Shown here: positions 1 through 64,000 of the stretch, piece by piece | Layout: every line of letters begins with the position of its first letter | Position numbering within the stretch: the stretch's first letter is position 1 | The notes under the pieces: generated by a model | The model's database searches: none | Told to the model about the DNA's origin: nothing | Seen by the model: the letters and a program-made list of their open reading frames with translations, nothing else | From: Cafeteria roenbergensis | Lineage: Eukaryota > Sar > Bigyra > Bicosoecida > Cafeteriaceae | Length of the DNA stretch: 64,000 bases | Reading direction: 5' to 3' | Assembly: GCA_008330645.1 (NCBI GenBank) | Contig: VLTN01000001.1 | Coordinates: 1,116,001 to 1,180,000, forward strand | Translations under genes and position numbers: made by a program

Positions 1-727
1 ACTGCGCCTTGTGTGCGCCCGCCCTTGCGTGCGCGCGCAGTGCTGGCCGCCCCCGCGGCCCTGGCCGCGGTCGGACCCAAGCCGCCCATCGACGACAAGG
101 TCGCCACCGCCCGCTGGATTGTTGCAAACACGCGCTGGGCCTTCATCGCGACCATCGCCCACGACCGGCCTGGCAGCCCGTTCAACAACGTGATTTCGAC
201 TGCCAACATCACCATGCCGTCCACCGGCCACCAGGTGAGCGCAAGCGCTGGCGGCGGCGGCTTTCGGCCGCGTCGCAAGTTCAAGGCAAGCCGCCCTCAC
301 ACGCATGCGCCGAATTGCGTTGCTCACCGCTGCTCGCGCACACTCGCAGGGCGTGCCGGTGTTCTACACGTCGGCAATGGACGCGTCCTCCAAGGACATC
401 GCCGTGAACAACAACGTCTCGCTCGGGCTCTCCGAGGCGCAGCTCGGGCTGTGCGGGGAGGACGGCTCGGACGACGTCCCCGACCCCGAAAGCCCGCTGT
501 GTGCTCGCCTGGTCCTCTCCGGCCGCTTCATGAACGTGTCCAGCACAGACCGCGACGCAGCCGTCACCCAGCTCTTCACCGAGCACCCCGAGATGAAGAG
601 CTGGCCGACGGGTCACGACTGGCTTGTCAGCTACCTGCAGCTTGACCAGATCTGGCTCATCGACACCTTTGGGGGCGCGAGCATTGTGCCGCCCGAGGTG
701 TACTGGGCGTGGAATCCTTCCCACTGA
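1..727 (+). CDS. CREG: CREG-like secreted glycoprotein (5' partial, 2 exons)
   Basis: Exons 1-234 (open at the window edge) and 350-727 are joined by an intron with a GTGAGC donor and CAG acceptor in phase 0. The joined protein reads STGHQ|GVPVFYTS, as in the CREG family (cellular repressor of E1A-stimulated genes), a pyridoxamine-phosphate-oxidase-like split-barrel glycoprotein of the secretory and endolysosomal route. Family hallmarks seen are ESPLCARLVLSG, FTEHPEMKSWPTGHDW and DTFGGASIVPPEVYW near the C-terminus. NIT and NVS are possible N-glycosylation sites. A hydrophobic Ala/Leu-rich stretch near positions 34-72 may be the end of a signal peptide; the start codon is not in the window, and a further acceptor near position 40 is possible. 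CREG proteins are not thought to keep oxidase activity; that is family knowledge. Confidence 0.85.
235..349 (+). other. Intron of CREG-like gene
   Basis: GTGAGC...CGCAG intron, 115 nt, phase 0. It is supported by the CREG match running directly across the junction. Confidence 0.85.
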
Positions 728-843
728 GTGACCGGCCGCGTGCCACGCCGCCATCGCCCCACCCCCGCCCGTGGTGCGTCTCCCGTTGTCTCCTTGAGGC
801 GGCGCGAGCCACTCTCGTCCGCCGCCGCCCACACAAAACGATG

Positions 844-870
844 CACACACACACACACACACACACACAC
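844..870. repeat. (CA)n microsatellite
   Basis: An uninterrupted CA dinucleotide run in the gap between the convergent CREG-like gene and the minus-strand gene ending at 910. It resembles a second run at 34175-34202. Confidence 0.95.
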
Positions 871-909
871 GCGCCCCGTCGCTGGCAGCCGTGCTTGTCC
901 CGCTCCATC

Positions 910-2193
910 TCACTCCATCGTTTCGTCGTCATCGTCGTCGTCTCCGCCTCCGCCTCGACCTGCTCCGTGCGCGCCCGCAAAGGCAAACGCCCCGGCCATT
1001 GCCTGGCCCTGCGGCCCTGCACCAGCCCCGCCAGCACCTGCAGCAGACGACGCCCGCGCACTGCAACAGCCGTCGCCCGGGCCCCGCGCAGCTGAGCGGG
1101 AGTCAGCACGAGCACTGGACGCCTCCGCGTTGGCGCTGACGGCCACGAGGGGGCTCTCCGCTCCTACCGCATGGGCGCGCTTGCACGCCGCCCCGGTCCA
1201 CGGGGACGAGCCTACGCCACCGCTGGCCCCTGGCCGCGGCCCGGCGCCGCTGGCGGGCCCATGCGGCAAGGCTCCCTCTGCGGGGCGCAGCTGGGTGCCA
1301 GAGCTGGCGGAAGCTGGCGTCTGCTGGGCCCCCGCAGATGCGCCCTTGCTTGCGTTCGCCGCAGCGATTCGGTGCATGCGGTCAGCCGCGTCAAAGAAGC
1401 GGAAGGTGGGCGTGCCCGCTCCGGTCGCAGCTGGCTTGGACGCGCGGACGTTCCACGTGGAACGCGCGCAGAGAAGTCGCTCACTGCTGAGGCTGGAGAG
1501 CGTCGTCCCTGCCCCGGACCTCCCTGCCGCAGCTGCGCGGGGGGCCATGAATTCGAAGAAATCCGCCACGCTGCCACCGTTCCAGCCGTAGCATGCTTGC
1601 GGAACTGCCGGAAGCTTGGCGAACTGGCGGCACGAGGGAAGCGTGTGGTGCGCCTCGACAAGGGCCTCCTGGAGCACGGCCTCGGCTGCCGCCTGCGCGG
1701 CGTCCCCTGTCGCACCGGGGCCGAGCGGCGTCGAGCTGAGATGCAGCACGTAGGAGGAAAACTGGTCCATCACCACCACGAGGGCACGGGAAACGTGAGC
1801 AGCCAGCGTCAGGTTCACGCCAACGATCCATGCATCCATCGGCCCTCGGGCTGGGTGCGGGGGCGGGCCGGGGATGAGGCCGAAGCGGGCGCGCTGCGCC
1901 CGATGGAACGATTCCACGTCGCCGTCGCAAGCGGCCGCCCCAGCCGGCGCCAGCCCGCCGAAGCCACGGCCTGGCGCGTCGTCTCCGTCAGACCGCGGCC
2001 GCTTGCGGCAGGGCCGCTGTGTGGCCCCGGATGCAGCCAAGCCAGACGCAAACTGCGGGACAGTGCTACTGGCGCCAGCTGCCTCGCCGGTAGACGGCAA
2101 GGAGCCCGCGTGGCACATGCCGCCAACGCCGGACCACTGTTCGTTTGCGCAGGCCATCGGCGCGGGAGCGCCCCATGCGCCGAACGCCGCCAT
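910..2193 (-). CDS. Unknown protein, Ala-rich with acidic C-terminus
   Basis: A 427-residue frame starts at the first ATG (2193, MAAFGAWGAPAP) and ends at a TGA at 910. I recognise no domain. The middle part (roughly residues 90-210, including DAWIVGVNLTLAAHVSRALV and SVADFFEFMAPR) has ordinary mixed composition and may be folded. A basic cluster, CRKRPRS, could be a nuclear localisation signal. The C-terminal third is Ala/Gly/Ser-rich and ends in a run of Asp. The frame stays open 23 codons upstream of the ATG, and a CAG acceptor lies at about 2214, so an upstream exon is possible. It converges on the CREG-like gene. An antisense frame also runs through here, so coding status is only moderately sure. 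Confidence 0.45.
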   Translation of the reverse strand: MAAFGAWGAPAPMACANEQWSGVGGMCHAGSLPSTGEAAGASSTVPQFASGLAASGATQRPCRKRPRSDGDDAPGRGFGGLAPAGAAACDGDVESFHRAQRARFGLIPGPPPHPARGPMDAWIVGVNLTLAAHVSRALVVVMDQFSSYVLHLSSTPLGPGATGDAAQAAAEAVLQEALVEAHHTLPSCRQFAKLPAVPQACYGWNGGSVADFFEFMAPRAAAAGRSGAGTTLSSLSSERLLCARSTWNVRASKPAATGAGTPTFRFFDAADRMHRIAAANASKGASAGAQQTPASASSGTQLRPAEGALPHGPASGAGPRPGASGGVGSSPWTGAACKRAHAVGAESPLVAVSANAEASSARADSRSAARGPGDGCCSARASSAAGAGGAGAGPQGQAMAGAFAFAGAHGAGRGGGGDDDDDDETME

Positions 2194-3096
2194 TTGGACC
2201 AGCGACACCTGCGACGGTGTAGTTCCGCAGCCGGCTCGTCGCGCAGTCCAAGCGAGCGCCAAGGCGGCAGCGGGAGGTCAGCCGGCCACGGGCTGGGTCG
2301 GCTGTCGGAGAACGCGCGCCGGCGGGGCTGGCGTGAGTGCGCTCACGGTGCAACGTCCGGGGCGCGTTTGTGGAAAGACCAATGTGCCAGCGTAGATGGG
2401 CGCCACTCACCAAGGCGGCTCTGCCGTGCCAGAACCGCGACTGCCACCTCCGCCGCCGAACTTGCTCGGGCGCTGCCGCCGCCCTTGACCCGCCGCGCCG
2501 CTCGCCCGGGGCCGGCGCGCTCCGGACGACTCTCTGCTGCGAGCAGCTGCTGCGCGCAGCGGACGCGCAGGCCTGAGTGGATGGCAAGCGCGCCCGCGCT
2601 GGGTTTGGCTCGTGCGCGAAACCAGACCACCGCAGCCAAGGCGGATGCGCCCGACACGGTGAGGATGGCCGGTGGCAAGACGGGAGGCTGGCCCCGGACG
2701 GCCTGCTCCTCGGTGCTGGAGACGGCGGGCGTCGCGGCCTTGCGCCGTTTGCCAGCCGCGTGGGCACGCACGAGAATCAGCAACCCACCCCTGTCCTGCC
2801 CCTCACGCTGCCGGTGGCTTGGTTTGCTTCGTTCGCAGGCCACTGTTGCTGCAAGGTCCGCCACAAGCGCCGACCACATTCGGGCAGCCCGCAGCCTTGC
2901 CACCGATGGAGTTGCCATTGCGGCTCGAGCTGCTGCCAGAGCTGCGACGAGCGCGGCAGAACGGGCGCGCGCGGCCGGCAAGCCCGAGGTGCTCCCGGGC
3001 GGGTGGCTTCTGACTGCCACCGGCCGGGCTGTCGGGAAGGAGGACCAGGCGGAGGCCCGGGCGGCAAAAACCTCCAGGCTGGTGAGCGCGAGTCGC
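2194..3096. other. Unassigned interval
   Basis: No gene can be supported firmly here. Both strands carry long open frames because stop codons are rare at this GC content. The only protein-like signal is the hydrophobic segment on the minus strand near 2600-2670. Confidence 0.4.
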
Positions 3097-3098
3097 AT
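2343..3098 (-). CDS. Possible membrane-anchored protein (doubtful)
   Basis: An open minus-strand frame with an ATG at 3098 (MRLALTSLEVFAARAS). It contains an Ala-rich helix-like stretch and one convincing hydrophobic segment, AILTVSGASALAAVVWF, near 2600-2670, flanked by Arg/Lys. GTGAG-type donors lie at about 2410 and 2810 on this strand, so exon limits may differ. It competes with the upstream extension of the plus-strand coiled-coil frame; both ATGs share the palindrome CATG at 3096-3099. I recognise no family. It may be a chance frame in GC-rich DNA. Confidence 0.2.
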   Translation of the reverse strand: MRLALTSLEVFAARASAWSSFPTARPVAVRSHPPGSTSGLPAARARSAALVAALAAARAAMATPSVARLRAARMWSALVADLAATVACERSKPSHRQREGQDRGGLLILVRAHAAGKRRKAATPAVSSTEEQAVRGQPPVLPPAILTVSGASALAAVVWFRARAKPSAGALAIHSGLRVRCAQQLLAAESRPERAGPGRAARRVKGGGSARASSAAEVAVAVLARQSRLGEWRPSTLAHWSFHKRAPDVAP

Positions 3099-4605
3099 GG
3101 TTTCAGCATCGCTCGCCTCGCGACGGGAGGCGGAACTGGAGCAGGCGCTCAGCAACGCGCACGCTGCGATTTCGGAGCTTCGGATCAAGGACAACCTATC
3201 GCGCCGAAAAATTGCCTTCCTCCAGGAAAAGGAGCAACGGACCGAGGCATTGAAGCGAGCTGTGGCAAGGCTTGAGGCTGCGTCGGAGAGGAAGAGCGAG
3301 GAGCTCGTCACTCTCAAGGAGGAGCTGGCTGCTATGCGCCGAAACGCGCTCTCTGATTCTGTGCAGCAGTCGCAGGCCGACGTGGCGCGGATGGCTCGAA
3401 GGCTCGAATCTGCCGAGACTCACGCCGCATCGCTGCAGGCGAGCGAGCAGAAGCTGTCCATGATTGCTGCGCGCCAAAAGCGAACCATTGCGGAGCTCGA
3501 GATCCGGCTCGCAAAGCTGGTCGAAGCAGCAAAGGTTGTTGGCAACACTCAGGCCGTCGCTGCGGCCAGGGACCCAGACCTGGAAACGACTGTCAAGTAT
3601 GAGGCGGTGGCTGCCGAGTTGGACGCTGTCACGCAGGAGCTGGACTATGTCCCGCACAGCCGCGCGAAGCGGCAGCAAGCTCGGGCGGAGGCAAGGCGTC
3701 GAGCGGAGGAGCTGCTTGAGCGGGCGCGGTCGGTGGGCGGCGTCCACGTCCTGCAAAGCGGCCCCGCAACAAGGGGAAGGGAGCGGCTGCTGCAGTCGCC
3801 TGTGAAGAAGCGGCAGAGACGCGCTCAGGCGATCCGGGATGCTTTGCATGCGGAGCCGACGAGCCCAGCAGAGCGAGACGAAACTGAGCTGCCGGCAATC
3901 TTGCCCAGCAGCACGGCCGCCGCAACGACGCGATCCCTGCCGGAAATTCCAATTCCCGTCGACACTGTCCAAAAGGAATCAGAGTCGGGACTTGGGATGT
4001 CAACCGCCGAAGCCTTTGCAGCTGTCGCCACCGAGCGACTTCCAATCATGGACGGCTGGCTCGCTCAGTCCATGGCGACAAAAATGGAGCAATCGCGGAC
4101 TCTTGAGAAGCAAATAAGCAGCCTCAAGGCCCAGCTGGCTGCGAAGCGCAGAGAAGTGGAGCGCCTGAGAACAGACAGGCAGGCTCAGGACCACGTGCTG
4201 AACTTTTTCTTGCAGCAGCACAATGTCAAAGATGCGTCAGAGGCCGTTGCCGTGATAGTTGACGCAATCAAGGCGCACAGCCAAGAGTGTGAGGCCTCAT
4301 CGCCGGGCGGAGACAGCAGGAGGAGGACGATGTCGACCGGGACCGTGGCAAGAGCGCTGCAGCGGGCTGTGGCTCCCTACAGCCCCGCTCGCACGCCTGA
4401 CGCCAGGTCGTCGGTCGGCTCCCACAACGCGCGCAGCGGGCGCCCAGGCTCGCCAACTTGGGCATTCCAGTCGAGGCGAACAAGTTTCGCCACCTCGCCG
4501 ACTTCCACAGGCAAACGGGAGTCGCCCACGCCTGTGCGTGTGGGCTCAAGGCGGCGAAGCGTCGGCCGCCCGGTTCCACGGGGCTTCGACTCGCCGCTAT
4601 GGTGA
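3097..4605 (+). CDS. Coiled-coil protein
   Basis: A 502-residue product starting at ATG 3097 (MVSASLASRREAELEQ). The frame is open further upstream, but that part is Ala/Arg low-complexity and looks like a shadow. Residues ~8-150 and ~205-235 form long charged heptad-type coiled coils (for example LSRRKIAFLQEKEQRTEALK). A second coiled coil lies at ~330-370 (EKQISSLKAQLAAKRREVER), followed by a short helical part, VLNFFLQQHNVKDASEAVAV. The C-terminus is Ser/Arg/Pro-rich and basic. The overall look is of a cytoskeletal or basal-body scaffold, but no family was identified. It converges on the membrane-protein gene ending at 4841. Confidence 0.7.
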   Translation: MVSASLASRREAELEQALSNAHAAISELRIKDNLSRRKIAFLQEKEQRTEALKRAVARLEAASERKSEELVTLKEELAAMRRNALSDSVQQSQADVARMARRLESAETHAASLQASEQKLSMIAARQKRTIAELEIRLAKLVEAAKVVGNTQAVAAARDPDLETTVKYEAVAAELDAVTQELDYVPHSRAKRQQARAEARRRAEELLERARSVGGVHVLQSGPATRGRERLLQSPVKKRQRRAQAIRDALHAEPTSPAERDETELPAILPSSTAAATTRSLPEIPIPVDTVQKESESGLGMSTAEAFAAVATERLPIMDGWLAQSMATKMEQSRTLEKQISSLKAQLAAKRREVERLRTDRQAQDHVLNFFLQQHNVKDASEAVAVIVDAIKAHSQECEASSPGGDSRRRTMSTGTVARALQRAVAPYSPARTPDARSSVGSHNARSGRPGSPTWAFQSRRTSFATSPTSTGKRESPTPVRVGSRRRSVGRPVPRGFDSPLW

Positions 4606-4840
4606 GGAGCGCTCTGTCGGCGGTGCAGTGCGTGGCCCATCCGAGCCAGCGGCTCCGGCCGTGCTTGCTGCCTTTTGCATGTGCCACGAGCAACCGAATC
4701 ACGCGTAGCGTGCGAGTGGCATTGCTTGCCTGGTTTGGGCGGGCAGGGACGAAAGCCTCCGGCCAATTGCCTCAGCCTCGGGCAGTCCACCAGCACACCC
4801 ACACGAACAGGCACAGGCACAGGCACAGCCCGTTCCCCCG

Positions 4841-5653
4841 TCACAAATCGACCCCACGGTCTCCGACGGCCGAACCCACCAAGCGCTTGGCAAGCCCATT
4901 CAGCGGCTGTGCGATGTCCAGGGCGTGCTCAAGCCAAGGGCCGCTTGAGCCGCTCAGGTGCACCAGCGCGACTTGCAGCGTCAGCAAGGCAGCCACAGCG
5001 ACGGATGCCGCTGTCGCGGTGACGCCCACCGCACAAATCAGGCCTCGTGGCCTGGAGGCTGCCTCCGTGGTCTTGTCCTCACGCGGGCGGACGGGGGCGA
5101 CAGGAAGCACGGCAAGCGGCCACACCGCCAGCGCAGCCGCCAGGGGCAGGGACAGCGCCAGGCCCGCAACCAAAGTGCGGTCCTTGGCAGTCGAGAGAAA
5201 GTCTGTCCCGAGCACGAGCACAACAGTGCCGGCGGCGGCTTGCCAAACTGACGCGGCCAGCGCGAGCGATGTCGCCATCCGCGCCTTGCCCGCCCGAGAC
5301 GCCTCAGTCCTCGCCTCGCAACAAACGTACGCAAGCAGGGCAGTGCACCCGCTCAAGGCCGGGGCGACGATGGCCGAGAACCACGCCGCGGCCGCAGCGG
5401 CCAGAAGCCAGTCAACGGGGAACACCGCCGCCAGCTCCGGCAGCGGCCAGCCGCTGAGCTGCAGCGCGATGACGGAGCCAACGTAGGTCAGCAGGGCAGA
5501 CACCCCCATGCCGTACGCCACAAAGCCCAGTCCCGCCGCTTGGGCGCAGGCCCAGGCGGGCGTTCGCGCGTGGCTTCCCGAGCACAGCTTTGCGCAGCAC
5601 GTGAAGCCACGCGTGCGCGACGGGCCGCGGCCGCGCACCTCTGCGCGCGGCAT
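4841..5653 (-). CDS. Multi-pass membrane protein, unknown family
   Basis: A 270-residue frame starting at ATG 5653. About five hydrophobic helices are visible: residues ~42-66 (ends SVIALQL), ~80-108 (WLLAAAAAAWFSAIVAPALS), ~125-148 (LAASVWQAAAGTVVLVLG), ~158-182 (LVAGLALSLPLAAALAVWPL) and ~205-230. Short basic loops (EARTEASRAGKAR, VRPREDKTTEAASRPR) separate them. The N-terminal ~40 residues are basic with Cys residues; the true start could instead be the later Met just before helix 1. No catalytic or transport motif was recognised. It lies in tandem with the armadillo-like gene upstream. Confidence 0.65.
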   Translation of the reverse strand: MPRAEVRGRGPSRTRGFTCCAKLCSGSHARTPAWACAQAAGLGFVAYGMGVSALLTYVGSVIALQLSGWPLPELAAVFPVDWLLAAAAAAWFSAIVAPALSGCTALLAYVCCEARTEASRAGKARMATSLALAASVWQAAAGTVVLVLGTDFLSTAKDRTLVAGLALSLPLAAALAVWPLAVLPVAPVRPREDKTTEAASRPRGLICAVGVTATAASVAVAALLTLQVALVHLSGSSGPWLEHALDIAQPLNGLAKRLVGSAVGDRGVDL

Positions 5654-6016
5654 CGCGGGCTAGCCCCTGCGGCAACTGCGGGGATGCCACAGTTGTGCAT
5701 GCGCGGGTTGGGAGCCAGAACGGCGGGGACAAGGCCGCCCGTAGCACATGTTTGGGGAAAAAACCAATACTGCGCGCGCGGGACGAGTGGCGCACGATCG
5801 GCCGCGCTGGCGCCTGCGCCGCGAGTGCGGCGAACGCGCACGACGGGTGCAGGTCGTCGGGCTGCCAGTTGCAAACGCACAGCACACAAGAAAGCGCGAG
5901 GCACCGTCCGGGGACAAGCAAGCCGATTGCTCCGTGGCCGCGCGGATCGTCGCCGCTCGGCCAGAGCGACAGGGGGGGAGCCCAGTTGATGGCAGGGGCC
6001 AGGCTGGACTGCGCAT
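5654..6016. other. Intergenic gap
   Basis: The 3' flank of the armadillo-like gene and 5' flank of the membrane-protein gene, both on the minus strand. Nothing recognisable was seen. Confidence 0.5.
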
Positions 6017-6850
6017 CTACTCCTGGTCTTCGTCCTCATCGTCGTCCTCGACCACCTCCGCCATCTCGTCCACTTCGGCCAACGCGGCCTCCGAGGCTCC
6101 CGGCACCACCGGCTTGCGCTCACTGCGAGGGTTGAGGGGAGAGGGCGAACGAGGAGGGGTCCGGGGTGGGGGCGGGGCTCGATGCAGTACGGGGGCGAGC
6201 GGGACGCATTGGGAAGGGGGCGCGCGGACCTGCCGCAGCGGCGCGGGGCAATGCACGGGCCACAAGCGCGCGACCGACAGCGGCCGGCCGGCTGTCCCGC
6301 CCCGGTGCTCACACGAAGGACCCCCCGAGCCGGGCCTTGCTGTCCTTGCGGCGGAGGAACGACGAGTAGGAGCGCCTCAGCGACCGCTCGCGGACCTCGT
6401 CGCCCTGCCCTGGCTTGAGGGCGTCGAGCAGGTTCATGCCCCGCCACTGGAGCTGGCCGTCTTCTGGGTTGGTGTCCAGTGCGGCGCGGACGACCTGGCT
6501 CGCGCCCGCGTCCAGCGAGGCCTTGAGGGCGGGCACGTGGTGCGCAGTCACGGCGAGGAGGGCGCGAACGCCGGTGCTCTGGATCTGGTAGCTGGCGTCC
6601 GAAGCGCGCATGGCGTCAAGCAGCGCGGCGGGCAGGTCCGCCTCCGTCAGGTCCGCCGCGGCAAAGGGCGCCAGCGAGGTGGCGAGGCGAATGGCCGCCT
6701 CCACGACGTCCTCCGTCCACCGGTGGCTGCGCAGGGCCTCGGAGAGAAGCCCCGGGAGCCCCGCCGCAACGGCCTCGGCGGCGCTCGACTCTGCGGCAGC
6801 GCTCGCTCAGGCAGGGAGAGGGAGAGAGAGAGGGAGAGGGAGGGAGCCAA

Positions 6851-6918
<68 letters not shown>

Positions 6919-8114
6919 AGTTGCGGTGAGGGGCGTGAGTTGTTGCTCGAGAGCCGGCTGGAGGCGGCCGGGGCGAACCGGTGCCGCTCAGCCCCGGGCA
7001 ATCGCGCGCGCGAACAGGCAGGGCAGGGGCTCACCCGATCCCTCGGTGGACGATGCGAGCGCGTCCATGGCCCACATGGTCGCCTCGGGGTGGTCCTTGC
7101 GGTCGGCCAAGAACGCGCAGAGCGAGGGCACGCCCTCCTTGGCCTTGGCCGCAACCTCGGCCGACAGGCCGCTGAAGCCGGGAAGGGAGCTCTTGGGAGC
7201 AAGCACGACGCCAGCGGTGGCCTTGAGCTCGCCCCACTTGGGCCCGTCGGACGACGCCGGCGCCAGGGCGAGCGCGTCGTCCTCGGAGATGCCCGAGAAC
7301 GCAGTTTTCAGGTTCGTCGCCCGGAACTGCAGCTCGCCCTCGCGGCTGTACATGTCCAGAATCGCGTTGATAGCGTCGTCCGCGCCGGAAAGCTTGGCCC
7401 GCGCCAGGTTCTCGCGGCTTGCGCGCACGAGGGCGTCCAGCGCCTTGACGCCATTGAGCGCGCAAGGCAAATCCTCGTGGGTGGCTTCCAGAATGCGCAC
7501 CACGCCCTCCACGGCGCCCGCAGCGCCGGCGACCTCGGGGGAGCTGGCACCAAACGCAGTGACGAGCTTGAGAGTCTCGAGCTGAACGACGGGGTCCCAC
7601 ACGTGAAGCTTGCACCGGTCCAGAAGCTCGGCGAAGCACTTGCCATCGCGCAGCGCCTCGATCGCCTCTTCTGCGAGCGGCAGGCGAGGCAGGTGCGCCA
7701 AGCGGCAGCCACAAAGTGCCCTGTGACCACGCGCACTTCATGCGGGCGAGCCGCGCAGCCGGCCTCGGTCCAAGACCAGCGACCACGTGAGGGCGCTCGA
7801 GCAACGCCTGCAGTTGCGCTGCCTCTCCCCCGCTCGCGCGCGCGCGCTGCTCGCCTCCCGCCGCCCCTTCCCGGGCAAGACTGGCCGGGGCCAGCAGCCA
7901 GGCACGTTCCAGTCCCGCGGGTGCGCTGCTCACCTTCCGAGGTGACCTTCATGTGGAGCACGAGGAGGACGTTCGCAAGCGCTGCGGGGTCGTCACTTGT
8001 CTCCCGAACAGCGGCGAGCAGCTTGGGCATCGGCGAATCCACCGACGGAGGCACGGTGGCGCCGGCCACCGCCACCTCTGCGCTCGAAACGGCCACGCTG
8101 CTGGCTGCTGCCAT
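6017..8114 (-). CDS. Armadillo-like repeat protein (4 exons)
   Basis: Minus-strand exons 7934-8114, 7035-7670, 6313-6790 and 6017-6122 join in phases 1, 1 and 2, each with a GTGAGC donor and CAG acceptor. They give 1,401 nt and a 466-residue protein. The body is a series of paired helices of ARM/HEAT type, for example DPVVQLETLKLVTAFGAS, PCALNGVKALDALVRASREN and YQIQSTGVRALLAVTAHHV. Around SDGPKWGELKAT and the following region the helices are interrupted. The tail is strongly acidic (VVEDDDEDEDQE). The N-terminal ~30 residues are Ala/Val/Ser-rich. Such proteins are usually binding scaffolds; partner and pathway cannot be read from sequence. The ATG at 8114 is the first in frame. Confidence 0.85.
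6791..7034 (-). other. Intron with very long polypyrimidine run
   Basis: Second intron of the armadillo-like gene (GTGAGC...GCCGCAG). On the sense strand it carries a pure (CT)n tract of 57 nt (6855-6911) and a second CT-rich block (about 6812-6840) close to the acceptor. Confidence 0.85.
6855..6911. repeat. (GA)n / (CT)n microsatellite
   Basis: An uninterrupted GA run on the plus strand, entirely inside the intron at 6791-7034. Confidence 0.95.
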
Positions 8115-8734
8115 CTCGGTCTCGAGTGCTGGGGCTGGCCAGCGCGTGAGCGACTGGCTCGGGAGCCCCCGGGATCTGCTCTGCCGGCAGAAATTCGCCC
8201 ACGACAACAACGCCGACCGCGCGCGGCCGCTGGCATAGCACGACGGCGGGGAGCAAACGGCCTGGGATCACACGCAGTCGCGGCTCGCGGTGCAGGGGCG
8301 ACTCCGCGCGGCTCTCCGCAAACCAGCGTCTCGCTTGAGCCGCAGCATGCTTGCGCTGGCACGCGCCCCACTCATGGCCACCGCTGCGCCGCCGGGTGTG
8401 CGTCCGCTTGCGGGTGCTGGCTTCCTCGTGCGCCCCTCCTGCCCTCTTGCCTCGGCCGACGCGAGCTGCGTCCAAGCGCCGCGCGGCGAGCAGCGTTGGC
8501 TGGTTTCCCGGCACCACACGAGCAGCAATGCGAACCACACCAGAGGCAGCACGAGCGAGGCGCGCTGCGGGCTGATGGGAAGCGTGGGTGCTGTGGCCAA
8601 GCCGCGTGGCCAAGCCGCGTGGCCAAGCCGCGTGGCCAAGCCGCTTGGCGGGCGGGCAGGCGGTGCCCAGGGAGCGCCGCGAAAGCAAAGCATATTCTGC
8701 GCAGTCGGCACGCCAAACGCACACCACCACGCCC
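8115..8734. other. Intergenic gap with tandem repeat
   Basis: Lies between the 3' end of the dynein gene and the start of the armadillo-like gene, both on the minus strand. It should hold the dynein 3' UTR and the promoter of the next gene. Apart from the 13-bp repeat at 8593-8644 nothing was recognised. Confidence 0.5.
8593..8644. repeat. 13-bp tandem repeat, 4 copies
   Basis: Four perfect head-to-tail copies of GTGGCCAAGCCGC, about 90 bp beyond the dynein stop codon, inside its likely 3' UTR. Confidence 0.95.
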
Positions 8735-11700
8735 TCAATCTTCCTCCACCGCCAGCAAGGCCACGCCCTTTCGGGTCCAGGCCTGCGGCGGGGTGTCCTC
8801 TCCGCAGCGCAGCGGCACGCTGAACAGCACGCGCGCGCGCGCGGCGTCGGAGAAGACTGGGCACACGAAGCGGCTGCCCCGCGGGCGCCACCGCACGAGG
8901 CCGGACCACACTGCGTCGTGAGTGAGGTTCGCCCCGTGGGACGCCGGCGCCTCCCCGTCGGGCCCGCCCTGGAGCGGGGGCTCGTCGGTGCTGGGGTCGG
9001 CGTGGGCCTCGCCGGGCGAGCCGTCGTCCACCCTCAGCACGGGGACCAGCCACACCACGGGGCACCGAGTGCGAGGCTGGCTGGTAGCAGTCGCGCCCAC
9101 CTTGCCGGCCTGCGCGCCGCCGGTCCAGCGGGCCCCGTCCAGCCACAGCCCGCCCACCAGCATTCCGTCCTCCGGCACCTCCATCGGCCGCGCGGCCTCG
9201 TCCCAGTCGCCGCCCCATGCCCGCAGCCTCGCATCGGCCCGCCGGGAGTCCGCCCACTCATCCTCCTCCTCTTCCTCCTCCTCTTGGGCCGCGTGACCGG
9301 CCGCGCCTGCCGACGCGGCGGCGCGCTTTGCCCGGGCGGCCGCAGCCCCGGTGCCGGCCGCCGCCCCTCGAACAGCCGCGCCCCAGCGCCCCGCCTTGCT
9401 CGCCACCACCCCCTTGAACTTGTCCCCGAAGAGGGCGGAGGCCGTCTTGACCGTCCTAGCCTGCGCGTCCTGCGCCTCAACTGTGGCAAGGAACCGGCGG
9501 CCCCTCCCCAGCGCCTCGCCGTCGTCCTGCACGTCGGAGCGCACCACGCACTCGAGCCGCAGCGCGTCGGCGGGCAAGCCCACGTCCCTGGCTGCCTTCT
9601 GGAGCAGCGTCGCCGGCAGCGCCGACGGGCGGGACAGCCCCCCCAGCCACACCACGGCAGGCCGTCCCTCCGCCGCCCAGCTGGACAGCAGGCCCGCGCG
9701 GCGCTGCATCCAACGCAGCCAGCCGTGCGGCGACGAGTGGGCGGCCGCAGTCTCACCGTCGCCCTGGAGCCACGGCTCGGGCATGCGCCCTCGGGACAGG
9801 GCCGCAATGGCCTCTTCCTCCTCTGGCCCGCCGGCTGCCTCCCCGCCGAGCACGCCCCCGCAGCGCAGGAGGAGGCCCCCGACGCGACCCAGGGTGGCGT
9901 TGAGAGCGCCGATCTCCTGCTGGAGCAGCACAGCCAGCGGGTCCACGGTCACGCCCCGGCCGATGCCCACGCCGTCGCTCGGCCCCGCGATCAGGTCAGC
10001 GGCTCTGCCGCCGCGCGCCCCGCCGCCAGCGGCCCCCGGGCGGCCCAGGCCGAGCCCCGGCGGCAGCGCCTGCGTCACGAGCGGGTTCACCGCTGCGGCC
10101 TTCACTGCAGACACCGGCTTTGGCAGGCCAGCGAGCAGCTGCGCCACAGTGCGGCTGGCGGCCGAGGCAGCAGCGGAGAGCGCGCCCACGGCCTTGGTCC
10201 GCGGGGACGCCGGTGCAGCGCCAGCCGCCCCCCTGGCCAGCCGTGCTGCAGACGCAGGCGTGGCCGCAGCGACCGGAACGTGCCGGGAGCGCGGCCAGTC
10301 GGGCGTCGCGTGGGGCCCTGGCCTCCACGCCGGCCGGAGAAGCGAAGCCGCGGCCACCGCCGCTGCGGCCTCCGCCCGCGCCTCCAGCGCCGCTGTGCGG
10401 GCGGCAGCCGCGCCGGCAGGTGGCTCCCCCTCGAGGGCCAGCGTGGGGGCGACCCACTCGCCTTCCAGGGTCGCGCCTGCGCCGGAGGCGGCGGGCACAG
10501 CAGCACCAGCACCAGCACCAGCACCAGCACCAGCACCAGCACCAGCACCGACCGAGGCCGCGGCTGCCCGCCCCTCCGCGAAGGAGCTGGTCGGGGGCAC
10601 GCCCGCCGCCAAGCACGACAGCAGCGTCCGCCGGCCGCGGGCAAGGTCGCGGGCCTTGCCGGCGCAGCGGGTAAGCCCAGCCGCCTCCGGCGCGGCCGCC
10701 TCCGGCACGGCGTGGCGCGCATGCCGGTGGGCCGCCGGGTGGGTGGCGATGGCGGGCACGCCCCCGAGGGAGCGGAGGATCTCCAGCGCGCCGTCGTCGA
10801 TTGCCGACGCGGCTGCCAGCGCGGACCACCCAGCCACGTGCTCGCTCGCCAAGTCCGCAGGCGGGGCAGCGAGCTCTGCCGCGGCCTCGTCGACGTCGGC
10901 CCTGTCCGTCCCCTCGGGAAGGCCAGCAGAGCCGAGGCCTGCCGCAGCGAGCAGTGCAGCGCGCTTTGCTGATGCGGTGTCCAGCACGTCAGCCGTCGCC
11001 CCCAGCGCCCCGTGGGCCACGGGGCTGAGGAACACCTTGAGCAGGTTTTGGAGCACGCGCGCATCCTCCTCCCTCGTGACCCGGCCGCCGTAAACGCACT
11101 CGCCCACGGCACAGCGGATCGTGTCGTACGGCACGAGCCACGGGGCGGCGTCGTCGTTGCCCAGCCCCAGCGCCTCTCGGGCGGAAGAGGGCGCGTCCCA
11201 GCCGCCGCGGACGCCGGCAAAGCCTGCGCTTGTGCCCCGCCCGAAGCCCGCTCCGAGCGTGGGTGCTTCTGCCGCTCCCTCCGCGTGCGCCGACGCCTCC
11301 TCGGCCATGTGCGCCTCCTCGGCCGCGTCCCTGGCGGCCACAGCACCCGCCGCGGCGTCGAGAACGGCCGCGCGGAGCACGCCTAGAGCGGCCGAGAGGT
11401 CTGCCTGGGTGAAGGTGACACCGCCGCTCCAGCCGCGCGGCCCGTACGTGGACCGCTCGGTGACGCTGGCGTGGAACAGGGTCAGAGCGTAGGCGAGACG
11501 CTGGAATGTGCCCGTCCAGCCCGAGTGAATGCGCAGGCGAGAGACGGCTCGCCTCACCGCCCAGCGCTGGTCGGCTGCGACTCCGTCAACCTGCGTTGGC
11601 TGCTCTCCCGGAAGGCCGCCCGTCCCCGCCTCGGCGGCCTCCCCGTCCCTCACGTCCGAGAAGCTGCCATCGTGAGCCCGCACGCCCAGCTTCCCAGTGA

Positions 11701-14700
11701 GCCCCAGCCGCGCACCGTCGGGGTCGCGGTCGGCCTCGTCCTCGTCCTCGTCGTCGTCACCTTCGTCGTCGTCGCCTTCGTCGTCGCTCACGAGGCCGAG
11801 GCCACGGTCCGCCTGCTCCAGCTCAGTCGGGCTGATGAACGGAAGGGAGGCGAGCGGCGCTGCGATCAGCGCCCCGGACACGGTGGCTCGGGCGGAGGCG
11901 GTGCCCGGCTCCATGGTGGCCTTCTCGCAGAGCTGCAGCAGCGGGGCGGAGAGGCGGGTGGCCTCAGGCGTCTGGGTGCCCGCCGCAGCCACCTCAGCAG
12001 TGAGGAACAGTCGGAAGTTGATGTTGACGGCAGAGGGCAGCAGGCTGGTGTCGTCGCCGACGAGCGCGCCGCCGGGCACCGCGCCGCTCCCTTCGCCGGG
12101 GTCCGTTCCGTCCTCCCCGTCGTCCCAGTCGCGGCCCCGGGCGCGAGAGCTACGCCCCGAGGCCTCAACGCCCGTGACGGGGCCAGCGATCCCGCTCGCG
12201 CCGGCCCCGCCCCCGGCGCCTCCTCCTCCTCCTCCTCCTCCTCCTCCCATGCCGTAGGCGCCGTCGGAGTCGCGAGTGACAGGCAGCCCCGCCAGGACCG
12301 CAAGCAGGCGGGTGAGCGTGCCGTGCCACGAGCCAGCCAGGTGGACGTTCTCAAACACCAGCCACTGCCCCTCCGCCGCCGCCCTGGCGACAGCCATGCT
12401 GGCTGCCCGTGGGTGCGTTGCCCCGAGGGAGAGGGTCTCGCAGGCCACCCTGCGCCCCGCCGCTGCCGCTCGTACCTTGGGCACCGCATCCGCACCCGGA
12501 GCGAGCATGATCAGCACTGGCTGCGACGGGCGAACCTCGCTGGCCAGCACGCCGAGGCTGAGCGGCTGCCGCAGCACCGAGGATGGGCCCGCTTCCGTCC
12601 TGGCCATGGCCTCGGCCACCGTCACGACCTTGTGCGGGCAGAGGACGCGGCAGAGGCAGGCGCGCGCCAGCAGCGAGAGGCCCGCCAAGTCGCCAGGAAG
12701 GTCGCAGCGGTCCGGCGCCGCGTCGCCCGTCGCGAAGGCGCGCCAGAGCGGAGCGTCTGCGGACGATGACGAGTCCGAGCGCTGCAGCGAGGGCAGCAGG
12801 GAGGCGGCCAGCACAGCGCAGTCCTCGATGCCGCTGCTCGTGGGCACACCGCCGGTCCGACGGGCCGCGGGTGGCGGCGTCACGACGGCCCGCGGGCTGG
12901 TCGACGCCACCCGCAGCGCCTCAACCTGCTGCTGCTGCTGCTTCGGGCTGCTGCTGGCCGGGCCGGCGTTGGCCTCGGCAACGGCCGCCGCCGCCTCTGC
13001 TGCGAGCTCGGACAGCGCCGACCACTGCCAGGCCGAGAGCCAGCGCGGGGCCGCCGGCACCATGCTCACGCGGGGCAGCCGGGGAGACGGGGCGGGAGCG
13101 CCATGCACCGCTGCCCCGGGGCCAGAGGCGTCCGCATCCCCGGCCGCGCCACGAGCAGGCGGGGTGGTGGGCCGCGCAGGGCGGGATGGCCTCGGCGGCG
13201 GCGCGGTGGCGCCCTTGGAGGCTGCGCCGGCTGCACCGGCAGCGGCGCCCTGCTTGGCCGCCGAGCGAGCAGCCACTGCGCTGAGCGAGAGAGAAGGCTC
13301 GTCGGAGGCAGCGTCGGCGCGAACGCCGTCGTCCTCGCCCCCAGCGCCCCCCGCTGCGCCAGACGGCCCTGCGACCCAGAAGCGAACGAGCCGGGGCGGC
13401 GCGTAGTCCGGCCCGCGGAGCGCTGCGAGGCGCACGGCCACGGTGGCCAGCACGGCAGGGCGCTGGTCCTCGAACACCGACCGCAGCAGGGACTGCATCA
13501 CTCCCTGCCTGAGCGCGGCGCCCACCCTGAGCAGCCGTTGCTCCAGCGACTGCTCCTCCTCGGCGCCCCCGGCGCGGCGAAGCGCCGTCAGCAAGTGGTG
13601 GCGCACCCACGCCAGGCCGAAGCGGCACTCCGCCCTCACCCGCGAGAGCGACTCGGCCGCGAAGAAGAGCGCGGCGGCAGTGCGCGCGATGGGCTCAAAG
13701 GCGCCGCGTGCGGCGTCGATCCTGGCGGCCGTCACGCGAGCAGCAGCCCGCTTCCGGGTGGCTGCTTCGGAGAGCCGGCGGCAGTCCTGGAGCGTGTCCA
13801 CGGCCTCGCTGTCCTCCAGCAGGTCGTGGCTTCGCTCCGCGAGCAGCTGCAGCACGCGCTCCTCGAGCGACCGCAGCTGCGACCCGTACTCTGCCAGCTC
13901 CAGCACAACCCTTGCCTTGTCCTGCTCCAGGTCCGCCCGCTCCTCCGCCACGGCCGCGCCGAGAAGCTGGTGCGACACGCCGCCCCACGTCAGGGCGAAG
14001 TTCACGGTGGTGACCATCGTGGAGGCGTCGGCTGACAGCCGCGGGGCCGCCACCGTCTCACGGAGGTACAGCCTGAAGCCGTCGGCGAAGTGGACCAGCC
14101 TCCCGCCAAGCCTCACGTACCGCGCGTCTCCTCGCCGCACCACTTGCCTCCGCAGCAGCGGCTCGAGCCACACCGGGAGCTCCTTTGCGGCTCCGCTGCT
14201 GCTCCCAGCAGCGCCGCCCCCGGCCACCCCGGAGAGGAGCACTGGCTGGCCGAGCTGCACGGCGGCCTCGACGCGCTGGGCAGCGTCGGGGGCCCCCGCG
14301 TCGGCCACCACCAGCCCCGACTCGCTCTCCATCTCCCGGATCCACGCCGCCGCCTGCCCCTGCGGGTCGACAAGCAGCGGCCACCGGCGAGTGGTCACTG
14401 TCAGAATGGCGTTCTCCACGCTGAACGGGTCGGGTGGCAGTCCGGCGAGGCGCCAGGCCTGCAGCTGCAGCTCATCGTCAAAGGTCCGCTCCAGCACGCG
14501 GCCAGGGCCGGCCAGCACCGCGGGGCGGCCCACTGCCTCTGCGTCGGTCTCCTCGCTGGCCATGCGGCCTGCAGTCTCGCCCGCAGCGCCGCCAGCGTCG
14601 CCTGCCTCCTGTGGCCCCGCGCCGGCATCGGGGCTCGCGTCGGGCCCCGCGCCCGACCCGCGCTCACCGGGCGCTGCGGCCGCCTTGGAGAACCGCGAGC

Positions 14701-17700
14701 CCGGGGTGGGGGCAGCGGGCGACCGCTCCAGCGGCGTCACCCCCATCGCCGCTGGCAGCGGCGTGGGCGCCGGGGCCGCGCCCGTCAGCGGACTCACGAG
14801 CACCCCGTCGTCGTCCTGCTCGACGGTGATGCCGATGCCCGAGCGCGCAATCGCGGCATGCCAGCGGCGCAGCGCGGCGGAGCGCGCCGAGGGCCCCAGG
14901 GGCCCCAGGTAAGCCACTGCTGCGGCGGAGAGGAGGCAGTCCCCGACCAGGTGCCGCAGCGATCGGGTGATGGACACGACTTCCGCCGCCCAGCGGTGCT
15001 CCTCGCCCCCCATGCCGCGCACCAGCTGCCTCGCCCGCTGCATCTTCACGTTGGTCGACTCCACCGCCTCCTCCAGCTCCCTCTTCTTGTCCTGGCTCGC
15101 CTGCAGCTGCTCGGAGAGCGCGTTCACGCGCTCCGCCACCCGCCCCAGCTCCGACTGCTTGGCCCTGAGGCTGCGCGTCAGCCCGGCCAGCTCCCCCTCC
15201 GCGGCGTCGCTGCGAGCCCGCTTGGGCCGGATCACGCGCAGGGCCTCGTGGTAGTCCACCAGCGCGCGCACCCACAGGCTGAGGCCGTGGGCGGCCGTGG
15301 ACGCCTGGCGCATCTTGGCCTCGTCAAACAGCGGGTCGGACAGCAGCGGCGTGACCGCGTCCACCGTTCGGTCGTCCATGTTGTCCCGGTCGAACTCCTG
15401 CAGCTTGCTCAACAGCCGCCCGTCCGAGAGCAGGGTGGCCTTGGCCGCGGACCAGTAGTCCAGGCGCACGTTGCCTGCGTTCCCGGGCTTGGGGTCCGGC
15501 ACCCGGCGCGGGGGGATCCCGAACAGCAGACACACGGCCTGCATGCAGAGCCGCACGGCGGGGGGCGGGTGGGGCATGCCCTTGACCTCGACGATGTCCG
15601 ACTTGCGCAGGCTGTCCACGGCCTCGAGAGCAGCAGTCATGGCGGGGATGGCGCCGGCGAGGTCGGCGTCGCACTCGGCCTTGATCGCCCGCGCCTCCTC
15701 GGCCTTGGCGTTGGCGGAGCGCTCCTCGGAAGCGACCTGCTCCCTGGCCCGCTCCACCAGGCGCCGCTCCTCCTCCACCTGTCGCATGGCCGCGCTCGTC
15801 TGGGCGGCGTGCGAATGCAGGCGCGGCTTGAGCTCCGCCAGATCCGCGCCCATCGCCTCGACCGCCACAGACGCCGAGCGCAGCTGCTCGATTCCGCGGC
15901 GGAACCGCTCCCTGGCCTCGGTCAGGCTCTGCGACTTTTCGCGGAGGAGGCGGGCGAACACCGCCACGAGCTCCAAGAAGGACGCCGGCGACACGTGCAG
16001 AGGGGGCCCCTCCCACTCGAGGGTCGAGGCGCGGGCCGCGACGGCATCCTGGGAGAGACCGCCGGCCCGGTGCGGGGCCTCCGGGCCGGCCTCGGCGGGC
16101 CCGTCTGGGGCGCCTGAGTCGCCGATGGCAATGCCGGCAGCGTCGCCCCGGGCGATTGCGAGCGCCTGGGCGGTGGCTGCTGCGTCCTCGTGCAGCCAGG
16201 CGCAGAGCTGGACCACGCGAGCCACGCGGGCGTCCGAAGGGCCAAGCGGCCACGGCGCGGCGGGCACCAGCTGGGAGCACAGGTCCGGCAGGGCGGGAGA
16301 CGCCGGGTCAAGCGTCCCGGCGGCAAGCACCGCCAGGCCCGGGGGCAGCTCCCCCTGCGTGTCAACCCCCGCAGGGAGCACTGCGGAGAGGCTCGGCGGG
16401 GCGTACTCGGCGAGCGTGCGCGCCAGCCGCGCGCGGGCGACGGCCGCCAGGGCGTCGGCAGGCCACGGCTCGAAGAAGTCCACAGTGGCGCACTCGCTGA
16501 CGGCGGGGTAGGCGCGGACGAGGTCCCGGAGGGAGCGGGCATCCGTCGAGGCGCACACGACCACGTGCAGCCGCGAGCGAACGCGGCGGACGAACTCTTC
16601 CCAGCAGTCGGCGACCGTGGGCTCCGCGTCCTGCGGAAGGGAGTAGCCGATGCCGCGAGGCGCCGCGGGCTTGGGCATCCCGCCGGAGGCCAGGGAGCTG
16701 CCTCCGTGCCGCGACGAGTAGGCCGACGAGCCGTCGCCCTGCCCGCCCCGGCTAGCGCCCCGTGAGGCCCTTCCGTCGTGCTCCGGCCTGCCGCTTCCGA
16801 CCGCTTCGAGCCGGCCCTCGCTGAGAGCGGCCTCCCTGGCCGCAGCGCGGGCCCGCAGGATGACCCTGGCCGCCCCGCGCAGCCGCTCCGCCTGCACCGC
16901 TCGCTCCTCCGGCGGCAGCATGTCCACCACCTCCCCGCGGGCCATCAGCGCCGCCACGTCATCCAGGGCCCCCGGGACCCGAGCGAGCTGGGTGTCCGTG
17001 ACGAGCAGGACCACAGACGTTGAGCGGGACGCCGCCCGGCGCACGACCCGGCGAAGCTCGTCCCTCCATGCCTTGCGACCCGCCTCGGCCACCGGCTCCA
17101 CCTCGACAAGGTCGTGGCCGCCCATGTACGCGGCGAGGCGCGTCAGAGAGCGGCGGCTGGAGCCGGGGTCGCCCAGAAGCACGGCGTGGCCGCCGGCGAG
17201 CCGGAGGGCGCGGCCGATGCGGCAGAGGTGCTGCACGGCGTACGCGAACACCGCGAGCGGCATGGGGCGGGGAGACACAGAGTTGTACTCGGCCACGTAG
17301 GCCGCCATGACGCGCTGCAGCTGGGTCAGCCCGCTCCTTGCGACGGTGGTGCGCGGCGAGGCAGCTGCCGTCCCTGGCTCCGTATCCGAAGCCCCTCCAA
17401 CGCCCACCCCGGCCGCGTCCAGCAGCTCCTCGAAGCCCGGCCCGTCGCCGACTGCCGCTGCCACGACAGCGTCCCGGGCGCTGGTGCCCACGGACGGAGC
17501 GAAGACTTCGACGTAGGAGGCGCCGCGGGCGCCTTCGGAGCGGAGCTGCCTTGCGGCCGCCTCCTCGTCCTCGTTGCCGCCTCCGAGGCCCACGCCGCCC
17601 ACGTCATCGTCGTCCTCGTCTTCCTCCGCGCCGCCGCCGCCAACAGCGGCCTCGCCAGCGCCGCTGCCGCCGCCATCCGCCGCGTCGCCGCCGTCCTCGC

Positions 17701-20700
17701 CGCTGGCCGCATCGCTGCCGGCCCCAGCACCGCCTCCTCCACTGGCTCCGCCTGCGCCGCCAGCAGCGCCGCCCCCGGTTGCGCCGGCTCCCGCAGCCAC
17801 GCTCAGGTCCACGCGCCCCCTCGGCCTCGACGGCAGCCGGACCTTCCCCTCCATCCCAGCCTCGCTCGCGGGCCTCTCGCCCTCCGCCTCTTCGTCCTCG
17901 TCGCCTGGCAGGAACTCCGCGAAGAGCAGGCCGTCCATCAGCGCGGGGGTGTCGACGCGGCCCCGGCCAGAGGCGTCCAGCCGCCCCAGGGCCCTGTCCA
18001 CGTCCACAGCAAACGCCGAGCGCGCCGTGGAGCGAAGCACGGCCAGCAGGGCCGACCGGTCGCCCTCGGACACCAGCCTGTCGCCCAGCTCCCGCCATGC
18101 CTCGTGCATCCACAGCCGCGCCACAGCCTCGTGGTCCACGGACAGTGACTGCAGGTCCGCGAGGCAGACGCCGTTGAGAATCCGAGCGGCAGACCGGGGC
18201 GAGATGCCGTAGTGCGGGCGGGAAGGCGAAGGCCGGAGAGCGGCGGCCGACCGGCGCAGCGCCTGGGCAGTCGCGCCCACCACGCCCCGGAGGGAGCGCG
18301 CAACAGACTCGCTGAGCCCAAGGCGCCGCACCTCCCACCCCAGCCCCGCAGTGAGGATGCGCGACAGAGCCGCCTCGTTGGGCGTCGGCACCGCCACGGC
18401 GTGCAGCCACCGGGCCAGCCTCGGCTCGATGCCGCCCGCGCCGGACTCGCCGGACGTCGAAGCGGAGCTGCGCATGGCGGCCAGCAGCGTGACCTCGTCG
18501 ATGGCAGAGAACCTGACCGCGCCCCCGCGGGCGGGCGAGTGCCACCCGCCTGCGCTGACGAGTGAGAGCAGCGCCTCGTGCGCAGCGACGACGCCAGTCG
18601 GCTCGGCCTCGCGGGGGCCGTCCGCTGGCGCGCTCGCAAGGTGCAAGTCGTCCGAGACGACGAGCAGCTGAGCGGCGCGGCGTCCCTCTCGGGGGGCGGG
18701 TCCGGCCCCCAGCACGCCCGGGGCGTGCCGCTGAAGGCCGCCCTCCACGGCGCGGCGCACCGACCACGCGCTCGAGCACCTCGACAGGGGCACGTGCGTG
18801 GTGAAGCACGTTGCCGCGCTGCGACGAGCCGCTCCCCCAAAGGCGGCCATTCGCTCGTCAGCGTCCTCCACAAGCGAGGTGCCGATGCCAGACGGCTTCC
18901 CGGACACGACGCTGGTGCCCCCGCCGCCGCCTGGCACCTTGCTGCGCCCCGCCCCGGTCATGCGCGTTCCGCGGCTGCCCACTGACTGCCTCCCGACGGA
19001 CTCGCGGCCGTAAACGCTGCTCTCGCCGCCCATCGCGTCGTCCCGGGCCCCGGAGTAGGTACTTCCGTCGCCGGCGCCACCGCCGCGGCGCCTCCCGCTC
19101 CCGAGGCGAAGCCCCCCTGCCGCGCTGCCCTGCGCGAAGCTGGCCTCTGGGAACGCGGACTTGTCCGCGTCGGCGCTCTGCCCTCCCTGGGAAGCCGCGG
19201 CCACGGCCAGCGACTCTCCCAGGGCGTTGGCGTTGGCCCACAGCGCAGTGCTCTTGCCCGAGGCCGCTGGGCCGAGCAAGAGCGTGTGCCGCCCGGCCGC
19301 CGCCGCCTGGTGGAGCATGCGCTTCAGCTGCAGCGTCTGAGGGGTGGGGATCACCAGCGTGGCGAGCGTGTCCCCCGGGATGACGGGCAGCGGCGTGGTG
19401 ACGTCAACGTGCGCAGCCCACTTGACCCACTGAGCGGCGCCGTTGCCCCCGCCCGGCGAGATCGCGTAGTCAAAGGCGGTGCCTCCCGTGGGCACGGGGA
19501 AGGCCACCCGGCGGCCGCGCGAGAGCAGCTTGGCAATGGTCGCGGCGGTGCCCCCCTCCCGCCGGCTGCCTGCTCCGAGAGGGCCGTTGCCGCCGCCAAC
19601 GCCAACGCCGGCGCCAGCAGCGGCGCCTCCGCCGGGCGCTCCTGTGGTGGCTGCTCGCACCCACCCGTCGAAGCGCTGCCTCCCGTCCTCGCTGAGGTGC
19701 CCGCCCACCCCCCACACCAGGGCGTGAACGAAGGCCATCTCAAGCCACATCACCGTCTCCTCCGCGTCCATACCGCTGATGCACCTCGACCCGTGAGCGT
19801 CGTCCTCGTCGCCAGCAGCGGCCCCGGAGGCCGCAGCAAGCGCGGCACTGTCCCGCGGGGAGAGCAGTGCTGCGGGGCCGCCGCCGGCGCCGGGACGGGC
19901 CTGGGCCAAGGCCTCGAGCGCGGCCCGCCGCCCGGCCGGCTTGCGCGTCCCGTCCAGGGCCACTGACCCGTTCGCCTGGCTCCCCCTGGCAGAGCCCGAA
20001 GCGCTGAACGCCCGGGTGCTCCCGCCGCCGCCGCCGCGGCCCCTGCCCCCGCCCGACGAGCCCCCGCGGCGCACGGCGCGCTCGGCAGCCGTCAGACCGT
20101 CTCTCACGTCCAACAGGGGCTCGAGAATGGACACGAGGTGCGTGGCGAGCGCCGCCTCGGACAGGCAGAGAGGGGAGAGCTCGCTGGCCGCCTCGCTGGG
20201 AAGGGACGCCGCGGCATCGGCGGCAGCGCCCACGTAAGCGGAGCTCGCTGCCCCATCGGCGCCACGCCCTTGCCGGGAGCCAGCGGCCCCGGCAGCGTCG
20301 CCAGCTGGCGCGCCTGCTCCCGCGCCCGCGCCCTCGCCACCCGGAGCACCGTCGGCTTCCGGCGCCTCCGCATCGACGCCTGCTTCCCCTCCAGCGCCGT
20401 CGAGCCCGCCCAGCATTCCTCGAAGCAGCTCCGCCGCCTCGCCCGTCGGCCTGATCCCCGCGTCGTGGAGCATGCGCGCCAAGGCAGCGTCCCGACCGGC
20501 CGTGAACGGGGCCGCGCCGGCGGCGCTGGCCGCGCCACCGAGCACCAGAGCGCACGCCGGGTCCATTAGCGTTTCGAACAGCGCCGTCAGCAGCGCCTTG
20601 TTGTCCGGGTGGCCGGCCACGCCGCGCAGCCCGTCCAGCCAGGACGCCACGACAGGCCGCCAGCCCACCGTCCACCGCTCGTGCACCACCACGCCGCACC

Positions 20701-23700
20701 GGGTCACAGCGGCGGGCGACGCGTGACGCAGGTCTGCCGACTCGAACACCAGCTTGGCCAGGTCGGGCAGCGGCAGCACCTCGCCCGAGGGGAGCGTCAT
20801 GCGCCTGCTGTCGTCGAGCACCGTGTTGAGCGAGTCGAGCCAGCGCTGCTCCGTGGGCCCGTCCAGCAGCACCCACTGCGACCGCTCCTCGCCCGCGCCC
20901 GCCGCGGCCGACGTGCTGAGCTCGCGCGCCCGCTTGCAGGCCATGCGGTACGCAGCGGAGAGGGCGCCGTCGCGCCACTCGGCTGTGGCCGGGTCTGCCG
21001 AACCGAAGAGCTCCTCCACGCTCAGGGCGCCAGGCCGCAGGGCCAGGGCGTCAACGGGGTGAGCCCACGGCGCTAGCACCGGCTCCGCAGCGGCTGCGGC
21101 CGCCGCCGCGGCAACGGCCTGCGCTGCGGCCTGCGCGGCTGCTGTGGCCGCTGGTCCGCCCTGGCCGGCTTCGTCACCGGCCTCGCTGTCCATGCTGCCG
21201 GGGCGGTCGGCCTGGGCGTCCAAGCCGGCCTCCGCGTCCTTCTGCCGTGCCGCTGTGGTCGCCAGCTGGTACTGCTCGGCCTGCTGCCTCCGCGACGCCG
21301 TCAGCTCGTCCATGGCCGCCCGCAGCACCAAGAGGGTGGTGGTCTTGCCAGAGGCCGCGGGGCCGATGAGAGCAACGCCGGCGCGGGAGGAGAGCGTGTG
21401 GTGGAGGTTGACCACGTGCCGGAGGAGGCCCGGCGTCGGCTGCAGCCCGAGGCTCCACGCTGCCCGCGCAGCGGCCTGCGCCAACACAAGGATGTCGTCC
21501 TCGGGCGGAGAGGAAGACGCCTCCGCGAACAGGTCCCCCACAACGGCGCGTAGCAGGGGCAAGTCCGATGCGTCCACGCGCGGCTCCAGCGTGCGACGGA
21601 GGGCCCGCAGCACCATGCTGGCCTCGTGAGCGAGCGACGGCTCGTCCGCGTGCCGGCCAGGCAGCAGGTCGGCGCCGGCTGCCGCCACGTCTTCGCCGAA
21701 GAGGTCGCCGCCCCCGCCTCGAGCACCTCCGCCTCCTCCTTTTCCTCCTCCTCCTGCTGCGCGGCGGCCAGGCCCGTCCGCGGCGCGGGTCACAGCCTCG
21801 ACTGCGGCGGCAGCACCAGCGGCAGGGCCTGCCCCGTCCGCAGCGCCGGCATCCGAGCCGTCTTCGGGCCCGGTCCACCGGCCGTCCATGTGCCCGTCTC
21901 GCACCCCGTCGTCCGACGCGTCGGCAGCCGCGCCAGGGCCGGCCTCGGCACCGTCGTCAGAGTCGCTTTCGTCTGCCAGCGCGTCCGCCCTGCGCACGCT
22001 GCCAGCGACCCGCAGCGCGGCCACCATGGCCCGCAGGCCCCAGTCGTAGTGGTCCTTGCTCGAGAGCTGCTGGGCCGCCAGCCGGAACGTCGCCACCAGC
22101 TTGGCTGCCAGGTGCTTGGCGTGAGCAAAGCCTTCGGCGAGCAGCACGTTCTCGGCAATCAGCGCAGAGTCAGGCGCCGCCATTGCCACGGGGCGGAAGA
22201 GGGCCTTGAGGTTGTCGGGCAGGTCCACGCGGCCTGCGTATCCCGGGTTCATGGTGATGAAGGCGTTTGCCGTCGGCATGAGGCGCACGCGGCTGCCGTC
22301 CACCACGGCCTGCCTCGCACCTGCTGCGATGCCGCGTTGCAGGGCGGCGATGTAGGTCGCCGCCATGGAGAGCACTTCGATGCTGATGCGGTTGAACTCG
22401 TCGAAGCAGACCCACGCGCCCGTCGCCGCCATGCCCTTGATCGTCTTGGCAAGGTGAAGGCCGTCCAGCTCCTCGGAGCAGTTGAGGACGAGGCACAGGC
22501 GGCCCGCGGAGCGGGCCAGGTCCTTGACCGTCTCCGTCTTGCCCGTGCCCGCGGGACCCTCGGGGGCCCCGCCGAGGAAGGATTCGCACGCGAGCAGGAG
22601 CGTTCGGAAGGCGCGGTCCGTAAGCGGCGTCACGACCAGCCGGGCGGCAGCACCCGTGTACTCCCACAGGTACGGGGCGCGGGCCGTCAGCATTCGGACC
22701 TCCAGCGAGTCCCAACGCCCGCCCGGGCCGCTGGCAGCCTGCGACCCGACCAGGCCGCCGATGCTGTCCCGGCGGCGGGCGCGCCTGGCCTCGGCTGCCG
22801 CCCGCGTCGCGGCGCCGCGGCTGCGGCCCCTGGCCCCTTTGCTGCCGCTGCGGTCGCGGCGAAGCGGCCCGACATCGTCAGCTCCGTCGTCCGCCCCGTC
22901 GCCGCGCTCGTTGGCACCGGTTCCGGGCACAAAGTAGTGCCGGAGAGACGTGGCCCACTCGAAGCTCCCGGGAGAGAGCGCCTCGCCCTCCGCCGCCACA
23001 GACGCCAGGCGCCTGGTGATCTCCCGCGCGTGCACATCCAGCACGAGGAGGGCTGCCAGGGAGCGCCTCTGCAGCGGCGACAGCCGGCCGCGGATTGCCT
23101 GCACGCTCCTGGCAACGTCGGCCTCAACCGCAGCAAGCAGGGCCGCGAGCCTGACGGGGACTTCCTGCAGCGTCTTCCGGGCCGCGTCGCCTGCGGCAGC
23201 GGCCGCCTCGCTGCTGCGCAGGCCCGCCTCCGCGGCCCCGATGCGGTCAGAGGATGAGAGGCACGCCTCCGCCGACGCCGCGTCGCGGAGCACGGCCTCC
23301 ACACTGGCGGTCCACATGGCACGGACGGCCGCCTGCACGGCCTGGGCGGGGAAGGAGAGGGCCCACTTGACCCTGGAGGAGGCGGGCATCTCGCTTGCCG
23401 CCTCCACAGCCGCGCTGACGCTCGCGCGCACCGTGCCGCGCATGGAGGCCTCTAGCATGCCGAGCCACCGCTCGATGCCCCCCGCGCCGAGCGTCAGCGC
23501 TGCCTGCCCGCCCCCGCCGCGGCGCTGGGCGCCGTCGGCGCCCTCGACAGCAGCGCCCGCGGCGGAGGAGGGCGAGGAAGGGGCAGCCGCCAGCGCCCTT
23601 GGCGCGCTGCCGCGGCTGGTATCCACCGGCCGCCGGAGCGGCAGAACCTCGCCCTCCCGGCTCACCAGCGCCGTGACCACTCGCGCAGGCCCGCTGTCGT

Positions 23701-26700
23701 CGTCGTCGCCACTGCCGCTCTCGCCGTGGTCAAGTGCGGGAGCCGACGTCGCCACGACCAGCGACGCGCGGTGCGACTGCTGCGCCGCGCCCCCCTCGGC
23801 CGCAGGCGAAGCGCCCAGCACCTCCTCGGCCCGCCGGCGCGCCTCCCTGGCGGCCCAGTCTTTGCGGCTGCGGTCCGCCTTGCTCTCGCCGTCGAAGAGA
23901 AGCCCGGCCACGCCGTCGAAGCAGGAGCCGAGGAACGGCACCACCCTCGCGGGGTCGGCAGTCTCGGCCAGCATGGAGAGCAGCTCTGCCCTGGAGAGGA
24001 AGAAGAGGCGCGGAAAGGCGAGCCGCTTCGAGTCCACGTAGCTGTGCACCCCGGCGCGCACCTCGTCCACCATGGCCTCGGCCTCGGCGAGGCGGTCGTG
24101 CACGTGCGGGATGGCGAGAACGGACGCGACGCGGGGGTCAGCGGCCGCGCGCTGGCTGACGCCGCGCCAGTTGTCGTCCACCACCTCGAACTTCGCGGCC
24201 TCCTCGGGCATCTGGCGCTGCACGTCAGGGCTGGCGAACACGCGGTGGAGCTGCACCCACGCGGTTTGGACTGACATCCAGGACGACAGCAGGCGGCGAA
24301 CGCCGCTCAGCTGCGTCACCAGAGTTGCGATCAGGGCCCTAAATGGGCCGGCGTACTTGGAGCCCCTCACGGTCTGCAGGCGAACGGCGTGGTCCTGGGT
24401 CATGCCTCGCATCCGCTCCGCGGAGTCCACCGCCAGGACGCGCACGCCAGTGGCCTTGTGCGGCAGGAGGTCCATGCTGAAGCCCTCCCAGTCCTGACGC
24501 ATGCCCTCGAGCGCGTCGAACACCGCGAACTCCCTGGTGGCCTCCTCGCTGACCGCGGTGAGCTGGTCGATCCTCTCGTCGAAGCGGAGGTCGCGCAGCT
24601 TCTGCAAGGTGGTGGTGGCGTCTGGCACGATGCGCAGGCGCACGATGGCGCTGACCTTCTTCCAGTGGCGGTCCTGCATGCCCCGGTTGCACACCACCAG
24701 AAGCAGGGGCAGGTGCCGCTTGAAGCGCTCCAGGTGCTCGACGATGCGGGCCCCGATGGTGGCGGCTTCCAGCGCGCCGTCCGCCTCAAAGTGGGCGCGC
24801 AGGGAGTGCCCCGCGCGCTGCATGCGGTCCACGGCGGCGACGATGACGCTGGCGTCCAGCTTGAACACGGGCCCCCGCTCCCAGCGCGTGCAGAGCACTT
24901 CGCTGCTCCGGGCGGTGGTCCAGAGCTTGAGCAGCGGCTGCAGCAGGGCACGGTTCTCGCCCACCTCGCGAAACACTGAGGGGGCCAGCCCGAGGACGCG
25001 CTCGTCGTGGTGCACCCGAGCCACGGCCGCGTCCGCGGCGGACAGCTCGCGCTCGCACTCTCGCAGCTGCCCCTCGATGGACTCGGCCGCGCCCCACTCG
25101 CTGCGCTCTCTGAGCGCGCTGAGCACCTGCTCGAGCGACTGCATGGACTGGGCGATGTTGTCCCGCCGCGTGCGCGCGTCGCTCTCGAGGCGCGCCCTCG
25201 TGGAGGAGAGCTGCGACGAGAAGGCCCGGCTCACGCCGGCGATCTGGTGGCGGTGCTCCGCCACGCTGTGCGCCTGCTCGAGCACGGCCCTGCCCACCGC
25301 ATGGCCGTGGCGGAACAGGAACTGGAGCAGCTCGTGGGCAGCCCGCTCCTCGGCCTGCAGCTGTGGCAGCTCCCCCGTGGACGCGTCCGCCAGCAGCCGC
25401 TCCGCCTGCACAAGCTCCGAGGGCGTGCTTGGCTGGGAGTGAAGGCGCTGGTTCAGCGTCTTGAACCGGGAGTTGATCGCCTCGAAGCGAGACTCGGTCA
25501 TGTCCTCGATGTGCCGCAGGACCGAGTGCACGAGCGACCGCGCCGTGGCCTGGAGCGTCTCTCGCATCTCCCCGGTGCGAACGAGCACGAGGTCCAGGGC
25601 AAGCTCCTCGGGGCAGTGCGCGCCCGTCTCGAGCTCCTCGCAGGCCGCTGAATACTGCGAGATGACCCGCCCGCATTCGTCCAGCGACGGCCTCGAGGCC
25701 AAGAACTCCGCCAGCCGCTCCTCCTCGGTCAGCAGGAACTCGAACGGGGCGAAGAGCTCCAGCACCACGGAGGCGTCCTGCATGGCCCTGCGAGCAATGT
25801 GCCGGGCGATGACCCGCGCGCGGCGCATGCCGGGCTCCTGCCAGGCAACGCCCCACAGGTACTTGCGCCGCCCCGCCGACGAAGGCTGAGGCCTCGCGTC
25901 CTCCTGGTCCGCGGGGGACGTCCCGCCGCCGGGCCCCGCCGCTGATGCGGCCGCCTGGCGCCGCTTCCACCCGGGCCGCATCGCCCGCCAGCGCGCGGCC
26001 TCGCTCGCCGCCGCACGCTTCTGCCTCTCAACCTCGGCCTTCTCCGCTCGCACCGCCTCGTAGCCGGGGTACGGCCGTAGCCCTGGCTCCGTGAGCGTGG
26101 CGAGCGCCCTCTGCTCCACGGAGGTGCCGCCGCCGCCGCCGCCGCCCTTGCTGCCTGGGCCGGCGGTTGCACCAAAGTCGCGCCGCACAAATGCCCCTCC
26201 AGAGTCGTCCTCGTCGTCGTGCTCTGCCGGCTCGCCCTCCTCCTGCTGGCCCATGCGGGCGACTGCGCCGCCGGCTGCGCCGCTGCGAGCGCTGGCCACG
26301 GACCTGTACGCGCCCGGGCCCGTGAAGCGGCTCTCCCACTCGCGGGGGTCCACCGCCCAGGCGGGCACCTCGGTGCCCGCGTCCGCGCCCTCCGCCACCG
26401 CGGCTGCCACCTCGGCGTCGCCGTCGAGCTGCGAGGCGGGCGACGGGAAGCCGTGCGTGGCTCCGATCAGAGCGTCGAACACGCGCACGATGCCCGCCTC
26501 GATGGCTGCCGCCGAGGGGCGGAAGCCGAACCGGCGGCGCTCGCCGGCGACGGACTCGGCTCCGAAGCTGCCCGCCCCCACCTCGCTCAGGGGCGGGAGG
26601 GACTCTTGCGGCTCCTCCTGCGCGCGGCGGGCCTGCAGCTCCAGCAGCGCGCGCGACGCCACGCTTTGGGTCTCGCCCCCTGCCCCCTCCAGGCTCCCCA

Positions 26701-29700
26701 GAGAAGCGCGGCGCGGCGGGGAGGTTTCCCAAGCGGTCGCTTCAGCCGCAGCCCGCGGCGGCGCGGGGGCACGGCCAGAGCCGAAGGGCGTGCGGCTCCC
26801 CCCAGTGGGCTGGCCGTGGCCGCCCGAGGGCCCGCGGGGCTGCCGGGCCGCGTTCTCCTCATCCCCGGCGTCTGCAGCGTACTGGAAAGCGAGGAGGGGG
26901 TTCGCGGCGGCCTCCGCGTGGCCTGCGGCGCGGGACGCGTCCTCGTCCGTCAGCGACACCACAAAGGCTGGCCGTAGCGTGGCTGCCTCTGGGCGGCCGT
27001 ACGCGCTGCCGCTGCCGAACACGGAGGCGAGTGTGCCCTGCCACTCGGCGTCGCTCTCGAGCTCCTCCGCAGAGGCAGGGTGGCCGGTGCCCTGGAGCGA
27101 CGTGGCGGTGCCCTCGGCCCCCAGCGTCTCGGTGGAAGCCGCGTGGCGCAGCGCGTCGAGCAGCGTGGGGGCGTCGCTCAGGCCGGGGTGCAGCCCGGAA
27201 GCCGCCAGGTGCGCGGAGACGAACGGGGCAGTCGGGGCGTGCAACGGCGACTTGCTCTCCGCGTCCGCGTCGGCGTCGGCGTCCGCGTCGGCGTCGGCAG
27301 CGCCGCTGCTGCCGGCGGTGGCTCCGTGCGCCGCCGCGCTCGTCTGAGCGCGGGCTGCCCCGCGCAACAGTCCGGCCCACGCCCCTGCACCCAGGACCTT
27401 GAGCGACCGGCTCACGGACTCCCGCTCGGAGTCGCCGGCGCGCAGGAGCGCCAGCCCCGTGGGCCCGCCGCGCCTGGCGGCCTCCAGGGCTGGGTCGGCA
27501 GAGAGGCAGCCGTTGGTGTCCGCAGTCAGCACCGGCGCTGCAGCGGACCGCGCTGCCTCCTCGGCGATGGCACGAGCCCAGGCGCGGCCCCCAGGCCCGT
27601 CCCAGTCAGCGTCGCGCGTCACCGGCTCGCCCTTCTCGAAGCCCCCCGCGCCGATGGACGCCTGCCCCGGGATGTGCGAGGGCACCAGCGACGGCCGCGG
27701 CAGGGTAACGAGGGCGGCGCCGCGGGGAAAGGCGGCGTCCCACACCCGTTCCGCCAGCAGGAGACCGAGCGCTCGGTCCAGGAAGGACCGCCTGAGCAGC
27801 TGCAGCGCCTCGATGTCCTCCGGCAAGACGTTGTCCTGGTCCCCGGGCGCGCCGATGAGGGGAGCGACGCCCTCGTCGCGCAGCAGCGCGTCAGCCAAGA
27901 GCCGGCGCACCCCCTCCGCCGTCGTGCGGCGCGCCGGGGCGCTCCCGGCAGCCCCGCGACGGGCGGCGCCGGCACCTCGGCCCTTGCCGGCCACGAGCGC
28001 GCCGTGGCCTTGGTCGGGACCGTGGCCGCTGCCTTGGCCCCCAGCACCCGCACCGTCGCCAGCGCCGGCGTGGCGGCTCGCGGGGCCGCCGCTCAAGGCA
28101 GCGTCTCCGCCCGCCCGCCGCGCCCTGTCCCGTCTCTGCGCCACATGGCCTCCCCCGTGCTCTTCGTCGTCGTCCTCCTCCTCTTCGTCGCGGAGGTCCT
28201 CCTCCCGCGCGATGCCAAAGATGTCCTCGTCCTCCTCGTCCTCCTCGCCAATGCCGCTCCCGAACCCTGCCGCGGCGGAGGCCACCCCGGAGGACCCGTC
28301 TGGGCCCAGCATCGACACGAGCACCGAGTTCATCACGGCCGAAGCACGCCCACCGCCCATCGGCTGGGCGGGGGTGCCTGCGACGGGCCGGGCAGCGCTC
28401 ATCCTGCGCCCGCCAGCCCCCATTCCGGGGCCGACTCCCGGGGACTGCCCGCCGTTGAACGCTGCCGCAAGCCGCGCCAGCGACCTGCGGCGCCCGCCGC
28501 CAGCAAGCTCGCCGGCGTCGGGGGCCTCTGCCCCGCCCGGGGCACCCTGCACGAGCGCCGCGGGCAGGCGCGCGGGGGCTCCGTTGTCCCCGGGCGGCCC
28601 GCCGGGCGAGCCCCCGGCGCGCCCGCCAGCGATGCCGGCCAGGCGCTTGAGCGCCGCCACTCCTCGCCTCAGGGCGGCCAAGGCCCGCTGCCTCCGCTGA
28701 ATCGCGCGCCGCTGCCTGGGAGGGAGCCGGCGGAGCCAACGAGCTGTTCCTGGGCCGCCTCCGCCGCCGTTTCCAGCCTCCGCCTCGGCCTCGGCGGCCG
28801 CGTGGTCCACATCCCCGGCGCCAGCCTCCTCGGCAGCTTCGGCGCGCTGCGCGAGCAGCGCCTCCCACTTCGCGTCGCTCATCGTCCCTCGGAACTGCGT
28901 CGCCTTGCGACTGCCCTCGCGGTAGCTCTGCTTGCGGCGCTCCAGCAGTGCTCGGGCGGCGGCCCGCTCCCGCTCCTTCCGGCGCTCTGCCCGCCTGAGG
29001 CGCTCAGCCTCCGCATCACGGCGGCGCTCCTCGGCGATGCGGCGCCTGACTCGGCGGCGAGCCGCGGCGACGAGGGCGGGGAGCCGCAGGCGCTGCCGCC
29101 GCCTGGCGAAGCGGAGCAGAAACGCGAGCAGAGCCGCGACCGACTCCTCGCAGACCTCGCGCAGCTGCAGAGACAGCAGCATGGTCGACGCAGCAAGCAG
29201 GCGCTGCGCGTCGAAGGACACCGCGCCGGCGACCTGCGACGCCGCCCCGCCCTCCAGCCCCATCTGCGCCGCCACCTCGGCCCGGACCGCGGAGAGGAAG
29301 CCCTCCGGGCCCTCCCGCATCCCCTGCGCCAGCTCCTGGAGGCGGAGGTCGCCCCAGGCCGCCGCCTCAGCGCTCACGGTGTCCTCGGCGGCGGGGCCAA
29401 CGGCCATCGAGGCCAGCTCGGCGGCGCTCGCCCCGCCCCCGCCGCTGCCCCCGCCGCTGCCCCCGCCGCCCAGCGCCGCGGCGGAGCTGCCGGCACCGGG
29501 ACCGGCCGACAGGAACTGGAGGAGCGTGTTCTCGGCCTGCGCGCTCCACCGCTCCAGCAGGCTCTGCCGCGTGGTGGCCGCGTGGCGCAGCTGGGCGCGG
29601 ACAAAGCCGGCAAGCGGCTGCGGCCGCCACCCCTGCATCGCCTCGGCGTCGGTCCTGGGGACGTCGATGAGAAGCGAGATCGCGCCCGCCGCGCGGTAGG

Positions 29701-32700
29701 CCACCCACCGGTTCTCAAGCTGGCGGGGCGCGGCGCTGAGCCGGTAGAGGCCGCGGGCGAGCCGCGCCCTGGCCCTCGCGAACCGCCGTGTCCAGTCGGC
29801 GGGCACCACTGGCCCTGCGATGCGGCCGCGCAGAGCCTCGGCGGCCCCGCCCCACTCCCACCTGCGCGCCTCTGCCGCGACGTCGGCAGGCAGGGCCGGG
29901 ATGCGGAGGCGCACCCTGTCAGAGGGAGAGCGCAGAGCGTACAGGAGGGCTGCGCGCCGCAGGGACGCCTCGTAGCCGGCGAGGGCGTGGCCGAGCTCTC
30001 GCTGCAGGACCTCGTTGGCTGTGCGGAGGCTGGCAGCGTCGCCGGCGGGGGGCCGCGGGAGCCTGGCGAGCACTCCGCGGCGCTGCTGCTGGCTGAGGGG
30101 CGCGATCTGGCCCGTCGCCACAGAGAGGGAGGAGGCCACCGGCCGGCCGACGGCGTCGAAGCCGCGCTCGTAGTGGCGGAACCGCTGCCACCCGCGGATC
30201 ACCGGGTGGCCCTCGGGCACCGTTGCTCCGGCGGCGAGCGAGGTGAGCACGTCGGAGGGGTTTGTGGCCGCCGCGACGGCCGCGCGGCCGTCCACAAGGC
30301 TGGCGGCCAGGGCCGGGCGGAGCGCCTCAGCGCTAAGACGGCGCTTCCCGCTGTCGGCCAGGCCCGTGGGCCCGTCGGCGAGGCCGTCCCCGTCCGTGTC
30401 CGCCGCCCGCAGCATGTCCAGTGCCGCTGTGGCTGCCTGAGCGCGGCTGGATGGGGCCTGGCCGTCACGCGGCAGAGCCAGCCGCTTCCCGCCCCACCGC
30501 TGCTCGATCGCGGAGAGAGCCGCGTGAACATCGCGGCGGCGGAGCGCGGTGGCAGGCAGAACCCACGGCCCCACCACCACGGCCACGACGCGGCCGCTCG
30601 CCGCGTCGAACACGGGCGAAGCCGCGCCGACGTCCTTGGGCGGGAGGCCGATGTCTGCGGCGGGCGCCCACCTCGGCTCCCAGAGGGGAGGCAGCACGGA
30701 GCCGCACCGGCGCGCGCCTCTCACGGGAAGGAAGGCGTCTTCCAGGAGCCGGAACGCGGCGGCGGGGTCAGCGGCCAGCAGGGGGCCCGCGGCGGAGGGC
30801 TGCACCGCAGGGCCGACGGCGCGAAGCAGGGGTGCGTCCATCGCGGCAGGCAGCGTTGCGGACAGCGGCACGAAGGCGGCGCCGAGCGCAAACGCCCGAC
30901 GGCGGGCGGCCAGCGAGTCGCGGATCGCCTGGGCGGCGCCCGGCTCGGCTGAGAGGATCCCGCGCGTTTGGCCGGCGTTGCCGCCGTCGCCTCCCGCCGC
31001 CGCCGCCCCTCCCCTCAGAACGGCGTCACCTGCCAGCGGGAGGTTGCGGTGAGGGCGCCGGAACCGATGGCGCTCCACGGACGAGCCGGCGTTGGCGCCT
31101 GCCTGGGGGTCCACGGCGCCTCCCCGCCCCAGCGAGAAACGCGATCCGCGACCGCCGTCAGCGGCGGCCGAGGCCGCGGGTCGCACAGACGCAGCCAGCA
31201 TGGAGGTTCGGGCGGACTTTCCCAGCCCGGCGTGCGAACCCCCAACTGCCGACACGCTCACACCAGCAGAGCCAAGGTGGCCCACAACTCGCCGGCGAGG
31301 CCCGCGAGCGGAGTGGGGCCCAGCCGAGGACGCGGCCGCCGCGCCCGCCCCCTGGCTCAAGCGCCGCGCGCCTGAGGCCGCTGCCGCCGCCCCGGGCCTG
31401 GCCGTCAAGGCGCCAGCGGTCCGACCCGAGGACGTCAGCCTCCCGCTGCGGGCCAGCGGGCCGGGGCGGGCCGCTGTCCAGGCGTCCGAGAGACCGCGGG
31501 AGTCGCCTCCGCTGGCCGGCCTGTGGGGCCTCATCGGGCGCCCCTCGCCCTCCGACGGCGCCTTGGACGCTGACGCACCGGCAGAGCTGTTTTCCGATGG
31601 GGCTCTGCCGGAGGGAGGGTCCGCCTGGTGCTCCTGGGCCGAGCCGCGGGCGGCAGAGCTGGCCCATGACACGCCCTCCGCGCCAGCGCTGACTCTGAGC
31701 AGCGCCGCTGCGGGGTTGAGGCGAGCGCCGATGCTGTCCACGAGCGTGGCGCTCGCGCCGCAGCCCCCGCTGCCCCCCACGCGGTCCGACGCGGCCTTGG
31801 TGTCGCTGGTGCCGTCGTCGCCGTCGTCTTCGTCGCTGCTCGTGTCGTCTCCGCGCCGGCCGCGGGCGCCGACGGTCGCCCCCAGCGTGTCACCGCCCGA
31901 GCCGCCCCGGCCCACTGTGTAAGGCCCCAGAGGGCCGGCGCCGAGCCCGAGGGCGTCAGCCGTCGCGGCGGGGGCGAACCCCGCGACGAACCGAGCCTCG
32001 CCCGCCACGGCCGACCCGGCGGCGGCCGCCGCCACCGCGGGGTCGACGTCGCAGTCCCTCGTGGCTGCTGCCCGCGTGACGCTGAACAGCTCCGTGAGCG
32101 GTGGGTAGGCCCTCGCCTCGCGCGCCTGGAGGCGCGGGGAGGCGTCCACAGCGCGGGCGAGCATGGCGGCGTCGCCGGCGCCCTTGTGCTCGCCCTCCTC
32201 CTGCACGGTGGACAGGTCCCACTCGGCAGCGACCGGGTCGGGAGGGACCGCCGTCCCGCGCAGCGCGCCCATGCGGAGCTGCGGCACTGCCGCCGCCGCA
32301 GTTGCAGCCGCCAGCGCCAGGGTCCGGCCCGAGGGGCCGGCCGCCGACAGGTCCGCACTGGCTCCAGCGTGCACGCGCGCGTCTTGGCCGTCGGCGGCGG
32401 CGCCGTCGCCGTAGCCTCCGTCGAGCAGCGAGGTCGAGGCGGCGCCCCCCGCCCCGGCGGCAGCCGCCGCGCCAGTCCGGCGGTCGCTGGGCTTGCGTGC
32501 GGCGGCGGACCCGCCAGCTCCAGCAGCCCGCCGACCGGGCTGCAGCCTGGCGCTGCCGCCCCCGATCCGCGACCCGGGCGGCGCCGAGCCCCTCCCTGGG
32601 AGCGCGGCCTGCGTTGCAGCCAGCGAGAAGCCGGCCTCTCCTGCTTCGGCTGCCCCAGCCCCGGTGGTTGCGGCGATGCGCCGGGCGGCGGACACCGCCT

Positions 32701-33914
32701 CGCGCCCCAACGTCACGGGGGGCTCAGACGGGACCACGGGCACGTCTGTGGCGAGCTCCCTGCGGAAGGCCATCTCGACGCGGGCGCCTCTGCTGCTCAT
32801 CGTGCCCAGGTACGGAATGTCCACGGACACCAGAGCGCCGCTTTGCATCGTCTCCCCGAGGCGGCCAACGACGACGGCAACAGCCGTTGCCGCCAGCTCG
32901 GGCGAGAGGTGCGCGACCGTGGCGACCTGCGCGGCCGAGACCTTTTCGGGCACTGTCTCGGGGACGCGGCCGGCGCTCTGGGCGCTGCTGATGCCATACA
33001 CTGCGGCGAACCGGTCGTCCAGCTCTGCGGCTCCAAGTTCCAAACAAGAGGACGCGTGGCGTGGAGTTGTGCGCCCTGGAAGGCGCCAAGCGGCGCCGCT
33101 CGCGGCGCGAGATGGCAGTTGGGAGAGCAGCAGTCTGGCTCACGGAACTGGGGCAGACGGATGCCGTGGCCAAAGCGGCGATGGAAGAAGAGCGCAAACC
33201 CTTTGATGCGCACAGCGTGGCCCTCGGCTAGCTGCGGGGACACGAGGCGGCTGGGCGGGGAGCCGGGTTGCGGGCGCCGGACGGTGGCACAGCTTCAGCG
33301 CAACTGGCGGAGGCGCGAGCGCCTGAATGCCAAGGGGAGGCCGCTGGCCAAGCTGCATGGACTGGCGCAGTCGTCTGCACGGCTGAGTTGCCATCCAGCC
33401 CGGCCCGCGACAGCAGGCGGGAGCAACGACAAGCGATGGTCTCTCGCTCATGTCGTTGCGGCCCTCCTGGCGGCAGCGCGCTCCCCAGCCCGGGCGCCAG
33501 AGGCACAGCCTCCGCGCGCGCGCGCTCGACCCATGCTCGCAGGCCCGCGCGCGTACTCCGCCACCGGGGCCCGAGCAACGGCGCGGGCCGCGGTCTGAGA
33601 GCCCACGCCGCGCTGGCGGCCAAGCCGTTGTCGCGCGAGCAACCGCAGCGCAAACTCACGCGGGACGCCACAATGAGGCCGAGCGCTTCCACCGCCTTGG
33701 CAAGCGTTTCGACCCGGAGGAGCGTGTTGGGAAGGGGGGCCGGGTTCTGAAGGCCGGGCTTTCCAGCGGGTGCGGCGTCCGAATGCGTGCGCGCGGCCTC
33801 GAGCAGCTCGTGCACTCGCGCTGCGGTGGCTGCCGAGTCCGGCCCCACGGGGAGAGCGTGTTTTGACGCATCTTTTAGCAATTCCCGGAGGGTGTACGCC
33901 GCCGGCGCTGCCAT
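8735..33914 (-). CDS. Axonemal dynein heavy chain with N-terminal tandem HU (CCDC81-type) module
   Basis: Exons 33660-33914, 33144-33231 and 8735-33024 join in phases 0 and 1 into an 8,210-residue frame. Residues ~60-215 form two HU/CCDC81-like domains. A low-complexity stretch with one EF-hand-like loop (DTDGDGLADGPT) follows, then a dynein tail (MLLSLQLREVCEESVAALLAF). The linker starts near residue 2500. P-loops are: AAA1 near 3604 (GPAGTGKTETVKD), AAA2 near 4002 (GPAASGKTTT), AAA3 near 4699 (GPAASGKST) and AAA4 near 5398 (GDPGSSRRSLTRLA, like the GxGGSGRQSLTRLA of axonemal dyneins). The stalk and microtubule-binding domain lie at ~5806-6126 (VKGMPHPPPAVRLCM), and the C-terminal domain (YGGRVTREED, GVALLAVEED) ends the protein. 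The role is ATP-driven microtubule sliding, probably an inner-arm type. Gly/Ala-rich insertions make it about twice normal length; in-frame introns or a gene boundary within residues ~220-800 remain possible. Confidence 0.93.
10499..10549. repeat. (AGCACC)n hexamer run in dynein coding sequence
   Basis: A hexanucleotide run encoding alternating Gly-Ala on the minus strand, inside a low-complexity insertion between the dynein AAA ring and its C-terminal domain. Confidence 0.9.
12219..12246. repeat. (CCT)n run encoding poly-Gly
   Basis: A trinucleotide run giving a poly-glycine loop in a low-complexity insertion of the dynein motor (minus strand). A nearby CTG run at about 12929-12945 encodes a short poly-Gln. 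Confidence 0.9.
32730..33914 (-). other. 5' exons encoding two HU / CCDC81-type domains
   Basis: Exon 1 (33660-33914, ATG at 33914) ends ...VEALGLIVASR with a GTGAGT donor. Exon 2 (33144-33231) reads LAEGHAVRIKGFALFFHRRF and ends with a GTGAGC donor. Exon 3 begins inside the Q of RLPQF|QLDDRFAAVYGIS. Joined, the order matches the two HU domains of CCDC81: a helix pair, then a KGVxIPxFGTF-like strand (here HAVRIKGFALFF), then RPxF....L...GL, then a second helix pair and strand (SVDIPYLGTMSSRGARVEMA). In animals CCDC81-type proteins are centrosomal or basal-body associated. This reading uses my memory of the family. Confidence 0.75.
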
Positions 33915-34171
33915 CGGCGGCCCCGCCAGCGACCCTGTGGCCGCGCGCCGGCGATGCCCGGTCCCTCTCGGCGGTGGCCGCAGCAGAGAGCAGGCGGCGG
34001 CTCTGCAGGCCTCCTCCCGACGGTGCGCAGCGGCCTCAACGCCCCTTCGCTATCAGCGCCTGTGGACGCCTGCGGCGCGCCCCTGGCACGTCGATTTCGT
34101 CTCTCGCTTGCAGGCGCTGGCGAGCGCCATGACATGAGACGACTGCAGGTCGCGCTGCCCTGCCTCCCCCC

Positions 34172-34202
<31 letters not shown>

Positions 34203-34600
34203 GCCCGTGACGCGCAGGCGCACCCACCAGCAGCCGCCATGCAAACGAACACGCCGTTGAAGCGCAGCGGAGGTGCTGGCTGCACTCGGAGCCGATCTGC
34301 CGAGTGTTGCTCAGTGGCCGAGTCGGCCAGGTACCGGCGCTGCCGATCGCGGACTACGCGAAATCGGAGTCAGTCGCCAAAAGGCTTCGTTTCCAAGCAC
34401 CCGGACCGAAGCTTCAACAAGTAGCCTAGCCCAGACACAAGGGAGCCGCGCACCTGCCGCCGCGCCGAGTCTGGCCCAGCCGGGCGGGCGCGCGAAAAAC
34501 CTGCCGCGCTGCAGCGCACAGCTCTGCCGCCGACGACTCCGGCCGAACCAATGCGGCCTGACGGCACGCAGCCGAACGACTCGCTGGGTTGGCGGCCAGA
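33915..34600. other. Divergent promoter interval
   Basis: The gap between the start of the dynein/HU gene (minus) and the four-exon membrane-protein gene (plus). It contains a (CA)n run at 34175-34202. No TATA-like box was recognised. Confidence 0.5.
34175..34202. repeat. (CA)n microsatellite
   Basis: A pure CA run in the divergent intergenic interval between two gene starts. Confidence 0.95.
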
Positions 34601-36747
34601 ATGCCAACCGAAGCGGAGCTGGCGCAGCGCAGCGCAGACGCAGCAACTGCGTCGGAAGAGAAAAAGGCCAAGCGCCGAGCAGCCAAGGCGAAGAAGGCCA
34701 AAAAGGCTGCCCGCATCCAACGCGACGCAGAAGCAAGCCGGGCGCCGAAGAAGCCCGGCAGAATAGACCAGATCAAGAAGCTTATGGACACTGACGAGGT
34801 CCAAGTGTGAGTCACGGTGGCGGAGCAGCTGCGCAGCCCCGTGTGCGGCGCCTTGGCGATGCCCCCCGTTTGTCGCCGCGTCGGTGAGGCCGTGGCTGCG
34901 CAGACTCCTCTCCATTTTTGCCATCTTCATGAGCGCCTACTCGCTGGCGTCGATGCTCCTGGCCTACTTTGCGCTTGAGGCGAACGTCAGCGACGCATCG
35001 AACTCGCTGAGCAACTGGGTGAGCCCCTGCGCGCGCATGCAGCGGCCGGCCCGTTCGCTGGACCGCAGCAGCACGCAGTGACTCAACGCTTGCCGGCGCC
35101 CGCCCATTGCCCGCAGCAACGTAAGCCGCTCGTGGACGTCCACGCATTCTACGCCGAGGCCCCGTTGATGGGGGTTAATCTGTGCCCTCGGTCGCACCCG
35201 GAGCTTCTGAGCGCGTTGTACTGGGGAGGAGTTGCAGCAGGTCCTTGCGCATGCCCCGCGGGCGCCTACGCCAAGGTGTACGGCAATGGGCCCTATCCCA
35301 TGGAGTCCAGCCCGCAAAAGTGCAATGGCTCACAGCTCAATGGTGGCTGCAGGAACGACCGTCCCCTCGAGTTTGACTTCCTACCCGTGTGGACGGAGCA
35401 GACAGTGATTTGCGGCAAGCGCGGCGGCGAGCCGTTGATCCAGGAGGTTTCCCCGTTCAAGTCGAGGCCGACTCCCAGTGCAACGGGCGAGTGTCCGGAC
35501 GGGTACCGGTTGTGCGGCGACCCCAGCTCGCTGAGCGAGGCCATCTGCTTCCCTGAGTCGGAGCCGCAGTGCCCGTACACCCAACTCTTGAGCGTCGCCA
35601 AGTCAGACTATAATGCTTCCGCCTTCCCCAACGCCACTCTCGTATCATCTGGCGACCAGTGGCTGGTGTGGTCTCGCAACCCCGGCAGCCTCCCCGTTGT
35701 GGACTTCACCGTCGGCTTCCGTACGCTGTGCATTGGAGAGGAAAATGCGTACACCTACGGGGAGTCGCCCGGAAACCTTGAGGGCAAGCTCGTTGTGGAT
35801 ACTCAGTGTCTGGGGGTGAGGCCCTTGGAGCGCGCGCTGCGCCGTCTTGCGCGGAGTCCATGCTGGCTGCGTTGGCAAAAGCGACAAGCCAGTTGACGCC
35901 TCGCTGCGTTGGTCTGAGCCAGCAGAGCTGCCCACGGCGCGCGAACACTGTCCCCGATCGGTTGCTGTGCTGCTCCTCCGCGCCGCAGGGACGCCCGTCC
36001 GATGATAGGTACGTTGCGCTTGTGTCGGCGCCCCAGCTCGGCGTGCTGGCCTCCAACTTCGACAATGCAGCCTACTACTGCAGCCGCGAAGGCCGGCAGA
36101 CGCCGGCGCTGAGCGACTTTGACGAGAGGTGCAATGCTGGAGACACGATTTGCTCGACAGTGACGTCGCGGAGCCGTTGCGACAAGCTCACCAGCTACAA
36201 GACCGGGGACCCGAGTGCAGGCGACCTCAGCATGCTCTACCGGCTACAGGTAGCTTGGTCCCGCGCCTGCCCTGTCCCGATTGAGGAGCTCGTGGCCAAC
36301 ATTGGCCCGCTGCTGGAGATCGTGTCTTTCACGTTCATCGTTCTCATCATCAATGGGGCGTCGAACACAATCTCGATTCTCCTCGAGGGAAACTTCATTG
36401 TCAGCAAGTGCCGCGGCGACTCGCCCTGCTGCCCCCTCGAAGGGGAGGCCGAGGCGAACCTCATCAAGTGTTGCAAGACTTTCGTTGGCCTCTTTGTCAA
36501 GCTGGCAAGGTTCGTCCCTATCGCCATCCTCGCGTTCCGAACCTATGCCGTTCGCGAATTCTGGCTAAGCGTCGCGGGTCTCAGCTGCTCAGACAGCGTG
36601 ACCAGCACGACGATGGAGCTGCTGGCTGACAAGTTCACGTTTGCCTTCGCCTCGTACACCGGCACCCTCATCGTGGACGCCGTCTCAGTCCTCATCAGTG
36701 TGTTGGGCTTTGTGAGGCGCAGGTGCTGCAAGTCCTCCGACGAGTAG
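34601..36747 (+). CDS. Cys-rich four-helix membrane protein (4 exons)
   Basis: Exons 34601-34806, 34904-35018, 35117-35815 and 35989-36747 join in phases 2, 0 and 0 (donors GTGAGT, GTGAGC, GTGAGG), giving 592 residues. The N-terminal ~65 residues are cytosolic-looking and very rich in Lys/Ala (EEKKAKRRAAKAKKAKKAAR). Helix 1 (LLSIFAIFMSAYSLASMLL) is followed by a large Cys-rich, probably extracellular region of ~330 residues (CACPAG, CPDGYRLCG, QCPYTQ; N-glycosylation sites NGS, NAS, NAT). Three more helices follow near residues 435-460 (IVSFTFIVLIING), 490-520 (FVKLARFVPIAILAF) and 560-580 (LIVDAVSVLISVLGF), then a basic tail with two Cys. No known family was recognised. An alternative acceptor for exon 4 lies about 65 nt upstream in the same frame. 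Confidence 0.83.
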
Positions 36748-36964
36748 CCAGTCTCGCTGGTCGTGCTGGTGCATTATCTGCCTTGCGTTGCGTGCACGGT
36801 GCTTGTTCCGAATCAAATTTGCCTGCGATTGCCAAGTTGCGAAGGAATCTCAAGGCAGAGTTGACCTTGCGCTCGCACTTGCAAACGGCCAGGGCACGGC
36901 GTGGTGCGGCCGCGCGCTGGCAGCGGCTGCAGTCTGCGGTGGGGGCCGTGCCTGGTTTGGAGCC

Positions 36965-39900
36965 ATGCGCGACTCTCGTCGCAGGCAGGCGTTCGGGGCT
37001 GACGTTGGCATCGTCGCCTCGGAGCTGGATGCCGCAACCGCTGACTCTCACGATGCCGACGGCCCAGCCGCGGCCAACGGGATGTCGCCGCTGCTTGCCC
37101 TGGGGCGCTGGGCCCGGGAGCAGGCGTGGCCGTTTGCCGAGCCTGCAGCGCCGGTGCAAGCGCCACCCGGGGAGGCTGCCCGTTTGGCGGCTGGCCACTT
37201 GGCGGCGCTGTGCCTGCTCTCTGAACGCCCCGCGGGCGATGAGGCGCTGGTTGCTGCTCTTGCTGTGCTCCTTGAAGCGGCGCGCTCCCGTCCCCTCGTC
37301 CAGGGGCTGGCCAGCGCGGCGAGCTTGTTGGCCGCAGGAGTGCCGCTGCCTCTCCACGCGCCCGCGCCAGCTGCCGTCCCGGCGGCGCCCTTGTCAAAGC
37401 GGAGAAGGCATACGGGCGAGCTGGCAAAGCGGGATGATCGCCAGCGCGCGTCGTGCACGTGCTGGGGACTGTTCTGCGGTGGAAAGCCGCCCGCGTCGAG
37501 GCCAGCAACGTTTGCCAGTGTTGATGCCATCGGAGCCTCGGCTGGGCGGGCAGGCGAGGCGGCTTCCCGCCGAGCGGCGGCGGCTCGTGGCGGTGTCGAG
37601 CTCGAGCCTACTCGGTGGGTGGTCAGGCTGGGCGAGGGCATGGCCGCGGGAAGGCAGATGGTTGGAGCGGCGCGGGGCCTTGCGGCTGCCGTGTCGGCAG
37701 TTGCAGCTCGCTTCCCCGCCACAGCGATGAGGGTGGCGTCGGCCGCTGGCCGTCGCCGCGCCTGGCGCCATTCATCCCCGTGGAACGAGGCTCGGGCTGC
37801 GCTGGAGGCGGCTGCGGAGTCGGAAGCCGGCCCGCACGGCGGCTCCTCACTGCTGCTCCGGGCATCCGCCCGGGCCGGCGCGCCCGTGGCGGGGTCCGAG
37901 TCACGGGCACCCGCGTCGAACAGTATAGGCCGGACGGAGCCGAGCGGTCTGTGGGGGGAGCTGCTCAGCGGGGCGGGGGCGGTCGCGCAGACCCTCTTGC
38001 AGGCGTCTTGGGGCTCGCATCCGAGCAGGGGCGCTCCGCTGTGCGTGGTGGAGCCAAGCACGATTCGGTCGGAGCTGGCCGTTCCGGCGCTGTCGGCGGC
38101 GGCGCGGTGCCTGGCCGAGGCCGCCTGGACCAGCCCCGACCCGGCCGAAGCTGCCAGCGGGAGGGGCGGGCTGCCTGAATCAGTGTCTGGGGAGTTTGGG
38201 TCGGCCACGGGATCAGGCGTGCTTTCTCCCGCGGATGCCCCTCTTTCAGGGGCAGCTGCCGTGCTCTTTGCGATCGGCTGGTCGGCCGAAGAGGCGCGCA
38301 GCGCTGCAAGCCAGTCCGCGCGCCCTGCCGCTGCGGCGACAGCAGCGGCGGTGGCATCACCGCCACCACCATCAGCAGCAGCAGCAGCACCATCAGCAGC
38401 GGGCGCGGCGGCGTCTCCGGCAGAGTCAACCGCTGCGTCAGCGGCCGGGCTGGACCCCCCCGCGCAGACGGGTGCCGGGTCCTCGGCACACCGGCCAGGC
38501 AAGCACGTCCCCCCGCAGCTCCGTCTCCAAGGCCATGGCCCCGGCAGCACCATGCCTTCAGCCGAGCTCCAGGCAGGGGGTTCTTCTTCGGACCAGCGGG
38601 CCGAACTGGGCGCGGCGGCCGCCTCAAGCGGCCGGGGGCACGGCTGGACGAGCGCCAGCGTCGGCGGCGCACGCTTCGCGTCAGAGACAAGCGTCGCGTC
38701 GGCCCGGGGGGGGCTCAGCGCCACAAGCGTCGCCTTGCGCGTCAAGGCCAGAGCGCCGCCGGCGCCGCTGCTGCTGCTCAGAGGGTCGGCGCTGTGGCCG
38801 CTGGCGGCCACCAGTCTCTCTGCCGTCAGGGGCGCAGCCGCCGCCGGGCCCCAACTGAGGTTCGTGGCACGCCCCGGGTCTGAGCTCGCCGACCTGGCCG
38901 CAGCAGTGCGCGGAGGCTTGACGGGCCCGGCGCCCGTGCTGCGGCCGTGGCTCTCCGGTCCGGCAGGGGCCGAGGCGCGTGACGCAGGCGAGGGCCACGG
39001 TCCCCGGAAGGAGGTCGCCGCCTCGCTCTTCGCGGGAGGCGCCGTTGCGGCGCGCTGGGCGGTGCCGGCTGCCCCCAACGCGGTCTTTGCAGAGGCAGCC
39101 GCCGCAGCGCCTGGGCGCGCGGGAGGGTTCGGAGGCGGCTTTGGCGCTGGCAGCTCTGCGCTAGCTCTGCCGTCCGCGGCAGCGAGGTGGCGAGCCGGGC
39201 CGTCGGTTCTCAAGGCGTCGCCGTTTGTTGCGGCCTCGTCGCTTCCGCGGCGGGGTGGGGCGGCGACCGGGCGCGGGGGCGCGGCTGGGGGCGCTCCCGT
39301 CCGCGTGTCGATGGATGGGCGGGCTGGCCGTGTGTCGTGCTTCGACGTGGTGCTGCCGACGCTGCCGCCCTGGGCGCTGGAGGCGGAGGGCATGGGTGTA
39401 TCGCTGGCGGGCGTGGCGGCGGAGCGGGCGCACGACACGGGTGCTAGGCGCCGCCCGGCCGGACGGCCGGAGCCGGGCGAGGCTGCGGCTCAGCCGCCAC
39501 CAGGGCACGCCGAGCCGACGCCGCTGCTGGTGGTTCGCGGCCGGGCGGGGCGGCCGACGCTGCTGCTGTCGGGCGAGGGCGCAGCCGCCCTGGCCGGCTC
39601 TTGCTCGAGGCAGTGCGGCGGGACGGGCGGTGGTGAGCTGGTTCTGGCGCCGCTCATAACGTCCGGTGCGCCTGGGGCGGGTGGCGGTGGTGACAGCAAT
39701 GGCGGCGGCGGCGGCAGTGGTGGCAGCGTCGGGAACGAGGGCGCGCCTGCCGACTGTGCGCGCCCCCAGGCGGCGGTTAGCGTCTGCTTCTCGAGCGTAC
39801 GCCCGGCCGCTGGCCAGCGGGGGGTGTTCCAGCTCGTGCTGCGCGGCCCCGTGCCTGACGCAGCGCTGGGCAGCGCAGAGCCAGACGGCAGCCTGAAGGA

Positions 39901-42193
39901 GGACGGCGGTGCCGGCGATGCCAGCCACGGCTCGCGGGCGGGCATGTCTCAGCCGCGCGCCGGTGTGGTGCTGGCCGCTCGGGCGGCGCGCGTGCCTCTG
40001 CTGGCCCCACCCCCCGGCGGGACAGGAGTGACGCTCAAGCCAGTGGCGGGCTCTGCTGTGCCCTCTGTCTGCGCTGCTTCAAGGGGCGCGTCTGCCAGTC
40101 AGGACGCAGCGCTCTTCGCAGTCGGATGGGCGTTGGGAGCTTGCCTCGCGAGCCGAGCCCCGCCGCGTGTGTGGATCGACCCGCGCTGCCTGAGCCTCTG
40201 GGCCGCGGAGGCAGCCGGGTCCCCGCCTGAGCCGTTCGCGTTGGCGGAAAGCGCCCCCCCCACGACTGGTGGCGGCGAGGCTCTGGCAGAGGCCGTCCGG
40301 GTATCCGTCAGGAGCGGCGGCGGTGGCTCCTCCCGCGCTGCTGTGCTGCCCGCCACGGCAGGCGCGCCCAGGACCAGCACGGCACTGGCCGCAGGGAGCA
40401 GTGAGACCAGCGAGTCGCCGAAGCAAGGCTCGGCGGACTCCAAGCAGCAGTCAGCCGGGTTGACAGGCCCCCCGGTTCGCGTCACCCCGCTGTTCGGGTG
40501 GGGCGGGGCGCTCGTTGTGGCCGCTGCCGAGGCCGAGGCCGAGCGGCTGGACCTTGAGGCTGCTGCGGAGAGCGCCTCTGCCCACGCGTCTCTGCCTGGA
40601 CTGCGGGGTGCGGGCCCGGATTCCGGGCTGTCCGCGGCATCCTTCGTCCCCGTGCCGCCGTCGCTCAGGGCCTGCCTGCTGGCAGACGCCGCCACGACGT
40701 CGGCGATCTGCGAGGCCGAGGGCGACGAGCAGGCCGCCGCTGCAGCTGCTGCGAGCACCCGGATGGCCTCCACGGCCGCGGTTGGGCTGGCGGTCCGGTC
40801 TGCGTGGGCGACTCTCAACGCCGCCGCCTGTGGGCCGCCTCCCCCCGGGTCCTTGCCCTCCCCCGCGGGCTTGGGGGCGCTGAGTTGCGCTGGCTCAGGG
40901 TGGAGAGACGCTGCCGTGGCGCAGGGGCTGTTCACTGCGCTGGGCGGACGGGAAGCGCGGCATGCTCTTGACGCCTGGGCCATTGGCCCTGCAGAGCTTG
41001 CCGACGTCGCCGCGGACGGAGCAGCCGGCTCCGGCGCCGGTGCCGGCGCTGCCGATGGCCCGGCAAGCAGGCCGCTTGACCTGGAAGCGGTGTTCCGCGT
41101 GTCCTGGGCCAAGGACTTTCCTCAGGGTGGTTCGATGCGGAACGCGCTGCTTTCCCATGTGCAGGCGATGGGCGCGCGGGACCGGAGAGCCCTGCTTCTG
41201 TTCGTGACTGGCTCAGCCAGCGTGCCGCCCCCTGGCGCGGAGGCGTTGCTGGTCGAGTGCGCTGGGCTGGCGCTGAGCGAGAGAGAGTGGCGCCGACAGT
41301 ACCGGCTACTTCCGCAGGCCCACACCTGCACCAACACGCTGGAGCTGCCTGACTACATGGGAGCAACGCGGGCGCTGGCCGCAGAGCTGGGGCTCGACCC
41401 CTCGGATGAGGGCCAGCTGGAGCGGCACGCGGCGGACGTTCTTCGGGATCGGCTTGCCACGGCCCTGGAGATGGGCGGGGAGCAGGCCTACGGTCTGGAC
41501 GACGAGCCTGAGACCGGAGGTAGCGGTGGCGAGCTCGCGCTCGGCTCTCGCGATGCAGCAGCTCCAGCGCCGAGCGCGAGCACTGAGGACACCGCGCGGC
41601 CGTTGGAGGCCGGGGCAGCGGGCGCAGCCGCCAGCCGCCTGCGGACCTTTGGGCCGACTGGGGACGGAGGCCGCGCTGTGGACGGCACGGCCGCCAGCTC
41701 TGAGGCCGCCACGGCACGCAATGGCCGGCCGAGCGGGGCTGGCCTGGTGCCCCAGCGAGCCTGGGCGTCTGCCGGCGGGGGGCCAGAGGCTGCAGGCCAG
41801 ACACCAGCCAATGCCCGTGGCGGCGGCGGGGCTGCCCTGGGCAGGGTGCACAAGCTGCAGGCGTCTTCCCAGGCGACTTCGGCGAGCGAGCAGGAGGGCA
41901 CGGCAGGCGGCGAGACCACCTCGTCGTGGTCGGTGTCAGGCGGGGACGCGCACTTGATTGGCATGGCGTCGGTCGATCAGATGCACAGAATGCGGGGCGG
42001 CTCCGCAGACCATGCGGGCTGGGCGTCGGAGGAGGCTGGCGCGCCGCGAACGGGGGCCAGGCTTGCGGCGCAAGCTCGCTGGCGGCCGCCTCGCCCTGCC
42101 TCACCCGGAATGCCGCCAGCAGGGGCTTCTCGAGTCCCATCGGCGCTCCCAGCCAAGCAGGAGAGCGACGCGCCGATGTTCGACTGGGGCTAA
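36965..42193 (+). CDS. HECT-type E3 ubiquitin ligase with C-terminal extension
   Basis: A 1,742-residue frame from ATG 36965; it stays open upstream to about 36788 without a better start. The HECT C-lobe is clear: SWAKDFPQGGSMRNALL, LLLFVTGSASVPPPGAEAL, then LPQAHTCTNTLELPDYMG with the predicted catalytic Cys at residue ~1455 (codon 41327-41329), and a closing LATALEMGGEQAYGLDD. HECT ligases take ubiquitin onto this Cys and pass it to substrate. The N-lobe is diverged but visible near residue 1050 (FAVGWALGACLASRAPPRVWI). The N-terminal ~900 residues are Ala/Gly/Ser-rich with no domain recognised, so substrate choice is unknown. About 230 residues follow the HECT fold, which is unusual because the fold normally ends the protein. 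Short unspliced introns cannot be excluded. Confidence 0.85.
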   Translation: MRDSRRRQAFGADVGIVASELDAATADSHDADGPAAANGMSPLLALGRWAREQAWPFAEPAAPVQAPPGEAARLAAGHLAALCLLSERPAGDEALVAALAVLLEAARSRPLVQGLASAASLLAAGVPLPLHAPAPAAVPAAPLSKRRRHTGELAKRDDRQRASCTCWGLFCGGKPPASRPATFASVDAIGASAGRAGEAASRRAAAARGGVELEPTRWVVRLGEGMAAGRQMVGAARGLAAAVSAVAARFPATAMRVASAAGRRRAWRHSSPWNEARAALEAAAESEAGPHGGSSLLLRASARAGAPVAGSESRAPASNSIGRTEPSGLWGELLSGAGAVAQTLLQASWGSHPSRGAPLCVVEPSTIRSELAVPALSAAARCLAEAAWTSPDPAEAASGRGGLPESVSGEFGSATGSGVLSPADAPLSGAAAVLFAIGWSAEEARSAASQSARPAAAATAAAVASPPPPSAAAAAPSAAGAAASPAESTAASAAGLDPPAQTGAGSSAHRPGKHVPPQLRLQGHGPGSTMPSAELQAGGSSSDQRAELGAAAASSGRGHGWTSASVGGARFASETSVASARGGLSATSVALRVKARAPPAPLLLLRGSALWPLAATSLSAVRGAAAAGPQLRFVARPGSELADLAAAVRGGLTGPAPVLRPWLSGPAGAEARDAGEGHGPRKEVAASLFAGGAVAARWAVPAAPNAVFAEAAAAAPGRAGGFGGGFGAGSSALALPSAAARWRAGPSVLKASPFVAASSLPRRGGAATGRGGAAGGAPVRVSMDGRAGRVSCFDVVLPTLPPWALEAEGMGVSLAGVAAERAHDTGARRRPAGRPEPGEAAAQPPPGHAEPTPLLVVRGRAGRPTLLLSGEGAAALAGSCSRQCGGTGGGELVLAPLITSGAPGAGGGGDSNGGGGGSGGSVGNEGAPADCARPQAAVSVCFSSVRPAAGQRGVFQLVLRGPVPDAALGSAEPDGSLKEDGGAGDASHGSRAGMSQPRAGVVLAARAARVPLLAPPPGGTGVTLKPVAGSAVPSVCAASRGASASQDAALFAVGWALGACLASRAPPRVWIDPRCLSLWAAEAAGSPPEPFALAESAPPTTGGGEALAEAVRVSVRSGGGGSSRAAVLPATAGAPRTSTALAAGSSETSESPKQGSADSKQQSAGLTGPPVRVTPLFGWGGALVVAAAEAEAERLDLEAAAESASAHASLPGLRGAGPDSGLSAASFVPVPPSLRACLLADAATTSAICEAEGDEQAAAAAAASTRMASTAAVGLAVRSAWATLNAAACGPPPPGSLPSPAGLGALSCAGSGWRDAAVAQGLFTALGGREARHALDAWAIGPAELADVAADGAAGSGAGAGAADGPASRPLDLEAVFRVSWAKDFPQGGSMRNALLSHVQAMGARDRRALLLFVTGSASVPPPGAEALLVECAGLALSEREWRRQYRLLPQAHTCTNTLELPDYMGATRALAAELGLDPSDEGQLERHAADVLRDRLATALEMGGEQAYGLDDEPETGGSGGELALGSRDAAAPAPSASTEDTARPLEAGAAGAAASRLRTFGPTGDGGRAVDGTAASSEAATARNGRPSGAGLVPQRAWASAGGGPEAAGQTPANARGGGGAALGRVHKLQASSQATSASEQEGTAGGETTSSWSVSGGDAHLIGMASVDQMHRMRGGSADHAGWASEEAGAPRTGARLAAQARWRPPRPASPGMPPAGASRVPSALPAKQESDAPMFDWG

Positions 42194-42412
42194 GCAAGTC
42201 GCGCTCCTCACGACGAATGGGCCAATTCGAGCACGCTGTTTGGTCGAGGCAAGCGGGCACCACGGAGCCGGTCGGCCAGCCCGCGGGCCTGACGACATCA
42301 GCATGAAGCGCGCAAGACCGTCGCGCATTGCTTGCCGGCTTGCTTGCGCGGTGGCGCTTTGGTTGTGCGCTGGCCATGCTTGTGGTGTTGCCGCGTTGCA
42401 CTCGCGAGGCGC

Positions 42413-45400
42413 TCACGCAATGTAGAGGCTCGCAGCGAAGACGATGTCGCGCTTGATGGCAGCTGACGCGGCCTCCGCCTTTTTGAACAGCTGGGGATCG
42501 CCGATGATGCGAGCAGCGGCGCGCACCTCCCTGCACGTGTTGTCAAGCCTCGTAATGGTGCGGACAATGGAGCCCTCTTGCACCCGGGGCGCTAGCGGCG
42601 TGATGGCCGCAAAGGGCGTCCCGCGCGCCCACTCCAGCACCACCTGCAGCAGGCCAAAGTTGAGGGTTTGGTCGACAAACGTCACGGCGTCTGCGGGCAA
42701 GCCGCAGCTCTGCTGCGCGTGCCCCACGGCGAGCGCAATCTCCTGGGCGCGGGCGCACGCTTTCTCCAGGCTGGGCGAGAGGGTGGCCGAGTCCAGCGCC
42801 TCCCCGGCCTTTTCCTGGCAGATGAACGCAGAGAGCAGCGCTGCCACCTCCTCCGGCTCGAGCGGCGCCATGACGCCCTCAAAAATCAGCTCCGTGAGCA
42901 CCAGCGCGTGGGCGGACTGCACCTCGCAGGCGACGCGGCCCTTGAGCTCCACGACGAGAGACGAGAGGTCCGCGTCTGGCTCTGCCGGTTCGCCGTCCTC
43001 AAGCGCAGGCGAGCCGGCGGCTGCCTCGGTTGCGAGGTCAGCGCCGTCGCTGGCCAGCACAGGCCCGTCTACCTTGCGCACGTAGGCGAGGCGCTGCAGG
43101 ACGCGGCTCATCGATCGCAGCTCGGGGAAGAGGCGCAAGCTCTCGTCGCTAACGCGGCGGCGGAGGAGGCGAAGCTGCCGGAGGAGCCGAGCGCGGCGAG
43201 CGACGAGTGACCATGCCCTCGAGAAGCTGGCGCTTGAGGCGGCGCCGCGAAGTTCCTGCACCGCCTGCCAGCGCGCCACGGCCGCCCCTGCTGCCTGGAA
43301 CAGGTCGACGTTTGCAGCATCGCTGAACTCCGCCGTTGGGTCGAGGTCGGGCAGAGCCGCGGCCACTCCCGGCTCGTAAGACACCGCTGCCGCGTCGCCC
43401 GGCGGCGGTGCTGTCGCCCCTTCTGCCGCGACCCCAGCTGCATCTTCGGCGGGGGCGAGAACGTCGAGGAACTGCGAGACCGCTGCAGCGAGCGCGTCAC
43501 GAGGAGATGCTTCGGCGTCCCCGCCGCCTCGCCCGCCTCTGCCGCCACGCTTCCGGCCTCGCTTGGAAGAGGCCCCGCCCATGCCCAGGAGCCCTCCGAC
43601 ACCTCCTCCCCCGCTCCCCATCAAAGAGTCGGCAAGCCCGCCCCCGCCCGAGGGTGCCCCCGACGAGAGTCCTTCAGCCCCCGCCGCCGCGGCGGCCCCT
43701 GTGTCCCCGCCCTCGGCAAAGAAGTCCTCGGGCTTGACGCGGCGGACCACCTTTCCGAAGAGGCGAAGGACTGCGCTGTCAGGCACGCGGAGCACAGCAA
43801 CCCAGCGACGGGCAACCTCGCCCACCCAGCCGACGGGCACCTTGCCCAACTCCGCACCTGTGCCCGCGCCAGCCGCAGCAGGTGCAGGCGCCACCCCCGA
43901 TGCGCTTGGGCCGGAATGGCCGCCGCTGCCGCCGCCGCCGCCACCACCGCCGAACCCGCCCTTGCCGCCCGAGCCCAGCAGGCCGCCGCCGCCGCCGAAC
44001 CCGCCCTTGCCGCCCGAGCCCAGCAGGCCGCCGCCGCCGCCGAACCCGCCCTTGCCGCCCGAGCCCAGCAGGCCGCCGCCGCCGCCGAACCCGCCCTTGC
44101 CGCCCGAGCCCAGCAGGCCGCCGCCGCCGCCGAACCCGCCCTTGCCGCCACCTGAGGCGGGCTTCCGCTTTGCAGCAGCGGGCTCCGGAGCTGTTGGTGC
44201 CACGGCTGCAACGGGTGTGCCCGGCGCGGCACTCGATGCGCTTGCCTGGGAGTCTGACGCCTCTCCCTCCCACCCGCGAGGCGCCACGACGAGCACGTTG
44301 ACGCCCCAGGAGGCGCCTTCGGCGGTGTCTAGGGAGAGCACGACGGCTGGAAGCACTCGCGTCCTGTCGGCTGGGTCGCCGGGCAGACGTGCGGTGACTG
44401 TCGCCACGCGCCCGGGGGCCAGCGCCTGGTGCCGCAGCGCCGCGTCGCCGAGGAGGATGTCGACTACCTTGCGGTCCGCAGCTGCCGCTGCCGTGACGGC
44501 ATCGTAGAGAGCCGTTGCCAACGAGGCGCTGTGCCGGTCCTCGCGAAGCAAGGCCTCCAGCGTCCGCAGGCCGGCGACCCCTCGGCCAATGAGGGCTGGC
44601 AAGTCGCCCCCGGCGATTGCTCGCTGAGCCGCGAACTCCGAGTAACTCTGGCGCATCATGTCGGCCACGCTCATGTCCTCCACGCGCAGCAGCGAGAGCA
44701 GCATCGGGTAGGTCAGGCGGAACTGTGACCGGAGCGTCGCGGGGGTTCCCTTGAGCATCACTCGGAGGTCCTCCAGCGGCGGCGGCTCGTCGCCGAAGCA
44801 GGCGAGCAGCACGGTTCCCACGCTGTCCAACCCGCGGCGGCCGGCTCGGCCTGCCATCTGGGTGTACTCGCCGGGAAGCAAGTAGCGCATTGAGCGGCCG
44901 TCGTGCTTACGGACGGAGCCGAAGACGACAGTGCGGGCCGGCATGTTGACGCCCATGGCAAAGGTCTCCGTTGCAAAGAGCACACGGACGAGGCCCCGGG
45001 CGAAGAGGAGCTCTACCACCTCCTTGAGGATGGGGAGCAGGCCGCCGTGGTGCACCGCCACTCCCGCGCTGAGCAGGTCGCGCAGCCAGAGCAGCTGCCC
45101 GAGGCGCTTGTCCGAGCCGTGGAGGCGGGAGGCGGCCGCGTCGACGAAGCCGCGCACCTGAGCCTGCTCGGCGTGGTTGAGGAGGCCTGCGCCGGAGAGC
45201 ATGCTGGCCGCCTCGGCGCACTGCTGCTTGCTGAACAGGAACACCACCGCCGGCGTGAGCTCGTGCTTGGTGAGGTGCTGGACGACGCCCATCCACTGCT
45301 CCCGGCTTCCGCGGGCCCACGAGCGGCCGCCGCGAACGCCGTGCCCGCCAGCTCGCCCTGCGCCAGCGGCCCGGCCGGGTCCGCGCATCGCGGACGAGCG

Positions 45401-48163
45401 CGTGACCTTGCCCGCCAGCTTCGCCGCGGCCTCGGTTCGCCCGTCGGGAAGGAACCGCCCCTCCGGCGTGAGCAGGGGAAAGGCTTTGTTCTTGGCCAGC
45501 AGGGCGTGGGAGAGGGGCACCGGCCGGTGGGACGTGGTGACCACGTGCACGGGGCGGCGCTTCGTCCGGCCGATCCACTCGCAGAACTCCACCGTGTTGG
45601 GCGTGGTTGCGGAGAGGAACACCATTCCCACGTGGTCGGGGAGGAGGATGATGGTCTCCTCCCACACCACGCCGCGCTCCGAGTCGTTCACGTAGTGAAC
45701 CTCGTCGAAGATGACCCACTCGATGTCCCGCACCACGTCGGAGCCGCGGTAGAGCATCGAGCGAAGAATCTCCGTGGTCATGACGAGGCAGGAGGCCTCG
45801 GGGTCGACGGAAATGTCGCCGGTGACGAGGCCGACGTCGCCGAAGCGGTCCTTGAAGTCCCGATACTTCTGGTTCGACAGCGCCTTGATGGGGGACGTGT
45901 AGATGCAGCGCGTGCAGTTGCGGGCGCACTGGGCGATGGCGTACTCGGCAACCACCGTCTTGCCCGCAGAAGTGTGCGCGGCGACGAACACCGACTCGCC
46001 CTCGTCCACGTGCGCCACGGCCTCGCGCTGGAAGGTGTCCAGCGTGAAGGGGAACTCAAGGGCAGGCGTGCGCCTGGCCTCCGCGGCGTCCAGCTCCTCG
46101 GCGGTCATGCGACGGGTCACTGCCCAGTCGTCCGCGTCCCGGCCGGCAGCTCTCCGCTGCAGCCCGCGCGGCTTCAGCGCGCCACGCTCCTCGTCGCTCC
46201 CGCCAGCGCCGCCCCCGAGAGCATTGGTCACGGCAGCCTCCCACGGGTCGGCATCGGCATCCGCGGCAGTCGCCGCGCCAGCCGTCGTGCTGGGTCCAGC
46301 GCCAGCGCCAGCGCCAGCGCCAGCGCCAGCCGCTCCGCGAGCCTGCGAGCGTGTCGGGGCCTTGTCAGAGGTTGGCCTGCCGCCTGCAGGAGCGACCTTG
46401 GACGGGGTCGACCCCGCCCCGCCCAGCGACGCCCTCCACATCGCGGCAATGTCTTCCCCGCCGGCGCTGTCGTCTCCGTCAGCCGTCCGCCGGTCCCACC
46501 CGGCCGCTCTCAGCAGGTCATCCTCGTCGGCGCCAGCAGCTTCGACCTCGTCCAGGACGCCAACGCCATTCTTGCTCTGCTTGCCCGCGCTGCCCCCGCC
46601 GGCCATGCCCTTCCACAGCGCCGACGTCGCCGCCTCGGCCGCCGCGGCCACGTCAGCCGCGCCACCTGCTCCGCTCGCAGCGTCTGCGGCGGCGCCGCCA
46701 GACGCCATGTCCCGCCGACGCCGCAACCGCGCTGCAGCGCGCTCTGACGAGGCCTCCCCGTCAACCGCTGCCCCCGCTCCGGCGCCCGAGGCTGCCGCTG
46801 CAGCCCCCGTCGCGTTCCGCGTTCCTGCGGCGGCGCCGCCCGCTCTCACGCCCCCCCCGCCTGCAGCGCTCGCCAGTAGCCCTGTCGGGTTCACGCCGAG
46901 CGCCAGCATCTCGTCGAGGCTCGCCCCAGCGCGGCGCCTGGGCCGCCCTCCGGTTGCGTCGGCGGTGCTCTGCCGGACTCCGGCCGCGCCCGGCGCGGCT
47001 TCGGCTGAGGCCAAGCCAGCAGGGTCCGCGCGGCTGCTGCTGCTCCCTGCTCCCGGCGCTGCGGCTGCTGGGCTCCGGGGCAGCACGCGCGCGACGTGGA
47101 GATCCCCCTTTTCCGTTCGCCTGGCCAGCAGCTTGCGCAGCGCAAAGGCAGCGGCGCCGCCTCCCGCTGCCTGGGCGGCGGAGGCCACCACAATGTCGTC
47201 CTCGCTGTCCTCGCCACCCCCGCCCGCCACAGTGGCTGCCTTATCGGCCCGCCACGTGGCTACGAAGCTGGGAAGCGTGCACGGAAGCGGCATGAGTGCA
47301 GACCCCACCCGCTCGGCAGCGTAAATGCCGGCGACAGGACCGGCGTCCGACGCCGTCATCGCGCCGCCCACGGCCGCGAGGCCCCGGGCAGCCCAAGCCG
47401 CTGGGTGGTCGGGCGGGCTGTGGATGGCCCGGTCGTCGCTCATGGCAGCGATGCTGCCCTCGGCCTGCGCGGCGGACGCGGCGGACGCGGCGGACGACTG
47501 GTCCACAGGCGCGCCCGCCGAGCGCGCGGCGTGGGCGGCTGCCGCTCCCGCCGAGCGGGCCGCGTTTGCGGCGAGGAAGGGGCTCGAAGTCATCGCGCCC
47601 GTGACGTACTCGCTCTTGGCGCCGGCGCCGCTGGCTGCAGCGCCGGCCCTGCGAACGCCCCCTGCCCCTGCGACCGTTGCAGTGCGCCGCAGGCCCCGAA
47701 CGCTTGGAGCGGCGTCCTCTCGGCCGTGGCTCGCCCCAGAGTGCGCGGCCGAGGCAGTTTGGTCCTCGTCGTCGATTGGAAACTCGACCGTCTCGGTCGG
47801 CACCTCGTCCCAGCAAGGGCCCGAGGCAGCGTCCAGATCGCCGAGGGACTTGTCCGTGGCGTCCAGCAGCGCAAAGAGCCCAGGCCCCGCTTCTGCCTCC
47901 TTGGCCCGCACAGTCGAGGTGGCGGGGGTGGGCAGTCCGGCGAGGAGCGCTGGATCCGTCCCTCGCCTCCACACAAGCGTCGCCTCCGTGCCGCGCAGCG
48001 TGCCTTGCATGCCAGGCCCGGATGTAGGGTCGTGTTTGTCTGCGATGCCTGGAATGTCTCCGAGCAGGCTTGGCCCAACCGGCCAAGCGCCAAGGATGAG
48101 GTCGAGCATGTCGTCGTCAAGCGCCCCGTTGCGCGACTTGGCGACATCAGCCGCCGCTGCCAT
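42413..48163 (-). CDS. SKI2: Ski2-like DExH RNA helicase (superkiller complex)
   Basis: A 1,916-residue frame from ATG 48163 with no intron needed. Helicase motifs in order: FTLDTFQREAVAHV (Q-like), AAHTSAGKT (P-loop, residue ~724), TSPIKALSNQKY, TTEILRSML, DEVHYVND (DEVH box, ~817), LSATTPN, VAVHHGGLLP, ATETFAMGVNMPART and QMAGRAGRRG (~1100). The C-terminus is the Mtr4/Ski2 DSHCT domain ending DIVFAASLY. Ski2 unwinds mRNA and feeds it 3'-5' into the cytoplasmic exosome. DEVH, and NTVEFCEWIG after motif III, favour Ski2 over Mtr4. The N-terminal ~690 residues are Ala/Ser-rich and longer than usual. The insertion domain between helicase and DSHCT carries a Gly-rich tandem repeat. The gene converges on the HECT gene 220 bp away. 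Confidence 0.96.
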   Translation of the reverse strand: MAAAADVAKSRNGALDDDMLDLILGAWPVGPSLLGDIPGIADKHDPTSGPGMQGTLRGTEATLVWRRGTDPALLAGLPTPATSTVRAKEAEAGPGLFALLDATDKSLGDLDAASGPCWDEVPTETVEFPIDDEDQTASAAHSGASHGREDAAPSVRGLRRTATVAGAGGVRRAGAAASGAGAKSEYVTGAMTSSPFLAANAARSAGAAAAHAARSAGAPVDQSSAASAASAAQAEGSIAAMSDDRAIHSPPDHPAAWAARGLAAVGGAMTASDAGPVAGIYAAERVGSALMPLPCTLPSFVATWRADKAATVAGGGGEDSEDDIVVASAAQAAGGGAAAFALRKLLARRTEKGDLHVARVLPRSPAAAAPGAGSSSSRADPAGLASAEAAPGAAGVRQSTADATGGRPRRRAGASLDEMLALGVNPTGLLASAAGGGGVRAGGAAAGTRNATGAAAAASGAGAGAAVDGEASSERAAARLRRRRDMASGGAAADAASGAGGAADVAAAAEAATSALWKGMAGGGSAGKQSKNGVGVLDEVEAAGADEDDLLRAAGWDRRTADGDDSAGGEDIAAMWRASLGGAGSTPSKVAPAGGRPTSDKAPTRSQARGAAGAGAGAGAGAGPSTTAGAATAADADADPWEAAVTNALGGGAGGSDEERGALKPRGLQRRAAGRDADDWAVTRRMTAEELDAAEARRTPALEFPFTLDTFQREAVAHVDEGESVFVAAHTSAGKTVVAEYAIAQCARNCTRCIYTSPIKALSNQKYRDFKDRFGDVGLVTGDISVDPEASCLVMTTEILRSMLYRGSDVVRDIEWVIFDEVHYVNDSERGVVWEETIILLPDHVGMVFLSATTPNTVEFCEWIGRTKRRPVHVVTTSHRPVPLSHALLAKNKAFPLLTPEGRFLPDGRTEAAAKLAGKVTRSSAMRGPGRAAGAGRAGGHGVRGGRSWARGSREQWMGVVQHLTKHELTPAVVFLFSKQQCAEAASMLSGAGLLNHAEQAQVRGFVDAAASRLHGSDKRLGQLLWLRDLLSAGVAVHHGGLLPILKEVVELLFARGLVRVLFATETFAMGVNMPARTVVFGSVRKHDGRSMRYLLPGEYTQMAGRAGRRGLDSVGTVLLACFGDEPPPLEDLRVMLKGTPATLRSQFRLTYPMLLSLLRVEDMSVADMMRQSYSEFAAQRAIAGGDLPALIGRGVAGLRTLEALLREDRHSASLATALYDAVTAAAAADRKVVDILLGDAALRHQALAPGRVATVTARLPGDPADRTRVLPAVVLSLDTAEGASWGVNVLVVAPRGWEGEASDSQASASSAAPGTPVAAVAPTAPEPAAAKRKPASGGGKGGFGGGGGLLGSGGKGGFGGGGGLLGSGGKGGFGGGGGLLGSGGKGGFGGGGGLLGSGGKGGFGGGGGGGGSGGHSGPSASGVAPAPAAAGAGTGAELGKVPVGWVGEVARRWVAVLRVPDSAVLRLFGKVVRRVKPEDFFAEGGDTGAAAAAGAEGLSSGAPSGGGGLADSLMGSGGGGVGGLLGMGGASSKRGRKRGGRGGRGGGDAEASPRDALAAAVSQFLDVLAPAEDAAGVAAEGATAPPPGDAAAVSYEPGVAAALPDLDPTAEFSDAANVDLFQAAGAAVARWQAVQELRGAASSASFSRAWSLVARRARLLRQLRLLRRRVSDESLRLFPELRSMSRVLQRLAYVRKVDGPVLASDGADLATEAAAGSPALEDGEPAEPDADLSSLVVELKGRVACEVQSAHALVLTELIFEGVMAPLEPEEVAALLSAFICQEKAGEALDSATLSPSLEKACARAQEIALAVGHAQQSCGLPADAVTFVDQTLNFGLLQVVLEWARGTPFAAITPLAPRVQEGSIVRTITRLDNTCREVRAAARIIGDPQLFKKAEAASAAIKRDIVFAASLYIA
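43935..44152 (-). repeat. 45-bp tandem repeat encoding Gly-rich units in Ski2
   Basis: Four near-perfect 45-bp copies plus a partial one, each encoding GSGGKGGFGGGGGLL (15 residues). They lie in the insertion (arch-like) region of the Ski2 protein, around residues 1335-1410. The copies are nearly identical, so the expansion is recent or kept uniform. Confidence 0.93.
46296..46331. repeat. (AGCGCC)n run in Ski2 N-terminal region
   Basis: A hexamer run encoding alternating Ala-Gly in the low-complexity N-terminal part of the Ski2 protein. Confidence 0.9.
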
Positions 48164-48841
48164 GGCACTGAGAGCGAGGGGGTAGGGCTTTCACCCAGGA
48201 AAGCACCCTGTAGGCCTCAGGTCTGGTCAGAGGGTGGCTCCGCGTTCGCGGGCGATGAATGCGGGCGCAGGACTGGAGGGGCAGTCGGCTCTGCCTGCTC
48301 GGGCTTTCGGATTTGTGGTGGCCGCCGCAAACGCCGCGCTGCAGTAGCTTGGCTGCCCCCCACAACTTTGAATCTCCACACAAGGGCAGCGCCTTTGGCC
48401 GCCGGTTTCCCTTGGCGGGACGGGGCCAACGCGCTGGAGCCTCGCTGCGGCCGTGCTCGCTCCGCCAGTAGCCCAGAACGCAGGACGGACTGTTCCTCTG
48501 GCACCAGCGGGACGCAGCGTGCGTTGTGTTTTGGCTGGTTGTCGCTGCGAACTCGGTTCTTCTTCTCCTTCTCGGGTGTGTGGCCTTGTCCGGCAGCGTG
48601 GGTGCGAAACGGCGCGGTGCGAGCTGCCAGAACTGCAGCAAAATTGGGCTGGAGAAACACGGGAGCCCCGAGCCATGGGTTGCCGGGTTGCAAAACAGAG
48701 GGAGCGTGAGGGCGCCGCGGAGCGAGAGGGCCGGAGAAGAACACACCCACACACCCACGCGCGCCAGCGGGTGCCTGCACGCGAGTGGTTAGCAATCCAC
48801 AGAGGGCCGCCTCGCGATTCCAGGCAGCACAGGGTGGGAGG
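48164..48841. other. Intergenic gap upstream of Ski2 gene
   Basis: Lies between the Ski2 start and the bL27m stop, both on the minus strand. Open frames on both strands lack start codons or family resemblance. Nothing was recognised. Confidence 0.5.
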
Positions 48842-49627
48842 TCATGCGCGGTCTGACGTCTGCATGGCGCGGGCCTCCGCCTTTGCCGCCCGGAGGCGGC
48901 GCTCGAGCGCCGCGCGGGCAGCCGCCTCTGCGCGACCAGCGCCGTTGTTGATGCGGAGGCGCATGCGCCCGGGCTGGGCCGGGCGGTCCCGGCAGGGCCC
49001 CCGCAGCAGCTGGTCCACGGCACGCGCCTCCAGCGACGGCAAAGAGGGGCGCGCCTCCGTCAGGGTGGAGGGGAAGATCTTGGGCATCTTGTAGCCCAGA
49101 GCGGCGAGCGCGGCCTCGCCGTCCTCTGCCAGCCTCGGCTGGCCGGGCTCGCGCATCGTCTGCTGAGCGGCCGCACTGTCGAGAGCACGCGCAAGCTCCC
49201 GAGACTTGCGGCCCTTGGGGTCCGTGCCGAAGGCGCGGAACGCTTCGCGGGACACGCCCTCGGGCAGCACTGCGACGAACTGCCGCTTGCGCATCGGGTT
49301 CCAGAAGAACTCGACGTTGCCCGCAGTCTTGGCAAAGATGGTGTGGTCCTTTCCGATGCCCACGGTGTCGCCGCGCAGCACCGGGTGGTACTTGGTCCCG
49401 CGCTGGCGCAGGATGATTTCGCCCACCTGCACGAACGTGCCGCCCGAGCGCTTGATGCCCAGCCGCTTCGATTCCGAGTCGCGGCCGTTCTTCGACGACC
49501 CGCCTGCCTTCTTGGAGGCGAAGCGCACCGGCACAGCCATGGGCGCTGGGCCTGGAGCTGCCGCGGCGGCAGTCGCCCGGGCTGCGGGTCCCGCCCTGGT
49601 CCAAGCGCGAGCAGCGGCTGCGCGCAT
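48842..49627 (-). CDS. MRPL27: Mitochondrial ribosomal protein bL27m
   Basis: A 261-residue single-exon frame from ATG 49627. Residues 1-35 form an Arg/Ala-rich leader without acidic residues, ending PVRFASKK, which suits mitochondrial import. The L27 core follows: [39 protein letters not shown] and [19 protein letters not shown]. bL27 is a large-subunit protein whose N-terminal part reaches towards the peptidyl-transferase centre. The core motif order matches bacterial L27. After it come ~145 residues with several basic stretches ([21 protein letters not shown] near the end), so it is longer than bacterial L27 (~85 aa), as is common for mitochondrial forms such as yeast Mrp7. A plastid copy is possible but the leader looks mitochondrial. 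Confidence 0.94.
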
Positions 49628-50217
49628 CGTCTTCGGCCGCTAAGGAGCAGCAGGCGCAGGCGGGCCCGAGGCGCGGTGCGTGCCTCTTCGGCGACGAGGC
49701 CGCCGGCGAGCGGCGGGAGGGTGCGCGGCGCGCCGGGGGGCAAGGGGGGGCCAAAGGGACGCACATTTTGCGGAGCCGATCGCTCGTCGTCCGCCGGCAG
49801 AGCTCTCGCGGGCTGGTTGCGGGGCGGCGTGGCCTGACGCGATCCCTGGGACTCTGGGGCAAGGCACCCCGCGCATCGTCCGCACGCAGCACGCGTGCGC
49901 TCCTGCATCTCCCGTGCGCCTGGGTTTATGGAGGGTTTGCAGCACAGAGCCTGAGTCGGTTCGCGTTTGAGCGCCGCAATCTGCCCTCGCTGCCCCACCG
50001 AGAGCCTGCCGGGGCAGGCAGAGGAGCGGACATTTCGTGGTGGGCAGCCACCTCGCAAGACGCGGGCGCGGGGGTGCGCAGCGCGACGCGAGACAGCCCC
50101 GTGCCTCAAGCGCGCCGACGCCACGCAACTCCGATCGGCCAGCGCGGCTCTGTTGGCAAGGACGCGTCTCCGAGGCAGGCCGGCCGCACCGGTGCCCTGC
50201 AGGCAGGGCGGGCCAGA
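49628..50217. other. Divergent promoter interval
   Basis: The gap between the bL27m start (minus) and the start of the secreted-protein gene (plus). No motif or gene was recognised. Confidence 0.5.
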
Positions 50218-51245
50218 ATGAGAGCATGCGTGGCGCGCCTGGCAGCCCTTGTGGCAATGGCAGCAGCGGCTTGCGGCGCCCAGACCCCGCCCCAGCTTCC
50301 GCAACAGTGAGCCACCGGATGCGCGCCCCCAGCGCTCGAGAGGCGCCACGGCGTTGGCGCCTCGGCGGGCGGATTTGCGACAGCTCAACGCAATCGGCTC
50401 GTCTGGTGCTACAGACGCTGCGCGGTTTCCGCGCGAGGCAGCGACGAGGGCGGTGCGCGTCAGGTTGCACTCCAGCGGAAGCTGGTCGAGCTGGCTTCCC
50501 TCTCCGCGTCTCCGTCCTGCTCCCGCGCAGGTTCATCGCATCCTTCACGGGCTATGACAGCACGCACAACTACGGATACACGGGTGTGTGGGCGTGGGAC
50601 TTGCCGAACAACCGCGACCACCAGACAACCTCGTCGCTCATTGGCGGGCAAGTGCAGAACCAAACCTGGATCGACCTGTACGGCCCGGGGGCGCCCTGGT
50701 CTTATTTCTGGTGCCAGTGGGAGAGCCTGTGCGATGTGGACATGCTGGTGCCCCCTATGCGGCCCTTTGTCGTGCCGTCCGACTCCACGTTCCAGGGCAA
50801 CGTGGTATTCGACGGAGTGCCCGCCCAGCACTGGCGCTACACGTTCAACGGGGACAAGCTGCACCTCGTCACGGACTACACGGTCGCCAAGATCCCGGCC
50901 TCCGGCGGCTCCGGCGGCGATGTTTGGTTCCCGCTCAACATTGAGTACAGCGGCACTCAGCCCCGCGTGAGCGTGAACTGGACCAGCGTGGAGCTGGCGG
51001 CACTCCCCGCTTCGGACTACGCGATTCCCGCTTCTTGGAACTGCCAGCCGTTCGCGGAGGCTGACGGCAGCCTGCAGGAGACCCGCATGCGCGTCGCCGA
51101 GGTGATGCAGCGAACGCAGCATCGCGCTTGGACCGACGCCTCGGCCATCCCCCGCACGGGCATGGGCGCTGTTGGCCGGGCGCTGGGATCGGCTGCGCTT
51201 CGCGCGGGCCTGCCGCGCGGGGACACGTGCCCGCCCTCGTCCTAG
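50218..51245 (+). CDS. Secreted protein of unknown family (2 exons)
   Basis: Exon 1 (50218-50306) encodes a clear signal peptide (MRACVARLAALVAMAAAACG, probable cleavage before AQTPPQ). A 224-nt intron (GTGAGC...GCGCAG, phase 2) leads to exon 2 (50531-51245). The 267-residue product reads PQQFIASFTGYDSTHNYG across the junction. The mature part has many aromatic residues (TGVWAWDLPNN, PWSYFWCQWESLC, HWRYTFNGDKLHLV), few Cys, and NQT and NWT glycosylation sites. No membrane segment follows, so it is probably secreted or luminal. A W-rich beta-fold like the LolA-like or ependymin-type extracellular proteins is conceivable, but I cannot assign a family. Confidence 0.75.
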
Positions 51246-51499
51246 TTTCGTGTGTGGCTTCTGCTCGCTCGCTGCCTTGCCCGGCGCAGCGGCAGCGCTG
51301 CGACAGCCAGACATCCGGCGCACTACCGCGCCGTGCTCACACGCGCAGTGGCCCCACCCGTTCGCCCAAGAGCTGGCGCCCTCAGCGCTCAGACTTGGAG
51401 CCGGCTGCGTCCTGCGGGAGAGGGAGTTGCAGCTCTGCCCGCGTTCGCACTGCTGCAGCTGCCCATCTGAGCGCGACGCACTCCGCCCCCCGAACGCGC

Positions 51500-52152
51500 A
51501 TGCTCGCGCGCTCGGCCGCTGCTTGCGCCCGACAGAGCGTCAGTGCCCTTTCGCCGTCCCTGGCCCTGCACGCACGCCGCATGGCCGCCGCGGCTGGCTC
51601 AGCTCCCGCTGCGGTGAGAGTTGCACAGCGTCAGCCGCGTTCTGCGGCCGACTCTCCCGCGTCCGGCAAGCGCGGCAGCTGTGCTGTCCGCCGCAAGGGC
51701 CTGGTCCGTGCCGACTGCACAACAGGTGGGCCCCCTCCCTTGCGCCCTCCTTTCCCCGCTCGCAGCACGGACCGATCGGCACAGCCGTGGTGCAGCGACT
51801 GACTGCCGCATTCTCGCCGGCCGTTCTCGAGATTGAAAACGAGAGCCACAGGCACAGTGTGCCGCCCAACTCGGAGACACACTTCAAGGTCTTCATCGTG
51901 TCGTCAGCCTTCGACGGCGTTCCCGTCGTGAAGCGCCATCGCATGGTGAATGAGCAGCTTGCGGACTTCCTTGCTCTGGGGCGGGCCGGCGGTGGCATCC
52001 ACGCCCTCAGCGTGCGGGCCAAGACCCCCGCGCAGCTCGCAAAGCTCGGCGCGGCCGAAGGCGCGTCCATGCTCCACGAGACTCCGGGCTGCAAGGGCGG
52101 GTCGCTCGTGGACATGAAGGCCGAGGCTGAGGCCGCGGCCGCCCGCACCTGA
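51500..52152 (+). CDS. BOLA1: BolA-like protein, mitochondrial (BOLA1 type)
   Basis: Exons 51500-51613 and 51766-52152 (GTGAGA donor, CAG acceptor, phase 0) give 166 residues. Exon 1 is an Arg/Ala/Ser leader (MLARSAAACARQSVSALSPS) typical of mitochondrial import. Exon 2 holds the BolA fold: VVQRLTAAFSPAVLEIENES, HRHSVPPNSETHFKVFIVSS, FDGVPVVKRHRMVNEQLAD and GGIHALSVRAKTPAQL. VPPxSETHF and the CxGGS tail closely resemble BOLA1. BOLA1 works with the monothiol glutaredoxin GLRX5 in mitochondrial Fe-S cluster handling. The conserved C-terminal His of the fold (GGIHAL) is present. Confidence 0.92.
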
Positions 52153-52890
52153 GCCCGCCACGCATGCGCCCCATTCAGGCCCTGCGCCCCCCCCCTCTGC
52201 GTGCTCGGCCTGTGCCCCTTCCAACACGCAATGCTCGTAGCCTGGCGTCCTGCACGCAGCCCGAGCCGCCCCAAGCCCAACCCACCGGCTCTCCCATTGC
52301 AGCGCACGCAGCCCGCTGCTGGCTCGCCAACACACGTCTGCTGACTGCCCCAGAGCTGCGGCCTGCGGGACTACAGGCGCCCGAAGCGCGACGGTTTGCA
52401 GGCTCGCGCTGGGCACGGGAGGAGGCCAACCGGGCGCGCCCGAGTCAGCCCTCCGAGCGCAGTTGCCCGAGCAAGCGGCGCAGAGGCGAGGAGGCCCCAC
52501 CCCGCCACTCGCAGGGTGGAATCATCTCGGTCTGAATTTTCCGGTTTCGAAATGGCATGAATCCGCGCAGCAAGCCATAAATACCCATTCACTCACTCTC
52601 AACCCAAGCAGTCGCGCGGCAGCAGCAGCAGCAGCAGCAGACGCAGCAAACGCAGCAGACGCAGCAGGCGCCCACTCTACCGCCCGCTCGGACGCCCACG
52701 CTCTGGCACACACGCGCGCAAGCAAGCCACGGATCGAGGCAGCTTCTCGCCAGCAGCCTGGCCAGGCGCCGATGGGCAAGTTGCGTCCCGGCCACAAAGG
52801 CGCACCCCGCCTCCTCCTCCTCCTCCTCCTTCTCCTCCTGCTCCCGGGCGGGTGCGCCACCGGCGGAGGCCTGCGCCCCTGGCAGAGCCA
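52153..52890. other. Convergent intergenic gap with microsatellites
   Basis: The 3' flanks of the BOLA1-like gene (plus) and the type I membrane protein gene (minus). It holds a (GCA)n run at 52619-52640 and a (CCT)n run at 52811-52840. An ATAAATA stretch lies near 52577, but no supported plus-strand gene follows it. Confidence 0.5.
52619..52640. repeat. (GCA)n microsatellite
   Basis: A trinucleotide run of about seven units, followed by imperfect GCAGAC units to about 52670, in non-coding DNA. Confidence 0.9.
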
Positions 52891-53954
52891 TCAGATGACG
52901 TCGAGCATGTGGGACGCGAACCGTTCCCTGTGCTCGTCGAGGTCGTCATGGCTGCGGCGGCGGCACACCCCCACGAGGTAGCCGGCAGCAACCCCAGCGG
53001 TGAGGCACACCACGCTGCCTACGACAACCCAGACCCAGTACGGGGTGGTTGCGCCCCCCGGGGGCGTGACTGGGGTTCCGGTTCCCCCGCTTGGGAAGCA
53101 CTGCCCGGGTGGCAGGAACAGCGGGGACATGGTGGAGGCCTGGGACTGGCTGATGGTGCGCATTGACACGTAGTCCACGACCTGCACGGGGGCCTGGCAC
53201 CCGAAGTTGATCACGTCCGACACGGTCTTGATCTGCACGCGCATGGGTGTGCCGGTGCCGTCATTGGACTCGTCTGGCCGGATCCAGATGTCCCTGCAGT
53301 GCTTGCTCTGCCAGTGCTGCGTCGTCACGTTGCGGATCTGCTCAAGACCCACGAAGGACACTTCGTAGGCAGGGTCGTACACCCAGGCCAGGTCCACGCC
53401 CACCAGCCCCAGCGGCTCCTCCGACCCGGGGCTGCAGCCTCCAACGAACACGCCCAGGGCGGCGGCCGCCGTCGCATTCGCCTGCCAGATGGTGCTTTCT
53501 GGCAAGTGACGCTTGTTCAGGCGGCGCATCGTCTCGTCGTCTCCCGCCGTGAAGAAGGACGTTGCCCGCTGCGTGTTGTTCGGGAACTGGCAGAAAATTG
53601 TTGACAAGTTCATCCCGGGCATCAGCACGTCCAGGCGCCACGCGGACACGGACAATTGCTCGCTCAGGTGACCGTGCTCTCCTCGGATGCCGCGGAACTG
53701 GAGCGAGATGAAGTCGTCGGCTTGGTCTGCGCGTTGCGCGGCATCGAGGGGCGGAGGCCGGTGCTCTGGCAGGCGCAGCGCAGCCAATGGCGAGACGGGC
53801 GACCTCCCCGCACGGCGCCCGATGCTGCCACCCGCTCACATGTGAATATGGAGTCGAAAACTTGCGGAATGTTGGGGATGTTCGGCGCAAACCAGGGCAG
53901 AACATCTGCAGCCGACGCAGCGCCCAGAGCGGCCGCGAGGAGCGCCACGCGCAT
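52891..53954 (-). CDS. Type I membrane glycoprotein, unknown family (2 exons)
   Basis: Exons 53840-53954 and 52891-53726 (GTGAGC donor, CAG acceptor, phase 1) give 316 residues. The protein starts with a signal peptide (MRVALLAAALGAASA). Across the junction it reads PQVFDSIFT|YQADDFISLQF. The luminal part has spaced Cys residues and N-glycosylation sites (NLS, NNT, NAT, NVT). A Pro/Gly/Thr-rich stalk precedes one membrane helix (YWVWVVVGSVVCLTAGVAAG) and a short cytosolic tail with Arg repeats and acidic residues (CRRRSHDDLDEHRERF). Its N-terminal pattern (PQ-F, S-FT) recalls the secreted protein at 50218, but the rest does not clearly align. It may be a surface or endosomal receptor; function is unknown. 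Confidence 0.8.
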
Positions 53955-54160
53955 GCCCACCGAGCGACGAGTGCCTCGCAGCTGGAGCGCCGCCAAGCTG
54001 AAAGAAATCCCCGCCTCTTGCGAACTGGGGGGCGGCTCGATCGCAGAGACGTGTGGCGGCGGGTTGCCGCCGGAGACGCGAGCGCCATCGGTTGCAGAGC
54101 TGCCGCTGCGCGCGGACTCGCCACCCACCTGCAGGGCGCCAGAGTCACACCCGGGCCCGC

Positions 54161-54718
54161 ATGGCGGACGACGCGGCCGGGCGGTTCCCTGCGGGCGCCA
54201 TCGGCTCACTGCTGGGGGCTGCTAGCACCCCCGCGGACGTGGAGGCGGCGGTGGTTTCCTCGCTCAAGCTCGAGCCGCGCGAGCGGATCAGAGACCGCGC
54301 CATCGTGGACCTGACGGTCGGGTGCATAGCCGCCGTGCGTGCAGCAGGCGGAACCAGCGCGCAGTGCGCGGCAGGGGCTGGCGTCTGCTTTGAAGTCTTC
54401 CAGCGAGCGGAAGCAGACAGGTGGGAAGACAAGCGTGCGGTCGTCGCTTTTGCGCAGGACCTCCTCTTGGACGCCGCAATGCCACCAGGCGGCGAAGATA
54501 CAGACGACGGCACAGCTGCGGCTGACCCCCCCCTGTCGCCCGAGCTCAGCGATGCCGTGTCGCGCTACCTTGGCGTGACGCTCCTGAGTCAGTGGGAGTT
54601 GCACCGAGTGGTCGTGGGAGGGGCAGGGGGCGCGCTGCTGCGGGACGAGCTCGACGAGAGCAAGGCAGTTGACTCTCCCCGCAGGCCGCCTCCGCTTAGC
54701 GACGCGACACGCGCTTGA
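54161..54718 (+). CDS. Small helical protein, possible CFAP119 (CCDC189)-like
   Basis: A 185-residue single-exon frame from ATG 54161 (MADDAAGRFPAGAIG). Visible features are a mostly helical core (DVEAAVVSSLKLEPRERIRD, AIVDLTVGCIAAVRAAG, AAGAGVCFEVFQRAEADRW), an acidic linker (GGEDTDDGTAAAD) and a second helical part (LSDAVSRYLGVTLLSQWELH). The order recalls the cilia- and flagella-associated protein CFAP119/CCDC189: a leading LxPRxR, a lid of helices, then an acidic loop and a Y-containing terminal helix. I make that link from memory and hold it weakly. It starts 206 bp from the divergent type I membrane protein gene. A further upstream in-frame ATG at 54053 exists, but its extension is Arg-rich and unlike coding sequence. 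Confidence 0.6.
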   Translation: MADDAAGRFPAGAIGSLLGAASTPADVEAAVVSSLKLEPRERIRDRAIVDLTVGCIAAVRAAGGTSAQCAAGAGVCFEVFQRAEADRWEDKRAVVAFAQDLLLDAAMPPGGEDTDDGTAAADPPLSPELSDAVSRYLGVTLLSQWELHRVVVGGAGGALLRDELDESKAVDSPRRPPPLSDATRA

Positions 54719-55310
54719 TGGGACGGCGGCGAGGGACGGCGGGCGAGGCGCAGCAAGCACAAGGAGTTGCAGAGCCCCTCGCCTCGCTCACCGGACCGCG
54801 GGCGGGGCAGGTCCTGAGCGGAGCTTGCTTGCCCTTCCGTCCCAACGGTTGCTGCGTGGTATACGCTTCTGGAGGCTTGTGTGTGTGTGTGCGTTGCCGG
54901 GGCTCATTCCTGCGAACTGCGTTTGATGTTTAGTCATGGGCAGCACAGTTGATGCACTTGGCCAATCGCACCGCTATTGCGCGCAGAATTGCACGGCTTC
55001 TGATCATGGACCAGACCGGATTGCGGATCAAAGGAGTGGCCATGGCCGGGACACTCCCTGCGGGAGAACGTTTCGATCGGTTTGCGCACCGCTCCACAGG
55101 CCTGTGGGCGCGATGGCATCGGCGGCCCGCAATGACGCCAAATCTTGGCTAGGCAGCGGGAGCTGGAGCTGCAAGAGGGCACGGCGGCCGCGAGCTCGCG
55201 CCTCAGCCAAGTCAGGTCGGACCAGAGCTGTCCGCGTCCCCAGGGCTTGAACAGGCGCAAAGGGAAAGTCATGGCGTTCTGCCTCGTCGGTGTCTTCGCG
55301 CCCGATTCCC
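54719..55310. other. Convergent intergenic gap
   Basis: The 3' flanks of two converging genes. Contains a short GT run near 54878-54892. No gene was recognised. Confidence 0.5.
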
Positions 55311-57067
55311 TCAGAGGGAAGGTTCCAGATCGTGGAAGATGGCCTTCAGGGGGTCCTGGCAACTGCCGTCATCATTGTCAGAGGAGTCGCCGCAGTCAGA
55401 GGTGTTGAGGCCCAGAGCCGGATCGCGATCTCCGCTCCCGCAAGTCGACAGAGGCCCTCTGGGCCTGGGGTGCTGTGGAGGCCCAACCAAAACCCCTGCA
55501 GGCCCATCACAAACCCCTGCGTGTGGATACGCGCCGTCTGCTCCGACGAAGACCTCGCCAGACCACTGCGCCGTGGCTTGAGCCCAAGGTCCATCGCCGG
55601 CCGGAGGGTTGACCGCCAGCGCCTCGCGAGCAGTCGTGCTTGCACGGCACCTGGCTTGGCCAGCATCAGGCAGGCTGGACCTGAACCTTGAAGTGGCGGG
55701 CGCGGAGAAAACTGCAGCGCTGTAAGCGGGGACCGCGGCTGGTCCCACTCCGGCAGCACCCGAGGTGGCTGCCGCTGCCGCACCCGAGGTGGCTGCCGCT
55801 GCCGCACCCGAGGTGGCTGCCGCTGCCGCACCCGTTTGCCTCCTGGCATCGTCCAGGACTTTGCGAAGTAGCCGATAGCAGGCTTGCTCGATCCGGGCCA
55901 CTTGCGTGCTCGAGTACTCGCTGGATGGAGTCGATTCTGCCTCCGTGAGCAGCCTCCACACCTCTGCGCGCGGCCCTGGCTCTGGGGCAGTGCGACGCCG
56001 CATCGCCGACGAGGAGGAGCTTGCTGCCCCGCAAGCCGAGGAGCTACTGCCTTCCAGACCAGGAAACGCCTTATTGAACCCGTAGAGCAGCCTCGCGGCG
56101 AAGTCTCGGACATCCTTCGCGGCCGACGAATCCTCTCCCGTGGAGCCGCCAGGGCGCCGCTCCCTGCTGTGCTGCGAGTGACTCCCCTCCTGGGAATCGA
56201 GCTCGGCGGCATTGCCCAGGTTTGCGAGCAAGAATTCGCTTGCTGCCACCCGCCAGGCGCCCGGCTCGTCGAGGTGCCCGTGCACAGCGTTGCTTGTGTG
56301 CAACCTGCGGACGATGGTCCAACCGTTCGCGGCCCAAGCCGCACACAACACCCGCAGCAGCAGCGGGTCCCGCAGGTTGGACCCTGGGCTGAACGCGCTT
56401 TCCACAGCTTCTGCGTGGGGGGGCAACTCCACGAGGTACCTGGCCTTGCCGGCCAGGTGAACTATGGACGTTTGCACCTCGCGCTCTCCCGTCGGCAAGG
56501 CCGCGGCCCCGGGTCCACGACGCGAGCCTTGCAGCTCGGCCACAGTTGCGAGCGCCTCTTCCTGCGGGCAGGCAAGTGAGAGTGCAATTTGGGAGCTCAA
56601 TTTCGGGCTTCAAGGCGCACGGCGCGAGGTGATCAACACCCGAAGTCAGTGGCGAAAAAGCTCCGAGAACTCGAGGCTTACCCAACATTTCGTTATCTTG
56701 AAGTACCTGCCACTGTGTCTGTGGTGGAAGATCTGCGGCAAACAGCCACAGGGGCGGCCGGCCAAGCGAAGAGCGAGCGAAAATTCAGTTGCCGTTGCTT
56801 GCGGGGCGCCGCGGCGCCAGGGAGGGGAGCTGGCAGACCCTTCTCCGCGCAAGGCTACTTGCGAGGGTTTGCGTGCCGTGTGTACCCGCCAGAGAGCGGC
56901 CGCGGCGTTGCCGCTGGCTCGCCAGCGCGGGATGCATCTGGAACACGCAGACGAGCGGCAAGACTCACGTTCGAGAGGCCCACTTGCTCCACAGTCATGC
57001 GCTCTCCCCCCCAAACAAGTTCGAGCTGGAGCCGTGTGTGCGCGCTAGACCCAGACGCGGCGGCCAT
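55311..57067 (-). CDS. Unknown protein with Ala-rich tandem repeat (2 exons)
   Basis: Exon 1 (56969-57067, ATG 57067) encodes MAAASGSSAHTRLQLELVWG and ends VEQVGLSN with a GTGAGT donor. Exon 2 (55311-56561) starts EEALATVAELQG after a CCCGCAG acceptor, phase 0. The total is 449 residues. The first ~170 residues have ordinary composition (VHLAGKARYLVELPPHAEAV, LRVLCAAWAANGWTIVRRLH) and may form a domain; no family was recognised. The middle is Ser-rich. A 24-bp repeat encodes three TSGAAAAA units near residue 305. The acidic tail (SDCGDSSDNDDGSCQD) ends the protein. A TGA just upstream of the acceptor in the exon 2 frame rules out extending exon 2 and supports the intron. Confidence 0.65.
55757..55828 (-). 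repeat. 24-bp coding tandem repeat, 3 copies
   Basis: Three perfect 24-bp copies, each encoding eight residues (TSGAAAAA), inside the unknown protein at 55311-57067. Confidence 0.95.
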
Positions 57068-57951
57068 GCCCGCCAGGGTCGCCTTCCCGAGTGCACTCGG
57101 TCGGAGAGCTTGCCGACGCTTCTCGCAACGGCAGGATCGCCTCTGCCCGGCACGGCTCTCTGGCCCGTCGTTGTCGCTGCGTGGCTTTCCTGCAGCGCCC
57201 AGTGCGACCGAAGCGGACTGCTGCCGCGGCAGTGTGCTGAAGCATGCCTCTTGAAGTGGCTTGCCTTGTGCTCGGGTACGCTCGCCGACCACGCCCCAGG
57301 AGCCGCCGCCAGCCACTCACCGCTCTCTGGGCGCACAAGGGAGCATCGGGATGACGCTAGCCATTCGCGTCACTGGCGTCTGCGGTAGACGCAATCTCAG
57401 TCTTCCACACCGCTCATCGCCAGAGGGAGGCAGCCGGCCTTCGAAGGCGGGGCGCGATCTGGGGTGCCTCACGAGCCCAATTTCCTTAGGCGCGCGGGGC
57501 TGGCCTGGCACTTGCAGCCTCGCTCTTCAAGACGCGGCGATGCATCGCGCCCGCCAGGCGCTGGGCGGCCCGCGCAGCGCCTGGCCTGCGTCGCACTCGG
57601 GGGCGCGCCTTCACGAGCGCGACGGCAAGCGCTGGCGCTGATAGGTGCTGGCGCGCGCTGGGTTCAATGCAAGCGCGATTTCGAGCACACGCCTCAACGG
57701 AGGAAAGGGGTGAGACGGGGGGGGCGGCCGGGAAGGAAAGGTTTGACGCACCAGCGGCACACAAGACGAATACGCAAGGGTAGACTGAGGGTTCGGCGAC
57801 GAGGAGGCGCAGCGGTGGTGTGGCAAAGCCAACCGGGGAGCCGGCGGGAACGAGGGCCAGCCGAGGCCAGCCAGAGCGGGCCGAACGGAGCCTTTCCGCT
57901 CCACGGCGAGCAAGAGCCTCCGTGCTCGCTCGGAGGGCAACGGCTCGGCGG
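57068..57951. other. Intergenic gap
   Basis: Lies between the EF-hand gene's stop and the start of the unknown gene downstream, both on the minus strand. No gene or motif was recognised; small open frames on both strands look like chance. Confidence 0.5.
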
Positions 57952-60900
57952 TCAGAATTGACCCATGGGGCGAATGGCGTGGCGCGACCCGAATCGGGTG
58001 GGCTTTTCGAGAACAGCCCCGTAGGCAGGCGCGTCGAAAATTCCGCTCACGCTGTGGTGCTGGTCTCTGACTCCGCCCGAGCCAGCAACGAAGTGCTTGC
58101 GGCCGACTCCGGACTTGGCAAGCGGCGAGGCCGCAGCCGAGTGGAGGCCGGCCGGGGGCATGGCCGGCACGGCCCCAGACGGCCTCTCAGACCCGGAGCG
58201 GTCTCTGCCAAAATCGGGCATCGCCGGCCCCGCCCAGGTGCCTTGGTTGGCCCGTGGCGAGCGGAGCGGCAGGCTTCCGCCCGGCTGGAGGTCCCGGCGG
58301 CGCGGGGAGGACGCCGCGGCTGCGGGGCCGGATGCCGAGAAGACCGCCTGCACCGCCGCGGAGCGCGGGGTGCTGCTTCCGCTCTGCGCGGCCGAGTCCC
58401 CTCCCCCGCCGAATCGGATGCGGCGCTCGACGCGCTGGGCGGGAGCCCGTCGCGGGGACCCCGACCCGAACTCCGCCGCGCCCGAGCGGCGCATCTCCTC
58501 CCGCGCACGGGTGAGGTCCTCGTAGACGCCAGAACTGCATCCCGCAGGAGGGAGCAGCTCCGGGTGGCCGCGCGCCGTGGGCCCCGCGCCGTCGGCGCCC
58601 CAGGCGGCCGACGCAGCCGCTGCGGCGTCGCGTGCCGCCGTCGAGGCGTCAGTGGAGTGCCTGCGGCGCCTGCGACGCTGCTCTGCCTTGGTCAGCGTGT
58701 GGCAGACACGGCCGATGTCGAAGTCGTCCTTGGCCACCGCGCGCGCGGCTGCGGACACGGGAGCGGTCCCGCCCACGAGACCACGGACGCGGTCGCCAGC
58801 CCACAGGCGGTAGGCGTGGGCCGGCCCGCCGGCCACTCCGCCGCGGCCCTCGCCCCTTGCGGGGATGAGGCCCGCGGTGGGCAGGCCGGCGTGCTCCTGC
58901 TGGGCAGCGCGGTACACGCCGGAGCGGCGCTTCGCACTCGAGGCCGCAATCCCGGCAGCGCGAGCGAAGTGGGCGCCGGGGCTGGAGGCGGGCGTCGCGT
59001 GCGCGGAGCCGCGGAGGTCCGCCTCGCGCTTGGCCGCCTCGGCCGCCGTGCGGGCCTCAATCGCTGCCTCCACGTCAGCGGCTCGCCGCTCGTCCTTGTC
59101 CATGGTGCCGTCCGGAAGCATGATTCCCGCTGGGTCAGTGTTGGTCTTGAACGCAAACTGAGCCAGGTAGCTGGGCACCTCGTCGGCGGCCGGGGGCATC
59201 GGGCTGACTCCGTAGCGGCCAATGCCCTCGCGCTCAATGGGGGCCCCATCGGCGCCCGGCACCGTGCGGGGCTGCAGCGCGGACACAGCCCCCAGGCGCC
59301 TCGCGTCCTCCACAAACGCGCGCGGGCGGCTGAGCTCGCAAAAGTCGCTGAAGGTGACGGATTCTGGCATCGGACGCGCGCCGCCGCCGGTCAGAAAGGC
59401 AGCAACCTGGCGCTCCGAGACGGTCACGCCGGCTGCCACGAGGCGGGAGCGGAGCTCGGAGGCCGGAACGGAGCTGCTGGACAAGTCCTTGACCCGCATC
59501 CACGCATCGCGGAGAGAGCCGCGCTTTCGGGCCACGCGCTCGACCACCTCTTGGGACATGCGCGCCTCCTCGAGGGAGGCTGCAGCCACCGCAGGGGCCT
59601 CGAGGCCGTCCACGGCGGCTTGGGCGCCGCGCGAGTCGTGGGAAACCCTGGGGGCGCCCTGCCCCGGCGTCAGGGAGGCACCCGGGGGCGGGTGGTAGCG
59701 GTTCGAGCGGTAGCTGACGGCTGTGCCGACGAGGTGCTCCTCGGTCTCGTCCGGCAGCGGGTCGTCCTGCTTCATCGCGCGGGCGAGCTCTGCGTAGTTG
59801 ATGCTGCCGTTTCCGTCAGAATCGAGGCGGTTCATCAGCATGCGGAACTCGCCGTCGGTGATGTTGATCCCCGACCTGGCAAAGCCCTCCCGGAGCTCCT
59901 TGTAGTCCACCTTGGCGTCGTGGTTCACGTTCACCTTCATGAAGAGCCGGCGGGCCGCGTCGTGGCCGCCCTTTGCCTCGAGGCCGGCGAAGACGCGGCG
60001 GAGGAGGGCGTTTTGCTTCTTGCGGGCAGCGAGGCGGCGCGTGGGCAGCGGGCCGTGCTGGGCCGCAAGCTCCGCGAACCCGACGCTTCGGTCCTCCTCG
60101 TCGCCGAGGAAGACGCCGTCCTCGCCCATCTGGCCCTTGCGGGCGAGGAAGGGCGCCGTGGTGCCGTGCGCGTCGCGGGGGACGAGGGAGCGGTAGTGGG
60201 GGGGCGGCTTGTGGAACTCCCGGCGGCGGAACTCGCGCGGGTTCATGTCCCGAAGGTCTGCGTCGCGCTCGGTCGTGTACATACCGGAGGGGTCAACGAC
60301 GTCGGAGCGCACCCACTCGTCCGGGATGTCGCAGGCGCCCGTGGCAGTCAGGTCCTCGGCGTCGATGAAGTCCTCGTCCAGCTTCGAGCGGCCGATGCCG
60401 GCGGCCGTGCTCTCCAACGTGCCGGCTCCCTGCGCAAGCTTGGCGGCGAGGACCTGGGGCGAGCTGAGCGTCTGCCGGAGGGCTGTCGGGGCCATGCGGC
60501 GGGCGGGGCGGTGCTGCTGGCTGTCCCTGGGCGCCAGGCCGCCGCTCTCGGCGTCCGCAGCAGTGCGGTCGAGGCCGGCAGTGGCCTCCATGACGTCAGC
60601 GTCGGGGGGGAAGAGGGCGGTCACGAGGCCTGACCGGTCCACGATGCCAGTCCCGTGCCTGTCCACGGCCTTGACCACCGCGGCCATTTCATTGTCCGAG
60701 AGCACCACGCCGAGGCGGCCCATGCCTTCGCGCACCTCCTGGTGGGTGAGCAGGCCGTCGCGCTGCGCATCGATCTTGAGGAAGGTCTGGCTGGGAGTGA
60801 GGCCGAGCTCGTCGATTCGCCACTTGATCTTGGAGCACACGTCCCTGACGATGCGGTCGTGGTGGCCCAGGCCGGACTGGGCGTGGGCGAGCATGGCCGC

Positions 60901-63900
60901 GCTCGTGGCCTGCGTCAGGCCGGTGCGGACCGAGCCGCCCGCGCCGCCGCTCCTGCCCGCGGCGCTGGAGCCGTCGTCGCGATGGGAGCCGTGCCCGTGC
61001 GCGCCGGCGCCGCCGCTGGTGGCGGCAGCGGCCGCATCGGACTCGTCAGCGTACGGCTGGGGAATGCTCGACTGGGAGGCCGCCCCGGCCTCCACGGCCT
61101 TGACGAAGGTGGCAAAGTCCACCCGCGTGCTGGGCTGGAGGCGGCGCCCAGGCCCGCCGGTGCCGTCGGCAGCAGCAGGGTCGCGGTACGAGGGGTCAGC
61201 GGCTGCCACGAGGCCCGCCACGTCATCGGTCGTGAGCTTGATGCCGAGGCCGCGCAGGCCCTCAGCGGCGCTGCGGATGTCGGTGGAGCCGTCCGAGGTG
61301 CGCGCGAAGCGCAAGAAGGCTTTGCGGTGGGCGGAGGCGCCAGAGCCGAAGACCTGGGTGAGTCGCTCGCGAACGCTCGCGCGAAGGCCGGCGATGCGGG
61401 CCTCGCGAGCGGTAGTGCGGTGGTGGGTCGGCGGCCGCGGCGCGCCGCTGGCGGAGAGGTCGAGGCTGGCCATGCTGCGCGCAAACGCTGCCACCTCTGC
61501 GGGAGTGGCGTTGGACGAGGCCAGCGTCAGGCCAGACTGCGACTGCCGAATGTTTTCCGCCAGGCGGAGCTCGCCGCGGCTTGGCAGCGTGCTAGGGACC
61601 GCGCCGGTGAGAGGCTCGCCCCACACGCGAGCGGGCGCCCTGGCCCCGGCCGCCGGGAGCTCGTCCGGCGTGACGCCGAGGCCGAGCGTGGTGGTGAGCC
61701 GGCGCTCTCGCGCCTGGTACTCCTCGTGCAGCTGCTCCTCGGGGCTGATGCGCCGCGGCGGCAGGGACGACTCGTCGTCGTCGTCGCCTCCGCCTCCGCC
61801 TCCGCCTCCACGAGCGGCCACCGGCCCGGTCCCGGCAGCGCGAGCAGCGTCGGCGCCGCCGAGGAGGTCAGAGGCTGCCATGCGGCCGGGAGCGGGATCT
61901 GCGCTGGCGTCGTCGTCCCAAGCGTGCACCGCCTCCTCTCGTCCCGCTTCGGCGCGGCGGTCGTCGTCCTTGGACTCCGCCGCCCACCCCCCGAACAGGT
62001 CCTCGGCCGGGCCCGCTGTGCCGCGGGGGGACGGCCCCGCTGTTGCCCTGTCCGAGCCCCGATCGGCTGGCCGGCTGCCCTCGGAGAAGGACACATGGCC
62101 ACCCTCCGCGGCGGAGCGCAGAGTCGCGGCGCGGGCGTCCACGTTGGCGGCTGCCGCAGCTGCGGGGATGGTTGTGATCCACTGCACCGCCCGCGCAAAC
62201 TCGCCGTAGGCTACGGCGGAGTCGGGCTTCAGCTCCGAGCCGGTGGGGCGACCGAGTGCCGCCTGCGCCGCAGCCGATGCCTCCAGGAGGGACTTGAGCT
62301 CCGCCGGGGGCACGTCGACTCCCTGCTGCTTCAGGCCCCGCTGAAGGGACGCCAGCGTGACGCGGCCTCCCGGTTCGCGTGGGAGGCGGAGCCACGCCTC
62401 GCGCAGGTTGCGCTGGCGCAGGCCAAGGCCCTCCTGAAGCTTCGCCGAGGCGTCGGGCTGCGGCGGCGCCACGACGGAGGCTGCGGCAAAGGCGGCATCC
62501 CCGGCCGCCGGCGGTCCGCACGACGACGCCCCCTTGAGAGGCACGCAGTCCTCCGTGAACTGGCGGCCGTCGGCGTCGTCCTTGGCAGAGGAGGGGATCA
62601 TTGGCGAAGGCGGGCGCGAGCCTGCGCCGCCGCGTGACTCTGAGTTGCCCCAGCTGCCCCCGCTTCTACCCGCTCCCGTGGAATTGCGGCGGCCCCTAGT
62701 GCGGGCGGTTCCAGTCAGCAGCGGGGACGCAAGCCCGGCTGGGATGAGCTCGCCGCTCGGGCTGATGCGCCCGGCAGTCGAGCGCCGGCGCTGGCGCCGG
62801 AAGCGCAGCAGCCTTGCCATGTCCGCCTCCTCGCGGCGAGTGTCCGCCAGGCCGGACTGGCCGTGGATGAGCGCGGCGGGGACCCGGCTCTGGTGGCCGG
62901 TCTGGAAGCCGCTCACTGTGGTTGCAACTCTCGCCTTGCCAAGCCCCACGTTGTCCGACGTGCCCGCGAGGTCGCCGCCCTGGGCCTGGATGTGCGACGC
63001 AAACTGCAGGCGGGGGCCGAGGGTCGCGGGCGGGTGAGATTGGTGAGGGGGCGAGGACGAGCGCCGAGCTCATCAGAGGCTGCTGCTGATCAACGCGCAC
63101 CGGCGCACGGCAAACCGGCGCGGCGACGCAGGAAACCGGCGCGCAAGGGACGGGCGGTCTCAGGGAGGCGCGCGCACGCACGTGTCGGCGCGGCATGACT
63201 GGCCGCGAGCCAAGAGGCCTCGCGCGCGTCACTCGTCGGGCCTGCCTGCCCCCCCAGCGCAAGTGAACGTGCCGTCTCGGCGGCGCAGGGCGCGGCTGGT
63301 CAGAGCGCGGTCGGGAAGCAGAGTCATAGTTTGTGACTCGCGAAGCCATGGGCGTGCGTGCCTGTGACCGGCAGACCGGCCCCGCGCGCCCCAAGGCGCC
63401 AGCGGCGGCGGTGGGGGACTGTTGACGCCGGGGAATGCGGGAGGCAGTGCGCGCCGCTTGCAGCCGGGACAACAGCCGGGGGGGAATGGGTGGGGGGCAG
63501 AAAGCCAGTTGAGGCTGCTCACCTTTTGGGGGTTGCGGCGGACGCCGCCGACGGCCTCGGGCGCCCGATAGTCCACGCCCATGCGGTCAAGCTCGGCGGT
63601 GAGGCCGTCATACTGCGGCCGGCATCGCATGCACAGCCACGGGAGGGGTGGGGAGCTCGCTGTGGGCGCCGACGCGCTGGTTGCGCCAGCACCCTCTCGC
63701 TGCTGCGGCCTGCCAGCTTACATCGAACGGGCCGAGCGGCTGGTCCGCGCGCGCCGCAACCTTGCCCCCGCGGCCCCGGCGCTGGAGCTTGTCTACGGCC
63801 ACTGCGGCAGGGCTGAACCGCTCCATCCTGGACAGCGGCAACACCCGTCCCGGGCGGGGGACCGACTGAGACCGGATCAGCGACGTCCGGCCGAACGCGG

Positions 63901-63919
63901 TGCCCTGCGACGCCTCCAT
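57952..63919 (-). CDS. Large EF-hand protein, probably flagellar (3 exons)
   Basis: Exons 63722-63919 (ATG 63919), 63523-63612 and 57952-63003 join in phase 0 twice (donors GTAAGC and GTGAGC), giving 1,779 residues. The joins read QPLGPFD|YDGLTAELD and RRNPQK|FASHIQAQ. At least five EF-hand-type units occur: LREAWLRLPREPGGRVTLAS, a unit before VDFATFVKAVE, FLKIDAQRDGLLTHQEVREG, a pair FMKVNVNHDAKVDYKELREG and LDSDGNGSINYAELARAM (residues ~1110-1170), and LRDAWMRVKDLSSSSVPASE. Only DSDGNGSINYAE is a canonical calcium loop; the others have lost ligands. Linkers are Ala/Ser/Arg-rich. Repeated degenerate EF-hands in a very long protein recall EFCAB6-like axonemal proteins; the role is inferred. 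An upstream exon beyond the window is possible. Confidence 0.85.
63004..63522 (-). other. Intron 2 of the EF-hand gene
   Basis: GTGAGC...CCTGCAG, 519 nt, the longest intron found in the window. Frames inside it are Pro/Arg-rich shadows. Confidence 0.8.
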
Positions 63920-64000
63920 TGCAGTCGCGAGCCTTGGTTCGACGCGAGCGACTCGCTGGCCTGCCGCCGTGGCCAAGCCAGAGTGAGCGCTCCCGCGGCC

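Follow-up and report, generated by a model that had tools for sequence, protein, structure and literature searches.

A probable fusion of CCDC81-type HU domains with an axonemal dynein heavy chain in Cafeteria roenbergensis

The window, i.e. the complete stretch of 64,000 nucleotides of Cafeteria roenbergensis DNA that was analysed, stems from a high-GC flagellated protist (GC 0.723) and probably harbours one minus-strand gene in which a pair of HU domains of the CCDC81 family precedes an axonemal dynein heavy chain. A true gene fusion, presumably giving rise to a single transcript, is assigned a probability of about 0.8. The product of this gene would be a single-headed inner-arm chain of the DNAH7/3/12 type with HU domains 1 and 2 at its N-terminus, followed by a long flexible linker. 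The gene is composed of the following features:

33660 to 33914, minus strand: exon 1, with the start codon and the opening portion of HU domain 1 (85 codons, phase 0; donor CGC/GTGAGT)
32987 to 33719, minus strand: weak match to HU-CCDC81_euk_1, spliced across both introns (residues 66-127 of the joined protein; 18.8 bits, E 0.0017)
33144 to 33231, minus strand: exon 2 (88 bases), with the middle of HU domain 1 (acceptor CCGCAG, donor GTGAGC)
8735 to 33024, minus strand: exon 3, with the end of HU domain 1, HU domain 2, the linker, and the dynein tail and motor
32744 to 32947, minus strand: match to HU-CCDC81_euk_2 (residues 65-132 of the ORF; 27.7 bits, E 2.7e-6)
30920 to 32692, minus strand: linker of low complexity, about 590 residues long and delimited at its end by composition only
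31103 to 31444, minus strand: part of the linker (about 340 bases) where coding is indistinguishable from noncoding in a synonymous-codon test
25760 to 30919, minus strand: presumed dynein tail, with ordered-looking segments between low-complexity insertions, delimited by composition only
23414 to 24943, minus strand: DHC_N2 (E 1e-81)
21341 to 22672, minus strand: AAA1, including the Walker A motif GPAGTGKTE and FDEFNR (matched by AAA_6 in two segments, with E values of 6e-93 and 3e-13)
14870 to 15910, minus strand: microtubule-binding stalk (MT; E 6e-39)
13766 to 14458, minus strand: AAA_9 region (E 3e-52)
9521 to 9946, minus strand: Dynein_C, the best among three segments matched in the C-terminal domain (E 2e-25)

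The minus strand was open over 24.4 kb (33139-8735), corresponding to an ORF of 8,134 residues with its stop at 8735. Joining of the three exons yielded a product of 8,210 residues, in which the phase was kept across two GT-AG introns (GTGAG donors and CCGCAG acceptors in both cases) and no stop occurred until 8735. The predicted start codon, an ATG at 33914, was located in a strong context, GCCGCCGATGG. Both the in-phase joining of two small exons (33914-33660 and 33231-33144) to the dynein exon (from 33024) and the continuation of the HU exons into the dynein without a stop (open to 8735), as put forward in the sequence-only reading, were borne out. The synonymous-codon signal of exon 1 was not significant (255 bases, p 0.19).

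The dynein families of Pfam that were matched comprised DHC_N2, AAA_6, AAA_7, AAA_8, the stalk (MT), AAA_9, Dynein_heavy, the lid domains, and Dynein_C. All hallmarks of an axonemal dynein heavy chain, namely DHC_N2, the P-loop of AAA1, further AAA regions, the stalk, and the C-terminal domain, were retrieved in order, confirming the axonemal dynein motor that had been read from the 24-kb exon. That these domains, from DHC_N2 to Dynein_C, and the P-loop of AAA1 all lie in one frame open over 24 kb argues against a pseudogene. For the region from AAA1 to the end, the highest scores among the best 60 of 91 matches were those of Chlamydomonas DHC2 (770.8 bits), DNAH7 (759.7 bits), DNAH12 (738.7 bits), and DNAH3 (726.8 bits), followed by lower scores for DNAH1 (672.7 bits), DNAH2 (576.1 bits), and DNAH6 (565.7 bits). 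For the DHC_N2 region, the scores were 276.4 for an unnamed chain of 8glv, 268.3 for DNAH7, 261.4 for DNAH3, 255.4 for DNAH1, 250.6 for DHC2, and 231.1 for DNAH12. Judged by score alone, the motor is nearest to the single-headed inner-arm chains (DNAH7/3/12 and Chlamydomonas DHC2), and not to outer-arm, I1, or cytoplasmic chains. Indeed, it resembles DNAH7, DNAH3, DNAH12, DNAH1, and DHC2 in that these chains gave the best matches from AAA1 to the end (best 60 of 91 matches). In contrast with DNAH7/DHC2-type chains, which have about 4,000-4,300 residues (best 60 of 91 matches), the product encoded here has 8,210 residues, and it differs from them in its large low-complexity insertions and its N-terminal HU pair; the low-complexity insertions account for a length of about twice the usual one.

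No Pfam family was found in the tail stretch 30640-25901, and the alignment with DNAH7 started at about ORF residue 2460, corresponding to DNAH7 residue 491. Comparison of the tail with solved structures covered 30862-28640 and yielded no dynein among the best 60 of 363 matches, the best 60 of 109 matches, and two full sets of matches; the best 60 of 363 were dominated by Gly-Ser linkers of antibodies. A structure model of 30262-28910 had a mean pLDDT of 44.2 and was uninformative.

Concerning the N-terminus, the Pfam cut-off is 26.1 bits for HU-CCDC81_euk_1 as well as for HU-CCDC81_euk_2. The latter model scored above this value with the contiguous exon-3 DNA alone (119 residues; 27.7 bits) and with exon 2 added (27.1 bits), and below it in longer queries (26.0 and 21.5 bits). 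The match to HU-CCDC81_euk_1 was positioned directly before that to HU-CCDC81_euk_2; it was absent with exon 1 alone, scored 12.8 bits (E 0.12) with exons 1 and 2, and reached 18.8 bits with all three exons, without exceeding the Pfam cut-off in any of these three queries. This stepwise increase upon joining of the exons supports their splicing. None of nine shuffles of the 235 residues of the HU pair matched any HU family at E ≤ 1. Of the two consecutive HU/CCDC81-like domains that had been proposed from the letters of the DNA, the second one stood (27.7 bits), passing the profile comparison in short queries, whereas the first one was present but weak (18.8 versus 26.1 bits) and failed it. 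A bacterial DNA-binding HU protein was considered as a candidate and rejected, Bac_DNA_binding giving an E value of only 0.034 and the CCDC81 models scoring better.

The relationship with CCDC81 proteins was further examined by means of a stand-alone CCDC81 protein encoded at locus L015, which belongs to a pond metagenome-assembled genome (MAG). In a single two-sequence BLASTP comparison, the HU pair was 24% identical to this protein over 110 residues (E 6e-5); a tblastn search with the HU pair over 16 loci missed its gene. Searched alone against the PDB, the 235-residue HU pair did not retrieve any CCDC81 chain, the sole chain at E ≤ 10 being a bacterial HU protein (E 0.52). A two-sequence profile of HU domain 2 and the L015 protein matched the solved CCDC81 proteins of the sea urchin sperm doublet (E 3.8e-11) and of Tetrahymena (CCDC81B; E 1.7e-4) and, more weakly, a bacterial HU protein (E 0.039) and kinetoplastid CCDC81 (E 0.084). 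Part of the strength of this profile came from the L015 protein, which on its own matches sea urchin CCDC81 and Tetrahymena CCDC81B. A structure model of HU domain 2, built from the same two sequences, displayed helices followed by three strands, at low confidence (mean pLDDT 53.8). With this model, Foldseek ranked doublet-microtubule proteins of Tetrahymena, sea urchin, and Trypanosoma brucei first and bacterial HU proteins next, its top two chains being the sea urchin CCDC81 and Tetrahymena CCDC81B found with the profile; none of the 64 matches had an E value below 0.001, and the TM-score at rank 1 was low (0.37 by query length). The N-terminus shares with the CCDC81 family (sea urchin CCDC81, Tetrahymena CCDC81B and IJ34, and kinetoplastid CCDC81) the order of HU domains 1 and 2, the homology of HU domain 2, and, in the low-confidence model, an HU-like fold. 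Unlike the family members compared, which stand alone, the protein of the window runs on into a dynein. The label CCDC81-type was appropriate, as the closest relatives of solved structure belong to the CCDC81 proteins found in ciliary doublets; the designation as a basal-body type domain turned out to be too narrow, as CCDC81 proteins occur in axonemal doublets (PMC10105768, PMC11961760).

The most likely role of the HU pair would be protein docking. The pair would attach to a structural component of the ciliary doublet, much like stand-alone CCDC81 proteins at the inner junction, and hold the dynein tail at a set place in the axoneme, while the motor would work on the neighbouring doublet. 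Given the fusion, such docking of the dynein tail, for which both function and partner are deduced by analogy, is slightly favoured; fusion and docking role taken together make up a tentative proposal, with the odds somewhat against it. As inner dynein arms sit outside the doublet and CCDC81 proteins lie in its lumen, the analogy is not direct and the difficulty is a serious one; the linker, with its roughly 590 residues, might bridge the distance from the lumen to the outside. What was counted in favour of docking is that the CCDC81 homologue IJ34 is described to stabilise CFAP52 at the inner junction of Tetrahymena (PMC10105768). Similarly, CCDC81b has been proposed as an inner-junction protein (PMC11961760). 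Alternatively, the fusion is real and the HU pair is involved in cytoplasmic assembly or basal-body delivery, as a cargo or loading domain, instead of axonemal docking; this is considered unlikely, the solved CCDC81 relatives being chains of doublet-microtubule structures. In favour of an assembly or delivery role, Burroughs, Kaur, Zhang and Aravind reportedly suggested in 2017 (Cell Cycle) a possible cargo-binding role for the HU proteins of the CCDC81 type, 'in conjunction with Dynein-VII'. In addition, an interaction of HOOK1 with CCDC81 is listed in a table (PMC8471410), which points in the same direction. As an elaboration of the docking role, the gene might represent a kind of inner-arm dynein not described before, with an inner-junction docking protein built into it. 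The HU pair would then bind the CFAP52/inner-junction lattice of the doublet by way of the linker, so that anchor and motor, which elsewhere are separate proteins, would reside in one chain; this is a speculative idea of low probability.

Whether the HU pair and the dynein belong to one gene depends on the linker, in which no Pfam family was found (32689-30641). Over 2,040 linker bases (32692-30650), the dynein frame contained no stops, versus four to seven in each of the other five frames, and no stop arose in 18 of 2,000 order-1 simulations. Scored against local simulations, synonymous codon usage over the whole linker gave a z value of 5.2 in frame, whereas the two shifted frames had values of -1.1 and -3.0. 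Nine of 11 half-overlapping windows of 450 bases had p values below 0.05; the other two (p 0.067 and 0.112) covered residues 499-723. A finer codon test gave p values of 0.76 and 0.08 for the two parts of 31444-31103 and of 0.03-0.05 for the neighbouring parts. The control of this test was not clean: when upstream or intron DNA was examined in the same way, 4 of 21 frame tests had p values below 0.05, perhaps reflecting other genes in the upstream DNA. Among three 600-base windows situated wholly in the linker, GC at the third codon position was highest in two (0.88 and 0.87) and, at 0.80, lower than that at the first position (0.82) in the other; the order GC3 > GC1 > GC2 applied to just one of the three, so that the pattern expected of coding DNA was not cleanly seen. 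GC did not drop in the linker, its lowest 150-base window having a value of 0.71 versus a median of 0.64 upstream of the gene.

A putative in-frame intron of 159 bases (31261-31103, minus strand; GTGAGC...CCCCCAG, both ends in phase 0) was noticed where the coding signal fades. It would suit one spliced transcript, but may also be due to chance.

The linker was devoid of the words AATAAA, ATTAAA, TGTAA, and TATA; the 3' flank of the dynein lacked poly(A) words as well, so that their absence from the linker does not discriminate between one gene and two. The sequence-only reading had itself raised the alternative of two adjacent genes meeting in the low-complexity stretch. In that case, a CCDC81-like gene would terminate within the linker, and a second gene on the same strand, encoding the dynein, would start near the in-frame ATG at 30841 (or 31201), their frames merging by chance. 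Consistent with this are the approximately 340 bases (31444-31103) without coding signal, the usable context of the downstream in-frame ATG codons, and the occurrence of CCDC81 elsewhere as a stand-alone protein. Against it, a match of frames (about 1 in 3) would have to coincide with an open gap, and the boundary, if the codon test is right, would be confined to at most about 340 bases without a drop in GC. Moreover, the frame of HU domain 2 is free of stops for 24 kb, so that a separate HU gene could end only by splicing into another frame. Two genes are quite improbable, the linker being mostly coding-like in the dynein frame, although the approximately 340 bases cannot be separated from noncoding DNA. 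An assembly or contamination artefact uniting two loci is highly improbable in view of the GC of 0.77 in each kb across 29 to 33 kb, the same-frame codon bias on both sides, and the one open frame shared by HU domain 2 and the dynein.

The preferred reading, a single HU-dynein gene, bears on the positioning of inner arms. What directs each single-headed inner-arm dynein to its own position in the 96-nm axonemal repeat is, to our knowledge, an open question. The fusion would point to a likely partner, in that the structures bound by CCDC81 HU domains may be where dyneins of this class dock, also in species in which the HU protein and the dynein are separate. The weight of this is lessened, as a link between CCDC81 HU domains and dynein may date from 2017. 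Indeed, the 'Dynein-VII' link reportedly made by Burroughs et al. possibly concerns the same fusion; if so, the gene adds one more member to an architecture already known. No HU-domain dynein heavy chain was found in the literature searched, a body of texts that misses most subscription papers, and the earlier statement that no dynein heavy chain is known to carry an HU module at its N-terminus may not hold. A related arrangement is the third outer-arm dynein heavy chain, described as having a replacement N-terminus with kelch and immunoglobulin folds that docks the dynein (PMC12338079). The predicted protein would resemble it in that a docking region of a non-standard kind forms the N-terminus of a dynein motor, and differs from it in having HU domains on an inner-arm chain instead of a kelch propeller and immunoglobulin folds (PMC12338079).

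A search for relatives with AAA1 over genome contigs retrieved ten loci, all from MAGs labelled as bacterial. Among them, L001, L002, L004, and L006-L009 (rumen MAGs) and L003 and L005 (pond MAG) carried dynein heavy-chain genes in records labelled Elusimicrobia, Bacillota, Bacilli, Clostridia, and Verrucomicrobiaceae. We infer that these contigs are eukaryotic and were binned with bacteria, those of the rumen belonging to ciliates. The seven genomes searched represented seven of the ten loci, L005, L008, and L009 sharing their accession prefixes with L003, L004, and L001, respectively. HU-CCDC81_euk_2 was found in one of the seven (above the cut-off in that one) and HU-CCDC81_euk_1 in three (above the cut-off in one), both matches above the cut-off belonging to one stand-alone CCDC81 protein. 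A second HU-dynein fusion was found neither in viral contigs nor in the seven genomes, which says little, as the collections searched were viral and prokaryotic. Similarly, scanning of viral contigs with AAA1 and with HU domain 2 gave no relatives, and tblastn of the tail and the HU pair over 16 loci gave nothing better than E 3. The stand-alone CCDC81 gene, at 9536-10567 of L015, encodes both HU domains (58.7 and 47.3 bits) and is adjoined, by eye, by a reading frame for a papain-like protease. It is located in the pond MAG of L003 on a contig of 31.8 kb, separate from two dynein contigs (58.5 and 40.3 kb). In its protein, HU domains 1 and 2 are followed by a charged region, without a dynein in that frame; by eye, the region after HU domain 2 has no counterpart between HU domain 2 and the dynein of the window.

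Elsewhere in the window, a reading frame for a HECT-domain protein was present at 36716-42190 on the plus strand. Within it, ARAGORN predicted a tRNA-Ser (GCT) of 102 bases (39523-39624, plus strand), which is probably spurious, as Rfam gave no match at gathering score over the window. In addition, a DEAD-box helicase with a DSHCT domain (42416-48190, minus strand), named Mtr4/Ski2-like by us, and a frame of 1,705 residues for an EF-hand protein (57955-63069, minus strand) were found.
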